This document shows positions 1 through 64,000 of a DNA stretch of 64,000 bases, piece by piece. The position numbers and the translations under genes are program-made. The first letter of the stretch is position 1, and every line of letters starts with the position of its first letter. Source of the DNA: Cytophagaceae bacterium (GTDB taxonomy: Bacteria; Bacteroidota; Bacteroidia; Cytophagales; Flexibacteraceae). The stretch is taken from assembly GCA_947458545.1 (NCBI GenBank), contig CANGYH010000001.1, positions 372,001 through 436,000 on the forward strand. The letters are read 5' to 3'. Below the pieces are notes generated by a model, which saw nothing but the letters and a program-made list of their open reading frames with translations, was not told the DNA's origin and ran no database searches.

Positions 1-129
1 CAGGTCTTGCGGTGCCTCGGGCCTGATGTCGGTTAATAAAATGCGAGCGGCGGGCCGCCTTTTCTGAATGTATAGAGCCAAGTCGGTGCCTAGCTGGCCT
101 GCAGCACCGGTTATCAATATCTTTTCCAA
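1..129 (-). CDS. NAD-dependent epimerase/dehydratase, L-threonine 3-dehydrogenase-like (5' part only)
   Basis: Reading the minus strand from a TTG at 129 gives 43 codons without a stop, running off the left edge of the window. The peptide begins LEKILITGAAGQLGTDLALY and continues to a second strand ending LLTDIRPE. This is the first beta-alpha-beta unit of a short-chain (SDR) Rossmann fold: GxxGxxG nucleotide loop, then an acidic residue (TDIR) that would bind the NAD ribose. The GxxGQLGT loop and TDIR strand are most like the epimerase-type L-threonine 3-dehydrogenases of Bacteroidota, but 43 residues cannot settle the substrate. No ATG or GTG lies in frame upstream before a stop near 163, so TTG is the likely start. 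A TAAGTTTG element at 158-165 on this strand supports transcription from here. Confidence 0.7.
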   Translation of the reverse strand, partial: MEKILITGAAGQLGTDLALYIQKRRPAARILLTDIRPEAPQDL

Positions 130-157
130 CAGAAAACGAGTTGCGTGTGTGTAAAGA

Positions 158-165
158 CAAACTTA
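158..165 (-). promoter_or_regulatory. Bacteroidota -7 promoter element (TAAGTTTG)
   Basis: On the minus strand this reads TAAGTTTG, a strict match to the phylum's TAnnTTTG -7 element, about 28 nt upstream of the TTG start of the epimerase gene. I see no TTG at the right -33 spacing. Confidence 0.45.
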
Positions 166-203
166 CGGCAACCCGAAGCGTACTTTGCGCCTGCCCAACG
201 CTA

Positions 204-2042
204 ATGCCCGACATCAGCCTTTATTCTGTAGCACCCTCAGGCCTTAAACTGGCTGGTGCAGCCCTAAACCAAACCCCGTTAGACTGGGATGGCAATCAGC
301 GCCGCATCATTGCGGCCATACAGCAGGCCAAAGAGGCCGGGGTTGATCTTTTGTGCCTGCCAGAGCTTTGCCTAACCGGCTATGGCTGCGAAGACGTCTT
401 TTTGTCTGACTGGATCTACGCCCAAAGCCAGACAGCCCTTCTGGCAATCTTGCCGCACACGGATGGTATTGCCGTAGCTATTGGGCTGCCCGTGATGGTA
501 GCTGACAAGCGATATAACGGCGCTGCCTTACTGTCTGACGGGGCATTGTTGGGCATTGCGCTCAAGCATCACTTGGCAGGCACGGGGGTTTATTACGAGC
601 CTCGCTGGTTTAAGAGTTGGCCTTTGGGCCAGGTATCGTCCCTCACATGGGCTGGTTACACTTTTCCTGTGGGCCACTGCGTTTTCGAGGTGAAGGGCCA
701 CCAGGTGGCTTTCGAGATTTGCGAAGATGCCTGGGCGGCCGATGCACGCATGGCCTACCATTACCAGGGTAGGGCAGACGTCATCCTTAATCCTTCTGCG
801 AGCCACTTCACCTTTGGTAAAGAGAGTTTGCGGCATTCATTGGCCGAGTCTGGCAGTCGTATTATTGGCGGGGCCTATGTGTATGTAAATCTGCTGGGCA
901 ACGAGGCGGGCCGCCTCGTATTCGACGGTGATATCGTTGTGTACCGAAACGGCAGCCTCGTGGCCGAGGCAGAGCCCTTTATGTGGGGCGAGTACCACCT
1001 CTTGGCAGAAGACCAGTCTGAACGGCCACCTGCCCTGTTGCCACCCGAGGCTGAGTATGAGCTGAGCTGCACCCTAGGCTTGTACGATTACATGCGCAAA
1101 AGCCGCAGCAAAGGCTTTTGCCTAAGCCTAAGCGGGGGGGCAGATTCTGCCTGTTGTGCTGTATTGGTTTACAGGATGGCGTTGCGCCTCCAAAGCGCCT
1201 ACCAGCAGAACACTGCAGACATTGAGCTCCAACTTGCTTACTGGCCAGAGGTGCTTCAGCTTCTACGTGCAGGCTACGAGCCTGCCCTATGCAAGCTACT
1301 CTTGGCATGCCTTTACCAGGGTACCGACAACAGCTCTGAGCGTACTCTTGCCGCTGCCCAAGCCGTGGCTGATGGGGTAGGGGCCACCTTTCAGGCGGTA
1401 GATGTGTCGTCTATGGTAGCAGGCTACACACAAGAAGCACAGGCGCTTATTGGCCGCCCCTTAAGCTGGGCAACCGACGACCTTGCTTTGCAAAACATTC
1501 AAGCCCGGGTGCGTGCCCCCATGATCTGGCTCTGGACCAACCTGCGCGGCGCCCTTTTGCTTACCACCAGCAACCGCAGCGAGGGATCGGTAGGTTACTC
1601 AACCATGGATGGAGACATGGCCGGAGGCCTGGCGCCAATTGCCGGGGTCAGTAAAGACTTTGTTCGGCGCTGGCTTCATTATGCTGAATCTACCTGGGGT
1701 TATGCCTGGCTTGGACTTGTAAACCATCTGGCACCAACGGCCGAACTGAGACCCTTAGAAGCCAATCAAACTGACGAGGCTGACTTGATGCCCTATGCCC
1801 TCCTAGACCAAATCGAGCATCTGTTGGTAGCCCAAAAGCTGCCTGAGGCCGCAGCCCTAAAAGCGCTGGTAGAGCAGAATCAATACCCGGCAGATTACTT
1901 GGCCACGCAGGTACGCCGGTTCTGCCAGCTCTGGCAACGCAACCAGTGGAAGCGGGAGCGCCTGGCCCCAAGCTTCCATCTGGATGCCTATTCCGTTGAC
2001 CCCAAGGCCTGGTGCCGCTACCCCATCCTGAGTGGATCATGA
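204..2042 (+). CDS. nadE: glutamine-dependent NAD+ synthetase
   Basis: A cytosolic two-domain enzyme that amidates nicotinic acid adenine dinucleotide to NAD+ using ammonia channelled from glutamine. From the ATG at 204 it is 612 aa. The N-terminal nitrilase-type glutaminase shows the Glu-Lys-Cys triad: E54 in LCLPELCLTGYG, K121 in GIALKHH, C173 in FEICEDAW. The C-terminal synthetase carries the PP-loop SLSGGADSACC, then GTDNSSERT and LTTSNRSEGSVGYSTMDGDM, typical of the NadE ATP and substrate loops. An open frame extends up to a TTG at 141, but that extension (MRVCKDKLTATRSVLCACPT) has no family resemblance, so I start at 204. The stop overlaps the next start (ATGA at 2039-2042), so the ccm genes are probably co-transcribed. 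Confidence 0.95.
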   Translation: MPDISLYSVAPSGLKLAGAALNQTPLDWDGNQRRIIAAIQQAKEAGVDLLCLPELCLTGYGCEDVFLSDWIYAQSQTALLAILPHTDGIAVAIGLPVMVADKRYNGAALLSDGALLGIALKHHLAGTGVYYEPRWFKSWPLGQVSSLTWAGYTFPVGHCVFEVKGHQVAFEICEDAWAADARMAYHYQGRADVILNPSASHFTFGKESLRHSLAESGSRIIGGAYVYVNLLGNEAGRLVFDGDIVVYRNGSLVAEAEPFMWGEYHLLAEDQSERPPALLPPEAEYELSCTLGLYDYMRKSRSKGFCLSLSGGADSACCAVLVYRMALRLQSAYQQNTADIELQLAYWPEVLQLLRAGYEPALCKLLLACLYQGTDNSSERTLAAAQAVADGVGATFQAVDVSSMVAGYTQEAQALIGRPLSWATDDLALQNIQARVRAPMIWLWTNLRGALLLTTSNRSEGSVGYSTMDGDMAGGLAPIAGVSKDFVRRWLHYAESTWGYAWLGLVNHLAPTAELRPLEANQTDEADLMPYALLDQIEHLLVAQKLPEAAALKALVEQNQYPADYLATQVRRFCQLWQRNQWKRERLAPSFHLDAYSVDPKAWCRYPILSGS

Positions 2043-2692
2043 AGCCATTGATGACGCAGATCCGCTTCGAATGGGCGCAATTGGTGGCAGGCAGCAAGCT
2101 GGGCTCGCTGGTGCTGTTTTCGGCTGCCTCAACTTTTAGCGTTTACCTGGCGCTTGGTACACTGGGCAGAGACCTTTCGGCTGCGCTCTGGAGTATTCTC
2201 TTTTGGGTAATCCAGATTTTTTCGGCCATCCAGATAGCCGAGCGCATGTATGGGGCCGATTTTCAAGCGCAGCGCATGTTTTACTATCAAAACACAACGG
2301 CCAGCCGCGCGCTCTTTGCCAAGCTTGTGGTACAGTCTGGTTTGCAGTTTGGTCTGGCTGTGGTTTCGCTCTGTTTGTTTCTGCTCTTGTTCGGTACAGA
2401 GGTAGAGAGCCTGGGCCAACTATGTCTGTCGGCCCTATGTGGCAGCCTGGCGCTTACGGCACTCTACCAGGTTGTAGGGGCTATTGCCAGTGCCACCAGC
2501 CATCCCGCCCGGTACACGGCCGTGCTGGGCACGCCAGTCTCCATACCCGTTTTGCTAGAGTCTATCCGGGCCAGCAAGCGCGCCGTAGACGGGTTGGAGC
2601 TTAGCCTCAATACCTTTAGCACCTTGCCAGCGTTTGCCCTTGTAGCCGTAGGTATTGCCGTACTTTTGTATCCGCAAATCTGGCATGAGTAG
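2039..2692 (+). CDS. ccmB: heme exporter protein CcmB
   Basis: Integral membrane subunit of the CcmABCD ABC system that releases heme for cytochrome c maturation. The 217-aa product has about six hydrophobic helices and the usual CcmB opening: a cytosolic QIRFEWAQ segment, then a helix, then IFWVIQIFSAIQIAERMYGAD with the RxF/YYQNTTASRALFAKL loop that faces the ATPase, and a VLGTPVSIPVLL segment. The start is the ATG inside the nadE stop; a longer frame from 2012 only adds nadE-overlapping residues. The ATPase CcmA is not in the window. Confidence 0.9.
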   Translation: MKPLMTQIRFEWAQLVAGSKLGSLVLFSAASTFSVYLALGTLGRDLSAALWSILFWVIQIFSAIQIAERMYGADFQAQRMFYYQNTTASRALFAKLVVQSGLQFGLAVVSLCLFLLLFGTEVESLGQLCLSALCGSLALTALYQVVGAIASATSHPARYTAVLGTPVSIPVLLESIRASKRAVDGLELSLNTFSTLPAFALVAVGIAVLLYPQIWHE

Positions 2693-3335
2693 GCTCAAGG
2701 CGTATAAATGGGTATGTGTGGCTCTTTTGATCTACACGGTAGTGGCTGGCTTTATTTTGCCCGTGCCCAGGCTCAACATCCTGCAAGAGTCTATTCGCAA
2801 TCTGCACTTCCACGTGCCCATGTGGTTTGCCATGATTTTGCTGCTGGGCTACTCCGCATGGCAGAGCGTTAAGGTCTTACGCACCGACGATGGCCATGCC
2901 GATGCCTGGGCCGTTGCCTCGGCAGAGACTGCTATGGTTTTTGGGGCCTTGGGTATGATTACCGGCATGATCTGGGCCCGCTACACCTGGGGCGAGTGGT
3001 GGAGTGGAGACCCTAAGCAAAACGCCGCCGCTGTCGGGCTACTCCTTTACGCAGCTTACTTTACCCTCCGCGGCGCTTTCGACGATCCCAGCCGAAGGCA
3101 GCGGCTTTCGGCCATTTTTAACCTGTTGGCCTATCCCATACTCATTGCGCTGCTATTTATCCTCCCTCGGATGACGGACAGCCTGCATCCGGGCAATGGG
3201 GGCAACCCAGCCTTTGGCCAATACGACCTCGATGATAAGCTACGCCTGGTATTCTATCCTGCCGTCTTAGCCTGGTTTTTGCTGGGCATTTGGATGGCAG
3301 AACTAAACGTCAGGCTGACCACGTTAAGAAAATGA
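2685..3335 (+). CDS. ccmC: cytochrome c biogenesis heme handling protein CcmC (CcsA family)
   Basis: A six-helix inner-membrane protein that binds heme at its periplasmic face and loads it onto CcmE. The 216-aa product has the family marks: HVPMWF (first axial His) after the first helix, the tryptophan-rich heme motif WGEWWSGDPKQ, and a second conserved His in the MTDSLHPG loop. The WWD motif is atypical at its end (GDPKQNAA where many relatives have WDARLT). The start ATG at 2685 overlaps the end of ccmB by 8 bp, which favours it over the upstream ATG at 2655. Confidence 0.9.
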   Translation: MSRLKAYKWVCVALLIYTVVAGFILPVPRLNILQESIRNLHFHVPMWFAMILLLGYSAWQSVKVLRTDDGHADAWAVASAETAMVFGALGMITGMIWARYTWGEWWSGDPKQNAAAVGLLLYAAYFTLRGAFDDPSRRQRLSAIFNLLAYPILIALLFILPRMTDSLHPGNGGNPAFGQYDLDDKLRLVFYPAVLAWFLLGIWMAELNVRLTTLRK

Positions 3336-3538
3336 AACAGCTGCTCCTGATATGCGCTGCCTGGTTACTGACCACAGTAGCTTGGGCCCAAACGGATGAC
3401 GTACCCATGGCCGACCAACTCCGCGCAGACGGTAAAATTTGGGTTGTAGTGGTGTCGCTGGTGCTGATGCTGGCCGGATTTCTGTTTTACCTAATCAGGT
3501 TAGACGGCAAAATCTCTAAACTAGAGAACAACAAATAA
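3332..3538 (+). CDS. ccmD: CcmD-family small membrane protein
   Basis: A 68-aa protein starting at the ATG that overlaps the ccmC stop (ATGA). It has a cleavable-looking N-terminal signal (MKQLLLICAAWLLTTVAWAQ), then a linker, then one transmembrane helix (IWVVVVSLVLMLAGFLFYLI) followed by a short charged tail (RLDGKISKLENNK). That is the Bacteroidota form of CcmD, which stabilises the CcmABC complex and helps release holo-CcmE. The call rests on size, topology and position between ccmC and ccmE. Confidence 0.75.
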   Translation: MKQLLLICAAWLLTTVAWAQTDDVPMADQLRADGKIWVVVVSLVLMLAGFLFYLIRLDGKISKLENNK

Positions 3539-3540
3539 CC

Positions 3541-3981
3541 ATGAAACCCATCTACATTCTCTGGATTGCCATTATTGGCATAGCCATAGCCATCTTGGTC
3601 TCGACAAGTGGCGACGCTGGCAGCTACGCCACCTTTGCCGAGGCCACTGAAGCTGCCGCCGGCGGTAGCGACAAGAGCTACCACGTGGCCGGCAAGCTGC
3701 TTAAGCAAGGTGACAGAATCGTCGATTTGACATACGACCCCGTAAAGGACCCAAACCTCTGTACGTTCTCGCTGAAAGACCAGGCCGGCAACGTAAGGAG
3801 GGTGGTCTATTTCCAGCCCAAACCGCAAGACATCGAGCGCTCAGACGTAATCGTAGTGGTTGGAAAAGCTAAAGGGGCAGACTTTGTTGCAGATAAGCTC
3901 ATCCTAAAGTGCCCATCAAAGTACCAGGAAGGTGGCAAAAATCCTTTTCCAGATGCAGAGGCACAACAACGGAAGGCTTAA
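3541..3981 (+). CDS. ccmE: cytochrome c maturation heme chaperone CcmE, Cys-type
   Basis: A periplasmic heme chaperone tethered by one N-terminal helix (residues about 4-22) and followed by the OB-fold beta barrel: HVAGKLLKQGDR, LTYDP, FSLKDQAGNVRRVVY, VVVVGKAKG. It takes heme from CcmC and hands it to the CcmF lyase. In the classical protein the heme-binding site is HxxxY; here the same place reads LILKCPSKYQ, with Cys124 and Tyr128, the CxxxY form known from other lineages. Two bases separate it from the ccmD stop. No ccmF follows: a strong terminator at 4006-4039 ends the operon. Confidence 0.88.
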   Translation: MKPIYILWIAIIGIAIAILVSTSGDAGSYATFAEATEAAAGGSDKSYHVAGKLLKQGDRIVDLTYDPVKDPNLCTFSLKDQAGNVRRVVYFQPKPQDIERSDVIVVVGKAKGADFVADKLILKCPSKYQEGGKNPFPDAEAQQRKA

Positions 3982-4005
3982 TCATCTCATAAGCTAACTA
4001 GCCAA

Positions 4006-4039
4006 AAAAGGCGCTATTCTTTGCAGAATAGCGCCTTTT
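4006..4039. terminator. bidirectional intrinsic terminator between ccmE and hppD
   Basis: A perfect 15-bp stem (AAAAGGCGCTATTCT and its complement) with a 4-nt loop TTGC lies between two convergent genes. Read either way it ends in a run of T, so it can stop both transcripts. On the minus strand the loop is GCAA, a GNRA tetraloop. Confidence 0.85.
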
Positions 4040-4059
4040 GCTTTGACACCAGCTAAAGG

Positions 4060-5157
4060 CTAAAGATTGCCACGGATGGCCTGCTCGGCCTCGATGGCCT
4101 CGAACAAGGCCTTGAAGTTGCCCTTGCCGAAGCTGGTAGCACCCGCGCGCTGGATAATCTCGTAGAATAGGGTAGGGCGGTCTTCCACCGGCTTGGTGAA
4201 AATTTGCAGCAGGTACCCCTCATCATCACGATCTACCAGGATGTTGAGGTCTTTTATCTTCTGGAAGTCTTCTTCAATGTGGCCGACACGAGCCGTCAGC
4301 GTTTCGTAATAAGCATCTGGCACACGCAGGAACTCTACACCACGGCGGCGCAGCTCCGATACGGTGTGGATAATATCCTTGGTAGCAAGGGCCACATGTT
4401 GCACACCGGCACCCTGATAAAACTCCAGGTATTCGTCGATCTGGCTCTTACGTTTGCCCTCGGCCGGCTCGTTGATGGGGAATTTGATGTAACCGTTCCC
4501 ATTGCTTACCACCTTAGACATTAAGGCAGAGTACTCGGTAGAGATGTCTTTGTCGTCAAAAGTGATCAGCAGCTTAAAGCCCATCACCTTTTCGTAAAAG
4601 TCCACCCACTGGTTCATCTGCCCCAGCTCCACATTGCCTACGCAGTGGTCAACATGCTCGATACCGATTGGGGTTACTTCTAAGGTAGAGTGTGCGGGTT
4701 TGAAACCTGGCAAAAACGCCCCTGTATAGTTCTTCCGCTCTACAAAGGTGTGCACCGTCTCACCGTAGGTCTGAATGGTGGCCATAACCACCGTACCAAA
4801 CTCGTCTTGCAGGGTGGTGGGCGCCAATACTGATTTGGCACCGCGGGCTAAAGTCTCGTAGTAGCTCTTTTCGGCATCATCTACCGTCACAGCCAGTACT
4901 TTGATGCCGTCGCCGTGCTTCTCTACATGCCGGCTGATCTCCGTACTGGGGTAAAGGCTGGTAGATAGCACCATGCGCATCTTACCCTGCTGCAGTACGT
5001 AGCTGGCAGTTTCCTTATGGCCGGTCTCTGGCCCACGGTAAGCAACCAGAGAAAAGCCAAAGGCCGACTGATAGAAGTAGGCCGCCTGCTTGGCATTGCC
5101 TACATAATACTCGATATGGTCGGTGCCCAAAAGAGGCAAAAAATCAGTGTTTTCCAT
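4060..5157 (-). CDS. hppD: 4-hydroxyphenylpyruvate dioxygenase
   Basis: A non-heme Fe(II) enzyme that turns 4-hydroxyphenylpyruvate plus O2 into homogentisate, the committed step of tyrosine breakdown. The 365-aa product has the two vicinal-oxygen-chelate halves: the N-terminal one opens GTDHIEYYVGNAKQAAYFY, the C-terminal catalytic one begins GIEHVDHCVGNV. The three iron ligands are visible: His in HVDHCVG, His in VQHVALATKDI, and Glu in the C-terminal LFYEIIQR, followed by the usual GNFKALFEAIE closing helix. It stands alone: the neighbours are a terminator and an unrelated lipoprotein, so homogentisate dioxygenase must be elsewhere. Confidence 0.96.
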   Translation of the reverse strand: MENTDFLPLLGTDHIEYYVGNAKQAAYFYQSAFGFSLVAYRGPETGHKETASYVLQQGKMRMVLSTSLYPSTEISRHVEKHGDGIKVLAVTVDDAEKSYYETLARGAKSVLAPTTLQDEFGTVVMATIQTYGETVHTFVERKNYTGAFLPGFKPAHSTLEVTPIGIEHVDHCVGNVELGQMNQWVDFYEKVMGFKLLITFDDKDISTEYSALMSKVVSNGNGYIKFPINEPAEGKRKSQIDEYLEFYQGAGVQHVALATKDIIHTVSELRRRGVEFLRVPDAYYETLTARVGHIEEDFQKIKDLNILVDRDDEGYLLQIFTKPVEDRPTLFYEIIQRAGATSFGKGNFKALFEAIEAEQAIRGNL

Positions 5158-5240
5158 GCAGTTATCCCAGATAGTGTGCTGTGCCTAAAACTACATCAGG
5201 CCAGACAAAGATGGCAACTAGAGCCCAGTCAGGCGTAGCC

Positions 5241-6131
5241 TTACCGGGTGATTCTTGTCAGTATTTCAGGCGGCAGCTCCTGCCTAAAAATGGAATGGTG
5301 TGAGGCGAGCCACTCCATCTTTTCCGGTGAAGCAATCAAGGCAGGGCTATTGGGCTCTACGTAGTTGCGTATGTATGTTCTTCTTGTCCCTATTGCGACG
5401 TCATATAAACAACCGAGAACGAAACCTAGCGCAGGAAATACAAGAAAGTTGCTGGCATACTGAATATTAACCGCTGCAGTGGGGAGGGGAGAGGTTCCAA
5501 TACCGAATAATCCACCTGCTACAGCAAATCCCAACCCTAGCCCTGTATAGCGGGCAATACGCCGATTATAGACTCGCAAGGTAATAATTTTAGAAATTGG
5601 AACAATTACTAGTTCCTTTGCCATTAACTCTGCGCGATAACCTATATCTAACTGATATAGACCTATGTACCCATTACGCACAAAAGCTAGCTCGCCGTAA
5701 TAGCTCGTATCTTGGGTTGACATCGTCACGTCTCTACCTGTTGATTCGTGGCGTACTAAAGGGATTTGGACTTTTATGAAGCGCATGTATCCCAATGATA
5801 ATCTTGAAGGGTCTAAGGCTAAAGCCTCATAATGTGCAATTAGCTTGTAAAACTCCCTTTGTTGCTCTACATTGGTTAAAACCCGCTTAGACAAGGTTTT
5901 ATAATGCCACTCAATGTAAAATGAGCCGGCCTCTGTCCCATATCTGAGCGAATCTGCGCTCGGCATATCTGCCGGCAGTAGCCCGAAATACCTCAGCTCG
6001 TAGGCATCCATAGAAGTGCCTACACGCATTTTAAATATGGCCTCGTCAGACTGGCCCCAGTAGGCCTGCTGCCCCAGGCAGCTCGTAACAATGCATACCG
6101 CTGCAATGGCAGCAGCAAAAACCTTCACCAT
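5241..6131 (-). CDS. putative lipoprotein of unknown function
   Basis: 296 aa that I do not recognise. The N-terminus (MVKVFAAAIAAVCIVTSCLG) is a signal peptide ending in a lipobox-like VTSC, so the mature protein would begin at the lipidated Cys18. The middle alternates polar and hydrophobic residues. Two hydrophobic stretches (about residues 195-215, YTGLGLGFAVAGGLFGIG, and 228-248, FLVFPALGFVLGCLYDVAIG) could be membrane helices or a glycine-rich hairpin. No catalytic motif is visible. The DNA is visibly more AT-rich than the genes on either side, which may mean a more recent arrival. It ends about 80 bp from the hppD start and could be transcribed with it. Confidence 0.6.
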   Translation of the reverse strand: MVKVFAAAIAAVCIVTSCLGQQAYWGQSDEAIFKMRVGTSMDAYELRYFGLLPADMPSADSLRYGTEAGSFYIEWHYKTLSKRVLTNVEQQREFYKLIAHYEALALDPSRLSLGYMRFIKVQIPLVRHESTGRDVTMSTQDTSYYGELAFVRNGYIGLYQLDIGYRAELMAKELVIVPISKIITLRVYNRRIARYTGLGLGFAVAGGLFGIGTSPLPTAAVNIQYASNFLVFPALGFVLGCLYDVAIGTRRTYIRNYVEPNSPALIASPEKMEWLASHHSIFRQELPPEILTRITR

Positions 6132-6184
6132 GTCGAGGCCAAAGTTCGCCCTTGTAACACCAAATACCAGTAGCGGTACCGGGT

Positions 6185-6436
6185 CTAGTTCTCAAACACG
6201 TTCTCGAAAAGGCTCAAATAATCGGTCAGCTTCTGCCGGATTTGGGCCGACGAGTTGAAGAAGTTGTCAAACTCTGCCTCTATGGCCTCCTTTTTCTTGC
6301 GGCGGTTACGATGGCTGTCGTCCTCGCGGATGGCATCGCGCATGGCCTGCCATTCGCGCATGTCTTGATCTAGTACAAAGAGCGTGGTAACGATGCGCTC
6401 TCGGGCCTGTTTCAGGCTAATGTAAGCGGGCTGCAT
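6185..6436 (-). CDS. small helical protein, paralogue of the adjacent upstream gene
   Basis: 83 aa from the ATG at 6436; a longer reading from 6466 adds MAWAPPIPTP. I prefer 6436 because the product then has exactly the length of its neighbour (6491-6742) and aligns with it without gaps. Shared residues: Y5, A11-R12-x-R14-I15, E28-W29, R33, E38-D39, A51, F56 and the final N83, about 14 identities in 83. The sequence is charged and predicted helical, with a basic patch (RNRRKKK) in the middle and no signal peptide or membrane helix. Function unknown. The pair looks like a tandem duplication that has diverged. Confidence 0.6.
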   Translation of the reverse strand: MQPAYISLKQARERIVTTLFVLDQDMREWQAMRDAIREDDSHRNRRKKKEAIEAEFDNFFNSSAQIRQKLTDYLSLFENVFEN

Positions 6437-6490
6437 AGGTGTGGGTATGGGCGGGGCCCATGCCATTACTTATTGGTTGGAGGAAGTGTC

Positions 6491-6742
6491 TCAATTGGGC
6501 TGAAAGTCAGCCATACTTTTTAGCGTAAGCCGATGCATCTCTAGCAGAAGCGTGCACTGATCAGGGTAGCTGTAAAATTGCCTGCGCATGGCATCCTCCA
6601 ATGGGTGGAAGTGTTGGCGCACAGGATCCTCAACATAGTCGGCCCGAATGCGAGCCCACTCAGTAAGGGTGTATTCAATGCGGGCCACATTGGCCTGAAT
6701 GCGATACCTGGCTTCCTGAAAAGTGCTGTATCCGACTTTCAT
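6491..6742 (-). CDS. small helical protein, paralogue of the adjacent downstream gene
   Basis: 83 aa, cytosolic by appearance, predicted mostly helical. Its AR.RI...EW...R....ED pattern is shared with the protein of 6185-6436. It is the first gene of the pair on the minus strand; a -7 element (TACTTTTG, 6750-6757) with a TTG 18 bp further upstream sits almost directly on the start codon, so the message would have a very short leader. I recognise no known domain. Size, tandem arrangement and absence of any export signal would fit a small regulatory or complex-forming protein, but nothing in the sequence says which. Confidence 0.6.
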   Translation of the reverse strand: MKVGYSTFQEARYRIQANVARIEYTLTEWARIRADYVEDPVRQHFHPLEDAMRRQFYSYPDQCTLLLEMHRLTLKSMADFQPN

Positions 6743-6749
6743 TGCGTTT

Positions 6750-6778
6750 CAAAAGTAGATACCTGCCTTCTGGTCCAA
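6750..6778 (-). promoter_or_regulatory. Bacteroidota promoter (TTG-N18-TACTTTTG)
   Basis: On the minus strand a TTG (6776-6778) is followed after 18 bp by TACTTTTG (6750-6757), close to the phylum consensus of TTTG, 19-21 bp, TAnnTTTG. It ends 7 bp before the ATG at 6742, implying an almost leaderless message. Confidence 0.55.
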
Positions 6779-6907
6779 TCTCAATTACGCCTACAAAGGG
6801 CAGGCATGAAAGGTTTGGCCCATTACTACAAAAAACGCCGCCCAACTATTCGCTGAATGCCTACCTTCAATTGTGCCATAATTTATATTATGTTAAATCA
6901 TGAACGG

Positions 6908-6940
6908 CAGTATAAGGCGACCTAGTGTCGCCTCATACTG
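6908..6940 (-). terminator. hairpin downstream of the TPR gene
   Basis: CAGTATAAGGCGAC pairs with GTCGCCTCATACTG (14 bp, one mismatch) around the loop CTAGT. It begins 10 bp past the stop of the TPR gene on the minus strand. No long T-run follows, so it is a candidate terminator or 3'-end stabiliser rather than a textbook one. The rest of the 6743-6949 gap holds only the promoter at 6750-6778. Confidence 0.5.
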
Positions 6941-6949
6941 AAAGCAGGC

Positions 6950-8110
6950 CTACTCTTTAATTTTATCGGCATCGGCCTTACGGCCAAGGCCCACATAAAC
7001 CCGCTTCAAGCTTTGGCGGATGGCTTTGTCGTCAGGTTGTAGGCTGTAAACTTTTTCGAAGTAAGGCAGCGCCTTGCTGTAGAGCTCTTTGGCTTGGGCT
7101 TCAAGCTTCTTGCCAGTCTTATTATACTCGTTCAAGGTCATGTTGTTGACCTTCTTGTTGATGGCCACCCCTTCGTTGTAGTAGTAAACGCCAAGGTTGA
7201 AGTTGGCATCTACGTTGTTCGGGTCTAGCTCCAGGGTTTTCTGGTAGTTGGCCATAGACTTTTGCTTCAGCTCTGCGCGCTCTGCCGCTGGGCGCTTGGC
7301 ATCTGCCGCAGCCTGGTCTTGCAGCGAGCCCAGTGTAGCATATAGGCTGGCGTTTTTAGGGTCCAGCTTGATGGCCTCCTCAATTTTGCTCTGGGCATCG
7401 GCCAGTTTGCCCTGTTGGCTGATCATGGCCAGCTCGTCTATAGCCAAAGTTTTGTCTTGCGGGAAAGCCTTGCGCCCTTCCTCAATAACCTTCATGGCCT
7501 CATCGTTTTTGCCAGCGCTGCGCTCGTAGCCCGCCAGCGTGCGGTACATCTCAGGCTTTTTATAGCCCATGGCAAACAGCTCGCGGTAGGCCTGTTTTAC
7601 GCGGTCAAAATTTTGGGCTGCTTCTGCCGCATAAGCGGTGTAGAGTATGGTGGTGGTGTCGCCCGGCTTGATTTGCCCGGCCAGGTCGTAGCTGGCCACG
7701 GCCTCGGCATATTGCTTGTTCTGGTACTTAAGCACTCCATCGTTAAACGCCATACCCCAGAGGTTGTCTATGTCGTTTTTGCTGCTCTTGTAGTACTCGC
7801 CTTTCTTGGTATCAAGCTCCATTGCCTTTTTGTACGAAGTGTAAGCCTCGCCCAAGGCATTGCTAGACAGTGCCTTATAGGCAGGCAGCGGAGAGTTGGC
7901 TATGTCTCGATAGATCAACCCACGGAAGTACCACGTCTTGGCTTCTGCCTTTGTTTTGTCGTTGGTAATGGCCTTGTCAATCTCTTCTTTAGCCTTATCA
8001 AGCTTGCCGTCCTTGTGGTTGATGAAGGCATTGGTAACGGCTACCCCTTGCGCACCGGCGTAGGTGCCGGTCAAAAGCAAGAAGCTGCCCATCAATATCA
8101 GATTTTTCAT
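6950..8110 (-). CDS. exported tetratricopeptide-repeat protein
   Basis: 386 aa with an N-terminal signal peptide (MKNLILMGSFLLLTGTYAGAQ) and then a chain of TPR units from about residue 25 to the end. Clear repeats include AEAKTWYFRGLIYRDIA, YAEAVASYDLAGQIKPGD, AMKVIEEGRKAFPQD, ALYATLGSLQDQ-like and PNNVDANFNLGVYYYNEG. The protein is Lys-rich and would be a periplasmic scaffold; TPR units bind protein partners, but none can be named from the sequence. A frame open to 8149 would add 13 residues, but that stretch contains the -7 element at 8147-8154, so the start is the ATG at 8110. It lies downstream of gyrA, separated by a terminator. Confidence 0.85.
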   Translation of the reverse strand: MKNLILMGSFLLLTGTYAGAQGVAVTNAFINHKDGKLDKAKEEIDKAITNDKTKAEAKTWYFRGLIYRDIANSPLPAYKALSSNALGEAYTSYKKAMELDTKKGEYYKSSKNDIDNLWGMAFNDGVLKYQNKQYAEAVASYDLAGQIKPGDTTTILYTAYAAEAAQNFDRVKQAYRELFAMGYKKPEMYRTLAGYERSAGKNDEAMKVIEEGRKAFPQDKTLAIDELAMISQQGKLADAQSKIEEAIKLDPKNASLYATLGSLQDQAAADAKRPAAERAELKQKSMANYQKTLELDPNNVDANFNLGVYYYNEGVAINKKVNNMTLNEYNKTGKKLEAQAKELYSKALPYFEKVYSLQPDDKAIRQSLKRVYVGLGRKADADKIKE

Positions 8111-8146
8111 ACGCTGTGATGCTGCGATGTTTGGAGGTTCTACGCT

Positions 8147-8154
8147 CAAAAATA
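8147..8154 (-). promoter_or_regulatory. -7 element of the TPR gene (TATTTTTG)
   Basis: On the minus strand TATTTTTG, a strict TAnnTTTG match, lies 36 bp upstream of the ATG at 8110. The same bases are part of the T-rich tail of the gyrA terminator, so one short stretch appears to end one gene and start the next. Confidence 0.5.
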
Positions 8155-8158
8155 AAAA

Positions 8159-8200
8159 GCGGCGCAGGGTTGGCTTAACAAAGCTCCTACCCTACGCCGC
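8159..8200 (-). terminator. gyrA intrinsic terminator
   Basis: On the minus strand GCGGCGTAGGGTAGG pairs with CCAACCCTGCGCCGC (two mismatch or wobble positions) around a loop of about 12 nt, followed by TTTTTATTTTTG. It starts about 20 bp past the gyrA stop. Confidence 0.75.
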
Positions 8201-8221
8201 CGTGAAATTACAGGCTAATCC

Positions 8222-10780
8222 TTATTCAGCCGATGTTTCATCGGGCGCATCCTGCGCACCGGTGTCGTTGTCGGGGGCGTCGGGCAAGGTCGGGCTCTCC
8301 CCTACCTCTTTTTCCGCATCGGGGTCTGCCTTGATGATGGCCACTGACGATATCGAGTCGCCTTCGTTGATACGAATCAGCCGCACGCCTTGAGTATTCC
8401 GCCCAACCACGCGCAGGTCTTCAAGTCCCATCCGGATAGAAATGCCCGACTTGTTGATAATCATGATTTCATCCGTAGCCTCTACGGATAGGATGCCCAC
8501 CAACGAGCCTGTCTTTTCTGTAACGTTCAGGGTTTTTACGCCCTTACCGCCGCGGTTGATAACTGGGTAATCTTCTAGAGAAGACTTCTTGCCATAACCA
8601 TTCTCGCTCACAACCAGCAGGTTGTGGCTGGTATCTTGTGGCGACACCGTAACAACGCCCACCACAGAGTCGTCTGCACCCTCTAGCGTTACGCCGCGTA
8701 CACCGGTGGCCGTACGGCCCATGGGCCGTACCTGGTCTTCGGCAAATCGCACGGCTTTGCCTGATCGCTTGGCTAGTATGATGTCGCAATTGCCATCGGT
8801 CAGCTTCACATCTAGCAGTCGGTCGCCATCGTTGATGTTGAGGGCAATCAAGCCCGCTTGCCTGGGGCGGCTGAATGCCTCAAGGCTCGTTTTCTTGATA
8901 ACGCCTTGTTGCGTAACCATCACGATGTAGTGGTTATCAACATAGTCTGGGTCTTTCAGCGTAGGTACGTTCAAGATTGCGCGTACCTTATCGCCCGGCT
9001 CCACCTGGATCACGTTTTGGATGGGGCGCCCCTTGCTGATGCGGCTTCCTTCTGGCAGGCTATACACCTTCTGCCAATACATACGTCCGCTCTCCATGAA
9101 GATGAGCAAGAAATTATGCATCGAGGCAATAAAGAGGTGCTCCGTAAAGTCATCTTCTTTTGTTGTGGCGGCCCGGCTGCCTACGCCTCCCCTGCCCTGG
9201 GTGCGGTACTCTGCCAGCGGCGTACGCTTAACGTAGCCCAGGTGGCTTACCGTGATCACCATATCCTCGTCTTCTATCAGATCTTCAATATCGATATCGT
9301 CAGAGGCATGCACAATCTGCGTACGGCGCTCATCGCCGTAGCGGTCTTTCATTTCTTGCAGCTCGGCCTTGATGATGCCCATTCGGCGCTCTAGGCTACC
9401 GAGGATATCTTTCAGGTCGGTGATGATTTCCATCAACTGCCGATATTCTTCCTGAATCTTCTCGCGCTCCAGGCCTGTCAACCGCTGCAGGCGCATATCT
9501 AATATCGCCTTAGACTGCACCTCCGAGAGACCAAATCGGCTCATCAGGCCTGTTTTGGCCTCTTCAGGGTCGCGGCTGGCCCTGATTAGCGCAATTACCT
9601 CGTCGAGGTGATCCAGGGCAATGAGCAATCCTTCCAGGATGTGGGCCCGCTTTTCGGCTTCGGCCAAATCAAACTCTGTGCGGCGTACAACCACCTCATG
9701 GCGGTGCTCCACAAAGTGCTTGATCAGATCTTTCAGGTTAAGCGTGTATGGGCGCCCTCCTACCAGGGCCACGTTGTTCACGCTAAAGCTGCTTTGCAGA
9801 GCTGTCTTCTTGTACAGATTGGCTACCACAACCTGAGCACTGGCCTCCTTCTTGAGGTCGAACACAATGCGAATGCCTTCCCGGTCAGACTCATCACGTA
9901 TGTCTGAGATTCCCTCAAGCTCCTTGCTGTTGATGAGTTCTCCGATATACTCCACCATCTTGGCCTTGTTGACCATGTAGGGCACATCAGTAAAGACCAC
10001 ACGCTCTCGGTTGCCACTCATCTCCTCTATTTGGTAGGTAGAGCGGATTACCAGGCGCCCACGGCCATGCTCAAAGCTGGAGCGGATGCCTTGCATGCCG
10101 TAAATGGTAGCGCCTGTTGGGAAGTCAGGCCCCTTTACGTACTGCATCAACTCGGCAATGGTTATGTCATGGTTGTCTATGTAGGCATGGATGGCATCTA
10201 CAATTTCGCGCAGATTGTGCGGAGCCATGTTGGTGGCCATACCTACGGCAATGCCGCTTGTGCCATTTACGAGCAGGTTCGGAAACTTAGCCGGCAGTAC
10301 GGTAGGCTCCTCCAACGAGTCGTCGAAGTTGGGCTGGAAGGCTACCGTATTCTTGTTGATGTCCGTCAACAACTCCTCGGCTATACGGCGTAAACGGGCC
10401 TCGGTATAACGCATGGCCGCCGGCGAGTCTTGGTCAATGGAGCCAAAATTGCCCTGCCCATCTACCAGCGGATAGCGCAGAGACCATTCCTGAGCCATGC
10501 GCACCATCGCATCGTAAACGCTGGAGTCTCCGTGCGGGTGGTATTTGCCCAGGCACTCCCCTACGATACGGGCCGACTTTTTGTAAGCCCTGTTGTAGCC
10601 CAGGCCAAGCTCGTCCATGGCATAGAGCACTCGCCGGTGCACGGGCTTGAGGCCGTCACGCACGTCGGGCAGGGCCCGGCTTACGATAACCGACATCGAA
10701 TAGTCGATGTAGGCACCCCGCATCTCATCCTCGATGTTGATGGGGATGATGTTGGGGCTGGTAGGGAAAGTATCTTCCAT
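8222..10780 (-). CDS. gyrA: DNA gyrase subunit A
   Basis: 852 aa, the breakage-reunion subunit of the A2B2 type II topoisomerase that adds negative supercoils. The N-terminus ([39 protein letters not shown]) and the winged-helix domain are canonical. The catalytic tyrosine is Y125 in [10 protein letters not shown]. The quinolone region reads [10 protein letters not shown], with Ser86, Ser87 and Asp90 at the places of E. coli Ser83, Ala84 and Asp87, so the usual resistance changes are absent. The GyrA box in the C-terminal beta-pinwheel is QGRGGVG near residue 543, marking this as gyrase rather than ParC. It ends with an acidic, disordered tail of about 40 residues. gyrB is not in the window. 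Confidence 0.97.
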
Positions 10781-10851
10781 CTGTAATGTCTGCGTTATTG
10801 GTTAAAGGAAGGGCCCACAGGTATGCAGGAACCCTGACGTTTGCGTGGAGC

Positions 10852-11082
10852 TTATAGGTCTCCCCTTATTTTGTCTCTGTTTTGGCCGTGTTTCTCGCCC
10901 ACTTTAGGATTCTTGTTAAGCTTCCACCAAGGGCGACCTCTGTACTCTTTGCCTGCATGAGCATGGATCATCTTCACCTGGCACCCTTGCTGCTTGCATC
11001 GAGGCGGCTTAAACAGTGAGCACGAGCCGATTAAAAGACCTGCGCAGAGGTACAATCCTAACAAAAAACAAAGCCTGCGCAT
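10852..11082 (-). CDS. small lipoprotein, hypothetical
   Basis: 76 aa from the ATG at 11082 (MRRLCFLLGLYLCAGLLIGS). The signal peptide ends at IGSC, a good lipobox, so Cys21 would be lipidated. The mature part is short, basic and Cys/Trp-containing: PPRCKQQGC, then GKEYRGRPWWKLNKNPKVGEK. The RGRPWWKxxKNPKxGE block is reminiscent of small Bacteroidota lipoproteins of unknown role. Open frame extends upstream to 11139, but that part overlaps the hairpin following tRNA-Thr and is not needed. Function unknown. Confidence 0.6.
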   Translation of the reverse strand: MRRLCFLLGLYLCAGLLIGSCSLFKPPRCKQQGCQVKMIHAHAGKEYRGRPWWKLNKNPKVGEKHGQNRDKIRGDL

Positions 11083-11137
11083 TCCTTTGACAATGGGTAA
11101 AAATAGCATTTTCTGGCCCAATCTGCAACTGAAACAC

Positions 11138-11165
11138 AAAAGGCCGGCATTGCTGCCGGCCTTTT
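11138..11165 (-). terminator. intrinsic terminator downstream of tRNA-Thr
   Basis: A perfect 12-bp stem (AAAAGGCCGGCA with its complement) and a 4-nt loop, GCAA on the minus strand, followed by a T-run. It lies 27 bp after the 3' end of the tRNA gene. Confidence 0.85.
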
Positions 11166-11191
11166 AACTCTAAAGAAGTTTTAGATAATTG

Positions 11192-11264
11192 AGCCCCCTG
11201 TCGGGATCGAACCAACGACCTACTGATTACAAATCAGTTGCTCTACCAGCTGAGCTAAGGAGGC
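11192..11264 (-). tRNA. tRNA-Thr (anticodon TGT)
   Basis: On the minus strand the gene starts GCCTCCT and ends AGGGGGC plus discriminator T, giving a seven-pair acceptor stem with one G-U. The D arm reads TAGCTCAGCTGGTAGAGCA, the anticodon arm ACTGA-TTTGTAA-TCAGT with anticodon TGT (reads ACA), and the T arm contains GGTTCGATCC. CCA is not encoded. It has its own promoter (11295-11326) and terminator (11138-11165), so it is a single-gene unit. Confidence 0.95.
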
Positions 11265-11294
11265 GTCACCTAAGGCGTATTGCCAAAAGGTGTG

Positions 11295-11326
11295 CAAATA
11301 TAGACCTGCGCCTGCAAAGGCGCAAA
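11295..11326 (-). promoter_or_regulatory. tRNA-Thr promoter (TTTG-N20-TATATTTG)
   Basis: On the minus strand TTTG (11323-11326) is followed after exactly 20 bp by TATATTTG (11295-11302). Both boxes and the spacing fit the Bacteroidota sigma-ABfr consensus, about 30 bp before the mature tRNA 5' end. This is the best promoter I can see in the window. Confidence 0.75.
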
Positions 11327-11329
11327 GCC

Positions 11330-13543
11330 CTACTTATCGCTTTGTTGCTTTTCTAGCTCTTTCAGCTGGGTACGCAGCAGTGTGATCTCTTCTTCGGCCT
11401 TGGCAATGCGCTCATTAAACTCGGCTTTGAGCTTCTCGCCGTTTTTAGTCCGAGAGATAAAGTCCATGTTGGTTCGGTAGTTACGCACGTCGTTCTCCAG
11501 GCCTGCAATGCGCTTGTTGAGCGTACCGCGCTGGCCCATAGCCTCTCGCTGGATAGGTCCGCCCATGGGGCGGCCTCCCCTACCCCCTGTGCGGAGCATC
11601 TCAAGCTTCACATACGCTTTTTGGCCTTGGCCAATCTCGTTGGTTTGGTCGATAGCTTTTTGAAAGGCTTCTTTGAAAGCTGCGTTTATCTCGTCCTTCT
11701 TCTTAAAGGGTACAAAGCCAACCGCATTAAAGGCCTGCTGAATAGACTTCAACTCGTCTTCGCTGCCTTTTTTGGCCTCTGCAAGTGCTTTTAGTTGATC
11801 TACAAGGGCCTGCTTTTGGGCAAGGTTTTCACGCTGCTCGGTCTGCTCGGCCGATACAGTATTGCGCTTGGCTTCGTAGTAGGTATCCAAGGCCTTGCTA
11901 AACTCTTTGTTGAGCTTGTCACGGTCTTTGTAGGCAACGGGGCCTACTTCCTTCCAGGCGGCTACAAGGGTATTGATTTCGCTTTGGGCTTTTTGCTTGT
12001 TTTCGGCTTGCGCAAGCTCTTGCACCTTGGCCAGAATGTCTCGTTTCTTGGCTAGGTTCTCGGCGCGCTCCTTGTCCAGCTTTTTAAAGAAGGTGTCTTT
12101 GGCAGCATAAAACTTCTTCAGCCCGCTCCAGAATCGTTTGCTGACCTCAGGCTCCTGATCTCTGTAACGAGAGCTGGCGCCTTTCCAATCAGCGATCAGC
12201 TTTTGCACCAGATCAGTTTGCGCCTGCCACTCCGCAATCGTTTCTGAGGTAAAGTTTGACACCAGGTCCATCTGCACCACAAGCCCCTGGCGGATGGCGG
12301 CTACCTTCTCTGCCTCTACGCGCTGGGCCTCGTCGTAGGCCTTTTTACGGTCGTGCAGTTGGGCGCCTACCTCTTTTATCTCTTTGTAGAGTCGGTCATT
12401 TTCTTCCTTTGGCGCTGGGCCCGTATGGCGAAACTCCTCGTAAATACGGTTGTACTCTCGCAGGCCATCTACAAAGCGAGCCTCATCCAGCGTCTTTTTG
12501 GCGCGCTCCAGCAGGGCTGTCTTACGTTCCAGGTTGCGTTTACGGTCCAGCTCTTTCATCTCGAAGAACTCCGTCCGCCGGCTGTAGAATTTATCTACCT
12601 GAAACTCAAAGTTCTTGAACAGCTCTTGCGAGTCGGTATGCGGCACAGGCCCGACGGCCCGCCACTTATCCATGATCCGTTTGATCTCCTCGATAGAGCC
12701 ATTGCTTTCTTCCTTGTCGTTAAGCTGCTTCAGGTCTTCGATCAGTTGCTGCTTCAACTTCAGGTTGATGCGCTTTTGTTGATCAATCTCCTCTAACTGC
12801 TTCTTGCGGCGCTCACGCACCATCCGCAGCAGCGACTCAAACTCAATAGCATCCTGGTCTTTGCGAAACTCAAAATCCTCCTCTATACCGCCTTCTTCTT
12901 TAAAAGCGGCCAGCGCCGAATTGCGCTCCTGTGTAAACTGATCTTCGTATGCGGCCTTCAGCTTGCGCAAAAGGGCGTCGTTTATTTTAGCCTGTTGCCC
13001 AATCTCTTGCAGCCGCTTCACCATCTCTTTGCGAGAGAGGGCATGGAACTCTTCTTCTTTGGCAGCTTCTGCCTCGGCCTGCTCGTCAACCTCCTCGTTT
13101 AGGCTGGTTTCTGGCAGTGCATCCATCTCAACGCCTATTGCATTCTCGGCCAAGGCTTCGGCAACCGGCACTGCCAGAGCCTCATCTTTTGCTTCAACCA
13201 CAACGGCGGCATCTGCCACAGGATTAGCATCTGCTTCTAAGGCCTCCTCAGCTTCTACAGCTTCTTCAGTAGCAGGGGCAGATTCGGCGGCCGCTTCTAC
13301 AACCTCTTGATCTTCGATAGCCTCCTCAGCAGCTGAATGGTCTGACACTATCTCTTCTACCCTGGCTTCTGCCGTGGGTTCGGCATTTGCCTCAGCGGTA
13401 GGTTCTGCCAGTGCAGGCTCGGTTTCTTGCTCAGTAGAGGGCAAAGCCTCCTCCGCCTGCATCTGGGTAGCCTCTTCACTAGAGGTAACTTCTGGGTGGG
13501 TTTGCTGGCCGGGGAGTTGGTTGTCGTCGGTAGGGAAAGACAT
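11330..13543 (-). CDS. DUF349-repeat coiled-coil protein
   Basis: 737 aa from the ATG at 13543. Residues 1 to about 190 are a low-complexity acidic segment of Ala/Glu repeats (TAEANAEPTAEARVEE and similar), probably disordered. After that the protein is a run of DUF349 units, each a charged helical hairpin containing a W.....GPVP/GP-type turn: WRAVGPVPHTDS, EFRHTGPAPKEEND, WKGASSRYRDQEPE, WKEVGPVAYKDRDK, FNAVGFVPFKKKDE. The C-terminal end is a coiled coil (residues about 680-737). Cytosolic and highly charged. DUF349 proteins are abundant in Bacteroidota but have no settled function. A frame open to 13600 adds 19 residues without family support. Confidence 0.85.
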   Translation of the reverse strand: MSFPTDDNQLPGQQTHPEVTSSEEATQMQAEEALPSTEQETEPALAEPTAEANAEPTAEARVEEIVSDHSAAEEAIEDQEVVEAAAESAPATEEAVEAEEALEADANPVADAAVVVEAKDEALAVPVAEALAENAIGVEMDALPETSLNEEVDEQAEAEAAKEEEFHALSRKEMVKRLQEIGQQAKINDALLRKLKAAYEDQFTQERNSALAAFKEEGGIEEDFEFRKDQDAIEFESLLRMVRERRKKQLEEIDQQKRINLKLKQQLIEDLKQLNDKEESNGSIEEIKRIMDKWRAVGPVPHTDSQELFKNFEFQVDKFYSRRTEFFEMKELDRKRNLERKTALLERAKKTLDEARFVDGLREYNRIYEEFRHTGPAPKEENDRLYKEIKEVGAQLHDRKKAYDEAQRVEAEKVAAIRQGLVVQMDLVSNFTSETIAEWQAQTDLVQKLIADWKGASSRYRDQEPEVSKRFWSGLKKFYAAKDTFFKKLDKERAENLAKKRDILAKVQELAQAENKQKAQSEINTLVAAWKEVGPVAYKDRDKLNKEFSKALDTYYEAKRNTVSAEQTEQRENLAQKQALVDQLKALAEAKKGSEDELKSIQQAFNAVGFVPFKKKDEINAAFKEAFQKAIDQTNEIGQGQKAYVKLEMLRTGGRGGRPMGGPIQREAMGQRGTLNKRIAGLENDVRNYRTNMDFISRTKNGEKLKAEFNERIAKAEEEITLLRTQLKELEKQQSDK

Positions 13544-13737
13544 AGAAGCGTCGAGAAAAAACGGCTGTTGCAGACCAGTCAGGGTCAGCGCAGGCAGCAC
13601 GTACGGTTGAGCAGAGTGTCGGGTTGGCTTTGCACTGGCCCGCTGGGCCGTGCATGCGTTTTCAGATCTTTCAGGTAAGTGCGTAAAATTACAAGAGATG
13701 CCCGGCCCAAATAGCGTATGTCTGTATAATTGTCCCC

Positions 13738-14382
13738 ATGAACCACCCCAATTTGGCCGACGTCCGTAAAGACTATCAAAAAGGCCAACTTTTAGAGCAA
13801 GAAACGCCTGCCCAGCCGCATGCGCTTTTTGCCCAATGGATGCAGGATGCCCTGGCTGCCAATTTGCCTGAGCCTACCGCTTTCTGCCTAGCAACGGTGT
13901 TCGATAACCGGCCCAGTTGCCGCATCGTCTTACTCAAAGACGCTACCGACGAGGTTTTTACCTTTTACACCAACTACCAGAGCCGCAAGGGCACAGAGCT
14001 AGAGCTAAATCCCATGGCTGCGGCCACCTTCTTTTGGCCAGGGCTGGAGCGGCAGGTCCGCATAGAGGGGCAGGTGCGTAAATCCTCCCGTGCCAAGTCT
14101 GAGGCTTACTTCAACAGCCGCCCGTTAGAGAGCCGGATTAGCGCAGCTGTCTCGCCCCAAAGCCAGCCAGTAGAGAGCCGCTTGGCCCTAGAAGCAGCTT
14201 GGAAGGCTAGCGTAGATGCGCTTGATGGAGCGCCCCCCAGCTTACCTGAAAACTGGGGCGGCTACGAAATCGTACCCGAGCGGATAGAGTTTTGGCAAGG
14301 AGGCCCCGGCCGCCTGCACGATAGGATTGTTTACCTACTAGAGCAAGAAGGCACCTGGGCCAAAGTGCGCCTTGCGCCCTAA
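13738..14382 (+). CDS. pdxH: pyridoxamine/pyridoxine 5'-phosphate oxidase
   Basis: 214 aa, the usual length. An FMN enzyme that oxidises PNP or PMP to pyridoxal 5'-phosphate. Visible family blocks: the N-terminal MxxYxKGxL-like segment (VRKDYQKGQLLE), RIVLLKDATDEVFTFYTNYQSRKG (FMN phosphate binding), FFWPGLERQVRIEG, and the C-terminal signature PERIEFWQGGPGRLHDRIVYLL with the Arg and His that hold the PLP phosphate. Divergent from the DUF349 gene across about 195 bp. Its stop overlaps the convergent bshB1 stop by 4 bp. Confidence 0.96.
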   Translation: MNHPNLADVRKDYQKGQLLEQETPAQPHALFAQWMQDALAANLPEPTAFCLATVFDNRPSCRIVLLKDATDEVFTFYTNYQSRKGTELELNPMAAATFFWPGLERQVRIEGQVRKSSRAKSEAYFNSRPLESRISAAVSPQSQPVESRLALEAAWKASVDALDGAPPSLPENWGGYEIVPERIEFWQGGPGRLHDRIVYLLEQEGTWAKVRLAP

Positions 14383-15101
14383 ATCAGGTCTCCTAGGCTT
14401 TTTACACCTATGGTACGAGCGGCTACGAAGCCTTCTCCATAAGTTACGCCAATCATCCGCCCCATCTCTCTGCTCCGAGAGCTGATACCTTCTAAAAACT
14501 CTGGCGAGGAGATGTATGTGGCAGGCTCTTGGCTGTTGGGGTCAAAAAATTGGCTTTTAAAGGCAGTAATGGCCTGCAGCTTCGTCTCAAACACGGCAGA
14601 GATATCTATGACGACGGTCGGGTTTAAGTAGCGGTCTTGTATGTAGTGTAAGACCAGGCGCGGCCTCCAGCTCTCTTGCTGCTGGCCTTCTGCATCTACT
14701 GTGGCAATGTTCTTGAGCCCGGCCAGAAAGGCAGACTCCTCCACCAGCTCTGCCGCGTTACCATGATCTGGGTGCCTGTCGTACAAGGCATTGCAGAGGA
14801 TAATGTCTGGCCGCGTGGTCCGGATGGCAGATATTACTGCAAGGCGCTGCTCAGGTACGTTCAGAATACTGCCGTCTGGCAGTCCCAGATTCAGCCTGAA
14901 ATCGATGCCCAGTATTTTTGTAGAAGCCTCAGACTCCGCCTGCCTGATGGCGGGCGTGCCCCTTGTGCCAAGCTCGCCTCGGGTCAGATCTACGATGCCG
15001 ACCCTGTGCCCTTGCGCTTTCATAACCAGCAAAGTGCCTGCGGCACTAAGCTCCACGTCGTCTGGGTGAGCACCAAAGGCTACTACACAAATAGGTTTCA
15101 T
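14379..15101 (-). CDS. bshB1: bacillithiol biosynthesis deacetylase BshB1
   Basis: 240 aa, LmbE/PIG-L fold. It removes the acetyl group from N-acetylglucosaminyl-L-malate, the second step of bacillithiol synthesis. The zinc site is clear: AHPDDVE (His12, Asp14, Asp15) at the N-terminus and the third ligand in LYDRHPDHGNA. LTRGELGTRGTPAIRQAE and the GEGF near the C-terminus (VTYGEGFVAARTI) are typical of BshB1 rather than generic PIG-L proteins. bshA and bshC are not in the window. Convergent with pdxH, with a 4-bp overlap of the stop codons. Confidence 0.92.
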   Translation of the reverse strand: MKPICVVAFGAHPDDVELSAAGTLLVMKAQGHRVGIVDLTRGELGTRGTPAIRQAESEASTKILGIDFRLNLGLPDGSILNVPEQRLAVISAIRTTRPDIILCNALYDRHPDHGNAAELVEESAFLAGLKNIATVDAEGQQQESWRPRLVLHYIQDRYLNPTVVIDISAVFETKLQAITAFKSQFFDPNSQEPATYISSPEFLEGISSRSREMGRMIGVTYGEGFVAARTIGVKSLGDLI

Positions 15102-15175
15102 TCAAAAAGCTGGCTAAACTGCCTGCAAAATTGAACCAATCAGTCTAAGATTAGGTGTTAGTTTTCTAACCTTTC

Positions 15176-16564
15176 TTGCCTACGTTGTACGCAGCAGTTT
15201 CTATCAAGACGACAGGGCCCCGCATCGGGCAAGACAAGCTCTTGGCTTTGGCCGTAGTGCCCTTCGGTACAGAGGCTGAGCCCGCAGCCTCTATGCATAC
15301 GGCAATAAAGAACCAGGGTTTGTCTCCCCAAGAGGCTGAGCTGCGGGGTGGAGTGCCTTCTAACCTTTACCAGCAGGCCGTACCCTTCTATCAGGTTGCA
15401 AAGCAGATTATCGAGTTTACAGAAGGCCGGACCCTGGTTTGTGCAAACCCTCGGTTAGTGTATAGTTTCCTTAAAAAGGAGTTTAAGGACCTGGGCTTCA
15501 ACTTTCAGCGGCCAACCGTTTGTATAGAGAAAACGGCCCAACGCTACCTGCCCGAAGTAGAAAGCACCAGTTTGCCCTATTTGGCCAGGCATCTAAAGGT
15601 GCCATTTGCGGACAAAAGCTGCGCCCAGGCAGAAGCATTGGCCATGGCTGCTGTAATGCAGCGGCTGGTTCACCTTAAAAACCAGCAAGATCATCCGCCT
15701 ACGTTGCTGGCAGCCACCTTGGCCAAAGAGAGCTTACTGCCACCAGGGATTTCTAAGGCCCGTCTTGCCCAATTGCCCAACGCTCCGGGGGTCTACTACT
15801 TCCACGACGCCGCAGGCAGGGTTATCTATGTAGGTAAGAGCGTTTCAATACGCCAACGTGTGCGCAGCCATTTTCAGATAGACTTAGCGTCTCCCAAAGC
15901 GGTAGAGTTTAAATCGGCGATAGCAGAAATAAACTACGACGAAACCGGCTCAGAGCTTTTGGCCCTCCTGCACGAGAGCGACCAAATCAAGGCACACGAC
16001 CCCGTGTTCAACCACGCTCTAAAGAAGCGTTTCTATGGTTATTGCCTCGAAAGCTACCCAGACGCCAACGGCTACCTCAACCTCAAGATTGAGCGAATGG
16101 CCAAAGCTCTTACACCACATCTACCCGTTAGCAGCATAGAGGCGGGCAAAGGCCTGCTCTTCAATCTGGTAGAGCGTTACCAACTGTGCCAAAAACACTG
16201 TGGGCTCTATAAATCCAAGCAAGGCTGTTTCGACTTTGTACTCAAAAAGTGTTACGGTGCCTGCATCGGCAAAGAGCCACCTGCTGACTACAACGACCGC
16301 GTTCTCGATGCCTTGAGCCGTTTTCAATACCCTCACCAGTCCTTCATCATCGTAGAGCGTGGCCGCACCCCCGGCGAGCTTGGCGTGGTTTGGGTAAACG
16401 ACAATCGCTACCAAGGCTTCGGATACATAGACGAGGCCTTTGCAGATTCTTCCGAAGATCTCAAGGCCTGCATTGCCCCAAAAGCCGACAATAAAGATTG
16501 CCAGCGGATCATTCGATCTTACCTGGCAAACAAACCTTTGGGCAAACTGATTGTACTCGGGTAG
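15176..16564 (+). CDS. DnaQ-like exonuclease fold fused to a UvrC-type GIY-YIG nuclease (exonuclease half degenerate)
   Basis: 462 aa from a TTG at 15176; the first beta strand starts immediately after it, so there is no room for a later start. Residues 1 to about 170 follow the order of a DnaQ-family 3'-5' exonuclease, but the DEDDh residues are missing: Exo I reads AVSIKTTGP where active members have D-x-E-T-T-G, Exo II reads CANPRLVYSFLKKEF without the Asp, and Exo III lacks the His/Asp pair. Residues about 195-275 are a GIY-YIG domain (NAPGVYYFHDAAGRVIYVGKSVSIRQRVRSHF, later E in TGSELLALLHE). A C-terminal region with four Cys (CQKHCGLYKSKQGCFDFVLKKCYGACIG) resembles the linker of Cho/UvrC-type proteins. 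A role in DNA repair is inferred from the family. Confidence 0.82.
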   Translation: MPTLYAAVSIKTTGPRIGQDKLLALAVVPFGTEAEPAASMHTAIKNQGLSPQEAELRGGVPSNLYQQAVPFYQVAKQIIEFTEGRTLVCANPRLVYSFLKKEFKDLGFNFQRPTVCIEKTAQRYLPEVESTSLPYLARHLKVPFADKSCAQAEALAMAAVMQRLVHLKNQQDHPPTLLAATLAKESLLPPGISKARLAQLPNAPGVYYFHDAAGRVIYVGKSVSIRQRVRSHFQIDLASPKAVEFKSAIAEINYDETGSELLALLHESDQIKAHDPVFNHALKKRFYGYCLESYPDANGYLNLKIERMAKALTPHLPVSSIEAGKGLLFNLVERYQLCQKHCGLYKSKQGCFDFVLKKCYGACIGKEPPADYNDRVLDALSRFQYPHQSFIIVERGRTPGELGVVWVNDNRYQGFGYIDEAFADSSEDLKACIAPKADNKDCQRIIRSYLANKPLGKLIVLG

Positions 16565-16646
16565 CGTGCCACAGAGGCTTTCATTTGGGTGTACCCCTGC
16601 CCTACCCTGTTCTTTGTGGTCAAGAAATCAGTTTCTGTCACACACC

Positions 16647-17567
16647 ATGCAAAAAATCACCGTTGTAGGTGCAGGCACTATGGGCAATGGCATTGCCCAC
16701 GTGTTTGCACAAGCAGGCTTCCAGGTTAACCTGGTTGATAAAGCCGAGGCTGGCCTAGAGAAAGCCAAGGTCACCATCAAAAAGAACCTAGACCGCCAAG
16801 TAACCAAAGGCATACTCGCAGCAGACGATGCCTCCGCCGCATTTGGTAGGCTCACATTCGGCACACAATTGCAAGCCGTAGACCCTGGCCAAGACCTTGT
16901 GGTAGAGGCTATCATTGAGAATGTTGACATAAAGCGCGGGCTGTTTAAAGACATGGACCAGCACTTTGCCCCTGGCTGCATTCTGGCTTCCAATACCAGC
17001 TCTATATCCATCACGGCCCTGGGTGCGGCCACCGCCCGCCCAGACAAGGTGATTGGCATGCACTTCATGAACCCGGTGCCGGTCATGAAGCTGGTCGAAA
17101 TCATCAAGGGCTATTCTACCAGCATAGAGACCACGGCCGCCATTGTGGACGCTTGCCAGCGCCTGGGTAAAGTAGCCGTGGCCAGCAACGACTATCCCGG
17201 TTTCGTATCCAACCGCATCTTGATGCCCATGATCAACGAGGCCATCCAGACCTTGTTTGAGGGCGTGGCAGGCGTAGATGAGATAGACCAAATTATGAAG
17301 CTGGGCATGGGCCACCCCATGGGCCCCTTGCAACTGGCAGACTTTATTGGGCTAGATGTTTGCCTAAACATCCTAAATGTTCTCTATACGGGGCTTAAGC
17401 AGCCCCGCTATGGAGCATGCCCCTTGCTGGTAAACATGGTGGCTGCCGGCAAGCTCGGCGCCAAAACCGGAGAGGGTTTCTACGTCTGGGGTACAGACGG
17501 TAAGATAGCCCATCCATCGCCTGGGTTCGACGGCAGGCGCGTAGGCATTGCCCTGCAGACAGCCTAG
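16647..17567 (+). CDS. 3-hydroxybutyryl-CoA dehydrogenase
   Basis: 306 aa from the ATG at 16647; upstream in-frame codons back to 16551 overlap the previous gene and carry no family sequence. NAD(P)-dependent oxidoreductase that interconverts acetoacetyl-CoA and 3-hydroxybutyryl-CoA. The Rossmann loop is VVGAGTMGNGIAHVFAQAG. The catalytic region GMHFMNPVPVMKLVEIIKG holds the active-site His, and DYPGFVSNRILMPMINEA plus GHPMGPLQLADFIGLDV are the C-terminal domain signatures. It is the short single-domain form (PaaH/Hbd-like), not a fused FadB. It probably stands alone: a terminator follows at 17589-17616. Confidence 0.93.
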   Translation: MQKITVVGAGTMGNGIAHVFAQAGFQVNLVDKAEAGLEKAKVTIKKNLDRQVTKGILAADDASAAFGRLTFGTQLQAVDPGQDLVVEAIIENVDIKRGLFKDMDQHFAPGCILASNTSSISITALGAATARPDKVIGMHFMNPVPVMKLVEIIKGYSTSIETTAAIVDACQRLGKVAVASNDYPGFVSNRILMPMINEAIQTLFEGVAGVDEIDQIMKLGMGHPMGPLQLADFIGLDVCLNILNVLYTGLKQPRYGACPLLVNMVAAGKLGAKTGEGFYVWGTDGKIAHPSPGFDGRRVGIALQTA

Positions 17568-17588
17568 ATCAGCTTGCGCCCCAAAAAC

Positions 17589-17616
17589 AAAGGCCGCCCT
17601 TTGCAAGGCGGCCTTT
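17589..17616. terminator. bidirectional terminator between 3-hydroxybutyryl-CoA dehydrogenase and rplT
   Basis: AAAGGCCGCC pairs perfectly with GGCGGCCTTT around an 8-nt loop, flanked by A and T runs. It sits between convergent genes. Confidence 0.8.
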
Positions 17617-17644
17617 TGGTTGTTGATCGGTCTGAACGGTTAGC

Positions 17645-17989
17645 TTACTTAACGCTGGAAACCACCTGAGCAAATACCTCGGGGTGGTTCATCGCCAGGT
17701 CGGCCAGAGCCTTGCGGTTCAAGGACAGGCCCTTTTTGTTGGCCAGACCCATGAATGCGCTGTAGCTCATACCGTGCAGACGAGCAGCTGCATTGATACG
17801 CTGGATCCACAGGCCGCGGAAATCGCGCTTTTTGGCGCGGCGGTCGCGATAGGCGTAGTTGAGACCTTTTTCGACGGCATTTTTAGCTACCGTCCAAACG
17901 TTTTTACGACGGCCGAAATACCCTTTGGCCATCTTCATCACCTTTTTGCGACGAGCGCGGCTGGCGACGGAGTTTACACTTCTTGGCAT
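17645..17989 (-). CDS. rplT: 50S ribosomal protein L20
   Basis: 114 aa, standard length. The N-terminus [30 protein letters not shown] and the [20 protein letters not shown] block are diagnostic. It binds 23S rRNA early in large-subunit assembly. It lies 92 bp downstream of rpmI on the same strand, the usual rpmI-rplT order. Confidence 0.98.
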
Positions 17990-18081
17990 GTTGTGTTTGT
18001 GTTTTGCCGCAGGCGCTGGCAGGGGCCAGACTTAATGCCTTTTGGCGGGGTAAAAGAGGGATGAGAAAGAGCGATGAAGCC

Positions 18082-18276
18082 TTAAGCCTGCAACATCATT
18101 TTGACCCGGGGCATATCTGCCACAGATACCAAACCAGCCTGGCGGAGGCCACGCTTCTGCTTGGTTTCTTTTTTGGTCAAGATGTGATTCTTGAATGCAT
18201 GCTTGCGCTTGATCTTGCCCGTTCCGGTAACGGAAAACCGTTTTTTGGCACCGGATTTCGTCTTCATTTTTGGCAT
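18082..18276 (-). CDS. rpmI: 50S ribosomal protein L35
   Basis: 64 aa from the ATG at 18276 ([20 protein letters not shown]), standard for L35; the frame continues open to 18306 but the added residues are not part of the family. The usual upstream partner infC is missing: the next gene (18390) faces away. A TACCTTTG -7 element at 18283-18290 lies just 6 bp before the start, suggesting that rpmI-rplT has its own promoter here with almost no leader. Confidence 0.97.
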
Positions 18277-18282
18277 AGCGCG

Positions 18283-18290
18283 CAAAGGTA
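18283..18290 (-). promoter_or_regulatory. -7 element of rpmI-rplT (TACCTTTG)
   Basis: On the minus strand TACCTTTG, a strict TAnnTTTG match, 6 bp upstream of the rpmI start codon. I see no TTG at the expected -33 distance. Confidence 0.5.
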
Positions 18291-18389
18291 ACCCCAAAAA
18301 CACCACTATTCCTAACTGTATGGCCTAAATATGGGCCTGCATGAAGGCTTTAACTTAGCGCCCTGTAAAGCCTAACCGCAATACGCTGC

Positions 18390-19325
18390 ATGTTTTTAAC
18401 ATTACCCAGATTCTGTACCAAGGCCCGTTGGAGCCACGCACTGCTCTTATCAGCGTTGTTTGTCAATGGCCAAGCGGCCATTGCCCAAGCAGACCGTACC
18501 GTCGTAAGCCGCGGCCTTATCAGCCGGTACAGTTTCGATGGCACCTTGGCCGACAGCAGTGCCTCTCAGAGTAACCTTAGCGGCAACGCCGGCTTCGGGC
18601 CAGACCGCCAAGCCCGTGCAAATGGAGCTATCCTCCTCACAGGCTCTGCAGCGCTGCCTTCAGCGCAGCCGCTCAACATTGTTACTGACTTTTCTGCCGC
18701 CTGTTGGATCAGGCCCACCCGCTTGCCGGGCCGTGGCAGATTGCACGCCATATTCTCGGTAGAATCCACCACGCTTTTTTTCAATCTGGGCCTCAGCGGC
18801 GACAGTGGCATAGGCTTCCGGTTTGAGGCCAATGGGCCACAACCCTTTGTAAACACACCGATTCCGGCAGATTTAACCAGCAACTGGGCCCACATTGCCG
18901 TCACCAGAGATGCCAATACGTGCAAGCTGTTCCTCAACGGCAGGCGGGTAGATAGCGTTGCCGTCAGTGCAGCTCCGGTAGATGGCCTCTCCAACGGTTT
19001 GTTGGTTGGTGGCTCCAATCTGCTGGCTATGTTCGGGGTAGAGGGCTTCTATGACGGCCTATTGGATGAACTACGTTTTTATAACCGGGCCCTCACAAGG
19101 GCAGAGATTGATACGTTGGCAGGCAACATAGCCGTCTCCATCAAGCCAGCGTCCAAACGGGCCAACCCCATGGCGCTGGTAATGGAGGCTGCCCAGTTTG
19201 CAAGTGCATACCCAGCCGCAAACGTAATCTCCCTTACGGGCGCGCAAGCCCAGCCACAGGCATTGCAACCCGGATGCTACATCTGGCTGGTAGATGGCCA
19301 AAGGCGGCGGTTGGTTATCCGCTAG
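18390..19325 (+). CDS. secreted LamG/concanavalin-like domain protein
   Basis: 311 aa. A signal peptide spans about residues 14-33 (HALLLSALFVNGQAAIAQ). Residues about 42-235 form a LamG-like jelly roll: GLISRYSFDGTLADSSASQ, then FSAACWIRPTRLPGRGRLHAIFS, WAHIAVTRDANTCKLFLNGRRVDS, and YDGLLDELRFYNRALTRAEIDTL, the classic end of the fold. Such domains bind carbohydrate or protein on the cell surface. The last 35 residues (LQPGCYIWLVDGQRRRLVIR) look like the end of a type A T9SS sorting domain (PGxYxV...G...RLVI), but the domain is much shorter than usual, so T9SS export is only suggested. It diverges from rpmI and ends at a terminator. Confidence 0.8.
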   Translation: MFLTLPRFCTKARWSHALLLSALFVNGQAAIAQADRTVVSRGLISRYSFDGTLADSSASQSNLSGNAGFGPDRQARANGAILLTGSAALPSAQPLNIVTDFSAACWIRPTRLPGRGRLHAIFSVESTTLFFNLGLSGDSGIGFRFEANGPQPFVNTPIPADLTSNWAHIAVTRDANTCKLFLNGRRVDSVAVSAAPVDGLSNGLLVGGSNLLAMFGVEGFYDGLLDELRFYNRALTRAEIDTLAGNIAVSIKPASKRANPMALVMEAAQFASAYPAANVISLTGAQAQPQALQPGCYIWLVDGQRRRLVIR

Positions 19326-19337
19326 CCTGGTTACCAC

Positions 19338-19373
19338 AAAAAAAAGAGCCGCAGACCTGCGGCTCTTTTTTTT
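19338..19373. terminator. bidirectional terminator between the LamG gene and clpP
   Basis: Eight A, then GAGCCGCA, loop GACC, TGCGGCTC, then eight T: perfectly symmetrical, so it can act on both convergent transcripts. It is one of the strongest hairpins in the window. Confidence 0.9.
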
Positions 19374-19384
19374 ATCGGTAAGAA

Positions 19385-20110
19385 TTAGGCTCTGACGAGT
19401 ACCTCGTCTATCAGGCCATAGGCCTTGGCCTCCTCAGCACGCATCCAATAGTCGCGGTCTGAGTCTTGCTCAATCTTCTCGTAGGTTTGGCCGCTGTGCT
19501 TGGCAATGATGTTGTAAAGCTCCTCGCGGATCTTGATGATCTCCTTAGCGGTGATCTCAATGTCGCGGCTCTGCCCTTGTGCACCGCCAGACGGCTGGTG
19601 GATCATCACCCGGGCATGGGGCAATGCCGAGCGTTTGTTGGCCGCACCACCGCAAAGGAGCACGGCACCCATAGAGGCTGCCAGGCTTGTGCAGATGGTG
19701 GCTACGTCTGGCGCAACCCATTGCATCGTGTCGTAAATACCTAGTCCGTCGTAAACAGACCCGCCTGGGCTATTGATGTAAAGCAGGATATCCTTCTTGG
19801 AATCTGCACTGGCCAAAAACAGCAACTGCGCCACAATGATGTTGGCAATGTTGCTCTCTACCGGCGTGCCCAAAAAGATGATACGGTCAGCCATGAGGCG
19901 CGAGAAAACGTCGATTTCTCGGAAGTTGGTCGGCCGCTCTTCAATGATGGCGCGGGTCATGTTTTCAAACCCCTGCCCTACCCCACCAAAGCCTGGGATG
20001 TTACCCCCGTATCCGGCCTGGTTGGTGATGTTCTGGTACCGATCAACGTTCAATCCGTTGATGCTTCTATGCTTTACAGCATACTTGCGAAACTCCTCAG
20101 AGAAATTCAT
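19385..20110 (-). CDS. clpP: ATP-dependent Clp protease proteolytic subunit
   Basis: 241 aa, a serine peptidase that forms the tetradecameric chamber fed by ClpX or ClpA/C. The triad is visible: Ser146 in [12 protein letters not shown], His171 in [11 protein letters not shown], Asp220 in DSDRDYWM. The oxyanion region [13 protein letters not shown] is intact. The N-terminus is about 45 residues longer than E. coli ClpP and Gly-rich ([15 protein letters not shown]); this may be a propeptide or a disordered extension. It lies 29 bp downstream of tig on the same strand, the classical tig-clpP order; clpX is not next to it, since a terminator follows. Confidence 0.97.
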
Positions 20111-20139
20111 GCGCTAACTACGGCAAATGCCGCGCCAAG

Positions 20140-21453
20140 TTAGTTCTGATTGGCAATGCCCTGCAGCTCCTCGTGCGATACTGACTTCTCTACGCGCAGC
20201 ATTTTTGCCGATGCAGCAGCCAAAATCTTGCCCGAGCGCGCACGGCCGGCCATCTCGTTCATGATGTTGCGGTCTTTCTGGCTCAGCAGTTTGATGGCCA
20301 TGTTGCGCAGCTCCTCGTCATTGCCCATGCCCGCAGGGTAGTAGCCACTGCCAACAATAGCCTGCATGGTTTCTTGTACAACATCCTCAAAATCAACCTG
20401 TACCTCAAGCGTCTCGGCCAGTTTATCCAGCACCAGATTGTTGCGGACGGCTTTCATCTCACGGGCAAACTCTTCATCGGTCAGTTGCTTTTGCTGGTGC
20501 TCGTAGGTGTGCTCCACCATGTGCTTTAAGAAAGCCTCGGGCAAGGAAATGTTGGCTGTCTCGCGCAAGGTATTGAGGGCAATAGCCTGCTCTACATACT
20601 CAACACCGCTTTGGCTGTTGGCTGCCATTTTGTCGGCATAGGCACGGATTACAGTCTGCTCGTCTTCGCTGTAAGTCAGGCCGAGGCGCTCCTCAACAAA
20701 AATCTGGTCTAGCTCCGGCAGTTTAAAAGCCTGCACCTTTTCTACTTTGAAGGTGGCCTTGCCTGCAGGTGTAACATCTTCAGGCTTGCTTAAAAACAAC
20801 ACCTTACGCAGCTCGTCCTCAGAGAAAGCCTCACCTAGCTCTACGGTTACGGCATCGCCTGCCTTGGCGCCCATAAAGGCAGCTTGGCCTGCTTCTGTCA
20901 TACGCTCAGCGCTTAGGTATGTCTTTTTAGGCTCTTCTCCGCTGCGCTCATACTCGGCATAGATGATGGAGTTGGCCTCTATAGCATCTTGGTCAGCCAG
21001 TTTACCACTGCGCTTGCGTAGCGACTCAATCTCGCCCTTGGCTTGCTCGTCGGTAAAGGCGAGCCTGAACTTAGGCAGCTCAATGGTTGCCAGGTCTGGC
21101 AAATCGAACTCGGGCACCAAAGCCATCTCATAGCTAAGGTCAAAAGTGCTTGCCGCAGGGTCGGCCTCCTGGTGATCCTTGTTGTGAATCTCACCAAGGA
21201 TCTGCACGTTGTTGTCCTTCAGATACTGGTTGATCGTCTCAGAGACTTTATCATTCAGTGCCTCAAGTTTCAGGCCTTGGCCGTACATTTTCTCTACAAG
21301 CTGCTCTGGCACTTTGCCAGGCCTAAAGCCCTTTACATTGGCTTTAGCCGCGTAACTCCGCAGGCGCTTCTTGTATTCAGCGGCAAAGTCAGCAGTTGTA
21401 AACTGAAGGTTCAGCGTTCCTACGCCTTGGTCTTTCGAGAATGTAACGTTCAT
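20140..21453 (-). CDS. tig: trigger factor
   Basis: 437 aa from the ATG at 21453; the frame is open further upstream to 21552, but that part runs into the tRNA-Leu gene. Ribosome-associated chaperone that meets nascent chains at the exit tunnel. The ribosome-binding loop is GFRPGKVP in the N-terminal domain. A middle FKBP-like domain follows (EPKKTYLSAERMTEAGQAAFMGAKAGD) and a long helical C-terminal arm (LPEAFLKHMVEHTYEHQQKQLTDEEFAREM). The FKBP region is divergent, as usual in Bacteroidota. It probably forms an operon with clpP. Confidence 0.93.
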   Translation of the reverse strand: MNVTFSKDQGVGTLNLQFTTADFAAEYKKRLRSYAAKANVKGFRPGKVPEQLVEKMYGQGLKLEALNDKVSETINQYLKDNNVQILGEIHNKDHQEADPAASTFDLSYEMALVPEFDLPDLATIELPKFRLAFTDEQAKGEIESLRKRSGKLADQDAIEANSIIYAEYERSGEEPKKTYLSAERMTEAGQAAFMGAKAGDAVTVELGEAFSEDELRKVLFLSKPEDVTPAGKATFKVEKVQAFKLPELDQIFVEERLGLTYSEDEQTVIRAYADKMAANSQSGVEYVEQAIALNTLRETANISLPEAFLKHMVEHTYEHQQKQLTDEEFAREMKAVRNNLVLDKLAETLEVQVDFEDVVQETMQAIVGSGYYPAGMGNDEELRNMAIKLLSQKDRNIMNEMAGRARSGKILAAASAKMLRVEKSVSHEELQGIANQN

Positions 21454-21488
21454 ATAGATGGAGGTCTGGCGCAATGTCCAGATAGGAA

Positions 21489-21513
21489 AAAGCCCCTGAA
21501 TTCCAGGGGCTTT
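21489..21513 (-). terminator. intrinsic terminator between tRNA-Leu and tig
   Basis: AAAGCCCCTG pairs with CAGGGGCTTT around a 5-nt loop; on the minus strand it is followed by TTTTCC. It lies 13 bp past the tRNA-Leu 3' end and 36 bp before the tig start, so it separates the tRNA from the protein operon. Confidence 0.75.
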
Positions 21514-21525
21514 GCCTATGTTTGG

Positions 21526-21607
21526 TGCGGATGGAGGGACTCGAACCCACATGCCTCGCGGCGCCAGATCCTAAGTCTGGTACGTCTACCAATTTCGCCA
21601 CATCCGC
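21526..21607 (-). tRNA. tRNA-Leu (anticodon TAG)
   Basis: On the minus strand it runs from GCGGATG to CATCCGC plus discriminator A, a seven-pair acceptor stem. The D arm is TGGCGAAATTGGTAGACG, the anticodon arm CCAGA-CTTAGGA-TCTGG with anticodon TAG (reads CTA), then a long variable arm, as in class II tRNAs, and a T arm with GGTTCGAGTCC. 82 nt; CCA is not encoded. Confidence 0.95.
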
Positions 21608-21617
21608 AAACGGAACG

Positions 21618-21625
21618 CAAAAGTA
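21618..21625 (-). promoter_or_regulatory. -7 element of tRNA-Leu (TACTTTTG)
   Basis: On the minus strand TACTTTTG, a strict TAnnTTTG match, 10 bp before the 5' end of tRNA-Leu. No clear -33 box. Confidence 0.5.
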
Positions 21626-21659
21626 AGCCTCAACGGCTAATTATCCCCTTTCTGCTTTT

Positions 21660-22622
21660 TTAAAGGTTAAACGTCTTTTCTATCTGATAGTCGTTTTTGC
21701 GAATATTGCCTTGGCTGATCATCTCGCCTAAGAACCCTGCCAGAAACATCTGAAACCCAATCACAGTGGCCGTCAGTGCCAGAAAGAACAACGGCTGCTC
21801 TGTCACTTCGCGCACACGTACGTTCTGGAAGCCAGCCACAAACTTTTCTACGCTCAGGTATCCGGTTATCGAAAGGCCAATCAAAAACAGCAAGGTGCCT
21901 ATGGAGCCAAAAAAGTGCATAGGCCGCTTCTTGTACTTGGATACAAAAACGATTGACATCAGGTCTAAAAAGCCGAATACAAACCGCTCTAGGCCAAACT
22001 TAGTAACCCCGTACTTGCGGGCCCGGTGTTCCACAACCTTTTCGCCTATCTTACTAAAGCCGTTCCATTTGGCAATCAAGGGGATGTAGCGGTGCATCTC
22101 ACCATACACTACAATAGACTTGACCACCTTGCTGCGGTAGGCCTTCAGCCCACAATTGAAATCGTGCAGCTTAATGCCCGAGACAGCCTGCGTAACTCTG
22201 TTGAAGAGTTTGCTTGGCACCGTCTTGCTGATCGGATCGTAGCGATTTTTCTTCCAGCCTGATACCAGATCGTAGCCTTGCCCTTCAATCATGGCAAATA
22301 GGCCCGGTATCTCGTCCGGGCTATCCTGCAGGTCGGCGTCCATCGTAATTACGACTCTGCCGTTGCAGCGCTCGAAGCCTACTTGCAAGGCTGCACTCTT
22401 GCCATAGTTCTTCTGGAAGGATACCACTTTGACGTTTGGATCGACGGCAGCCAGGCGGCTTAAAACGTCCAAGCTGCCATCCGTAGAGCCGTCGTTTACA
22501 AACAGTATCTCATAACTGTAACCGGCCTTGGCTACCACCCTTGTTATCCACTCGTGCAGCTCAGGCAAAGACTCTTCTTCGTTGAAGAGCGGCACCACGA
22601 CCGAAAGGTCATTCGTTGTCAT
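21660..22622 (-). CDS. family 2 glycosyltransferase, polyprenyl-phosphate type, with membrane anchor
   Basis: 320 aa. The N-terminal GT-A domain has LSVVVPLFNEEESLPELHEW, LFVNDGSTDGS, and the metal-binding MDADLQDSPDEI. FNRVTQAVSGIKLHDFNCGLKAYRSKV is the segment typical of DPM1/GtrB-like enzymes that move a sugar from a nucleotide to polyprenyl phosphate. Two C-terminal transmembrane helices (HFFGSIGTLLFLIGLSITGYL and FFLALTATVIGFQMFLAGFLGEM) anchor it to the inner membrane. It is the last gene of the fur-led run, 17 bp after the four-helix membrane protein, so its lipid-linked sugar may serve an envelope glycan with the cytidylyltransferase and deacetylase upstream. Confidence 0.88.
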   Translation of the reverse strand: MTTNDLSVVVPLFNEEESLPELHEWITRVVAKAGYSYEILFVNDGSTDGSLDVLSRLAAVDPNVKVVSFQKNYGKSAALQVGFERCNGRVVITMDADLQDSPDEIPGLFAMIEGQGYDLVSGWKKNRYDPISKTVPSKLFNRVTQAVSGIKLHDFNCGLKAYRSKVVKSIVVYGEMHRYIPLIAKWNGFSKIGEKVVEHRARKYGVTKFGLERFVFGFLDLMSIVFVSKYKKRPMHFFGSIGTLLFLIGLSITGYLSVEKFVAGFQNVRVREVTEQPLFFLALTATVIGFQMFLAGFLGEMISQGNIRKNDYQIEKTFNL

Positions 22623-22639
22623 AGGTCAAAAGTAGCAGA

Positions 22640-23092
22640 CTAGGCAGCAGGCCTCGATTTTGGAGAAAAAAGCCTGGCCAGCCCCAGTGTAACCAGCATC
22701 AAAACAAAAACAGGCGTTAGCCGAGCCAGCGAGATATCAATCAGCGTGGCGGCTAAGCTCATGTTGGGGAACATGGCCGCAAATCGGGTTGCTATTAGCT
22801 CAAATGGCGTCAGCACGAAAACGGCCGCAAGCCCTACGGCCTGCAGTAAGATGAAAAATGTGGTGCCCAAAAAGATTGGCCTTGCCCCAAGCTGGCGCGT
22901 ATTGAAAAGATAGGCATAAAACCCCAACAAGAAGAAGATAGGGTAAATCACGTCGGCATTGAGCTGCCCGAGTGGTACGTCTGCACTTGCCAACACCACT
23001 ACGTCAAACAAACCAGTACTTACTCCCGCCAGCAACCCAAACAGGCAAGCAAATGCTTCCATACGTTTTGGCAACTTAAACATTGGCTGCAA
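22640..23092 (-). CDS. four-helix membrane protein, DUF4199-like
   Basis: 150 aa, or 147 from the second ATG at 23083. Four hydrophobic helices: AFACLFGLLAGVSTGLFDVVVL, VIYPIFFLLGFYAYLF, IFLGTTFFILLQAVGLAAVFVL, and LTPVFVLMLVTLGLARLF. Size and topology resemble the DUF4199 proteins that often sit next to glycosyltransferases in Bacteroidota, but I cannot confirm the family by eye. The start overlaps the end of the dihydroorotase-like gene by 17 bp, so it is translationally coupled. Function unknown. Confidence 0.65.
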   Translation of the reverse strand: MQPMFKLPKRMEAFACLFGLLAGVSTGLFDVVVLASADVPLGQLNADVIYPIFFLLGFYAYLFNTRQLGARPIFLGTTFFILLQAVGLAAVFVLTPFELIATRFAAMFPNMSLAATLIDISLARLTPVFVLMLVTLGLARLFSPKSRPAA

Positions 23093-23918
23093 TGGCGGCT
23101 GGTTGGCTCACCGTTAGTTGCTTAAATCTATCTGGGCCAACAGCATCGGCCACTCTTTTAGCAATACCGGCATACATGGGGGCAATATTCACCCCTGCAG
23201 GCGCGCTAAGCGGGTCTAGCTCGGCGTTGTCTGTCCAGGCATGATGGTGGCTTGTCAGCGCATCTATGGCGCCAGATGCTGCCAAATCAAGCATCACGGC
23301 GCGGATGCCAGCATCTACCAAACCTGGTACGGGCCTACCCTCGAGCTCGTAGCCCATTGGGTCTAGCCCAGCATCAAGCACATACATTGGCACACTGGTA
23401 GAAAGTGCCTCGGCAGCGCGGTAGGGCTGCAGAATCGCCAGCTCTTGTGGTGTAGATATACCGTACACGTGGGTGCGGCAACCATAATAGCGGGCCTCTT
23501 TAGCCACAAACTCCAGCAGACTTTCGGCTAGGTGGAAAGGAGCCTCTCGGTGGCCGCCTCGGGCAGCTAACAAGGGGCTGGCCGTGGCAGCTTCAGCCAT
23601 TGGGCTTTGTAAGAGTAGCGTTGCCCCGATGTCAGCACATTTGGCTAGTAAGGCCGAGAGCTGCCCTGGTTTGTGCAGAATCGAAGACCTATACGTTACA
23701 AAGGATATTGCATTCAGATCAACGTCTGCCCGGCCCAGGCTACGGGCGTCTATGGCAAACTGAAAGGCATCAACCTTATCTGTAATCTGCCCTTGCGCTT
23801 CTGTAAGATGGACTATACCGCCTTGCCAACCCAGATCGATCAAAGCCCTCAGCCTTGCTGCCAAGAGGTTTTGTGGCTCATCAAACCCTGCCGAAAGAAA
23901 CAATCCGATATCAATCAT
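23076..23918 (-). CDS. dihydroorotase-like amidohydrolase, metal site degenerate
   Basis: 280 aa from the ATG at 23918, which overlaps the stop of the BatA-domain gene (ATGA). The layout of a multifunctional-type dihydroorotase can be followed: HREAPFHLAESLLEFVAKEARYYGCRTHVYGISTPQELAIL matches the AE..a..R...La...g.rlHi.HvSt helix-strand, and IDALTSHHHAWTDNAELDPLSAPAGVN matches the DHaPH......F..AP.G loop. But the N-terminal H-x-H metal pair is gone (DIGLFLSAGFDEP) and the carbamylated Lys region is not recognisable. It is therefore probably not a working pyrimidine enzyme; a binding or regulatory role in the operon is more likely. An upstream frame to 23993 only duplicates the end of the previous gene. 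Confidence 0.72.
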   Translation of the reverse strand: MIDIGLFLSAGFDEPQNLLAARLRALIDLGWQGGIVHLTEAQGQITDKVDAFQFAIDARSLGRADVDLNAISFVTYRSSILHKPGQLSALLAKCADIGATLLLQSPMAEAATASPLLAARGGHREAPFHLAESLLEFVAKEARYYGCRTHVYGISTPQELAILQPYRAAEALSTSVPMYVLDAGLDPMGYELEGRPVPGLVDAGIRAVMLDLAASGAIDALTSHHHAWTDNAELDPLSAPAGVNIAPMYAGIAKRVADAVGPDRFKQLTVSQPAAIAANV

Positions 23919-25462
23919 GCCCTGGGCCTGAAGCGCTGCGTTAGCATCAACGCCTCCACGCCTACAAAGGTAGCAATCAAGATAAACACCCATACCAATG
24001 GGCTGTTTGTGCCCTTGGTGGCTGTTTGCGTCTGTAAGTAGGCCACCGCTGCTTTAGGCTTCACGCCCTTTATCTGATTCACAGCCAACGTAATAACCTG
24101 CCCTTGCCGATAGAGCGCATAGATGCCAGGCAGCATAATGCGGTCAATGTTTTTGCGCAGGTACGGCTGGGCAATGCCGGCCACATACTTTATGCTGTCT
24201 GCTTGGGCTGTAAGCTCTGCAAGGCTTGCTTTAGAGGCACCGTCGCCCAGGTCAAAAAAGCTTACCTTGCGGCTAGAGGCAACCTCTTTGGCCAGGCTGT
24301 AAAGAACAGGCAGAAAGAGGTCAGTCTGAGGTAGATTGGTTGCACCAGTAAGCAGGTCTGCATGGACGAAAAGCACCTTATTACCCAAAGAAGATGGTAG
24401 CAACGACACCAGAGGTTTGCCCTCGCTAGCATAGATAAGCGGCACACTGTAGCCAGCAAGTCTGTAGGAGTTGCGCCCAACTATGGCAGGCAGGTCTGGC
24501 TGGGAACTGGCCGTAAACGCATAACGAAGTGCAGCCAGATCTATCTGGTCAAAAGTGTCAGCTTTTGTGGCCACTTCCGCATCAACCTGGGCCGCTACAC
24601 CCAGCAGCGCTAGGTCTTTGGTGGCTTGCTGGGCAGATGTTGGCAGGTAAACCACTGCCTTACCCTTGACGGCCGCCTCAAACCCAATGGCTCCAACCCA
24701 CATACTGGCCTCGGCTGGCGTGGTTACCTTTTTGAAAATGGCCGGGTTAAAGGCCGCCCCTATGGCATTGGCCCGTGCTGCCAGGTAAACCGCCGGCTGC
24801 TCCACTTGCTGGGCAAAGTAGAACGTCCGGTCTGCAACTTTAAGCACACTTGTAGCCTCCCGGGCCAGGCCTAAGGGTTGTTCCCTGTCGTTGGGGGTAA
24901 GCAGTTTGCCATTCAGCTCCACCTGCTCGGCCTCAGTCTCTAAAACAAAAGATGTATCAGACGCACGCTCCAGCCCAATGCCTGTACCCTGCAACAGGGT
25001 AATGCTGTCAATCGCCAAACCACCGGGAGCCTTTACCCGATTGGCAAGTTCTGCCTCGCGCACAAGAGTAAGCTCTGAGAATACAGCTTTTAGCGACGGG
25101 TCTGCCGTTACAACTCGGGCACCACCTTGGCTGCCCGCTCCACTACGGTGTAGCAAACTATCTACTTGCTGCAACACCGATTCAGATAAATAAGGTAAGG
25201 CCGGAATCAGCACCGTGGCAGACTCAGCTTGCTCATCTTTCTGGGCATAGGCCGCAATAAAGGCAGTTAGCGTAGCTACCATACCGAGCCGCATGGCCAG
25301 CAGCAACCAATGCCTTAGGTTGCGCACCACCCGGTTCTCTTTGGTAATGCGCTCTACCACATGCAGCTGGTTGAAAACCTGCCGCTTAAATCGTGCAAGA
25401 TTCAGCAGATGCAACACCACCAAACCCGCCATGCCGGCCGCCCCCAGTATCCAGATGATCAT
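23915..25462 (-). CDS. BatA N-terminal-domain membrane protein
   Basis: 515 aa. The N-terminus is the aerotolerance (BatA) domain: helix IIWILGAAGMAGLVVLHLLNLARFKRQVFNQLHVVERITKEN, basic loop, then helix HWLLLAMRLGMVATLTAFIAAYAQ. A long extracytoplasmic region follows (about 75-480) with alpha/beta character and no metal-ion-dependent adhesion site visible, then a final helix (PLVWVFILIATFVGVEALML) and a short basic tail. Members of this family lie in Bacteroidota next to a dihydroorotase-like gene, as here. Start and stop overlap both neighbours by 4 bp (ATGA), so it is a core member of the operon. Function not established. Confidence 0.78.
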   Translation of the reverse strand: MIIWILGAAGMAGLVVLHLLNLARFKRQVFNQLHVVERITKENRVVRNLRHWLLLAMRLGMVATLTAFIAAYAQKDEQAESATVLIPALPYLSESVLQQVDSLLHRSGAGSQGGARVVTADPSLKAVFSELTLVREAELANRVKAPGGLAIDSITLLQGTGIGLERASDTSFVLETEAEQVELNGKLLTPNDREQPLGLAREATSVLKVADRTFYFAQQVEQPAVYLAARANAIGAAFNPAIFKKVTTPAEASMWVGAIGFEAAVKGKAVVYLPTSAQQATKDLALLGVAAQVDAEVATKADTFDQIDLAALRYAFTASSQPDLPAIVGRNSYRLAGYSVPLIYASEGKPLVSLLPSSLGNKVLFVHADLLTGATNLPQTDLFLPVLYSLAKEVASSRKVSFFDLGDGASKASLAELTAQADSIKYVAGIAQPYLRKNIDRIMLPGIYALYRQGQVITLAVNQIKGVKPKAAVAYLQTQTATKGTNSPLVWVFILIATFVGVEALMLTQRFRPRA

Positions 25463-26085
25463 ATGCTAAACGCCAACTTTCGGCAAGTAAACGCCTCGGC
25501 AAAGTTGGTATTTGCTTGCACGCCTCTTAGCCTGCCTAAAGCCTCAAAAGTTCCAGGCGTGTACCAGGCCTTTGATTGTTGGCAGGCAAAGTGGCCCATC
25601 AGGTGGGCTACCTTGCTTGCCATCTCGGCTTCTGCAAGGGGCACAAATACATTGGGCTGTACGGTATCTACATCGTACTTGGGTATTTCGTACTCCCAGA
25701 TAGGGCAATTTCTAAATAGGTTGTAGGCTAAGCTGCCCAGCAAGGCGTGATCTTGGTGGTGATCGGCCTTGTGGTGTACTAGCACCAAATCATAAGCCTG
25801 GCCATTGGTAAAGCCCCTGATGGCTGCCTTTATCTCCGCCGCATAGCTTGGGAATAGCCCGTCTGTGAACGAAAGGTGCCCTGTCCTGCCCTTCCATCCC
25901 CATGCCGCAAAGCTAGCCGCTTGTTCTTGCTTGCGCTCATCGCTGCCAGAGAGGATGAGCCCATCTACCTGGGTACCTCTGCTCATCAGCTTAGAGAGCG
26001 TGCCGAAGCACCCAATCTCCAAGTCATCGGCATGAGCGCCGAGCGCAAGAACACGGCCAAACGCCGGCAGCTGGAGTTGTTGCAT
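25459..26085 (-). CDS. PIG-L/LmbE family deacetylase
   Basis: 208 aa. The zinc motif reads AHADDLEIG (His18, Asp20, Asp21), a slight variant of AHPDDxE, with the downstream ligand motif in LVHHKADHHQDHALLG. Members remove N-acetyl groups from sugars such as GlcNAc-linked lipids or metabolites. Other residues (SGSDERKQEQAASFAAWGW, IWEYEIPKYD) match the sugar-nucleotide-associated PIG-L group. It shares one base with the stop of the cytidylyltransferase gene and overlaps the BatA gene by 4 bp, which suggests the substrate is built by the same pathway. Confidence 0.87.
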   Translation of the reverse strand: MQQLQLPAFGRVLALGAHADDLEIGCFGTLSKLMSRGTQVDGLILSGSDERKQEQAASFAAWGWKGRTGHLSFTDGLFPSYAAEIKAAIRGFTNGQAYDLVLVHHKADHHQDHALLGSLAYNLFRNCPIWEYEIPKYDVDTVQPNVFVPLAEAEMASKVAHLMGHFACQQSKAWYTPGTFEALGRLRGVQANTNFAEAFTCRKLAFSI

Positions 26086-26867
26086 TACTTAGTAGACCAG
26101 ACCTCCCAAGGCTTGTGGCCTTTGGAGATCATGTCGTCAAAAACTTGTTTGTCCTTAAAGGTATCCATGGCTAGCCAAAAGCCCCCATGTGGATAGGCCA
26201 GCAACTGCTTCTGAGCAATTAACCGTTGGAAGGGCTGCTCTACCAACTCCTCCCCCTCTTGGATGTAATCAAAGACGTCGTATTTGAAGATAAAGAACCC
26301 ACAGTTGATGCTGTAACCACTACTTGAGATTGGCGAAATAGACGAGACGTAATGGTCCTTATCGTCATAGCGCACCACATGGAAGCTCTGCGTGGATTTG
26401 TAAGCCATGAAAGCGCCAATCACGCCTTCTCGCTCAAACTGCGCCAAGTGATCATCTAGCGGAAGGTCCGTCAGGCCATCAGAATAGTTGGCCATGAATG
26501 GCTCGCCGGGCGTCAAGTACTTTTTAGCCTTGAGCAAGCGTTGGCCAATGTTGGAGTTTATGCCAGAATCTACGAAGGTGATGGTCCAATCTTCGATGTC
26601 TTTGTTTACCAGGGTCAGCGTTCTTCCCCCATCCGCCAAAATAAAGTCGTTGCTTAGGTGCTCCTGATAGCTTAAAAAATAGTCCTTTATCACGTCTGCC
26701 TTGTGGCCTAGGCACAAAATGAAGTCCTTATGACCATATGAGGCATAATACTTCATCAGGTTCCAAAGGATTGGGCGGTACCCAATAGGGATCATGGGTT
26801 TGGGTACTGCATCGCTATAGTCGCGGATGCGCATGCCCTGCCCTCCGCAAAAAAGTACAACCTTCAT
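26085..26867 (-). CDS. glucose-1-phosphate cytidylyltransferase-like nucleotidyltransferase
   Basis: 260 aa, close to the RfbF length. It begins MKVVLFCGGQGMRIRDYSDA, the nucleotide-binding G-G-x-G-x-R loop, then VPKPMIPIGYRPILWNLMKYYASYGHKDFILCLGHKADVIKDYF, the RfbF-type signature. ANYSDGLTD carries the Asp that binds metal and sugar phosphate, SINCGFFIFKYDVFDYI and HGGFWLAMDTFKDKQVFD end the fold. The expected reaction is CTP plus a hexose-1-phosphate to CDP-hexose; the sugar is not certain. No CDP-glucose dehydratase is next to it. It lies 23 bp after the 110-aa membrane protein gene. Confidence 0.85.
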   Translation of the reverse strand: MKVVLFCGGQGMRIRDYSDAVPKPMIPIGYRPILWNLMKYYASYGHKDFILCLGHKADVIKDYFLSYQEHLSNDFILADGGRTLTLVNKDIEDWTITFVDSGINSNIGQRLLKAKKYLTPGEPFMANYSDGLTDLPLDDHLAQFEREGVIGAFMAYKSTQSFHVVRYDDKDHYVSSISPISSSGYSINCGFFIFKYDVFDYIQEGEELVEQPFQRLIAQKQLLAYPHGGFWLAMDTFKDKQVFDDMISKGHKPWEVWSTK

Positions 26868-26890
26868 CTATGGCGCAAATAAGTGTGGGG

Positions 26891-27223
26891 CTAGGTTAGG
26901 TACGCAGCATCCACAGTTTTAATGCTATGAATGTAATATACCAAGAAAATATCTATCGCCGCTAATGTTACGATAAATACCCACAGCAGCGCCTTCCGCT
27001 TGCCCAGAGGGATGTGTTTCTGCCTTTTGAGCCCGCCAGACACATAAGAGCCATAAAACAGGATAAGCGCAGCCAGCACCAAGGCTACCAAGGCCAGATG
27101 ATAATCTCCTTCGGCAAGGCCTACATCAGGCCGGGCCGGGTTAGGCGCGTTTTTTATGAGCAGGTACGCAATGTAAATCTTTGGCAGCAGCAGCGCGTGC
27201 AGCAGTAACCGAAGTGGTCTCAT
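26891..27223 (-). CDS. small membrane protein of unknown function
   Basis: 110 aa with three hydrophobic segments: LLLHALLLPKIYIAYLLI, YHLALVALVLAALILFYGSYV, and ALLWVFIVTLAAIDIFLVYYI. A basic cytosolic loop (KRQKHIPLGKRK) separates the last two. The start codon shares one base with the stop of the outer-membrane protein gene (TGATG), so it is translationally coupled. I do not recognise a family. Confidence 0.65.
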   Translation of the reverse strand: MRPLRLLLHALLLPKIYIAYLLIKNAPNPARPDVGLAEGDYHLALVALVLAALILFYGSYVSGGLKRQKHIPLGKRKALLWVFIVTLAAIDIFLVYYIHSIKTVDAAYLT

Positions 27224-28845
27224 CAGAATTTGAGTGTGGCTCCAAACACAGCCATAATGCCTCTTTGGCGGTAGCCGTAAAACAGATAAGGCTTGTTGTT
27301 GGCCAGATTGTAAAGGTCCAGATTCACATCCAGCCGCTTTGATATCACATAGCTCGCTTTAAGGCTCAGGTCGGCGACGATACCACTTTTGACGGTCGTC
27401 AGCCGGGGCGTCAACAAGTCGTAGCTGCTCATTACCACCAATGCTGGCGATACGGAAAAGCCCCCTTGCCCAAACGTAGGTGCCAAACGCCACGTAAGCA
27501 ACGGCACATTGGGTATCTCGGTTCTAAACGACGAATTGGCGGCCTGTATTTGCAACCCCGTCTCGGCACTAATCAGATCATTGAAGCGGTAGTTAGCGCT
27601 GATCTGCAAGTAAGTGAGAGTAACGGCGGTATCTCTCAGGTTTAAGGCCATCATGCGTGCACTGTCGTTGCGTATGGGTGCCCATAGTAGATAATTCTTA
27701 AACTGCTTTAAGCCTCCAGATACCTCCATTTGATACTTGGTCTTGGCAACCCGTACCCCTACCCCAATGGCCAAAGGCATGTTGGTATAGCTAAACTGGC
27801 TAATGTTGCCCAACCATGGATTCACCTTGGCTTGATTAAAAAACAGGTTCTGGCTATAGCCACTGTTAACGCCACCAAATAAGGTTGTAGCCTCGCTCAA
27901 GGCAAAGCTTGCATCAAGGCCAGGATATAGGTGCACGTTCTTTTTGTCGATGCTATCGTTTTCTGCCAGAACGGTCAGGCTGGGTTTCAACGTTAGCCCA
28001 CCAAAGGTGCGCGTTAGGCTTCCCCCAACATCTAAGAAGGCTACGTTGCGAGACACCTGGCTGCTAATCTTATTGATGGCCAGGTTGCTGCTTAGCCCCA
28101 GTACACCCGCGTCGCCAAGAGACAAGCTGTAATTGCCCGATAGCTGGGCAAAATAGCTGCGCTGGTCTGCAAAGCTGGTAATAGCATTGGCGGCCAACCC
28201 AAGGTCTAGCTTGTATTTGTTGGCTTTCTCGGTTTGGTAAGCTGCTCTAAAACCAGTACGCAGGTTTGATATCCGGATGTCTCCCTTCTCTGCACTGGAA
28301 GGTATGAAGGCATAAAGGGTATTCCGGTTATTTTCCACCACCAAATCTGCACTTAGCCTGCCGCCCAAAGCTTTATACGTACCGAAGGTGTGCAACTGGT
28401 TGACGCCAGAAGCCATCCACCGCTCAGAGCCCAGCGCGCTGTTGAGGTGCAACACCTTAGCGGCAATGTAATCGTCTTTGGAGCCGTGGCTGTAAAAACC
28501 CTCTAGGTGTGTGGTCAAATAGTTGCCCAGGCCCAGTTTTAGGTAATTAGGCCTTAGGCCTTCATCGCTTGGTGCCGCATAATTCAATACCCTAGGCTTA
28601 AGATCTAAGACGTTGGTAGGTTTAGCCAGCCCCGTGCTTACGGCGCTGAAGTCGCGCCTAACAGTGTCTTGCCTCAACGACTGGAGGCGGTTGGTTTGGG
28701 GCTTCTCTTCGATCGGCAGAATGATCTCTTTGCTTTTCTCGAATACGATTTGGATATCGTCAATATTCTTTGGATTTTGTTGTGCTACCACTACGCCAGG
28801 TAGGCAAGTCATGGAGGCAAGGAGCAGGCAGAGCCATCTATTCAT
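27223..28845 (-). CDS. outer-membrane beta-barrel protein (TonB-receptor-like barrel without plug)
   Basis: 540 aa. A signal peptide (MNRWLCLLLASMTCLPGVVVAQ) leads a short linker with an acidic and Pro-rich stretch. From about residue 95 the sequence is a long series of amphipathic strands with alternating aromatics, ending in a YGYRQRGIMAVFGATLKF strand with terminal Phe, as in outer-membrane barrels. The strand pattern resembles TonB-dependent receptor barrels, but there is no plug domain. It overlaps the STAS gene by 8 bp. Placed with fur and glycan genes, it may act in envelope assembly or transport; the substrate is unknown. Confidence 0.75.
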   Translation of the reverse strand: MNRWLCLLLASMTCLPGVVVAQQNPKNIDDIQIVFEKSKEIILPIEEKPQTNRLQSLRQDTVRRDFSAVSTGLAKPTNVLDLKPRVLNYAAPSDEGLRPNYLKLGLGNYLTTHLEGFYSHGSKDDYIAAKVLHLNSALGSERWMASGVNQLHTFGTYKALGGRLSADLVVENNRNTLYAFIPSSAEKGDIRISNLRTGFRAAYQTEKANKYKLDLGLAANAITSFADQRSYFAQLSGNYSLSLGDAGVLGLSSNLAINKISSQVSRNVAFLDVGGSLTRTFGGLTLKPSLTVLAENDSIDKKNVHLYPGLDASFALSEATTLFGGVNSGYSQNLFFNQAKVNPWLGNISQFSYTNMPLAIGVGVRVAKTKYQMEVSGGLKQFKNYLLWAPIRNDSARMMALNLRDTAVTLTYLQISANYRFNDLISAETGLQIQAANSSFRTEIPNVPLLTWRLAPTFGQGGFSVSPALVVMSSYDLLTPRLTTVKSGIVADLSLKASYVISKRLDVNLDLYNLANNKPYLFYGYRQRGIMAVFGATLKF

Positions 28846-29152
28846 AAGAAAAAATACCTTTAAGCTTTGTAAGGTCTAGCAAGTTGAAAACAGGAGGATT
28901 AACGCCCTTAAGCACCAGAGACGAGCCTGCAATGATGCTCTTGGTATGGAGCTTCACCAACAAGGCCAGCCCGGCACTGCTAACGTAGTTTACCTCGCGC
29001 AAGTGTAGTGTAAGCCGAACCGCACCTTCTGCCACAGCGTCAAAGATGGCGTTTTCGATTTCTCTGACTACGTCTTCACCCACAAGGTTCACGTGAATGA
29101 ACACGTCAAACTCTTTGGCAACTGCCGATACGATGTCAATCTTGCTTTTCAT
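28838..29152 (-). CDS. STAS-domain protein (anti-sigma-factor-antagonist type)
   Basis: 104 aa from the ATG at 29152, a whole STAS domain and nothing else. The order is strand, FIHVNLVGEDVVREIENAIFDAVAEG helix, VRLTLHLREVNYVSSAGLALLVKLHTKS, VLKGVNPPVFNLLDLTKLKGIF. The usual phosphorylatable Ser region (often DSSGL) reads VSSAGL: the serine is kept, the preceding Asp is replaced. Such proteins bind anti-sigma kinases or act as phospho-switches; no kinase or phosphatase gene is near. It overlaps fur by 17 bp and the outer-membrane gene by 8 bp. A frame open to 29173 adds only seven residues. Confidence 0.8.
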   Translation of the reverse strand: MKSKIDIVSAVAKEFDVFIHVNLVGEDVVREIENAIFDAVAEGAVRLTLHLREVNYVSSAGLALLVKLHTKSIIAGSSLVLKGVNPPVFNLLDLTKLKGIFSYE

Positions 29153-29609
29153 GCGCGGCAGTCTTATGGACACAGGCTGTCTGCGTGCAGTGCCCGTAGA
29201 AAATGAGGCTGTGGTTGGTTATCTGATACTTAAGCAGCTCTTCAACCTTGTTTTGAATATTACCCAGGCGCGGATCGCAGAACTCTGTAATCTTACGACA
29301 ATCCAGGCAAACGAGATGGTCGTGCTGGCGGTAGCCGATGGCTTTCTCGTACAATGCAACGTTGGATCCAAACTGATGCTTTACTACCAGTCCGCTTTCT
29401 TCTAACAGCCCCAGGGTGTTATACACGGTGGCCCGGCTAACGCGGCTGTTCTTTTCCTTCAGGATCTCATAGAGCGTTTCTGCGTCAAAGTGCTCGCCGC
29501 TGTCGTAAATCTCATCCAGAATGGTGAAACGCTCTTGCGTCTTGCGGTAGTTCTGTTTGGCCAAGAAAGCCAAAAAAACCTTGCGCGCCTCTTCTTTGGA
29601 TTGGTGCAT
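29136..29609 (-). CDS. fur: Fur family transcriptional regulator
   Basis: 157 aa. The N-terminal winged helix includes RKTQERFTILDEIYDSGEHFDAETLYEILKEKNSRVSRATVYNTLGLLEESGLV. The dimerisation and metal part shows YRQHDHLVCLDCRKITEF with the CxxC of the structural zinc site and HCTQTACVH near the end. It senses iron, zinc or peroxide (which is not clear from the sequence) and represses transcription when metal-bound. It is the first gene of the minus-strand run that reaches to 21660 and overlaps the STAS gene. Its own -7 element is at 29643-29650. Note the second Fur-family gene at 58762. Confidence 0.9.
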   Translation of the reverse strand: MHQSKEEARKVFLAFLAKQNYRKTQERFTILDEIYDSGEHFDAETLYEILKEKNSRVSRATVYNTLGLLEESGLVVKHQFGSNVALYEKAIGYRQHDHLVCLDCRKITEFCDPRLGNIQNKVEELLKYQITNHSLIFYGHCTQTACVHKTAAHEKQD

Positions 29610-29642
29610 GTGCTGCTGCCTGGCCGGCTACTATCCGGAAGT

Positions 29643-29650
29643 CAAAGATA
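29643..29650 (-). promoter_or_regulatory. -7 element of the fur operon (TATCTTTG)
   Basis: On the minus strand TATCTTTG, a strict TAnnTTTG match, 33 bp before the fur start. It drives the whole ten-gene run if no internal promoter exists. It lies back to back with the parE promoter. Confidence 0.55.
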
Positions 29651-29683
29651 GAGGGGCTCCTGCATAACGCTTGATGACCTATT

Positions 29684-29692
29684 TACATTTGC
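29684..29692 (+). promoter_or_regulatory. -7 element of parE (TACATTTGC)
   Basis: TACATTTGC matches the extended TAnnTTTGC consensus 17 bp before the chosen parE start at 29710. It lies inside the longer open frame that begins at 29671, which argues against that start. Confidence 0.6.
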
Positions 29693-29709
29693 AAGCTGTT
29701 AAAGTGGGT

Positions 29710-31620
29710 ATGGAGTTACTAAACAAAGCGTACGACGAGTCTGCCATTAAGTCTCTAGACTGGAAGGAGCACATCCGGCTCAGGCCCGGCATGTACATCG
29801 GCAAGCTAGGAGACGGCTCCAGCTTTGAAGACGGCATCTACATCCTGCTCAAAGAGATCGTCGATAACTCTATAGACGAGCACACCATGGGCCACGGCAA
29901 GAAGATTGAGGTGGTTGTGGCCAACGGCTCAGTGCGCGTCAGAGACTTTGGCCGGGGTATCCCCTTTGGCAAACTCGTCGATTGCGTTAGCCGCATCAAC
30001 ACAGGCGGCAAGTACGACAGCGGCGTCTTTCAAAAGTCTGTCGGCCTCAATGGTGTGGGTACCAAGGCTGTAAACGCCCTTAGCTCTGCCTTTAAGGTTA
30101 CATCATTCCGCGATGGCAAGGCCCGCTATGCCACCTTCTCTAAAGGCGAACTGCTAGAGGAAAAGGAGCAAGATGCACCTAAAGAAAAGAACGGTACTTC
30201 CATAGAGTTTACTCCGGACGCTTCTATCTTCAAGAATTACCACTTTATTGAAGATTATGTTGTTGCGCTGATAAAGAACTACACCTACCTCAACAACGGC
30301 CTGGAGCTTTCTTATAATGGCACCATCTACAAAGCAGAAAACGGACTGCATGACCTGCTCGAAGAGAAGGTAAACAAAGAGACTTTCCGGTACCCCATCA
30401 TCCACCTGCGCGGGGCAGATATTGAGGTAGCCATCACCCATACCGACCAATACGGCGAGGAGATTTACAGTTTCGTCAACGGGCAAAACACCTTGCACGG
30501 TGGCACACACCTGGCCGCCTTCCGCGAGGCGTTTGCCCGGGTAACCAAAGAGTTTTTCAAGAAAGACTTTGACAATACCGACGTGCGTGCATCCATCCTG
30601 GCTGCCGTGGCAATCAGGGTGCAAGAGCCCGTTTTTGAGAGTCAGACCAAGACCAAGCTCGGCTCCGTTTACATGAGCCCAGAGCAAGACCAAACCGTCA
30701 AAAACTTTATTTATGACTTCTTAAAGAAGGCGCTAGACGACTTCTTGCACAAGCACCAGGCCACAGCAGACGAGATGCTGCGCCGCATCCAGCAGTCGGA
30801 GCGGGAGCGCAAAGACATCGCCGGCATCCGCAAACTGGCCAACGACAGGGCCAAAAAGGCCAGCCTCCACAACAAAAAGCTGCGCGACTGCAAGCTGCAC
30901 CTCAACGAGAAGGGTGCCGAAGACAAGCTGAAGGCCACCACCCTCTTTATCACCGAGGGCGACTCTGCCTCGGGCAGCCTGACCAAGTCTCGCAACGTTG
31001 AGACACAAGCCGTCTTTTCGCTGCGCGGCAAACCGCTCAACTGCTTTGGCGAATCGAAAAAGATTGTTTACCAAAACGAAGAGTTCAACCTGCTTCAGCA
31101 TGCCCTCAACATAGAAGAGGGCCTAGACAACCTCCGCTACCAAAACATCGTCATCGCCACCGATGCCGACGTGGATGGTATGCACATCCGCCTCCTGGTA
31201 CTCACGTTCTTTCTGCAGTTCTTTCCAGATCTGGTCCGCAACGGGCACGTTTTTATACTTGAAACGCCCCTCTTCAGAGTACGCAACAAGAAACAGACCA
31301 TTTATTGCTATTCAGAAGAGGAAAAGCAGGCTGCCATGCGCAAGCTCGGTTCAAATCCAGAGATTACCCGGTTCAAAGGCCTGGGAGAGATTAGCCCAGA
31401 CGAGTTTGGGCAGTTCATCGGAGAGAACATCCGCCTGGAGCCGATACTCATCACCAACACAGACAAAATCAAAGGCCTGCTAGAGTATTACATGGGCGGC
31501 AATACCATGACCCGCCAAAAGCACATCATAGACAACCTGCGCATAGAGGCTGACATCGTCGATGAAGAGCTGCCCTTAATTGAAAAAGCGCAGGGTGAAC
31601 TTGAGGCTGCTGGCCTTTAG
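29710..31620 (+). CDS. parE: DNA topoisomerase IV subunit B
   Basis: 636 aa, the ATPase subunit of the decatenating type II topoisomerase. GHKL ATPase: [16 protein letters not shown] (catalytic Glu and Asn), [11 protein letters not shown], and [14 protein letters not shown]. Transducer: QTKTKLGS with the conserved Lys. [24 protein letters not shown] and [14 protein letters not shown]. The TOPRIM insert seen in some GyrB is absent and the [10 protein letters not shown] and NCFGESKK segments are of the ParE type of Bacteroidota, so I call parE rather than gyrB. parC does not follow; a convergent gene overlaps its last 45 bp. Confidence 0.9.
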
Positions 31621-33177
31621 CGCTTTTAATTCTGCCGGGTAAAAGCCCCAGAAGTATCCAAACCCCACCGCAGGGCGCAGCCCCGGCAGGGGAAAGATGA
31701 ACAGGTTGCGCACCCCCACCCCCACCTCTGCCAGGGCTGTATGGCCGATTGATGCCGGGTTTTGCCTGTCTAGCAGAGAGAAGCTCTCTGCTGCCCAAAC
31801 GCCGTTGGTAGCTAAAAATAGACTGGGCTCATAGGGTACGTCTGGGCTTATCGAAACCCGCTTCTGTAGCGTGAAGTGTGCCCCTAGTTGCCTGCGTGCC
31901 GCCAGGCTCGTTGGAGTAAGCGTCTCTAGCGCGGCATCTGCAACGGTGTTAAACTCAATACCGTTGCCTGCAATTGTTGGCAGCAGCGCGGTTGGCAAAT
32001 GCCCTCCTGTCCACTGGCCTTCAACAATCAGGCGGCCCTGCCAAACGGCTTGCGGCCTGGTTGCCAGGTAATACACCGGGCGGACGGTGATAAAACGCTG
32101 CCCACCTGCCGCATAGGCAAAGGCAGATACCTTGGCATAATGCTGCCGGGCAATAGGCAAGTGCTTACCGTTGCTGTAATTGGCATAGGCACCTGCTAGG
32201 GGTAGCTCCCAGCTTGCCCTGAGGTAGGCACCATGGTCTAGCCCGTTGGCGTCAAAATAGGCACGCCTCCGTCTGTAGCCACCCTCTATCGTCGCCCACA
32301 GGCGAGGGTTGCGAAGGCACATACCAAGCTCAGCCACCCTGTCGAACCTGTTTAGAAACAGGTTGCGGATGGGGGCATCGGGGCTGATGGCATCATCATA
32401 AAAGTAGTTATTGGCCTCGTCCAAATCTGTTTTCAGCTTAAGGCCCACCTGCAGACTTTGGTACTTTCGCCAGGCTTGGGTAGTAGCTTTCAACCGTCCA
32501 TCAGCATAACCCCAGCCTATGTTTTGCGACAAACTGAAGGTCGGCCGCTCTATGCGGATGGGCAGATTCAACCGTACAAACTCATAGCTGTTAAACAGGG
32601 CAAGCTCCTGCACGTCTATGCCAAGTGGTCCGGCAAATACGGTGGTTCCATAAGCCAGATTCGGAATAAACAGCGAAGCCCCACGCAGGCCAGGCCGTAG
32701 ATCATTTTGCACCTCTACCTCATAGAGCCTCACCTTGGGCCTTGACTTCACATACATCCTAGTGGCAAAAAGCGTGTAGGCCAAGCCACTGTCCGTCCGT
32801 GCCACTTTAGATACGCCGCCAGACGAATCCAGCTCCACAACCCTACCCTGCAAGCTAAACTTAGGCTGCCCCGGCGCTTCAGACGGCAGCCTGTAAGACC
32901 CAAAATCAGTATAAAGCGTCTGTCTGTTAAGGTCGTAGGTGTACAGCCCTAGCTCATACTTTTTAACAAGGTACAGTGCTCTTGGGGTGGTTTGCGTTTG
33001 GTACACCCCAGCGCCAGGCTTTGCCAAAAAGGCAAGGCCAAGCCACTGCGTATAGGGCGCCAGCCTCCCCTCTAAAACGAGTGAGTCTCTAATGGAGCCC
33101 TTGATAACCAGCCCTTGCCCCTTGGCATTAGCGCAGAATAACAAGCCGAATAGCACCGGTAAGGCTCTTTTCAGCAT
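31576..33177 (-). CDS. outer-membrane beta-barrel protein (DUF5686-like)
   Basis: 533 aa from the ATG at 33177 ([22 protein letters not shown], a signal peptide); earlier ATGs at 33192 and 33225 only add residues inside the peptidase gene. The mature protein is a chain of amphipathic strands and ends LKFTLRFFN, an outer-membrane barrel C-terminus. A block reading [43 protein letters not shown] recalls the rFNrvEg...iGYG.ad..lk pattern of DUF5686 barrels. The start overlaps the C25 peptidase by 50 bp, so expression is coupled; the C-terminal 45 bp overlap parE on the other strand. Function unknown; a partner in cell-surface display of the peptidase is an inference. Confidence 0.65.
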
Positions 33178-36100
33178 TGTTGGTTGATGCATGGGTTGAT
33201 ATTCGCAGCCGAGCCATATAGACACCTGCCTCTAGGGCAGCGCCGCCTGCAGCGAGGTTCCACTGCATGGTGCCTGCCAATAGGCCGGTATGGCTTACGG
33301 TCTGGCTAAATACTTGCTGGCCAAAGGCGTTCAGCACCACCAAGTCGGCCTTGCCGCCCTGGTTGGCACCCGCGCTCTGATAGGCAAAAGTAACGTATTG
33401 GCTGGCTGGGTTGGGGGCTGCCGTAAACCGCCAGAGGCTATCCTGCCGCATCACCTCGAACCGGGCCTTGCGCAAAGGCACAAGCCTGCGGAAACGGTCT
33501 TGTACCGTTGCCTGCACTTCATAAATGCCAGGCCGTAATCCTTGTGGCTGGTAGGTCGCTTCTGCACCGGCAACAGAAAAGTCCGTTATCTGGCTAAGGC
33601 TGCAAGTGTCGCATGCAGACCCAAAAAGCATCGTAAGCGAGCGTCTGCCGAAGGGCCTGTTCAGAATGTATTTGATCTGTGGAGACGCACCCGTCTTAAG
33701 CCCTTCTTCCGGAAAGAGGCCGTCTATCTCGAAGTAGCCTGCATAAAGGCCGGTATCCTTCAGCAAGCGGGTAGCGGCAAAGATGCTGTTGTTGCCAAAG
33801 TCGCGCTCTGGCAGCCTGTCTGTATTAAAGGTAATCTCAAAAGAGATATCGTCTGGCGAATCCAGTTGTGACTTCCACTTAAACTGCACATAGCTGGTAT
33901 CAGTACCCTGTGCCAGCCGCGCCAGCCCTGCCAAGCTATCAAGCAAGATGCCGGCCGCGCTACGCACATACATTTTGGCAGCCAACGGATTGCCGACAAT
34001 GCCTAGGGTATGGTGGTACTTGGCCTTAACTACAATAGAATCACCCGCCTCGACGGTGGCCGGGGCTGCTGCTGCAATGGCAACGCCTTCAGGGAAAGGC
34101 CTAAAGAAGACACGCCAGAACTGCAAGTAGGTTGTGGAGTCGCCCCGGTTGGGAGCCTCATAGTAAAGTTTGACGAATCGGTACTGCGATGAGTCCAATC
34201 GTAAGCCCTGAGATAGCGGCCTGCCGCGGTAAATGATGTCTCCAGTGTCTGCAAAAGACCTGAAGGCACGCAGAGTAAAAACGGCCGAGTCTGCCCGGCC
34301 CAGGTTGCGGCTGGTGGCCACAGCCAGAGCTTGAAAGCTGAGCGCAGGCCCCACAAAGGGAGACTCTACCCGCCCATTCTGCGGGAAACGTCTCAGTACA
34401 AAGGTCGTGTCTATGGCCTCGCGCCTATCGTTTATGGTGTCGCGGGTGTTTGGCCCTATGGTTATGCCCAGGCCAGGTAAGCTACGCTCGGTCCGCAGGC
34501 CATAAAACATCAAGGGTGCGCCTGCTATGGTACGCCTAATCTTGGCAGTGTCTTGCCCTACGAAGGTGCTGGCATTGTAGAAGGCCCCTAAGTGCAGGCC
34601 TTGGGCATTGCGGCTACCCCTCCAAGAGAGGTAATTATGCTGCCCTTGGGTAATGGCGAAGAAATACTCGCCAGGCTGCATTTGGGCAATGGCAAAAGCG
34701 GGCAGCGCTCCCGGGTTTCCTACGTCCAGCCGCATCCAGTCTGCCTCAAAAAAGTTAATTGCCGGTGGCACCCGGCCGCATGCATAGCGCCAATACTCGC
34801 CCACCGGTTGTTGATACTCAAACACCCTGGGCACAAAGTCCCGATTTAGGCGCAGCGTCATTACCCTGCTGCCGAAGAAACAGTTGCTTTCGTTGCCGTA
34901 GTAATACGGTATTCCGTTGATGTCAATCCCGGTGTTGGTGGTGCTGCGTTGCAGCCCCGCCCCCACCGTGTAGAGCCTGACGGTGGCCCGGCGCTCTGGC
35001 AGAAGCCAAGGCCTGCGGTTGCGGGTGCTATCGACGGTGTAGCCCTCTTTTTGGTTGGTAAAAAACTGGTAACCGATAGACTGGCTCCAGCCGTCGCGGC
35101 CTTGCATCAGCGTAAAATTGAAAGCTCGCCAAGGCGATGCTCCTGCATCATCCACATACCTGGAGCGTAAGAAAAATACGGTGCTATCTGGCACAGCAGG
35201 CAATACCACAGGCAGCTCTGCCAGTGTTTGCGCAGGCCCGGCATGCTGCTGCAACAGCGGGCTATCGAAGGTGCGGACTGTGTCTAGCCACAGCTCTACC
35301 CTGCCCCGCACGTTCTGGTTGAGCGACCTGTAGGTAAGCCGAAGTGCCCTCGTGCTTACAATGGCATCTCGCGTCGGGTAAACAAACCGAATCCCGCTCT
35401 CGAACCGCCCCAGGCTGACGACAAGGTCATTATTCTGCTCGCTTTGCTCGGCCACTCGGTTGAGGTAGTCTAGCGAAAAGATGAGTGTAGAGCTGTTGTC
35501 TAGCTCAAAACCACCAGATATACGGTAATCAATCAGAGAATCGGCCTTGATAGCCGGAAAACGCAGCGACGGCCCATAAACGACAACCCCGCCGCCAGAC
35601 TCGATCCGGCCAATCAGCGAGACAGAATCCTGCAGCCTGTATTGCCCCAGGTTCTGAAGCTTCAGCTTTAAGTCAAAAGACTTGGTGAAGGTGCTCACAT
35701 CCTGATCTACCAACCGAGATGCCACTGCATCGAAGGCAAAATCAGGCTTGCGGAAGGGGAACAGACGCAGCAACGGATCGCCATGGATAACCATTTGAGA
35801 TACCATGATGGAATCGAATACGCTCGGCCGCCCGGCCGCACCCTCCATATAGGCTCGATTGGTGTACTGAAATACTTCGGCCAGGCTGCGCCAATTGGTT
35901 GTACTGTCCTTAAACTGGTATTGATACAACAGCGTACTGTGCCGATTAAGCAACGGTGGTAGCCCTTCGTCCATAGAGCCCGCAAACGCTATGGCACCTT
36001 TACCCCGTGCAAGCACCCAATGCTGGTTGAGCGATCGTACCGAGAAGTTGAAGATATTGCCTGAAAAACAGCCGTTTACCAGAATAAAGGGCGCTTTGCC

Positions 36101-37975
36101 CAAATTGTCGTAGCCCTGGGCAGGGTCTTGAGGAATACCGATGTCTATGTCTGTAGCATTGGCCGCGCTATGCCCAAACAAAGTCATTATCACGGCCCCA
36201 GCATTGATCTGGTCTCGGATGTTGACGGTCTCAATGATGGAGGCGCTTTGCTTGCTGTACTCATATACACGCCCACCCATCACCGGGTTTTGGAAGATGC
36301 CGCTATACGACTGAATGTGCTGCCTAAACTCTTCTATCTCGCCGGCGGTGCGGCCACCACTTAGGTGGATGGCTTTTTTGCGCCAATCAGCCTGATTATT
36401 GGCTTCTTGCACCTTAACCTTATCTAGGTAATCCAGCAGCTCGTACCCCCAATAAACGGCCAGGCGTGCAATCGGAATCTTATTGTAGAACTGGCCGGTA
36501 TCCGTACTCACCAGCATATTGTCTGACGCAGGCATACCCCAGCATGGCACAAGATTGTCGCCCATCTGGTTGTCGAGCCTAAAAAAGTTGTGCTGAATCC
36601 CCTGCCCCAGCAAAAAGACCGTCGAGGGCCTCCGCCCTGTTGTAATAAGGTCTTTAAGGTAAAGCCGCAATGCCTCTGCCGAGGGGTATCCGTAGGTATA
36701 ATGGGCATAGAGGTCTTCTACCTGCACCATGGCAATGTTATGACTGCCCCCCTGTGGCGACCTGCGGTAGGCCACATAGGCCTGGGCGGTATCAAACAAG
36801 CGCTTTGCCGTAATTACCAAGACCTGCCCGCTCTGAATCGTTGGCGGGGCGCTCAATTGCCGTTCTGTAACAATAGAGTCGGTTATTGAAAAGGGCCTTG
36901 CCTGCAACCAAATTGCCGTTAGGCCATTGCCGGCACTGTCGGGCTCGGCCACATAGTTGCCGCCGGCCATAGAAAGCCGCTTAGGGCTATAGGGGTCGTT
37001 AACCTGCACAAAAAAGCCAGAGCCCCCCAAGGCGGGCAGCCTGAGCCGGCCAATGGCGGGTCTGTAAGCCAGATAAGGCGCCTGCGGCCTGTTTACGACC
37101 GTAGCTTGCACAGGCAGCACAAACCGCGCAAGCATCAGCGATATAAAACTGTTGGCCGCCGAGGGAAGGGTAGAGAATGTAATCGTCTGGCCCAGTGTAG
37201 ATGCAGGCACGGTGGTGCTGTCAATCTTCCGGCGGTAGCTCTCCCAGGTGGTCGTCATCACTTGGGTATTGCCGATGCTAACAATGGCCCGCTGCATAGA
37301 TGCGGTGCGGCCTGCAAGCCATAGTATCATTTTGGCATTGCCTGTGCGCAGCGTGTACGGATGCGTAATAGAGAAAGTGCTCCGCAAAAAAGAGCCCTGG
37401 CTGCAATAACCCTCCCCATCACCAACAAATGATTGGTGAAACTTGGCGTCTTGGTACGCGCCTAGCCCTGGGCTGTATTCGTTGCGGGGGGCAAGAGTGG
37501 CCTCTGCCGTCCATTCGGTTTGCGTGGGGCTATCGGGCAAGGCGTTGCGCGTTAAGGCCATACGTCTGCCGGCGCCCGGGCTTACCATCAAAAAATACCG
37601 CCCCGCCAGGCCATAAAGAGGCGACCAAGGGTTCATAAAACTGGTGCGCTGGTAAAGGCCTTGTTCTAGCTCGCCCCGGTTTCTGGTCGCATAAAAGAAA
37701 AGACTGTCGCCTACGGTCCAGGTGCCGCTGTTGTCTGCGTCTTGCACCCAAATGGCCACCTCTCGGCCATTGCGGAAAACCTTAAGCTGGCCCACGGGGC
37801 TGCCCTGCAAGGGTGCCAGCCTCTGAGACTGCCCTGCTGCCAGGGCATAAACCCCCTCGTTGGGCGTGGTGATTTCGTAAGCCTGTTGGCCGGGCGTAAA
37901 CCAAGACTGTGCTCTGGCTGCGTTTGCCCAACTCAGCACAAGGGCCAAAATCAGGCTATAAGTAATACGCATCAT
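33128..37975 (-). CDS. secreted C25 (gingipain-type) cysteine peptidase with T9SS sorting domain, PorU2-like
   Basis: 1615 aa. Signal peptide MMRITYSLILALVLSWANAARAQ. Residues about 385-760 are a gingipain-fold peptidase: STVFLLGQG, YNKIPIARL, the catalytic His602 in TLFGHSAAN and Cys636 in ILVNGCFSGNIF, then GKGAIAFAGS and VIHGDPLLRLFPF. Downstream come several beta-sandwich repeats with long linkers, and the last 90 residues (FTAAPNPASQYVTFAY...LEAGVYMARLRIS) are a type A T9SS sorting domain. The large size, domain order and the CFSG rather than TC nucleophile context set it apart from the classical T9SS sortase PorU; it fits the larger PorU2-like group. It may process other T9SS cargo or degrade proteins outside the cell. 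Coupled with both neighbours. Confidence 0.85.
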   Translation of the reverse strand: MMRITYSLILALVLSWANAARAQSWFTPGQQAYEITTPNEGVYALAAGQSQRLAPLQGSPVGQLKVFRNGREVAIWVQDADNSGTWTVGDSLFFYATRNRGELEQGLYQRTSFMNPWSPLYGLAGRYFLMVSPGAGRRMALTRNALPDSPTQTEWTAEATLAPRNEYSPGLGAYQDAKFHQSFVGDGEGYCSQGSFLRSTFSITHPYTLRTGNAKMILWLAGRTASMQRAIVSIGNTQVMTTTWESYRRKIDSTTVPASTLGQTITFSTLPSAANSFISLMLARFVLPVQATVVNRPQAPYLAYRPAIGRLRLPALGGSGFFVQVNDPYSPKRLSMAGGNYVAEPDSAGNGLTAIWLQARPFSITDSIVTERQLSAPPTIQSGQVLVITAKRLFDTAQAYVAYRRSPQGGSHNIAMVQVEDLYAHYTYGYPSAEALRLYLKDLITTGRRPSTVFLLGQGIQHNFFRLDNQMGDNLVPCWGMPASDNMLVSTDTGQFYNKIPIARLAVYWGYELLDYLDKVKVQEANNQADWRKKAIHLSGGRTAGEIEEFRQHIQSYSGIFQNPVMGGRVYEYSKQSASIIETVNIRDQINAGAVIMTLFGHSAANATDIDIGIPQDPAQGYDNLGKAPFILVNGCFSGNIFNFSVRSLNQHWVLARGKGAIAFAGSMDEGLPPLLNRHSTLLYQYQFKDSTTNWRSLAEVFQYTNRAYMEGAAGRPSVFDSIMVSQMVIHGDPLLRLFPFRKPDFAFDAVASRLVDQDVSTFTKSFDLKLKLQNLGQYRLQDSVSLIGRIESGGGVVVYGPSLRFPAIKADSLIDYRISGGFELDNSSTLIFSLDYLNRVAEQSEQNNDLVVSLGRFESGIRFVYPTRDAIVSTRALRLTYRSLNQNVRGRVELWLDTVRTFDSPLLQQHAGPAQTLAELPVVLPAVPDSTVFFLRSRYVDDAGASPWRAFNFTLMQGRDGWSQSIGYQFFTNQKEGYTVDSTRNRRPWLLPERRATVRLYTVGAGLQRSTTNTGIDINGIPYYYGNESNCFFGSRVMTLRLNRDFVPRVFEYQQPVGEYWRYACGRVPPAINFFEADWMRLDVGNPGALPAFAIAQMQPGEYFFAITQGQHNYLSWRGSRNAQGLHLGAFYNASTFVGQDTAKIRRTIAGAPLMFYGLRTERSLPGLGITIGPNTRDTINDRREAIDTTFVLRRFPQNGRVESPFVGPALSFQALAVATSRNLGRADSAVFTLRAFRSFADTGDIIYRGRPLSQGLRLDSSQYRFVKLYYEAPNRGDSTTYLQFWRVFFRPFPEGVAIAAAAPATVEAGDSIVVKAKYHHTLGIVGNPLAAKMYVRSAAGILLDSLAGLARLAQGTDTSYVQFKWKSQLDSPDDISFEITFNTDRLPERDFGNNSIFAATRLLKDTGLYAGYFEIDGLFPEEGLKTGASPQIKYILNRPFGRRSLTMLFGSACDTCSLSQITDFSVAGAEATYQPQGLRPGIYEVQATVQDRFRRLVPLRKARFEVMRQDSLWRFTAAPNPASQYVTFAYQSAGANQGGKADLVVLNAFGQQVFSQTVSHTGLLAGTMQWNLAAGGAALEAGVYMARLRISTHASTNNAEKSLTGAIRLVILR

Positions 37976-37981
37976 GTTGGC

Positions 37982-38950
37982 TTATTTTAGGGTTAGCTGA
38001 ACGCCCAATAGGTGGAGTCTTTGCCTGCCCTCGTATTGAAAGTTGTAGCTAGAATACTGGATTGTCATCTGCTGGAAATTCGCGCTCAAACCAAAGCTGG
38101 TTTGATAGAAGTCGCCTTGGTTCATAGCGCGGACGCCGAAAGTGGCTGCATACTTTTTTCGGTAAGAGGCCACCACGCCCGTAGCAATCATGATACCATT
38201 GGTGCCAGTGCCTCTGAATCTGAAGGCAGGGTTAGCGTTCCAGGCATAGCCAAGGCCCGTCAACTGTTGGATAGACAATTTTTTGAATCTTAAGGTTTGC
38301 AGCAGGTTCATTTCCAGCTCCGTAAGTGCTCTAAAGTTTTGCCGTAGAGCAGGCTCTATCACGGCCGAATCTACCTGCAAGGCACCTACTGTGCCAGACA
38401 ATGTGCCCCAACCGCCGGTAGGATTGGCCAACCTTAGGCCCAAACGGCTATCTGTAGCATAGGCCCATTCGGCGCTTAGAATAGGCCTCCAGGCTTCTGC
38501 TTTTGCGGGGGCGCTGGTCTGGGTTAGGCTGCGTTCTACCCCTGCCAGAAAGCTCCAGGCCTTATGCCGGTACATGCCTCCAAAAAACGATTGCCGCTGC
38601 AGCACTGAAACCTGCGGATCTGACTCTCTAAGCCGCTGTGTAAGGCCCGCCGTATGCGCCACCAGAGTGAGGCCTTTATATGCTCTCACGGCCACTCCCA
38701 AATCAAAACTGCCCCCACGCTGTGCACCAATGGTAGATGCACCTCGCAATGTGACACGGGCAAGCGTATCTGAACTGGCCCAGCCCATCCAAAAGCCACC
38801 CCTGCCAGGGCTAGGCAAACCAGCCGTACCCGCCAGATGCGAGGCAAAAATCCTGGGTTGCATGGCCAAAGGCTGTGCCATAGCCACCAGGGGCATCCAC
38901 ATCCAAATCCACAGGCTTGCCCTGCAAAATAGTATCGTGTCGCGCAGCAT
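37982..38950 (-). CDS. putative outer-membrane beta-barrel protein upstream of the C25 peptidase
   Basis: 322 aa from the ATG at 38950; an ATG at 38974 would put eight extra residues before the signal sequence. The signal peptide is MLRDTILFCRASLWIWMWMPLVAMAQ. The rest is alternating amphipathic strands with many Gly, Ser and aromatics, ending YNFQYEGRQRLHLLGVQLTLK. Size and strand pattern recall PorV/PorQ-type barrels and other T9SS-associated outer-membrane proteins, but I see no decisive motif. It lies 6 bp before the peptidase start, so it is the first gene of that three-gene unit. Confidence 0.6.
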   Translation of the reverse strand: MLRDTILFCRASLWIWMWMPLVAMAQPLAMQPRIFASHLAGTAGLPSPGRGGFWMGWASSDTLARVTLRGASTIGAQRGGSFDLGVAVRAYKGLTLVAHTAGLTQRLRESDPQVSVLQRQSFFGGMYRHKAWSFLAGVERSLTQTSAPAKAEAWRPILSAEWAYATDSRLGLRLANPTGGWGTLSGTVGALQVDSAVIEPALRQNFRALTELEMNLLQTLRFKKLSIQQLTGLGYAWNANPAFRFRGTGTNGIMIATGVVASYRKKYAATFGVRAMNQGDFYQTSFGLSANFQQMTIQYSSYNFQYEGRQRLHLLGVQLTLK

Positions 38951-38992
38951 ATATATATTGCCCCAATTTGGCACTGTAACACTCTATCAGAC

Positions 38993-39023
38993 ACGCAAAA
39001 GCCCGGCATTGCCGGGCTTGCGT
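38993..39023 (-). terminator. hairpin downstream of sdhB
   Basis: ACGCAA-AA-GCCCGGC pairs with GCCGGGC-TTGCGT around a 3-nt loop with a 2-nt bulge. It lies 26 bp past the sdhB stop; a T-rich stretch follows on the minus strand. Confidence 0.65.
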
Positions 39024-39048
39024 AAGAAAGTTATTACAAAAAAGGTTT

Positions 39049-39798
39049 TTACACCTGGTTGCTCGTAAGCTTGGCACCGATGTATTCACGGTTAAGGCTT
39101 ACGATGTTGGCCATGCTGATAGACTTGGGGCACTCTGCCACGCAAGCCATCGTGTTAGAGCAGGCGCCAAAGCCTTCGGCGTCCATTTGTGCCACCATTG
39201 CCTCTGCACGGCGCTTGCGCTCGGGCTGGCCTTGGGGCAACATAGCCAACTGGCTGATTTTGGCCCCCACAAAGAGCATGGCACTTGCGTTTTTGCAGGC
39301 GGCCACACAAGCACCGCAGGCTATGCAAGTGGCAGAGTTAAAGGCTTCGTCGGCAATTTCCTTACCAATTGGCGTCTCGTTGGCATCGCGGGCAGAGCCC
39401 GTATTGACGGAGACATACCCCCCGGCCTGGATGATACGATCGAACGACGACCGGTTCACCATCAGGTCCTTCACAACGGGGAAGGCCTTTGCACGCCACG
39501 GCTCGATGGTGATCGTTTCACCGTCTTTAAAGGTGCGCATGTGGAGTTGGCAAGTCGTAATCCGCGTAGGGCCATGGGGCCTGCCGTTGATGTAGAGCGA
39601 GCAAGTACCACAGATACCTTCGCGGCAGTCATGGTCAAACGTTACAGGATCTTCTCCCTTTTTGATGAGGTCTTCGTTCAACACATCCAACATCTCCAGA
39701 AAGGACATGTCTTCTGAAATCTTATCGACTACGTAGTCGACCAAGCGGCCCTCGGTATCAGTGCTTTTCTGCCGCCAAATTTTAAGCGTGAGTTTCAT
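39049..39798 (-). CDS. sdhB: succinate dehydrogenase/fumarate reductase iron-sulfur subunit
   Basis: 249 aa. Carries electrons from FAD to quinone. The [2Fe-2S] motif is [22 protein letters not shown]; the [4Fe-4S] and [3Fe-4S] ligands are in [17 protein letters not shown] and [17 protein letters not shown]. The N-terminus [24 protein letters not shown] is normal. Third gene of sdhC-sdhA-sdhB, 4 bp after sdhA. The gene order and a single five-helix cytochrome subunit mark a type B complex that works with menaquinone. Confidence 0.96.
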
Positions 39799-39802
39799 GA
39801 TC

Positions 39803-41743
39803 TTACTTGTAGCTGCGCTTGGAGAGTTTAACGTTCTCGAACTGTAGGTTCTCTTTTACCAAAGTCTGTGTCTTGTCTGGGCCTTCCCACTTCCAAGCAG
39901 AGACGAAGGCGAAGTCGTCGTCGTTCCGCTCGGCCTCTCCGTCAGGAGTTTGGTACTCTTCGCGGAAGTGGCCTCCGCAGCTTTCGTTGCGCGTCAGCGC
40001 ATCTTCTACCATCAGGGCGCCCAGCTCTAAGAAATCCCACAAACGCATGGCCTTTTCCAGCGTTTGGTTCATCTCTGTATGGGTACCCAGCACCTTGAGG
40101 TCGGTCCAGAAGAGGTTTTTGAGTTTCTGAATCTCCATACGGGCTTTCTCCAGGCCCTCGGCTGTACGGCTCATGCCGCAGTAGTCCCACATAATCAGGC
40201 CCAGCTGCCGGTGGATTTCATCCACCGTCTTGGTGCCGTTTATGGCCATGATTTTAGAGATATGCTCAGATACCTCTTGCTCCACCTGCTTAAAGGCGGG
40301 ATGGTCTGTGGTAACCTTGGCCGGGCCAATGGTTGCCAGATAATCGCCCAAGGTGTATGGAATCACAAAGTAGCCATCTGCCAGGCCCTGCATGAGGGCA
40401 GAGGCGCCCAAGCGGTTGGCTCCGTGGTCAGAGAAGTTGGCCTCGCCCAAAGCGTAGAGACCAGGCACGGTTGTCATCAGGTTATAGTCTACCCAAAGAC
40501 CGCCCATGGTATAGTGCACCGCCGGGAAGATACGCATCGGCACTTTGTATGGATTCTCTCCGGTAATGGTCTCATACATCTCGAAGAGGTTTCCGTACTT
40601 GGCAGAGATCACAGACTCACCGTCGCGTTTGATGGCATCCGAAAAGTCCATGTAAACGGCAAGACCCGTCGATCCTACGCCGCGGCCCTCGTCGCACATA
40701 TACTTGGCATTGCGGCTGCCCACATCGCGGGGCACCAGGTTGCCAAAGGAGGGGTACTTGCGCTCCAAGAAGTAGTCGCGCTCATCCTCCTTCAGGTCAA
40801 GCGGAGATTTCTTTCCTTGCCGAATCAGCTCGGCATCTTCTTTCGTTTTAGGCACCCAGATGCGGCCGTCGTTACGTAGCGACTCAGACATAAGCGTAAG
40901 CTTAGACTGGTAGTGGCCCGAAACAGGAATACACGTGGGGTGTATCTGCGTAAAGCAAGGGTTGGCAAAGTATGCACCCCTCTTGTGCGCACGCCAGGCT
41001 GCCGTTACGTTGCAGTTCATAGCGTTGGTGCTCAAGAAGAACACGTTGCCATAACCGCCCGTGCAAAGCAGCACCGCGTGGGCGGCATGGCTCTCTATGG
41101 CACCCGTCACCAGGTTACGGGTTACGATGCCACGCGCCTGCCCATCTACCAATACGGTATCGAGCATCTCGGTCCGGGTGTACATTTTCACCTTACCGGC
41201 AGCAATCTGCCGGCTCAGGGCAGAGTATGCCCCTAAGAGCAGTTGTTGCCCCGTTTGGCCCCTGGCGTAAAAGGTACGGCTTACTTGTGCCCCACCAAAA
41301 GACCGGTTGGCAAGCAGACCACCATACTCGCGGGCAAAGGGTACGCCCTGCGCCACGCATTGGTCTATTATGTTAACAGATACCTCTGCCAGGCGGTAAA
41401 CGTTGGCTTCGCGTGCGCGGAAATCTCCGCCTTTGATGGTGTCGTAAAAGAGGCGGTAAACAGAGTCACCGTCATTTTGGTAGTTCTTGGCAGCGTTAAT
41501 ACCACCTTGCGCCGCAATCGAGTGTGCCCGCCGTGGGCTGTCGTGGAAGGTGAAGCACTTTACGTTGTAACCAAGCTCTGCCAGCGACGCTGCTGCAGAG
41601 GCACCGGCAAGGCCTGAGCCTACAACAATAACATCGTATTTGCGCTTGTTGGCAGGGTTTACCAACTTTAGGCCAAACTTGTGTTTAGACCATTTTTCGG
41701 CCAATGGCCCTTCAGGAATTTTAGCGTCCAGAACGTTTTCCAT
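39803..41743 (-). CDS. sdhA: succinate dehydrogenase/fumarate reductase flavoprotein subunit
   Basis: 646 aa from the ATG at 41743; the frame is open to 41800 but the extra 19 residues are not family sequence. FAD-binding Rossmann motif [21 protein letters not shown], then the His that carries covalent FAD in [20 protein letters not shown]. Active-site blocks: IHPTCIP (His), [12 protein letters not shown] (Glu-Ser-Arg), [14 protein letters not shown], and [29 protein letters not shown]. The C-terminal [39 protein letters not shown] is standard for the B-type enzyme. Confidence 0.97.
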
Positions 41744-41815
41744 TTCTGCTTCTATGTCTGCTGCACTTGCGTGTCTGGTAACTCTACCTAATAACACCAA
41801 AGGCAGGTGATGGGT

Positions 41816-42589
41816 TTACTGGTTGGCGTACAAGGGATTTAAGAGCTTCATCAGCACCGGGATGATGGTGAAACCTAGCGGCACCCCTACCCCGATGATC
41901 CAGGAGAGGGCCGATATGAGGGGCGAGTACTTTTTATGCTCGAAGCCCAGCGTCTGAAAAGCACTCTGGAAACCATGAATTAAGTGCGCGCCGAGCAGAA
42001 TGAAGGCGATTGTGTAGGCTATGATGTACAGCGGAGACTGAAAGGCTTCGTGCGCGATGTAGGCCATATCCTTGTAAACATCTACGCCAGAGGGCGGGAT
42101 CTGTCCTTCTTCCAGAACGGTCAATTTGACCTTGGTTGCCATCTCGCCTTGGCTTTGCTCTTGGTAGTATACCTGCCTGATGGTGCCATAGTGGTACTCG
42201 AAGTAGAAGGTGCGCAGGTGCAGTATCAAAAACACCAGTATGAGACTGCCCGTAAGGCCCATGTTCTTAGAGAACCAACTTACGCCGGGCGTCTTGTTGC
42301 CTGCTGCGTAACCCCCCGGGCGGCGGCTGGCGTTCTTCCGTGTTAAGACCACGGCCGTATAGATGTGAATCAGAAACCCTGCTACCAGAACTATCTCCAG
42401 AACCCGAATTATGCCCGCCGTGGACATAAACCTGGAGTAGGCATTGAACTTTGCCCCTGCATCGTTGCTTAGTAACAAGAAGTTACCTGACAGGTGTACA
42501 AACAAGAACGAGATCAAAAAAAGACCCGTGAGCGCCATCACCAATTTGCGGCCGATATTGCTACCGAGTAGGCTATTAACCCAATTCAT
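41816..42589 (-). CDS. sdhC: succinate dehydrogenase cytochrome b subunit (single five-helix type)
   Basis: 257 aa with five hydrophobic helices: RKLVMALTGLFLISFLFVHLSGN, IIRVLEIVLVAGFLIHIYTAVVL, MGLTGSLILVFLILHLRTFYF, LYIIAYTIAFILLGAHLIHGFQSAF, and LISALSWIIGVGVPLGFTII. Conserved His in FVHLSGN, LIHIYTA, LILHLRTF and HLIHGFQ are the axial ligands of two b hemes. It anchors sdhAB and passes electrons between succinate and menaquinone. First gene of the operon, with TACCTTTG at 42610-42617. Confidence 0.92.
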   Translation of the reverse strand: MNWVNSLLGSNIGRKLVMALTGLFLISFLFVHLSGNFLLLSNDAGAKFNAYSRFMSTAGIIRVLEIVLVAGFLIHIYTAVVLTRKNASRRPGGYAAGNKTPGVSWFSKNMGLTGSLILVFLILHLRTFYFEYHYGTIRQVYYQEQSQGEMATKVKLTVLEEGQIPPSGVDVYKDMAYIAHEAFQSPLYIIAYTIAFILLGAHLIHGFQSAFQTLGFEHKKYSPLISALSWIIGVGVPLGFTIIPVLMKLLNPLYANQ

Positions 42590-42609
42590 ACGTTAAAGTG
42601 TTTCTGGGC

Positions 42610-42617
42610 CAAAGGTA
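42610..42617 (-). promoter_or_regulatory. -7 element of sdhCAB (TACCTTTG)
   Basis: On the minus strand TACCTTTG, a strict TAnnTTTG match, 20 bp upstream of the sdhC start; a TTG lies 22 bp further upstream, slightly longer than the usual spacing. Confidence 0.55.
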
Positions 42618-42734
42618 CATTGGTTGCAGAAGGGTTTGCCAATTAGATTGATTCTAAAAAGCATGTTCCTTTGGCCGTAATCAACCTTGTAAACAAGGCC
42701 CTGGCCCAATTGTTGCCTACCATACAGGCGTTGC

Positions 42735-45518
42735 ATGAAAAAACTACTATCCATTCTGACCTTCCTGATCTGTACGATTGGGCCTGCCTGGGCAACCCAC
42801 TTGCGCGGCGGAGAGATTACGGCCCGGCGGCGATGCAACACCCCGGCTACGTTCGACTTTACATTAACCATTTACCGCGATACAACCAGTATCGTTAGAG
42901 ATGCCAACAACCGCTTGTTCTTTGGCGATGGCACCTCTGCAGAAGCACCCATAGCAACATCAGAGATTCTGCGGGGGTATGCCACAGAGCGGCTTACCTA
43001 TGAGTTTACCCACACCTACAGCTCGCCCGGGCAGTATCTGATTTACCATTGGAGAGAGTATCGGAATGACCAAGTCCGCAATCTGGGGGCTCCTGGCAAT
43101 ACGGTAAACTTTTATGTAGAGACGCAGATTACACTAAGCCCAACCATAGACCAGCTTGGGTGCAACAACAGCCCGGTACTGCTAACATTCGCCGTAGATC
43201 TGGCAGGCCTCAATCAAGTTTATCTGCACAACCCCACAGCCTACGACCCTGATGGCGACTCCATCAGTTTTGCCCTAGCCCCAAGCAGAGACTACCGGCA
43301 AGGAGTTGGCCCTGTTGCCTTGAGTGGCTACACCTTTCCCAACCGTTTTTCTGGTGCCGCCAGAGACTCGGCCAACACAGGCCCCGCTACGCTGACGATC
43401 GATCCTCGGACCGGCCTGCTCCGATGGGATGTGGCCTTTCCCGAGGGTGAGTTCAACGTGGCCTACGTTGTCTACGAGTGGCGCCTGGGCAGGCGGATAG
43501 GCTACGTCTTGCGAGATATGCAGATCATAGTCAAAGACGTGCGCAACCGCCGCCCTTTCTTGACGCTGCCCCAAGACACTTGCCTTTTTGCCGAAGATAG
43601 GATAGACAAGTTCATCCTCGTCAAAGACAGAGACTCGCTCGATAGGTTGGTCATTCAGGCCTCGGGCGGCATGTTCAACCTTAATCCCCTGCCCGTGCGG
43701 GCCTTAATCTCTCCCCAGGGAGTAAATGCAGGCGGTGGTTTCAACTACCAAGGCAATCCGGCCCGCACCCGGTTCATTTGGCAGCCGGGGTGTTTCCAAG
43801 TGCGAGAGCAGCCTTGGCTAGCCACCTTCAACGCCAAAGACCTCCCCTTCAGGCTGAGTGCAGCAACGTCTTTGGTAGACGTTCAGACGTGGTCTATAAA
43901 AGTTATGGGTAAGCCGCCCGAGGGGCTTAGGGCTACGCCAGGGTTAGGCTCCATCCGCCTAGACTGGAACCGGCCTTACGTTTGCCCCAACATTCGCAGA
44001 TTTCGCATTTACAGGAGGGTGGATAGCAGCTTCTATCGCCCAGATACCTGCGTAACGGGGCTTCCTGCAGAGAGCGGTTACCGCCTCATAGACACCACCA
44101 GCAATTACAACTACATAGACACAGACCGGGGCCGCGGGCTAGACCGCTCCAAGCGTTACTGCTACCGCATCACGGCCGAGTTCATTGCCCCAGAGCTTAC
44201 CGAGAGCAAGCCCAGCGATTTTGTCTGCGCCCAGCTCAGGCTAGATGTACCCCTGTTGCTCAATGTATCTGTGCGCAATACCAGCCCTACAGCAGGCCAG
44301 ATGTTCGTAAGGTGGAGCAGACCCAAGGACCTAGACACAATCCGTTTTCCGGGGCCTTACAGATACATTCTAAAACGCCAGACCCAAGGTGGTAGCTTCT
44401 CTACCATTTACCAAACTGCGAGCCTTGCAGATACCACCTACACAGACCTTAATCTGAACACCGACAGACAGGTCTTTACCTATCGTGTAGTGTTTGAATT
44501 TGCAGATGTAAACGGCACCTACAGAGACAGTGCCGCCGATGCCTCCTCCATTTTGCTCGAAGGTGCCGCAACGCCAAGGTCTGTAACGCTTTCATGGTCT
44601 GCCCAGGTGCCTTGGGATAATGCAGCTGCTCGTGGCGGGGCAGACTCTGCTGCCTTACCCTACAGGCACAGCGTGTTTAAGCGCATCGGTGGTAACTGGC
44701 AATTGATTGGCCAGGTGCCTGGCAATACCCCAAATTTTACCGATGTGGGCCGCCCCGGCGACACACTACGCGCGGGCAGCAGGTACCAATACTATGTGCT
44801 AACCCGCGGCAGGTACTCCATCAGTGGCCTGCCCAGGCCCTTAGAAAATCTTAGCTACGAGCTTACCGTACGTGTGCCCGATACCGTCCGGCCCTGCCCC
44901 CCTCAGCGGGTAGAGCTAACCAACCAAAACCTCCCCTGCCCTACCTGCGAGCAGATCAGGCGCGATACTACCCTGGCCAACACGCTGCGCTGGCGCTCGC
45001 CAAAGCGGGATAGCTGCCCACTAGATCTGATTGGTTACCGGGTTTACTTTAAGCCCACCCTTCGTGCACCATTTGCCCTGGTAGGCACTACAGCAGATAC
45101 CTTTTTTGTACATACCGACAACGGCAGCCTGGCAGGCTGCTACCGGGTAGCAGCCTTAGACAGTTCTGGCAACGAGAGCCTTGTGGTAGACAGTGTCTGC
45201 AACGATAACTGCGTAGCTGTTGAGTTGCCTAACATCATTACGGCCAATGGCGATGGATTAAATGCCGCATTTACGCCCATCTGCATCACCCAGGCCTATG
45301 TGTCTGAGGCGGGGCTTTCCGTTTATAATCGTTGGGGGCGTTTGGTGTACAGCAGCAATGCGCTCGACATCCGCTGGCCCCCCATCCGAGAGGGGCAGAG
45401 CCAGCTTGAGCCGGGTGTGTACTACTACCATCTACGCTTAAAAACCAAGCGGTTAGACGACAGCAACCCTTTCCAGACCTTTAGGGGCTGGATAGAAGTA
45501 GTAAAGACTGACCGGTAA
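42735..45518 (+). CDS. large secreted protein with fibronectin-III-like repeats and type B T9SS (gliding-motility-type) sorting domain
   Basis: 927 aa. Signal peptide MKKLLSILTFLICTIGPAWA, mature start THLRGGEITA, a common start in this family. Residues about 25-370 are a PKD/Ig-like region (TFDFTLTIYRD, SPGQYLIYHWRE, YDPDGDSISFAL); about 380-830 are fibronectin-III-like units with the W.....Y pattern (GLRATPGLGSIRLDWNRP, AGQMFVRWSRP, RSVTLSWSAQV). The last 85 residues (ITANGDGLNAAFTP, LSVYNRWGRLVYSS, LEPGVYYYHLRL) are the gliding-motility-associated C-terminal domain that directs export by T9SS. Probably a cell-surface adhesin or matrix protein. It stands alone between sdhCAB and fabD. Confidence 0.85.
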   Translation: MKKLLSILTFLICTIGPAWATHLRGGEITARRRCNTPATFDFTLTIYRDTTSIVRDANNRLFFGDGTSAEAPIATSEILRGYATERLTYEFTHTYSSPGQYLIYHWREYRNDQVRNLGAPGNTVNFYVETQITLSPTIDQLGCNNSPVLLTFAVDLAGLNQVYLHNPTAYDPDGDSISFALAPSRDYRQGVGPVALSGYTFPNRFSGAARDSANTGPATLTIDPRTGLLRWDVAFPEGEFNVAYVVYEWRLGRRIGYVLRDMQIIVKDVRNRRPFLTLPQDTCLFAEDRIDKFILVKDRDSLDRLVIQASGGMFNLNPLPVRALISPQGVNAGGGFNYQGNPARTRFIWQPGCFQVREQPWLATFNAKDLPFRLSAATSLVDVQTWSIKVMGKPPEGLRATPGLGSIRLDWNRPYVCPNIRRFRIYRRVDSSFYRPDTCVTGLPAESGYRLIDTTSNYNYIDTDRGRGLDRSKRYCYRITAEFIAPELTESKPSDFVCAQLRLDVPLLLNVSVRNTSPTAGQMFVRWSRPKDLDTIRFPGPYRYILKRQTQGGSFSTIYQTASLADTTYTDLNLNTDRQVFTYRVVFEFADVNGTYRDSAADASSILLEGAATPRSVTLSWSAQVPWDNAAARGGADSAALPYRHSVFKRIGGNWQLIGQVPGNTPNFTDVGRPGDTLRAGSRYQYYVLTRGRYSISGLPRPLENLSYELTVRVPDTVRPCPPQRVELTNQNLPCPTCEQIRRDTTLANTLRWRSPKRDSCPLDLIGYRVYFKPTLRAPFALVGTTADTFFVHTDNGSLAGCYRVAALDSSGNESLVVDSVCNDNCVAVELPNIITANGDGLNAAFTPICITQAYVSEAGLSVYNRWGRLVYSSNALDIRWPPIREGQSQLEPGVYYYHLRLKTKRLDDSNPFQTFRGWIEVVKTDR

Positions 45519-45547
45519 CCTGTGGTGCCGCTATTTGAACCAACCTA

Positions 45548-45555
45548 TACTTTTG
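45548..45555 (+). promoter_or_regulatory. -7 element of fabD (TACTTTTG)
   Basis: TACTTTTG, a strict TAnnTTTG match, ends 9 bp before the chosen ATG at 45565. It lies inside the longer frame starting at 45535, which argues against the earlier start. Confidence 0.55.
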
Positions 45556-45564
45556 CCTTCAGAT

Positions 45565-46437
45565 ATGAAGGCAATTGTATTTTCTGGCCAAGGGAGCCAG
45601 TTCGTAGGCATGGGCCAAAAGCTTGTTGAGGCATTGCCCGCAGCAGAGCAGTACCTAGACATAGCCAACAAGATCCTCGGCTTCGACCTAAAGGCCGCCA
45701 TGATGGATGGCACAGAAGAAGACCTCAAGCAAACGGCCATTACCCAACCAGCGGTATATACCTATGCCACAGCGCTGTACTTAGCCAGCGGCGCCAAGGC
45801 CGACTGTGTGGCTGGCCACAGCCTGGGCGAATATGCCGCCTTGGTAGCGGCAGGCTGCCTGAGCTTTGAAGAAGGCCTCCGCCTGGTGCAAATCCGCGCA
45901 AATGCCATGCAACGGGCATGCGAGGCCAACCCTAGCACCATGGCAGCAGTTTTAGGGCTAGACGACGAGGTGGTAGCCCGTATCACCGCCACCGTCACTG
46001 GCGAGGTCGTGGTGCCTGCCAATGAGAACTGCCCGGGTCAAATCGTTATTTCTGGCTCACTCAAAGGCATAGAGCTGGCTTCAGTTGCCCTCAAAGAAGC
46101 TGGTGCCAAGCGCGTGCTCCCGCTGGTAGTGGGCGGAGCCTTCCACAGCCCATTGATGCAGCCCGCCAAAGACGAGCTAGACCTTGCCATAGCCAAAGCA
46201 CCTTTTGCTGCGCCACGTATCCCGGTGTACCAGAATCTAGACGGAAAGCCAAGCACAGATGCCGAACAAATCCGCCATAAGCTGATGGATCAGATGATTA
46301 ATGCCGTCAAATGGACGGCCACCATTCAGCAAATGCGCCAAGACGGCGTTACAGAGGTGCTGGAGTGCGGCCCTGGCAGCGTACTGCAAGGTCTGGTCAA
46401 AAAGATTGACAAAGACCTGGTCATAGGGGCCGTGTAG
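45565..46437 (+). CDS. fabD: malonyl-CoA:ACP S-malonyltransferase
   Basis: 290 aa from the ATG at 45565 (MKAIVFSGQGSQFVGMGQ). Transfers malonyl from CoA to acyl carrier protein for fatty acid elongation. The oxyanion GQGSQ, the nucleophile Ser86 in VAGHSLGEYAAL, the Arg in RLVQIRANAMQ and the catalytic His194 in VVGGAFHSPLM are all present. Other fab genes are not adjacent. A long perfect hairpin follows at 46449. Confidence 0.96.
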   Translation: MKAIVFSGQGSQFVGMGQKLVEALPAAEQYLDIANKILGFDLKAAMMDGTEEDLKQTAITQPAVYTYATALYLASGAKADCVAGHSLGEYAALVAAGCLSFEEGLRLVQIRANAMQRACEANPSTMAAVLGLDDEVVARITATVTGEVVVPANENCPGQIVISGSLKGIELASVALKEAGAKRVLPLVVGGAFHSPLMQPAKDELDLAIAKAPFAAPRIPVYQNLDGKPSTDAEQIRHKLMDQMINAVKWTATIQQMRQDGVTEVLECGPGSVLQGLVKKIDKDLVIGAV

Positions 46438-46448
46438 CTCGGTTTGCC

Positions 46449-46484
46449 AATAGGTAGGGAGGCCTAGTTGCCTCCCTACCTATT
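46449..46484. terminator. long perfect hairpin between fabD and the cas6-like gene
   Basis: AATAGGTAGGGAGGC pairs perfectly over 15 bp with its complement around CTAGTT. It lies between two convergent genes and reaches into the stop codon of the cas6-like gene. There is no long T-run on either side. Most likely a bidirectional terminator. Confidence 0.65.
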
Positions 46485-47280
46485 AATGCGCTATCATTTT
46501 CTCTCGGCTGGCAACAGCTACGGGCATGGCCTCAAGTCGCTCGTTAAAGTGGCCGTCTGCTATGTCTAGCATCCCAAACCCCTGGCTCCTAGAAAAGCCC
46601 AGGCCCTCATTCAGTAATGTCTGGTGCACGAAAGCAGGTGCCGTCAGCACAAAGGGGAAAGTATAACCTCTAATCTCAACAAGCTCTCCCTTGGCATCTA
46701 CCAGCGAGTATATGCGGGCAAACTTCTTGGCTTCTTCTTGCAACTTGGCTATGTATGCCATGTCGGGCTCAAACAGTATTGGCAGTTGATAAACATCCTG
46801 CTCGATGTCGCTCTGGATGGCCCTGTAAAACGCAGACTTAAACTCCATACCGCCCGGAACTATAAAGCGCTTCGCTTCTGGGCTGTGCGCCTCGGGCTGC
46901 GTAAGCACCAGCGGAGACAGGCATACATACCTTATGGAGGTGCTTAGCGAAGGCATCCTTTCAAAAATGGCATGGTCTGGTGCCAGCTCAAGATTACCCA
47001 AGCGCCAGACGGGGCGCGCCAGAAAACCGTCGCTGAGCTTCTGGAGCAAATCCCTCGATTTGGAGGCATAAACGATGGTAACCCGGTTGCTGAAATACAT
47101 CAACCCGGCTTTGGCCACCTTACTTTGCCCCTTAAGGGTAGAGAATGTAGTCTTGGCAGCTTCGCTTAGCTCAATACCCGATCCTAACATTTCCTCCGTC
47201 AATTGCTTGATGAGAGGCTGGTGAAAAAAAGGAACTACCTGACCTTTGTTCTTCAGGTTGAACACCAAACGGATTCTCAC
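46483..47280 (-). CDS. cas6: Cas6-family CRISPR RNA endoribonuclease, isolated from other cas genes
   Basis: 265 aa. The N-terminus MRIRLVFNLKNKGQVVPFFHQPLIKQL is the first ferredoxin-like (RAMP) unit of Cas6, with a His at residue 20 that could serve as the general base. The C-terminal unit ends in the Gly-rich loop LGFSRSQGFGMLDI, the hallmark that holds the repeat hairpin. In CRISPR systems Cas6 cuts the pre-crRNA within each repeat. I see no repeat array and no other cas gene in this window; the neighbours are fabD and a YrdC-family gene. It may serve an array elsewhere in the genome or have another RNA target. The start is not supported by a clear promoter element. Confidence 0.78.
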   Translation of the reverse strand: MRIRLVFNLKNKGQVVPFFHQPLIKQLTEEMLGSGIELSEAAKTTFSTLKGQSKVAKAGLMYFSNRVTIVYASKSRDLLQKLSDGFLARPVWRLGNLELAPDHAIFERMPSLSTSIRYVCLSPLVLTQPEAHSPEAKRFIVPGGMEFKSAFYRAIQSDIEQDVYQLPILFEPDMAYIAKLQEEAKKFARIYSLVDAKGELVEIRGYTFPFVLTAPAFVHQTLLNEGLGFSRSQGFGMLDIADGHFNERLEAMPVAVASREKMIAH

Positions 47281-47354
47281 GTTTTCAGACTCGATTTAGG
47301 TTACTCAAACCCACATAGACCTACGAGTCTCCAACGTACACATAGAATAAACCC

Positions 47355-47987
47355 ATGCCCGCAGAAATTGTTTCTATTCATCCCGTAAATCCTGAACCAA
47401 GGAAGATTGCCAAGGTAGTCCAGGCCATCAGAGACGGAGCCATAATCATCTATCCCACAGATACGGTATATGGCCTTGGATGCCAGATAGGCAATACCTC
47501 AACGGTAGAAAAAATTGCTGCAATCCGCGGCCTGAAGGTCGAAAAATCTCAATTCTCCATCATGTGTGCCGACCTTAGCCACCTGGCCGAGTTTACCAAG
47601 CCCATAGACCAGCCAACCTATAAGTTGCTGAAACGTACGTTGCCAGGCCCGTTCACCTTCATTCTGCCGGCTAGCAATCAGGTGCCAAAAATTCTGGCCC
47701 AGAACAGAAAGACAGTAGGGTTTAGGATATCTGCCCATCCCATCTGCATCCAGCTACTCAAAGAGCTTGATGCACCTATCCTGACGGCTTCGCTTAAAAA
47801 CGACTCAGACGACTTTCCTTACCCAAACGATATAGACGAAATCTCCAACATTTTTGCCAAGAAGGTGGACCTCATCATAGACGCAGGCCCTGCCAGTATG
47901 GAGCCCTCCACCATCGTAGATGTTACCAAACCCAACGATTGGCAAATCATCCGAGAGGGCGCCGGAGACCTTGCCCTGGTGTACTAA
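47355..47987 (+). CDS. threonylcarbamoyl-AMP synthase family protein (Sua5/YciO/YrdC)
   Basis: 210 aa. Makes L-threonylcarbamoyl-AMP from Thr, bicarbonate and ATP for the t6A37 modification of ANN-reading tRNAs. Family blocks: GAIIIYPTDTVYGLGCQ (the YrdC signature), IRGLKVEKSQFSIMC, LLKRTLPGPFTFILPAS, VGFRISAHPICIQLL, ILTASLKNDSD, and VDLIIDAGPASMEPSTIVDV. The KxR and SxN nucleic-acid/ATP residues of classic TsaC are only partly kept (K-V-E-K instead of K-x-R), so it may be the YciO branch, whose function is less clear. It diverges from the cas6-like gene across 74 bp in which I see no clear promoter. Confidence 0.85.
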   Translation: MPAEIVSIHPVNPEPRKIAKVVQAIRDGAIIIYPTDTVYGLGCQIGNTSTVEKIAAIRGLKVEKSQFSIMCADLSHLAEFTKPIDQPTYKLLKRTLPGPFTFILPASNQVPKILAQNRKTVGFRISAHPICIQLLKELDAPILTASLKNDSDDFPYPNDIDEISNIFAKKVDLIIDAGPASMEPSTIVDVTKPNDWQIIREGAGDLALVY

Positions 47988-48022
47988 CCCGCCCGCCTAA
48001 CACCCTGCCCCACTCAAAAAAG

Positions 48023-48030
48023 TATCTTTG
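48023..48030 (+). promoter_or_regulatory. -7 element of gltX (TATCTTTG)
   Basis: TATCTTTGC matches TAnnTTTGC 49 bp before the gltX ATG, in the short gap after the YrdC-family gene. Confidence 0.6.
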
Positions 48031-48079
48031 CACCCTATAGGCTTGCTAGGCCCTGGCGCATGGCAAGCACAAACATTCT

Positions 48080-49639
48080 ATGTCAGACCATGCAACAGCG
48101 CCCGTAAGGGTTCGATTTGCCCCATCTCCTACTGGCGCCCTACATATTGGCGGCGTTCGTACGGCACTCTACAACTACCTGCTTGCCCGGCAAACAGGGG
48201 GCACCTTCATCCTCCGGATTGAGGATACCGACCAAAACCGTTTTGTGCCCGGTGCAGAAGAGTACATCTATGAAGCGCTAGACTGGTGCGGCATCCCCCC
48301 TGACGAAGGCGTCCGTGAGGGCGGCCCCTATGGCCCATACCGCCAAAGCGAGCGGAAACATCTATATGGTGCTTACGCCCAACAATTGCTAGATAGTGGC
48401 CATGCCTATTACGCCTTCGACACCGCCGAGGAGTTGGAGGAGATGCGCGAGCGACTGACCAAAGAAGGAGTGCCCAACCCGCAATACAACTATGTAACGC
48501 GGATGTACATGAAAAACTCGCTTGTCTTGCCCGAGACAGAAGTTAAAGAGCGGCTAGAGCGAGGTGATGCGTACGTAATCCGCCTCAAAATTCCACGCAA
48601 AGAAGAAATCAAGTTTCACGACCTGATCCGTGGCTGGGTTGTTTTCCAGTCTGCTAATCTGGACGATAAGGTCTTGATGAAGTCTGACGGCATGCCTACC
48701 TACCACCTTGCCAATGTGGTAGACGACTACCTCATGAAAATCACCCACGTCATCCGTGGCGAGGAATGGCTGCCTTCGGCCCCGTTACACTATCTCCTCT
48801 ATAAGTGCCTGGGCTGGCTAGATGTTATGCCCAAGTTTGCCCATCTGCCCCTGATTTTGAAGCCAGACGGCAACGGCAAGCTCAGCAAGCGCGACGGCGA
48901 CAAGCTTGGCTTTGCCGTCTTCCCACTTGCATTCACCGATCCTGAGACTGGTTCGGTAACCTCAGGCTTCCGCGAGTCGGGGTATTTGTCCGAAGCACTT
49001 ATCAATTTTCTGGCCTTTCTGGGTTGGAACCCGGGCACCCAGCAAGAGCTCTTCAGCCTAGAAGAATTGGTGCAGGCCTTCTCGGTTGAGCGCATCGGCA
49101 AGTCAGGTGTCAAATTCGACATCGCCAAGGCCCGTTGGTACAACCAGCAGTACCTCCACCAGCGTGCCTCTGAAGACCTGGTTCAGTTCCTGGAGCAAGA
49201 CCTGGTGCGCCACGGCATCTCTGCCACACAGGCCCAGATGGTAGAAGCCATCGAGATCGTTAAAGAGAAAGTAAACTTCCCCACAGACTTCTGGGCCGAG
49301 GCCGAAGTCCTGTTCATCGCCCCCCGCCATTTCGACCAGGCGCTGATGGAGCAGAAATGGTCTGCCGAGCTGGAGGTTGTGCTTGCAAGCTTCAAAACCG
49401 CCCTGCAAGGCTTGGAAACCATCGATGCTACTACCGCCCAGCAACTATTCGGCGCATCGGCAGAGGGCGCAGGGCTAAAGCCAGGAAAGGTGGCATTAGG
49501 CACCCGCCTGGCACTGACGGGCAAAGGAGCCGGCCCCGATCTGTGGCGCCTCATCAGCTTTGTGGGCCCAGCCCAGGTGGCCAAGCGCATAGATCATGCT
49601 TTGGAGTGGGCCAAGGCCCGTTTACCCCGCGTTGGCTAA
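48080..49639 (+). CDS. gltX: glutamyl-tRNA synthetase
   Basis: 519 aa, class I enzyme that charges tRNA-Glu. The HIGH-type motif is RFAPSPTGALHIGGVRTALYNYLLA; the KMSKS-type motif is KLSKRDGDKLGF. GDAYVIRLKIP, FHDLIRGWVVF and DGMPTYHLANVVDDYLMKITHVIRGEEWLPSAPLHYLLY are all typical. The C-terminal helical domain binds the anticodon. Preceded by its own -7 element and followed by a bidirectional terminator. No gltX paralogue is nearby. Confidence 0.97.
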   Translation: MSDHATAPVRVRFAPSPTGALHIGGVRTALYNYLLARQTGGTFILRIEDTDQNRFVPGAEEYIYEALDWCGIPPDEGVREGGPYGPYRQSERKHLYGAYAQQLLDSGHAYYAFDTAEELEEMRERLTKEGVPNPQYNYVTRMYMKNSLVLPETEVKERLERGDAYVIRLKIPRKEEIKFHDLIRGWVVFQSANLDDKVLMKSDGMPTYHLANVVDDYLMKITHVIRGEEWLPSAPLHYLLYKCLGWLDVMPKFAHLPLILKPDGNGKLSKRDGDKLGFAVFPLAFTDPETGSVTSGFRESGYLSEALINFLAFLGWNPGTQQELFSLEELVQAFSVERIGKSGVKFDIAKARWYNQQYLHQRASEDLVQFLEQDLVRHGISATQAQMVEAIEIVKEKVNFPTDFWAEAEVLFIAPRHFDQALMEQKWSAELEVVLASFKTALQGLETIDATTAQQLFGASAEGAGLKPGKVALGTRLALTGKGAGPDLWRLISFVGPAQVAKRIDHALEWAKARLPRVG

Positions 49640-49657
49640 AAACCCCTAGCAATAACC

Positions 49658-49685
49658 AATAAAGGCTGCCATGGCAGCCTTTATT
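49658..49685. terminator. bidirectional terminator between gltX and recN
   Basis: AATAAAGGCTGCCATGGCAGCCTTTATT is written here by halves: AATAAAGGCTGCC and its complement join at CATG, making a perfect 28-bp palindrome. It overlaps the recN stop codon by two bases. Confidence 0.75.
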
Positions 49686-51339
49686 AATTTTTCGTCATCA
49701 GCTCTTTAGCACTAGACAAGGCCGTGGCGCTCGGATTGGCACCGCCAATCATTTGGGCAATTTCTTGCAGGCGGGCGTCGCCCTGCAGCTCGCGCAGGCT
49801 GGTTGAGGTGCGCTGGTCTCCCTCCTGCTTGTAAACGTAGTAGTGTTTGTTGCCTTTGGCGGCAATCTGCGGCATATGAGTAATCACAAGCAACTGATGC
49901 TTTTGCGCCATCTTGGCCATCAACTGCCCAACGCGCAAGGCAATTTCTCCGCTTATGCCCGTGTCAATCTCGTCTAGCACTAGGGTAGGCAATGCCGTTT
50001 TGCCGGCCAGCACGTATTTGAGCACAAGCATAAGCCTGCTAAACTCACCGCCCGACGCAGCCACCTTAAGGTCTTGAAGGGCCACGCCTTTGTTGGCCGA
50101 AAAAAGTATCCGGATCTGGTCTGTACCCTTGGCCGTCAGCGCCTGGGGCATAAGATCTACCACCAGGCGTCCGTTTGGCATACCTACGGCTGCCAGCAAC
50201 TGTGATACCTCCTCTTGCATGGCAGGCACCGCCTTGGCCCGCAAGGCCGATAGTTGCGCTGCCTTAGTAGTAGCAGCATTATGTGCAGCGACTGCTTTTT
50301 GCTCAAGTTCGCCTATGCGATCCTCCAGACCCTCCAACGTTGCAGACGACGTAGCCAGGCCATCCTGCAGGGCAAGCAAATCTGCAGTAGAAGCAACGCC
50401 ATGCTTTTTGAATAGCTGGTTCAACACACCTAACCTGTCTTGCACCACCTCTAGCCTGCGCGGGTCAAACTCCAGTCGCTCGCTTTCAGCTTCTACTTCT
50501 CCTGCAATGTCCTTTACTTCAATGTAGGCGCTTTGCAGCCGCTCGGCCAGGCCCTTAAATCGCTCGCCAAAGGCACTGGCTTTATCCAATTGCTGGTACG
50601 CCAGCTTTAACTGGCCTACAACGTCAGCCTCACCGCCCGCCAACCCTTGGTGGGCAGTTGCCAACTTTAGTTTAATCTCCTCGGCATGGGCCAGCAGGGC
50701 AAGCTCTTGCTCAAGTGTCTCAAATTCGCCTGGTTGCACCTTGGCCCTTTCTAGCTCAGCCAGCTGGAAAGCCACAAACTCCCGCTCTTTGCGGGCATCT
50801 TGCAGTTGCCCCTTGGCCTCAGCCAGCGTTTTAGCCGCCTGTTGATAGGCGCTGAAAGCCTGGTCCATCAATTCTACCTCGGCGCTCAACCCGGCGTAGG
50901 CATCTAGCAATGCCAATTGGTAGCTTACCGTGCCCAGCAGTTGGGTATCTTGCTGGCTGTGAATGTCCATTAAGGCATCGGCTACCTGCCGCATAGCCTC
51001 AAGGCTAACGGGCGTATCGTTTATAAAGGCCCTGCTTTTGCCCGAGGGTGCCACCTCTCGTCGGAGGATACACTCCGGCTCAAAGTCTACGCCAACCTGC
51101 TCAAACAGAGGCTCAAGGTCGGCATACTCTAGCGAGAAGACAGCCTCCACCACGCACTTGTCCTCGCCATTCAGCAGCGCTTTGGTATCGGCCCGGTTGC
51201 CCATCACCAGTCCCAGGGCACCCAGCATGATAGACTTACCTGCGCCAGTCTCTCCGGTGATAATGTTGAGCCCCGCATCAGGCAGCAAGTCAAGCTGCTG
51301 AATGAGCGCATAGTTGCGGATATGTAGGCTTTTAAGCAT
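49684..51339 (-). CDS. recN: DNA repair protein RecN
   Basis: 551 aa, an SMC-like ATPase that helps double-strand break repair. The Walker A is NIITGETGAGKSIMLGALGLVMGNRAD at the N-terminus; the signature and Walker B are VAASGGEFSRLMLVLKY and LPTLVLDEIDTGISGEIALRV near the C-terminus; a long coiled coil lies between (about residues 155-370). The start is supported by TATTTTTG at 51353-51360. Followed by the gltX/recN terminator. Confidence 0.95.
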   Translation of the reverse strand: MLKSLHIRNYALIQQLDLLPDAGLNIITGETGAGKSIMLGALGLVMGNRADTKALLNGEDKCVVEAVFSLEYADLEPLFEQVGVDFEPECILRREVAPSGKSRAFINDTPVSLEAMRQVADALMDIHSQQDTQLLGTVSYQLALLDAYAGLSAEVELMDQAFSAYQQAAKTLAEAKGQLQDARKEREFVAFQLAELERAKVQPGEFETLEQELALLAHAEEIKLKLATAHQGLAGGEADVVGQLKLAYQQLDKASAFGERFKGLAERLQSAYIEVKDIAGEVEAESERLEFDPRRLEVVQDRLGVLNQLFKKHGVASTADLLALQDGLATSSATLEGLEDRIGELEQKAVAAHNAATTKAAQLSALRAKAVPAMQEEVSQLLAAVGMPNGRLVVDLMPQALTAKGTDQIRILFSANKGVALQDLKVAASGGEFSRLMLVLKYVLAGKTALPTLVLDEIDTGISGEIALRVGQLMAKMAQKHQLLVITHMPQIAAKGNKHYYVYKQEGDQRTSTSLRELQGDARLQEIAQMIGGANPSATALSSAKELMTKN

Positions 51340-51352
51340 GGTCTTAGGCTAG

Positions 51353-51360
51353 CAAAAATA
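51353..51360 (-). promoter_or_regulatory. -7 element of recN (TATTTTTG)
   Basis: On the minus strand TATTTTTG, a strict TAnnTTTG match, 13 bp before the recN start codon. Confidence 0.5.
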
Positions 51361-51418
51361 CGATGGCCCCAAAGCGCATTTCTGGCCTTACCCCCTCTGC
51401 CAAGGGGGCACCTGCCAG

Positions 51419-52315
51419 CTACCCCGCAGTTGTGGGGTAGTTGTGCTTAAACCGATTGTGGCTCCACAAATACATATGCGGGTGCGCTACTATATCAACA
51501 CTCAGCATCTCTGCAAAGGCAGCCACAGTTTGGGTGGCGGGTAGCTGCACCATTGTGCTGGTATATGTATGCGGCAGCTTGCCCGGCGCAAGCTTTAGAT
51601 AAAAACACGGCCAGCCAAGCCGCTTTGCCAATGCCTCTGGGCCTGTAAAAAAGCCCGTCTGCTGCAAACCGAGGCGCGCAGATACATAGCTATCCACAGG
51701 CGGTGCCTGGTCTGCCACCATAGAAAGTACCATGGGCCTGCCCGCATGGCGTGTGGCCAAGGCCCGCAAAATCTGCTTTTGTGGCAACGGTATAGCCCCT
51801 CCCTTGCCCCGCAACTGCCTCACTACGCCATCAAAAAAGGCTTGGCTAAGCGGCTGGTACACACCCAACAGTTCTCCTTGTACGGCACGGGCACCTCCTA
51901 TCAGCAACCACTCCCAATTGCACAAGTGGCCAGTAAGCACCATGCAGCCGCCTGCCTTGGCCGCTGCATGGTTCATGTTGTCAAAATCGCATGATACGCG
52001 CCTGGCAATGTAGCCGGCCGATAAGCTGAAAGCAGCAAGTATTTCGGCAATAAGATTGGCAAAGTGGCTGTAATATCCTAGGCGAAAAGCCTCCACCTGT
52101 TGCTCAGACAGTCCTAGCGCCAATCGTCCGTTCGCTTCTACAACCGCCCTGCGGTAGGGCCAAACGTATTTGAGCAATGCAAAAAGCAGTGTTGCTACCC
52201 CATCTAGGTTTGCCGCCGCGCCTCGGCTGGCCTGGTTAAGCGCCAAAAGGCCCGCCTTTTGCACCAAGCGCCCTGCCCAATCTTGCGGTTTAAGAGCACC
52301 ACCACCTGCGGCCAT
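51419..52315 (-). CDS. lipid A biosynthesis (HtrB/LpxL-type) acyltransferase
   Basis: 298 aa. Adds an acyl chain to lipid A or a related lipid at the inner membrane. The catalytic H-x4-E motif is TGHLCNWEWLLIGG. SMVADQAPP is the region around the conserved (D)Q-P, FFTGPEALAKRLGWPCFYLKL is the G-P..LA...g.P block, and the C-terminal MYLWSHNRFKH is the typical end. One hydrophobic stretch at about residues 40-60 would dock it to the membrane. A -7 element lies just upstream (52321). Confidence 0.9.
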   Translation of the reverse strand: MAAGGGALKPQDWAGRLVQKAGLLALNQASRGAAANLDGVATLLFALLKYVWPYRRAVVEANGRLALGLSEQQVEAFRLGYYSHFANLIAEILAAFSLSAGYIARRVSCDFDNMNHAAAKAGGCMVLTGHLCNWEWLLIGGARAVQGELLGVYQPLSQAFFDGVVRQLRGKGGAIPLPQKQILRALATRHAGRPMVLSMVADQAPPVDSYVSARLGLQQTGFFTGPEALAKRLGWPCFYLKLAPGKLPHTYTSTMVQLPATQTVAAFAEMLSVDIVAHPHMYLWSHNRFKHNYPTTAG

Positions 52316-52320
52316 TGCGG

Positions 52321-52328
52321 CAAAAGTA
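52321..52328 (-). promoter_or_regulatory. -7 element of the acyltransferase gene (TACTTTTG)
   Basis: On the minus strand TACTTTTG, a strict TAnnTTTG match, ends 5 bp before the ATG at 52315, implying a nearly leaderless message. Confidence 0.5.
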
Positions 52329-52394
52329 TGACCTTTGTATCTTCTATCAGGCCGCCAGGCGAATGCCTAGCTCGGCCCGAGGCAGCTTAAGCAA

Positions 52395-55300
52395 ATGAGC
52401 TTTAAAGATTTAGGCCCACTAGACCTCCCCGCCATTGCAGCTGATGTGCTGGCCCAATGGAAACAGCAAAACAGGTTTCAGCAAATACAAGCCTTGCGCC
52501 AAGGCAGCCCCGCATGGACTTTTTACGAGGGCCCGCCCTCTGCCAACGGTAGCCCTGGCATCCATCATGTAATGGCCCGGGCCATTAAAGACATCTTCTG
52601 TCGCTTGAAAACCCAGCAGGGCTACTTTGTTGAACGCAAAGCCGGTTGGGACACGCACGGCCTGCCCATTGAGCTCCAGGTCGAAAAAGAACTAGGGATT
52701 AAGAAGGAGGACATTGGGACTAAAATCTCTATAGAAGACTACAACGCTCGTTGCCGCGAGGCCGTGATGCGCTTTACTGCCGAGTGGAACGACCTCACAG
52801 AGCGCATCGGCTACTGGGTAGATTTGGATAACCCATACATCACCTACACAGACGAGTACATCGAGTCGCTCTGGTACTTGTTGGCCAAGCTTTATGACAA
52901 AGGGCTGCTCTACAAGGGGTACACTATTCAGCCTTTCTCGCCAGGTGCGGGTACCGCTTTGTCTAGCCACGAGCTAAACCAGCCAGGTACCTACAAAGAC
53001 GTCAAGGATACCACCATAGTAGCCCAATTTGAGCTGCTTGCCCCCCTGCCTCCCGCGCTGGAAACCTGGTCTGGCAAGGCTGTCTTTGCCCTGGCCTGGA
53101 CGACCACGCCCTGGACACTCCCCGCCAACACAGCCCTTGCCGTTGGGGCAGAAATAGAATACGCGCTTGTAGATAGTTTTAATGTTTACACAGGCTTGCC
53201 TGGCGTCTTCATTGTTGGACAGGATGTACTGGGCAAGTACTTCCTGCCCCAGGGGCAAGATGCGGATATGGCCTTCGAGCCCGGCCAGAAGATTGTGCCA
53301 TACCGAGTATTGGGTCTTGTAAAAGGTGCCGATCTGGTAGGTGCAGGCTACGCTCAATTGATGCCCTACATACAGCCAGAGGGCAAGGCCTTCCAGATCA
53401 TCGCAGGCGACTTTGTCAACACCAGCGAGGGTACCGGGATTGTACACATAGCCCCCACCTTTGGCGCAGATGATTACCGCGTGGCCCAGCAGGCAGGCAT
53501 AGCCGCCATCATGGTGCAAGACGAGGCCGGCAAGCCCCAACCTATCGTTAATCGGAAAGGCCAGTTTGTGGATGCCATAACCGACTTTGCCGGGGCATAC
53601 GTCAAAAACTACACCGGAGCAGACGAGGCCGACCCCGCCTACCGAAGCACAGATGTGCACATCTCCATTAAGCTAAAGCAAGAGAACAAGGCCTTTAGAG
53701 TAGAAAAGTACGAGCACCCCTACCCCCACTGCTGGCGGACGGATAAGCCCATTCTCTACTATCCCATAGACAGTTGGTTTATCCGCACAACCGCCCTAAA
53801 GGATAGGCTGATCGAACTAAACAAAACCATCCATTGGAAACCCGCCAGTACCGGCACCGGGCGGTTCGGCAATTGGCTGGAGAATCTGGTGGACTGGAAC
53901 CTGTCTCGCTCACGCTTTTGGGGCACCCCTTTGCCCATTTGGCGTAGCGAGGATGCCAGAGAAGCTTGGTGTGCTAACAGCAAAGTCGCCTTGGTAGAGG
54001 CCATCGCCGCGGCAAACGCCTCTGGTGCATTGTCTGCTGGCGAGGTGGCTCAAAATGCCCATTTTTTGGAGCAACTCTCTGAAGGTATTGCCAACCTGCA
54101 CCGTCCTTATGTAGACCAGGTCGTGCTAGTGCAAAACGGCCAAAAGTTATACCGCGAGCCAGACCTGATAGATGTCTGGTTCGACAGCGGGGCCATGCCT
54201 TATGCCCAGCAGCACTTCCCCTTTGCGGGGCAAGATGCCATGGCCATGCCGCCCAACTTTCCGGCAGACTTTATCGCCGAGGGTGTAGATCAAACCCGGG
54301 GCTGGTTCTTTACGCTTCACGCCATTGGCACGTTGCTGTTTGATAGTGTCGCCTTCAAGAGCGTTGTATCCAACGGCCTTGTGCTAGACAAAGACGGCAA
54401 CAAGATGTCTAAACGGTTGGGCAATGCCGTCAACCCCTTCGAGACACTGGCTAAGTACGGCCCCGACGCCACGCGCTGGTACATGGTCGGCAACGCCAGC
54501 CCCTGGGAGAACTTGCGGTTCAGCACAGAAGGCATCGAGGAAGTTCAGCGCAAGTTCTTTGGCACACTGCACAATACCTACCAGTTCTTTGCCCTCTACG
54601 CCAATCTGGATAGCTTTACACCAGATGCCAAGCATCTGAAGGGAGCTGCGACCATTGATCAGTGGCTCTTGAGCCGGTTGCATACGCTTATCTCCACGGT
54701 TAACGAGCGTATGGACGACCTAGATCCTACCCCGGCCGTACGTGCCATTGCCGAGTTTGTGACGGAAGACCTCTCCAACTGGTACGTACGCCTGAACCGT
54801 AAGCGTTTCTGGAAAGGGGAGCTAGACGACGACAAACTGGCAGCCTACCAGACCCTCTACACGGCACTAGAGCAAGTGGCTACCTTGATGGCACCATTTG
54901 CGCCGTTCTATGCCGAGCACCTCTATGCGGCTCTGAAATCAACGGAGTTAGGCGTCCATGCCGTAGGCTATCCCCAGCCCCAGCATGCACACATCAACCC
55001 AAGGCTCGAAACCGAGATGGATGACGTGCGTAGGCTTGTCTCTCTCATTCACTCCGTCCGCAAAAAGCATCAGCTCAAGGTGCGTATGCCGCTGCTGCGT
55101 GCCCTAATCCCGACGGATACAGAGCACATGCGGCAAGCCATAGACCACCTAAAAGGGTTGATTGCCATCGAGACCAACGTTAAGGCTATCGAGGTTATCG
55201 GGGCAGACTCAGACCTTATCCAGAAAACGGCCAAGCTCAACTTTAAGACCGCGGGCAAAAAGCTCGGGCCAAAGGTCAACGCCGTAGCGCAGCGCATCAA

Positions 55301-55751
55301 ACAGATGACCTCAGAAGAGATCCGCTCAGCAGAGCGAGAGGCCGAGTTTTCGCTGGTAGTTGATGGCCAGACATTTACGCTTACATCGGAAGATATAGAG
55401 CTCACCACGCAAGACGTACCCGGATGGATCATCTCTTCTGATGGTGAGCTGACCATAGCGCTCGATCTTACCCTCAACGATGAGCTTATCCAAGAGGGCA
55501 TGGCCCGCGAGCTGGTGAACCGCATCCAAAATATGCGCAAAGAGGCAGGCCTTTCAGTAACAGACCGCATTGCCCTGCAAATACACGCAGAAAACCAACC
55601 GCTCTTCCGGCGTGTTCTTGAGCAGCACGCAGGTTACATCCAAGACGAAGTGCAGGCCAACGGCATTGCCTGGGCCAACGCACCCCTCTCTCTGACGACG
55701 GAAGTGGAAGGCCACAGCCTGACTCTCGAGCTAGACCGCGTGCCTGCATAA
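52395..55751 (+). CDS. ileS: isoleucyl-tRNA synthetase
   Basis: 1118 aa, class I enzyme that charges tRNA-Ile. HIGH motif: YEGPPSANGSPGIHHVMARAIKD; KMSKS motif: DGNKMSKRLGNAVNPFE. The CP1 editing domain is present (AWTTTPWTLPANTALAVG, GTGIVHIAPTFGADDYRVAQ), and DNPYITYTDEYIESLW. There is no Zn-binding Cys cluster at the C-terminus; the protein is of the longer, eukaryotic-like IleS type seen in Bacteroidota and in some mupirocin-insensitive bacteria. Followed at 6 bp by ubiE. Confidence 0.96.
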   Translation: MSFKDLGPLDLPAIAADVLAQWKQQNRFQQIQALRQGSPAWTFYEGPPSANGSPGIHHVMARAIKDIFCRLKTQQGYFVERKAGWDTHGLPIELQVEKELGIKKEDIGTKISIEDYNARCREAVMRFTAEWNDLTERIGYWVDLDNPYITYTDEYIESLWYLLAKLYDKGLLYKGYTIQPFSPGAGTALSSHELNQPGTYKDVKDTTIVAQFELLAPLPPALETWSGKAVFALAWTTTPWTLPANTALAVGAEIEYALVDSFNVYTGLPGVFIVGQDVLGKYFLPQGQDADMAFEPGQKIVPYRVLGLVKGADLVGAGYAQLMPYIQPEGKAFQIIAGDFVNTSEGTGIVHIAPTFGADDYRVAQQAGIAAIMVQDEAGKPQPIVNRKGQFVDAITDFAGAYVKNYTGADEADPAYRSTDVHISIKLKQENKAFRVEKYEHPYPHCWRTDKPILYYPIDSWFIRTTALKDRLIELNKTIHWKPASTGTGRFGNWLENLVDWNLSRSRFWGTPLPIWRSEDAREAWCANSKVALVEAIAAANASGALSAGEVAQNAHFLEQLSEGIANLHRPYVDQVVLVQNGQKLYREPDLIDVWFDSGAMPYAQQHFPFAGQDAMAMPPNFPADFIAEGVDQTRGWFFTLHAIGTLLFDSVAFKSVVSNGLVLDKDGNKMSKRLGNAVNPFETLAKYGPDATRWYMVGNASPWENLRFSTEGIEEVQRKFFGTLHNTYQFFALYANLDSFTPDAKHLKGAATIDQWLLSRLHTLISTVNERMDDLDPTPAVRAIAEFVTEDLSNWYVRLNRKRFWKGELDDDKLAAYQTLYTALEQVATLMAPFAPFYAEHLYAALKSTELGVHAVGYPQPQHAHINPRLETEMDDVRRLVSLIHSVRKKHQLKVRMPLLRALIPTDTEHMRQAIDHLKGLIAIETNVKAIEVIGADSDLIQKTAKLNFKTAGKKLGPKVNAVAQRIKQMTSEEIRSAEREAEFSLVVDGQTFTLTSEDIELTTQDVPGWIISSDGELTIALDLTLNDELIQEGMARELVNRIQNMRKEAGLSVTDRIALQIHAENQPLFRRVLEQHAGYIQDEVQANGIAWANAPLSLTTEVEGHSLTLELDRVPA

Positions 55752-55756
55752 AGCCC

Positions 55757-56482
55757 ATGGCAACAGTTCTTCCTTACGACGATGACCAGGGCGGCAAAAA
55801 GGCCCAGGTTCGCCAGATGTTCGACAACATCGCCGGCACCTACGACCCCCTTAACCGGGTGCTTAGCTTCGGCATAGACCAAGGTTGGCGCAAAAAGCTC
55901 ATAGCGCGCGTGCGCAAGCATGCCCCGGCCAGCGTGATAGACATCGCCACCGGCACCGGAGACCTGGCCGTGGCCGTAGCACAGGCAACACCTGCGCAGG
56001 TAGTAGGGTTAGACTTGTCGCCCAATATGCTGCAAGTAGGCAAAGGCAAGGTTGCAGCCAAGCACCTCCAGAACCGCGTAGAGATGGTAGTAGGAGACAG
56101 TGAAGCACTCCCCTATCCAGATGCCTGCTTTGATGCTGCCACGGTTGCCTTCGGCGTGCGCAACTTCGAAGACCTGCCCAAGGGCCTGGCAGAGATTCGG
56201 CGTGTGCTAAAGCCAGGTGGCAAACTCTGGGTCCTCGAGTTTGGCAGGCCTGCCAATCCTTTGGTGCGCTGGGGCTACAATTTTTATAGCTTTACATTGT
56301 TACCCTTCGTAGGCAAGCTCGTCAGCAAAGACGCTCGTGCCTACTCATATCTCCCAGAAAGTGTGCGCGCATTTCCGAGTGGCAGCGCTTTTACCTCCGT
56401 CATGGAGCAGGTCGGGTTCAAAAGCCCAACCTTTAGGCCACTTACGTTTGGTATCTGCATGTTGTACGAGGGTAGCGTTTAA
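55757..56482 (+). CDS. ubiE: demethylmenaquinone methyltransferase
   Basis: 241 aa, class I SAM methyltransferase for the last step of menaquinone synthesis (UbiE/MenG). It begins with VRQMFDNIAGTYDPLNRVLSFGIDQGWRKKL, the UbiE signature; the SAM loop is VIDIATGTGDLAV and DLSPNML; the second UbiE signature is RRVLKPGGKLWVLEFGRP; YLPESVRAFPSG completes the fold. It lies 6 bp after ileS and 5 bp before porT, so the three are probably co-transcribed. Confidence 0.96.
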   Translation: MATVLPYDDDQGGKKAQVRQMFDNIAGTYDPLNRVLSFGIDQGWRKKLIARVRKHAPASVIDIATGTGDLAVAVAQATPAQVVGLDLSPNMLQVGKGKVAAKHLQNRVEMVVGDSEALPYPDACFDAATVAFGVRNFEDLPKGLAEIRRVLKPGGKLWVLEFGRPANPLVRWGYNFYSFTLLPFVGKLVSKDARAYSYLPESVRAFPSGSAFTSVMEQVGFKSPTFRPLTFGICMLYEGSV

Positions 56483-56486
56483 CCGC

Positions 56487-57272
56487 ATGGTGCTTAGGCT
56501 CTATTCGCTCGCTATTGCCATGGCAACAAGCCTGTTGCTTGCGGCGCCAGCTTTGGCGCAGCACAGTAGGTTCGAGCCAAAAAAGCAACCAAGGCCCGGC
56601 AAAAAGAAGGTTGAAGGAGACATCATTAACCTGCCCAACTACGACAACCGCAAGTTTCACTTCGGCTTTTTTCTGGCCCTCAATTATGGCGGCTTCCGAG
56701 CCCGCCACAGCGACTATTTCCGCACGCAGATTGCCGACACCACCAACCAAGGGCGGTTCAACACCGTCAACCCGGTGCTGACGGGTGGTTTCACCACGGG
56801 TTTCATCGTCTCCATGAAACTCAACGACTACCTCGAGCTGCGCATGCACCCCCAGGTCAGCTTTTACCAGCGTGCCGTAGAGTACACCTACGCCCGGTCA
56901 GATAGCCTCAACCCCAGCATAGAGCTCAACCAGAGCACGTTTAGCTTCGTAGAGACGCCCATCATGTTCAAATACAAAAGTGTGCGCCGCCGCAACACGC
57001 GCATGTTTGTAACGGGGGGGCTCAAACCCGGCTTCGAGGTGGGTGTAAAACGCAAAGAAATAGCGCCAGACCGCCTCCGCACCCGCAGTCTGGATCTACA
57101 GGTAGAGTACGGCTTTGGGGTAGATATGTATTACCCCCTCTTCAAATTCAGCCCCGAGATTCGCTTTTCCCACGGCTTGCTTAACATGGCCTACGACGAC
57201 CCCAATAACTTCAGGCGTGCCATTGACAGGCTCTATACACATACGGTAACGCTGTATTTCAATTTCAACTAA
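56487..57272 (+). CDS. porT: type IX secretion system PorT-like outer-membrane protein
   Basis: 261 aa from the ATG at 56487; the open frame to 56337 lies inside ubiE and is ignored. Signal peptide MVLRLYSLAIAMATSLLLAAPALAQ, a short basic Lys/Pro segment (KKQPRPGKKKVEG), then an eight-strand outer-membrane barrel: FHFGFFLALNYGGFRARHS, GGFTTGFIVSMKLNDYLELRMHPQVSFYQRAVEY, FSFVETPIMFKYKSVRRRNTRMFVTGGLKPGFEVG, LQVEYGFGVDMYYPLFKFSPEIRFSHGLLNM, HTVTLYFNFN. PorT is needed for T9SS export in Bacteroidota. Its position straight after ubiE is a common arrangement in the phylum. Confidence 0.85.
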   Translation: MVLRLYSLAIAMATSLLLAAPALAQHSRFEPKKQPRPGKKKVEGDIINLPNYDNRKFHFGFFLALNYGGFRARHSDYFRTQIADTTNQGRFNTVNPVLTGGFTTGFIVSMKLNDYLELRMHPQVSFYQRAVEYTYARSDSLNPSIELNQSTFSFVETPIMFKYKSVRRRNTRMFVTGGLKPGFEVGVKRKEIAPDRLRTRSLDLQVEYGFGVDMYYPLFKFSPEIRFSHGLLNMAYDDPNNFRRAIDRLYTHTVTLYFNFN

Positions 57273-57277
57273 AACCA

Positions 57278-57313
57278 AAGGGCCCGGCCAGTAATAATAC
57301 CGACCGGGCCCTT
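57278..57313. terminator. bidirectional terminator between porT and the ferredoxin gene
   Basis: AAGGGCCCGG pairs perfectly with CCGGGCCCTT around a 16-nt loop. It lies between convergent genes; a short A/T context flanks each side. Confidence 0.75.
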
Positions 57314-57338
57314 ATCTGTGGGCCTCCTGAGGTAATAC

Positions 57339-57689
57339 CTAAGCCTCTTGGTGCAGCCAGGCTTTTTTGGCCAGCAGCTCTTCTTCAGACTCACGCACGT
57401 CCGGATCATCTACACAACAATCTACGGGGCAGACGGCGGCGCACTGAGGCTCCTCGTGCCAGCCCTTGCACTCGGTACATTTGTTGGAGACTATATAGTA
57501 AAACTCGTTAGACACCGGCGCTTGCTTGTCCTTGGCGTCAAACGTGGTTCCGTCTTCTGCTTCAATCGTAGTGAGTGCAGTACCACCGGCGTAGCTCCAC
57601 TCTACCCCACCCTCATAGATGGCCGTATTGGGGCACTCAGGTTCGCATGCACCGCAGTTGATGCACTCATCGGTGATTATTATTGCCAT
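57339..57689 (-). CDS. ferredoxin with two [4Fe-4S] clusters
   Basis: 116 aa from the ATG at 57689 ([20 protein letters not shown]); the frame is open to 57851 but the extra residues lie in the promoter region shared with hemB. The first cluster has [13 protein letters not shown] (C-x2-C-x2-C-x3-CP). The second site is [21 protein letters not shown], with an 8-residue insert between the second and third Cys, the form seen in alvinella/Chromatium-type 2[4Fe-4S] ferredoxins. A small soluble electron carrier; partner not evident. Confidence 0.92.
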
Positions 57690-57716
57690 TTTTGCACAGT
57701 CAAATAGGTTCTGATA

Positions 57717-57724
57717 CAAAGATA
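57717..57724 (-). promoter_or_regulatory. -7 element of the ferredoxin gene (TATCTTTG)
   Basis: On the minus strand TATCTTTG, a strict TAnnTTTG match, 27 bp before the ferredoxin start at 57689. It lies inside the longer open frame, supporting the downstream ATG. Confidence 0.55.
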
Positions 57725-57774
57725 CCGGTTTGCCTCCGGTAAGGTTTTTACTTTTTGCAATCGCAACACACGCC

Positions 57775-58746
57775 ATGCTCATCCGTCCTCGTCGCAATAG
57801 AACTTCTGCCGTCATCCGAGACCTCGTCGCCGAGACGACCTTATCGGCCAAAGACTTTATTTATCCCGTTTTCTTAAAAGAAGTTGCAGGCAAAGAGGCC
57901 ATTGCCACCATGCCGGGCATCTACCGCCACTCCCTGGAGTCTTGTTTGCATGAGGTAGATCGAGCCGTAGAGCTAGGCGTCCATGCGTTCGACTTCTTCC
58001 CTGCCCTGCCAGACTCAGCAAAGGATGCCACCGGCACCGAGGCCCTACGCCGAGAAAACTTCTATCTACGCTGCCTCTCGGCCATCCGTCAACGGTTCCC
58101 CGAGGTTTACATCATGACAGATGTAGCCCTGGATCCTTACAGCTCAGACGGGCACGACGGCGTGGTGCGCAACGGCAAAATCGTCAACGACGAAACAGTC
58201 GAGATCCTGGCCCAGATGGCCGTTTTGCAGGCAGAGGCAGGCGCCTCGGCCGTAGGGCCTTCAGATATGATGGACGGCCGGGTGGCAGCCATACGCAAGG
58301 CGCTAGACAAAGCAGGCTATACCGACACGGGCATCGTGAGCTATACCGCCAAGTATGCCTCGGCGTTTTATGGCCCCTTCCGTGATGCCCTCGACTCTGC
58401 CCCAAAGTTTGGCGACAAGAAAACCTACCAGATGAACCCCGCCAACAGCCGTGAGGCTTTGCGAGAAGCCGCCCTGGACGAAGCTGAAGGCGCCGACATG
58501 CTCATGGTAAAACCCGCCCTCAGCTACCTCGACATCATCGCCAAGGTGCGCGCCCACACTACCCTGCCCATTGCCGCCTACAACGTAAGCGGAGAGTATA
58601 GCATGATCAAAGCCGCAGCCGCAGCCGGCATTTGCGACCACGACAGAACCATGCTCGAGGTATTGCTGTCTATCAAAAGAGCCGGGGCAGATGTTATTCT
58701 GACATACTTCGCACTAGAAGCCGCACAAGCCCTAAAGGCCATCTAA
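57775..58746 (+). CDS. hemB: porphobilinogen synthase (delta-aminolevulinate dehydratase)
   Basis: 323 aa from the ATG at 57775. Condenses two 5-aminolevulinate molecules to porphobilinogen in heme synthesis. The two active-site lysines are in [19 protein letters not shown] and [14 protein letters not shown] (the Schiff-base Lys). The metal region reads [18 protein letters not shown]: the Cys ligands of the zinc enzymes are absent, so this is the Mg-type site. [24 protein letters not shown] and [13 protein letters not shown] complete the signature. It is followed at 15 bp by a Fur-family gene, presumably co-transcribed. Confidence 0.96.
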
Positions 58747-58761
58747 GAATTCCAATAAAGT

Positions 58762-59220
58762 ATGAGCCATGTCCACGCCTTAGCCACCCCGCAAGACCAG
58801 GCCAACCAACTGCTGGCCGCAAGAGACTTGCGCATCACCAAACCCAGGCATGAGGTGCTCACCCTGCTGCTGCAGGCAGACAAGGCCCTAAGCACGCACG
58901 AGATTGAGCAGCGCCTGCCCGCAGGGGCAGACCGCGTCACCGTGTACCGTACCATCAAAACATTCGTGCAGGCAGGCCTGCTCCATGCCGTGCCAGACGA
59001 GGCCTACGGGCAGCGCTACGCCGTCTGCGATCTGGGCCATTGCCATACAGAAGGTACCCACGCCCACGACCATCTCCATTTCAAATGCAACAGCTGTGGA
59101 GACACCCTCTGCCTAGAGGATGTTTCACTGCCCCCGTTGCCCATCCCACCAGGCTACACCGTAGACGAGATTACGGTAGTAGCCAAGGGGATTTGCCATG
59201 CCTGCCAGGCAGGCAACTAA
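58762..59220 (+). CDS. Fur family transcriptional regulator (second copy in the window)
   Basis: 152 aa. The winged helix is LRITKPRHEVLTLLLQADKALSTHEIEQRLPAGADRVTVYRTIKTFVQAGLLH. The C-terminal domain has the metal-binding HAHDHLHFKCNSCGDTLC and a second CxxC (GICHACQAGN), giving a CxxC...CxxC structural zinc site. It is not closely similar to the Fur at 29136. The His-rich loop and zinc site would fit a Zur- or PerR-type sensor, but the metal cannot be told. Its place after hemB suggests a link between heme synthesis and metal control; this is an inference. Confidence 0.9.
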   Translation: MSHVHALATPQDQANQLLAARDLRITKPRHEVLTLLLQADKALSTHEIEQRLPAGADRVTVYRTIKTFVQAGLLHAVPDEAYGQRYAVCDLGHCHTEGTHAHDHLHFKCNSCGDTLCLEDVSLPPLPIPPGYTVDEITVVAKGICHACQAGN

Positions 59221-59250
59221 AAAGGCCCGGCAGATAGCCAGGCCCTTTCT
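59220..59250. terminator. hairpin between the second fur gene and the IS element
   Basis: AAAGGCC-x-GGC pairs with GCC-x-GGCC(C)TTT around a loop of about 5 nt, with single-base bulges, followed by TTTCT. A probable terminator for the hemB-fur unit. Before the IS inserted, it would have lain about 50 bp from the end of the sprF-like gene and may have served both strands. Confidence 0.55.
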
Positions 59251-59258
59251 AGTTTTCA

Positions 59259-59261
59259 GAA
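59259..59261. repeat. 3-bp target site duplication of the IS3 element, left copy (GAA)
   Basis: GAA directly outside the left inverted repeat; the identical GAA is at 60587-60589. Confidence 0.6.
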
Positions 59262-59286
59262 TGAACCGTCCTGAAATAAGTGTACA
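59262..59286. repeat. left terminal inverted repeat of the IS3 element
   Basis: TGAACCGTCCTGAAATAAGTGTACA. The right end (60564-60586), read inward, is the same except for one substitution and two missing A residues. Confidence 0.85.
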
Positions 59287-59302
59287 GACTTATTTGTAAA
59301 CG

Positions 59303-59713
59303 ATGGACGATCAACAAGTTGAGATTCACAGAAGGAGGACTCAAAAGGACTACTCGCTTGCCTTCAAGTTAGCCGTTGTGGCCGATGTTGAGAAAGGGCA
59401 TCTGACTTGGAAGCAGGCTCAGCGCAGGCACGGTATTCAGGGCCGCTCGACTGTTTTGGTCTGGCTTCGCAAGCATGGTACCTTGGACTGGAAAAGCAAG
59501 CAGGGAATGAAAGAGGCCTCAACTACACCGGCGGCCCGCATCCGGGAGCTGGAGGCGCAGATTAAGCGGCTTGAGGCCGAGAAGCGGGTCTTGAACCAGG
59601 CCATCGATCTGGCCGATGCGATGTTTGCCACCGACATCCGAAAAAAGTGCTTGCCCCTCTCGTCGATCAAAGCCGGGCAGGGGCAACAAAATCAGGTCCA
59701 ACCCGAGGGCTAG
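59303..59713 (+). CDS. IS3-family transposase OrfA
   Basis: 136 aa. The N-terminal helix-turn-helix (KDYSLAFKLAVVADVEKGHLTWKQAQRRHGIQGRSTVLVWLRKHGTL) recognises the terminal repeats; a leucine-zipper-like helix (ARIRELEAQIKRLEAEKRVLNQAIDLADAMF) supports dimerisation. Near its end the codons CGA-AAA-AAG form a slippery site, so a fraction of ribosomes shift to make the OrfAB transposase. OrfA alone normally acts as a regulator. Confidence 0.92.
   Translation: MDDQQVEIHRRRTQKDYSLAFKLAVVADVEKGHLTWKQAQRRHGIQGRSTVLVWLRKHGTLDWKSKQGMKEASTTPAARIRELEAQIKRLEAEKRVLNQAIDLADAMFATDIRKKCLPLSSIKAGQGQQNQVQPEG
59641..59647 (+). other. -1 programmed ribosomal frameshift site A-AAA-AAG
   Basis: The heptamer AAAAAAG lies in the OrfA frame exactly as A AAA AAG, the canonical -1 slippery sequence of IS3 elements. 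A shift here joins OrfA (...DIRK) to OrfB, which is open in the -1 frame from the GTG at 59647 onward (VLAPLVDQ...). Confidence 0.85.
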
Positions 59714-60558
59714 AGCACGACACGTCCTTTTTGTGCCAGGTGCTGGGCTACGGTCGGGGGGCGTATTATGCCCAGAGACGACGCCACAAACAAGGCCAGC
59801 AAAGGCGGGATGCGGTCTTGGCCCTGGTGGGCCAGCAGCGCAGCATCCTGCCTCGGGTGGGCACCCGAAAGCTGCATCATCTCATAAAAGAGCAACTGGC
59901 CGGGGCCGGCTTGAGCCTTGGACGGGATGGGCTCTTTGACCTGTTGAGGGAGCAGTCCCTGCTGGTGGCCAGGCGCAAGCGATACGTGCAGACGACCGAC
60001 TCGAGGGGATGGATGCGTCAGTTCAAGGACCTGACCAAGGGGCTTGAGGTGACGGCCTGCGGCCAGCTCTGGGTCTCGGACATAACCTACCTGGACACCC
60101 GGGAGGGGCCCTTGTACCTGACCCTTGTCACCGATGCGTTCTCACGGCGGATCATGGGCCACTCGGTTGCCTCCACGCTGGAGGCTTCCAGCGTGGCCCA
60201 AGCCCTCAAAGAGGCCCTCAAGGAAGGCAGACCCGGCGAAGGCCTCATTCATCACTCAGACCGTGGCAACCAGTATTTGTCCCAGACCTACCGCAGCATC
60301 TGCCTAGAGGCGGGTATGCGCCAATCCACCACCCAGGACGGCAACCCCTACGATAATGCCCTGGCAGAGCGTATGAACCGAACCCTGAAGGAGGAGTTCG
60401 GCCTGGACCAGAAACTACCCTCGCGCAGCCTGGCCGAAAGGCTTTGCGGCCAGGCCGTACAGCACTACAACACCATTAGACCCCATCTGGCCCTAAAAAT
60501 GCAAACACCAGACCAGGTATATAAAAATAGCCTGACCCCTCTAATGGAATCAGGCTAA
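59647..60558 (+). CDS. IS3-family transposase OrfB (catalytic part of OrfAB)
   Basis: 303 aa as read from the GTG at 59647; in vivo probably produced mostly as the OrfAB fusion by the -1 shift at 59641. The HTH_21-like segment (SILPRVGTRKLHHLIKEQL, GRDGLFDLLREQSLLV) precedes an RNase H-fold core: Asp145 in WVSDITYLDT, Asp205 in IHHSDRGNQYLS, Glu241 in NPYDNALAERMNRTLKEEF, with 35 residues between the last two (DD35E). The C-terminus ends HYNTIRPHLALKMQTPDQVY, a usual IS3 ending. Confidence 0.95.
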   Translation: MLAPLVDQSRAGATKSGPTRGLEHDTSFLCQVLGYGRGAYYAQRRRHKQGQQRRDAVLALVGQQRSILPRVGTRKLHHLIKEQLAGAGLSLGRDGLFDLLREQSLLVARRKRYVQTTDSRGWMRQFKDLTKGLEVTACGQLWVSDITYLDTREGPLYLTLVTDAFSRRIMGHSVASTLEASSVAQALKEALKEGRPGEGLIHHSDRGNQYLSQTYRSICLEAGMRQSTTQDGNPYDNALAERMNRTLKEEFGLDQKLPSRSLAERLCGQAVQHYNTIRPHLALKMQTPDQVYKNSLTPLMESG

Positions 60559-60563
60559 ATTTG

Positions 60564-60586
60564 TGTACACTATTCAGGACGGATCA
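60564..60586. repeat. right terminal inverted repeat of the IS3 element
   Basis: Read inward from 60586 it is TGATCCGTCCTGAATAGTGTACA, matching the left repeat. Confidence 0.85.
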
Positions 60587-60589
60587 GAA
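60587..60589. repeat. 3-bp target site duplication of the IS3 element, right copy (GAA)
   Basis: GAA directly outside the right inverted repeat, identical to 59259-59261 and nine bases from the stop codon of the sprF-like gene. Confidence 0.6.
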
Positions 60590-60597
60590 GCTAGCCA

Positions 60598-61614
60598 CTA
60601 GAACTTGGGGCAAGGTATGGCCGTGTGCTTACGCTTGTATTTGCTGGTATCAAACTCGTAGCTCATGCTAAGCTCGTGCGCGCCTCCGGTGTTAGGCCCC
60701 AGGCTGCTGATGGTCAGGTCGTAGCTGTAACCTACGCTGTAGTAAGGCATTTTTAGGCCCACCAAAAACGCAAGGGCGTCTTGGTTGATGGTGCGGTTGG
60801 CATTTTTCAGCCCGGGTATGCCCCGGTACCAAACCCCACAGACGATGGGCTCCACGTTCAGATAAGCGCCAACATCCAGTTGTTGAAAATCGCCCTGCCG
60901 CTTGTATAAGAAGGCCGTCGTTACACTGGTGGCGGGCTCGTTTTTGTTGTATCTGCCCGAGCGGTTGGCACGCGTCAGCGGGAAGTTGGCCCCGGCCTGG
61001 CCCGTCCAGCGGATGGGTAAACGGTCAGACCCGTTCACCACCGACTGGTTGGGCTGGTTAAGGTGCATGGCCGAAAATCCTGCCCAAAAGCGTTTACTGT
61101 AAAGCAAACCGCCAGATCCGACGTCAAACCCGCCTGCCCCAATGTTTTGGTTACGTAGCGGCTCTTGCGTAGAGCCGCTCACGCCCGTCGGTCCCAACTG
61201 GTCGCCAAAAACAAGGCGGCTAAAATCCAGGCTTGTCTGCCGATAGCCAAACTCAAAACCGGCGCGTAATGCCCAGACACGGGTCAGCGTCAGCTCGTAG
61301 GCATACTGGCCTGCTACCTGAAAACGCATCAGATTGCCCGAGCCAGAGCGGTCTGCCATCACAGACAGGCCTGCCCCGCTGTTGTAATCCTTCCAGTAAT
61401 TATCAACCGAGCCCGCATAGGTAACAAAGGCCCTTGGCAGGCTAGGCCACTGGTTGCGGTAGTTCAGAATGGCACGCCCACGGTGAGCAGCCCCGGCAAA
61501 GGCGGGGTTCTGGTACAGCGGAGCTGCGTAAAACTGGGTGAACTGAGGGTCTTGGGCCCAGGCAGGCAGCGCCAAGCAAATCACCCCGGATAGAAGACTG
61601 TAGAGCTTTTTCAT
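60598..61614 (-). CDS. PorP/SprF family type IX secretion membrane protein
   Basis: 338 aa. Signal peptide MKKLYSLLSGVICLALPAWAQ, then the family opening DPQFTQFYAAPLYQNPAFAGAAHRGRAILNYRNQWPSLP. The remainder is outer-membrane barrel: YAGSVDNYWKDYNSGAGLSVMADRSGSG, LRAGFEFGYRQTSLDFSRLVFGDQL, GLLYSKRFWAGFSAMHLNQPNQS, LDVGAYLNVEPIVCGVWYRGIPG, YYSVGYSYDLTIS, GAHELSMSYEF. These proteins lie next to, and help export or anchor, one large type B sorting-domain substrate; here that is the PKD protein upstream, 40 bp away. The family has many paralogues per genome. The IS inserted only a few bases past its stop. Confidence 0.9.
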   Translation of the reverse strand: MKKLYSLLSGVICLALPAWAQDPQFTQFYAAPLYQNPAFAGAAHRGRAILNYRNQWPSLPRAFVTYAGSVDNYWKDYNSGAGLSVMADRSGSGNLMRFQVAGQYAYELTLTRVWALRAGFEFGYRQTSLDFSRLVFGDQLGPTGVSGSTQEPLRNQNIGAGGFDVGSGGLLYSKRFWAGFSAMHLNQPNQSVVNGSDRLPIRWTGQAGANFPLTRANRSGRYNKNEPATSVTTAFLYKRQGDFQQLDVGAYLNVEPIVCGVWYRGIPGLKNANRTINQDALAFLVGLKMPYYSVGYSYDLTISSLGPNTGGAHELSMSYEFDTSKYKRKHTAIPCPKF

Positions 61615-61654
61615 CCCTAGATATTAATGCGTACTGAGGTTAAATACTTGGCTT

Positions 61655-64000
61655 TTAGTGGACAACGGTCAGGTCTCCGAGCAAGGTCTTGGTCTCTCCC
61701 GTCCCAAACTCAGCGGTGATGCGATACACATACGTGTCTTGCGAGGCTATTCGCCCGTTGAGGTATCCGTCCCAACCACGGTTCAACTCGTTGCTTTGAT
61801 ACACCAGTTGGCCCCATCGGTTAAAGATCCACATCGTCATTTTAACCATCCCCTGCGTGTAGGGGTAGAAGATGGCATTCGTCGGGATGGATGGATCGAG
61901 GTATCCGCCGCTGGGCCCATTCTTGCTTGGCGCAAGCGCCGAGGGGCAGCTTATCAGTTGTTTCTTGACCGTCAGCACGGCAGCCCGCAGCGTATCTGAG
62001 TTCACGCAGCCATTGGGACTGGTCACAGTCAACGACACATCCCAGGTATTGGCCTCGGTGTACTTGTGCTTGGGGGTCATCTCTGTGCTGGTGTTGCCGT
62101 CACCAAAGTCCCACTTGTAGCTACAAGTCTGGCAAGGATACAGCGGACGGAAGTCCACAGCCTGCTCCGGTATAATTACCTCAAGCCCAGATCGAGGATT
62201 GGTTACAAAGAGCGCAGAGCCAAAATCCTGCACCTCAATGATGGTGTCTTTGGTAATGCTTCGCACGCCGCCAAAGCCAGATACCGTCAGCTTAACGGTG
62301 TATTTGCCCGGGCGATTGAATACCCGTACCGGGTCGCGCTCGCTGGTTATGCCCCGGTCGCTAAACTCCCACAGATACTCTCTACCATAACTTGAGCGAT
62401 TATAAAACGCTACCTGAAAGGGCGCACAACCTATAGAATCGCTCCAGGTAAAATCAGGCACCGGAGGCTCCGGCTGTATAATCATCTGCTCGCGGAGCGT
62501 ATCAGAGCAACCAAACGCGTTGAAGGCAATCTGGGTAATAACGAAGTTGGTGTCTAAGAAATCTTGATTCTGGAAATTGTAAGTGTGTGTAAATGCCGCT
62601 GCACGGCTTGTGTCCACCGTACCGTCTCCAAAGAGCCACCTGTAGTTCCACTCGGGCCGGTAGGCATTGCGGTTTTCGATGCGAAGCACCCGGTCTGGCA
62701 ATTGCAGTCTGCGTATCTGGTTGAAGGGTGCCGTGGCAGTCGTAATGCGGAAGTTGTTTACGGGTCTGCCATATACGCGTACCGGCACGCTATCTGTACG
62801 GCGGCACCCACCGATTGACGATATGCTCGTAAGACTTACCCAGTAGGTTGTATCTCCGGCACCGCCTCTGAAGTTGAACTCGTGCGTAGGATTACGCACC
62901 GACGAGCTGTTACCGTCGCCGAAGTTCCACAACCAGCTACCGCCATTGTTAGAGCTGCGGTTTGTGATGGTAACCAAGTGCGGGCTGCAGCCTACGGTAT
63001 CCAGCTCGAAATCCGCCGTGACGTCTGCATAAACCGTGATAAAATCTCGCTTGGTATCCGTGCACCCTTGAGCCGAAAAGGCTACCAGGTCAACGATCAC
63101 CGATTTATTGACAAGGTTCGGGTTAGAGATCACAGTATCCAACACAGCCCGGTTGCGGATGGTATCACTCACGCCACCGCTGCTGATGATCCAGTAGAAA
63201 GAGGCCGTCCGCAGGCTGGTGTTGCGCAGCCGTACAGCTAGCGGTCCGCAACCTATGTTGTTGCTTAACTCAAAATCTGCCCTTGGCTTAGGCAAAACAC
63301 GCACGTTGATAAGGGTCGTATCTGGGCAGGCCCCGACCTGTGTTTTCTGCGCCACCAACCGCACCGGGACGGTCAGCACGGTATCTGCCCCGTTTACCAG
63401 CGTTACAATGGGATTGTTGGCATTGCTGGTTGCCTGCGTGCCAAACACCCAGTCGTACCGATTGGCATTGATAGACCCGGCAGAGCTAAACCTTGCCGTA
63501 AACGGCGAGCAACCAACGGTGTCTTGCGTGATAATACCTGCCTGCACAAAGGGCTTGACCGTCAGCACGCGCTGGGCCGTATCGGCGCAGCCACGGCTGT
63601 TGCGGCCCACTACGGTCACGGTATAATTTCGGTCTGCAGTAGGGTTGTAGTTTTCGTACAGGTGGCTCAGGCTTCCTGTGCGTTCTGTAGAGTCCAGGCC
63701 GTCACCAAAGCTCCAGTAGAATTCTTCTATACCCAGGCCAGACGAGCTCAGACGCGCCACCATGGGCGAGCAGCCTACCGCCGACGGCACAGATACGCCA
63801 TCTACACGCGGCTTGGCAAACACCCGCACCTGTCTGATGGCCGTATCTATACAAGCAGGTGCAGCCGTGTTGCGCACCACCAACTGCACGGGGATGGTTG
63901 TATCTCGCACGGCACTGACGTTGGTAAGCACCTGCTGTACAAAGGTCTGATTGCGAATAACCTGACTACCCACCGACCATGTCAATTGATCGCCACCTAT
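61655..64000 (-). CDS. PKD-repeat cell-surface protein with type B T9SS sorting domain (5' end beyond the window)
   Basis: At least 781 residues; the frame is open to the right edge (IGGDQLTWSVGSQ), so the N-terminus and signal peptide are outside. The visible part has about seven PKD-like units with the W.FGDG signature: FYWSFGDGLDSTERT, YDWVFG, FYWIISSGG, WLWNFGDGNSSSVRNPTH, YRWLFGDGTVDTS, YLWEFSDRGITSERDP, YKWDFGDGNTSTEMTPKHKY. Most begin with a V/IGCSP turn. The last 85 residues (GGYLDPSIPTNAIFYPYTQG, MWIFNRWGQLVYQSN, GWDGYLNGRIASQDTYVYRI) are the gliding-motility-associated C-terminal domain. Probably an adhesin or surface filament exported with the PorP/SprF-like protein downstream. Confidence 0.9.
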   Translation of the reverse strand: MGGDQLTWSVGSQVIRNQTFVQQVLTNVSAVRDTTIPVQLVVRNTAAPACIDTAIRQVRVFAKPRVDGVSVPSAVGCSPMVARLSSSGLGIEEFYWSFGDGLDSTERTGSLSHLYENYNPTADRNYTVTVVGRNSRGCADTAQRVLTVKPFVQAGIITQDTVGCSPFTARFSSAGSINANRYDWVFGTQATSNANNPIVTLVNGADTVLTVPVRLVAQKTQVGACPDTTLINVRVLPKPRADFELSNNIGCGPLAVRLRNTSLRTASFYWIISSGGVSDTIRNRAVLDTVISNPNLVNKSVIVDLVAFSAQGCTDTKRDFITVYADVTADFELDTVGCSPHLVTITNRSSNNGGSWLWNFGDGNSSSVRNPTHEFNFRGGAGDTTYWVSLTSISSIGGCRRTDSVPVRVYGRPVNNFRITTATAPFNQIRRLQLPDRVLRIENRNAYRPEWNYRWLFGDGTVDTSRAAAFTHTYNFQNQDFLDTNFVITQIAFNAFGCSDTLREQMIIQPEPPVPDFTWSDSIGCAPFQVAFYNRSSYGREYLWEFSDRGITSERDPVRVFNRPGKYTVKLTVSGFGGVRSITKDTIIEVQDFGSALFVTNPRSGLEVIIPEQAVDFRPLYPCQTCSYKWDFGDGNTSTEMTPKHKYTEANTWDVSLTVTSPNGCVNSDTLRAAVLTVKKQLISCPSALAPSKNGPSGGYLDPSIPTNAIFYPYTQGMVKMTMWIFNRWGQLVYQSNELNRGWDGYLNGRIASQDTYVYRITAEFGTGETKTLLGDLTVVH

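Follow-up and report, generated by a model that had tools for sequence, protein, structure and literature searches.

The ten genes between positions 21660 and 29609 of the window, by which we mean the whole analysed stretch of 64,000 nucleotides from a Cytophagaceae bacterium, probably constitute a composite operon specific to this lineage, in which an old frame encloses a differing interior. The outer genes of the run, led by fur, keep their order and strand in a genome of another family, where different genes lie between them. The proposal of the first-pass annotation that all ten genes make up one new sugar pathway was not supported and is probably not correct.

Results

Ten closely packed genes lead from fur to a GT2 glycosyltransferase

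The run consists of ten minus-strand open reading frames, with fur as the first and the GT2 gene as the last, in the order originally claimed. The features are as follows, with Pfam scores given against the respective cut-offs:

29610..29706, no strand: divergent intergenic region of about 97 bp, with TAnnTTTG, which we take to be the Bacteroidota-type -7 element, at 29650 (minus) and 29684 (plus) in a pattern scan
29136..29609, minus: fur, Fur-family metalloregulator, 157 aa, first gene (PF01475, 105.3 bits against 23.1)
28838..29152, minus: STAS-domain protein, ATG start, GTG alternative at 29173 (PF01740, 32.6 bits, and PF13466, 31.0 bits, both above cut-offs)
27223..28845, minus: outer-membrane beta-barrel-like protein, 540 aa, barrel nature and signal peptide predicted from the sequence
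26891..27223, minus: small three-helix membrane protein, an orphan outside the curated families
26085..26867, minus: sugar-1-phosphate nucleotidyltransferase, related to glucose-1-phosphate cytidylyltransferase (PF00483, 28.8 bits against 21.2)
25459..26085, minus: PIG-L family deacetylase, diverged (PF02585, 42.6 bits against 28.2)
23915..25462, minus: BatA-domain membrane protein, 515 aa, reduced (PF07584, 32.3 bits against 25.9; profile of relatives, E 2.9e-20)
23076..23918, minus: truncated dihydroorotase-like protein, a predicted pseudoenzyme, 280 aa (profile of relatives, E 3.8e-5, 12 bits)
22640..23092, minus: four-helix (4TM) membrane protein, assigned to the DUF4199 place by position only
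21660..22622, minus: GT2 glycosyltransferase of the polyprenyl-phosphate type with two C-terminal helices (PF00535, 111.3 bits against 23.3)

Pfam cut-offs were exceeded by FUR, STAS, NTP_transferase, PIG-L, BatA and GT2, and neither Pfam nor NCBIfam returned a curated family above cut-off for the barrel, the small protein or the four-helix protein. From fur to GT2, the joints measure -17, -8, -1, +23, -1, -4, -4, -17 to +1 (according to the start used) and +17 bp, with STAS read from the ATG at 29152 rather than the GTG at 29173, the dihydroorotase-like gene from the ATG at 23918, and the four-helix gene from 23092 or 23083. The tight packing noted before is real: all nine joints allow a start within -20 to +25 bp of the upstream stop, compared to 13 of the 28 same-strand joints elsewhere in the window, as judged by crude gene calling across the window, with the best start picked by the same rule everywhere. 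The run is bordered at the fur side by a divergent gene, presumably of the GyrB/ParE type, whose start at 29707 is our choice and sets the end of the intergenic region, and at the other side by tRNA-Leu and two genes that we take to be tig and clpP. The genome itself comprises 3.23 Mb in 9 contigs.

A single transcript of the ten genes is plausible. One main promoter in front of fur would then drive a polycistron, and Fur may regulate its own synthesis. Promoter-like -33/-7 pairs were also found inside the run by pattern scan, at 27501 and 23998, so the run may not be one transcript. A sigma-70 scan gave 5 sites, fewer than the 7.1 expected from shuffled sequences, and terminator-like sites numbered 14 compared to 9.5 in shuffles (standard deviation 3.1), which is no clear excess; neither scan therefore decides on the transcript.

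Alternatively, the stretch may simply have few spacers, with unrelated units stacked next to each other by neutral processes and served by several promoters. We consider this unlikely, although the close joints elsewhere in the window, the two internal promoter-like pairs and the partly reduced core of the run would agree with it. Against it stand the closeness of all nine joints in the run, the low number of sigma-70 sites, the lack of a clear excess of terminator-like sites, and the conservation of order and strand of the outer genes in another family.

The outer genes form a frame shared with another family

An orthologue of the GT2 protein (51-69% identity) is present in 54 of the 58 relatives examined, none of which belongs to the same genus. 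Neighbourhoods were obtained from 40 of these 54; the remaining 14 lie partly on short contigs and partly not. Several of the 40 loci are truncated at contig ends, where an absence carries little weight. The locus L121 (genome G020, another family) carries fur, STAS, purA, a thioredoxin-like gene, BatA, a dihydroorotase-like gene, DUF4199 and GT2 within 7.8 kb (1169-8989), and the outer genes have the same order and strand as the frame of the window. Pfam confirmed purA, thioredoxin-like, STAS, FUR and BatA in this locus. Where L121 has purA and the thioredoxin-like gene, the window has the barrel, the orphan membrane protein, the nucleotidyltransferase and PIG-L.

Parts of this row recur among the other GT2 loci. 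Within 300 bp upstream of GT2, 25 of 40 carry DUF4199; a same-strand dihydroorotase-like gene is at most 1.3 kb away in 15 (a downstream copy in L109 was left uncounted), and BatA is upstream of GT2 in 15; all three occur together in 9. fur accompanies purA on the same strand in four loci (L108, L121, L133 and L134), of which L133 has fur, purA, the dihydroorotase-like gene and GT2 contiguously, and in L116 fur is found on the opposite strand. STAS occurs in 2 of the 40 loci, and fur is adjacent to STAS in L108 and L121 as well as in the window. The fur-STAS-purA block of L121 and L108 thus resembles the run in that fur and STAS are adjacent on the same strand upstream of the GT2 block, but the run lacks purA among its ten genes and carries other genes in its place. 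No barrel, PIG-L or nucleotidyltransferase was detected at the 40 GT2 loci, also when profiles built from relatives were used, and the small membrane protein had no BLAST match there.

The relatives examined hold sub-blocks and never all ten genes: fur-STAS(-purA), BatA-dihydroorotase-like-DUF4199-GT2, fur-barrel in one other genus, and nucleotidyltransferase-PIG-L in unrelated sugar clusters. The first-pass annotation had named conservation of mere pairs as one observation that would speak against its pathway. What is conserved does largely speak against it, yet L121 unites as many as six of the ten genes (fur, STAS, BatA, the dihydroorotase-like gene, the four-helix gene by position, and GT2), which is more than pairs.

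These findings suggest an ancestral row resembling fur-STAS-purA...BatA-(pseudo)dihydroorotase-DUF4199-GT2. In the lineage of the window, purA and its neighbour are absent from the row, and the barrel, the orphan membrane protein and the nucleotidyltransferase-PIG-L pair occupy the place between its ends. As the genomes compared belong to other genera and the full frame occurs in only one of them, L121, the presumed order of events, and with it the direction of the exchange, is tentative.

Frame genes range from conserved to reduced

The genome has two FUR matches, one of which is the window fur. Compared with the equivalog models for Fur, PerR, Irr and Zur, this protein stayed under every cut-off (best, 95.8 of 146 bits). 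Fur and STAS had been proposed as sensors for the enzymes of the run, and we found nothing that shows such sensing.

At the other end, the assignment of GT2 to the polyprenyl-phosphate type was borne out by its Pfam score and by its nearest solved structures, which by sequence are those of ArnC (9hwj, E 2.3e-44). A true ArnC, that is an undecaprenyl-phosphate Ara4FN transferase, was rejected (171.8 bits; equivalog cut-off 529). The enzyme may charge polyprenyl phosphate with a sugar, and the four-helix protein may help to flip the lipid-linked product. The latter protein gave no Pfam match above cut-off when compared with DUF4199 (PF13858), and a profile comparison with hhalign yielded a probability of 0.4%.

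The two frame genes further upstream are reduced. The BatA protein is shortened to 515 aa compared to about 670-690 in relatives and lacks the DxSxS motif kept in 6 of 6 aligned relatives. We take this motif to be of the vWA type; Pfam vWA gave no match in the three BatA relatives examined. The dihydroorotase-like protein, for its part, gave no Pfam match, and its best NCBIfam hit (E 9.4e-4) is far under cut-off. The profile of relatives supports the label, if weakly at 12 bits, and hhalign against this profile returned a probability of 85.5% over 95 columns. The protein belongs to what appears to be a family of pseudoenzymes: none of the 15 GT2-linked relatives has both histidines of the HxH motif, although L098 and L103 keep a single one, and by this motif the GT2-linked dihydroorotase-like proteins would be classed as pseudoenzymes. 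The window copy is further reduced, as most of its N-terminal part is missing. A true dihydroorotase (PyrC) was accordingly rejected, with 13.1 bits for TIGR00857 against a cut-off of 279.05 and gaps at the HxH columns. Folded alone, the truncated protein reached a mean pLDDT of 34, which is uninformative.

Many of the genomes examined also encode another PyrC-type protein, about 450 aa long. In the genome of the window its gene is located at C1:669315, and the protein has Q and H at the metal motif positions, so the activity of this copy is also not certain. A comparable situation exists in Pseudomonas, where the class A2 aspartate transcarbamoylase reportedly needs an inactive dihydroorotase (PMC7053772): there, too, a dihydroorotase homologue lacks the metal motif while another locus of the genome carries a PyrC-type gene. 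The window protein differs in being linked to GT2, BatA and fur.

BatA and the dihydroorotase-like protein may act together, as a membrane-anchored, non-catalytic partner pair that would be reduced in the window. In three genomes (G003, G004 and G029), the genes for both are neighbours while GT2 lies on a different contig; in others, e.g. G034, G037 and G049, they lie apart.

The fur-barrel adjacency is shared with one other genus and the small membrane protein is an orphan

Counting the own genome, 46 of 59 genomes have a homologue of the barrel, mostly at 22-28% identity, and a search of the PDB by sequence with the barrel profile gave no match. We kept 20 barrel loci, 19 from other genomes, with flanks of about 1.5 kb on either side. 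In the 11 of the 19 non-own loci in which the gene next to the barrel was scanned, it exceeded the cut-off for HU-CCDC81 in all 11 and for SPOR too in 10, and the barrel usually lies upstream of this HU/SPOR gene in other genomes. HU-CCDC81_bac_2, the domain that typically adjoins the barrel, was not found in the genome of the window, but the model is short and only 1 of 14 control genomes scored above its cut-off. Of the 9 same-family loci, 4 have fur in front of the barrel, namely L165, L176, L177 and L178, which are all four loci fetched of genus g3; the 5 remaining loci of the family and the 10 of other families do not. The fur-barrel adjacency is thus common to the window and one other genus of the family. 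The small membrane protein was present only in the own genome and had no relative in the 58 others.

The nucleotidyltransferase-PIG-L pair probably derives from a widespread sugar cassette

Both enzymes of the pair held up as annotated. Of 71 columns that are near-invariant among 80 relatives, the nucleotidyltransferase changes only 2, and it exceeds the PF00483 cut-off; its closest solved structure by sequence is 1tzf. It was rejected as a true RfbF (TIGR02623, 196.7 bits, under the equivalog cut-off of 300.25). The PIG-L protein retains H18, D20, D21, H110 and H113, which we take to be the metal-site residues, as do 74 of 74 relatives. At the near-invariant columns of these 74, it keeps 36 of 47 and changes 11, compared to no change in G014 and one in G021. 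By this measure, the window PIG-L is under what looks like altered or relaxed constraint, and with 11 of 47 columns changed it may no longer do the job it has in the cassette described below.

Among the 58 relatives, only G014 (63% identity) and G021 (55%) possess an orthologue of the nucleotidyltransferase, followed in both by an orthologue of PIG-L (42-46%); other relatives of the enzyme in this set are at most 39% identical or fragments. In named genomes, our scan gave at least 578 relatives of the enzyme, of which the best 80 were kept. To judge from their record titles, which we complemented by presumed affiliations, these 80 span Bacteroidota, Nitrospirota, Cyanobacteria, Acidobacteria, Proteobacteria, Planctomycetes, Chloroflexi, Gemmatimonadetes and others. 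In 68 of the best 80 loci, a same-strand PIG-L gene lies no more than 300 bp away; in 6 it is elsewhere in the locus, and in 6 it was not seen. Companions in these loci are a C-methyltransferase (47), an RmlC-like epimerase (47), DUF4910 (39) and an SDR (34), counts that are lower bounds since 39 of the 80 loci do not reach 18 kb. None of the 80 contained fur, STAS, BatA, the dihydroorotase-like gene, the barrel or DUF4199. A term search of the open literature returned no paper on this cassette.

The pair in the window would originate from a separate, widespread sugar cassette, with which it shares the same two adjacent genes and the metal-site residues. It differs from the cassette in that only two of its genes are in the run and PIG-L has diverged; relatives of the others are encoded elsewhere in the own genome. 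There, an SDR 63% identical to the cassette SDR adjoins a second nucleotidyltransferase, and a C-methyltransferase 50% identical to that of the cassette lies in a fetched region of 19 kb that is otherwise free of cassette genes. The cassette may therefore be dispersed in this genome.

A bolder reading would place the pair in an undescribed nucleotide-sugar pathway of many phyla, leading to a de-acetylated and perhaps C-methylated CDP-sugar. Here, the pathway would have come partly under Fur, with an altered PIG-L, in an old operon whose pseudo-dihydroorotase and BatA serve as a non-catalytic scaffold for the polyprenyl-phosphate glycosyltransferase. We regard this as a long shot, somewhat less probable still than neutral stacking.

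Discussion

Our preferred reading of the run as a composite operon suggests that the ends of an operon can persist across families even where the genes between them differ, and it cautions against taking close packing as a sign of a single pathway. It also draws attention to two poorly characterised conserved units, the nucleotidyltransferase-PIG-L sugar cassette and the GT2-DUF4199-pseudo-dihydroorotase-BatA block.

Least probable, and in our judgement very unlikely, is an integrated pathway under Fur control, in which the nucleotidyltransferase would make an NDP-sugar, PIG-L de-acetylate it, GT2 load it onto polyprenyl phosphate, the four-helix protein flip it and the barrel export it: the very tight packing at nine of nine joints, the conserved nucleotidyltransferase sites, the retained PIG-L metal residues and the ArnC-like type of GT2 would fit, but the other genomes examined have the blocks in separate places, 54 of 58 relatives carry GT2 but only 2 the nucleotidyltransferase orthologue, and the PIG-L protein has diverged.

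An iron response of such genes would also be in line with the integrated pathway. PG0311-PG0312 of Porphyromonas gingivalis, an example of the GT2-DUF4199 pair of Bacteroidota, likewise combines an ArnC-like GT2 with a small multi-helix membrane protein, although the membrane protein of the window has no sequence similarity to DUF4199 and the likeness to PG0311-PG0312 comes from how these two genes are listed (PMC10434189) rather than from sequence. Both genes are listed there as 1.5-fold up under iron depletion (P 0.026), which may be taken as a weak hint of an iron response in this distant pair.

A dihydroorotase-like protein linked to the GT2 glycosyltransferase

The full HxH metal motif was missing from all 15 GT2-linked dihydroorotase-like proteins of relatives (loci L097, L098, L099, L103, L107, L112, L115, L118, L120, L121, L124, L129, L133, L134 and L135). 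By motif, this protein is a predicted conserved pseudoenzyme beside a polyprenyl-phosphate-type glycosyltransferase. The separate full-length PyrC-type protein of the own genome (C1:669315-670553) carries Q and H in its metal motif, where H and H are usual.

Neighborhoods of other genes of the run

Among the best 80 of at least 578 relatives (named loci L184-L263), a nucleotidyltransferase-PIG-L pair recurred in many phyla, PIG-L being adjacent in 68 of the 80. The genes that accompany the pair encode a C-methyltransferase, an RmlC-like epimerase, an SDR and a DUF4910 protein. A term-based literature search found no paper on this cassette.

In L161-L178, loci of relatives with a homologue of the run's barrel, a conserved outer-membrane barrel-like protein of about 560 aa is followed by an HU-CCDC81/SPOR gene, located 3' of it in 11/11 loci tested within this set. 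Sequence comparison of the barrel-like protein with the PDB found no relative. TPR and ExbB-like genes, the latter called by eye, surround it in several of these loci.

The window also contains a further match:
58825-59118, plus strand, second FUR-domain match (41.1 bits)
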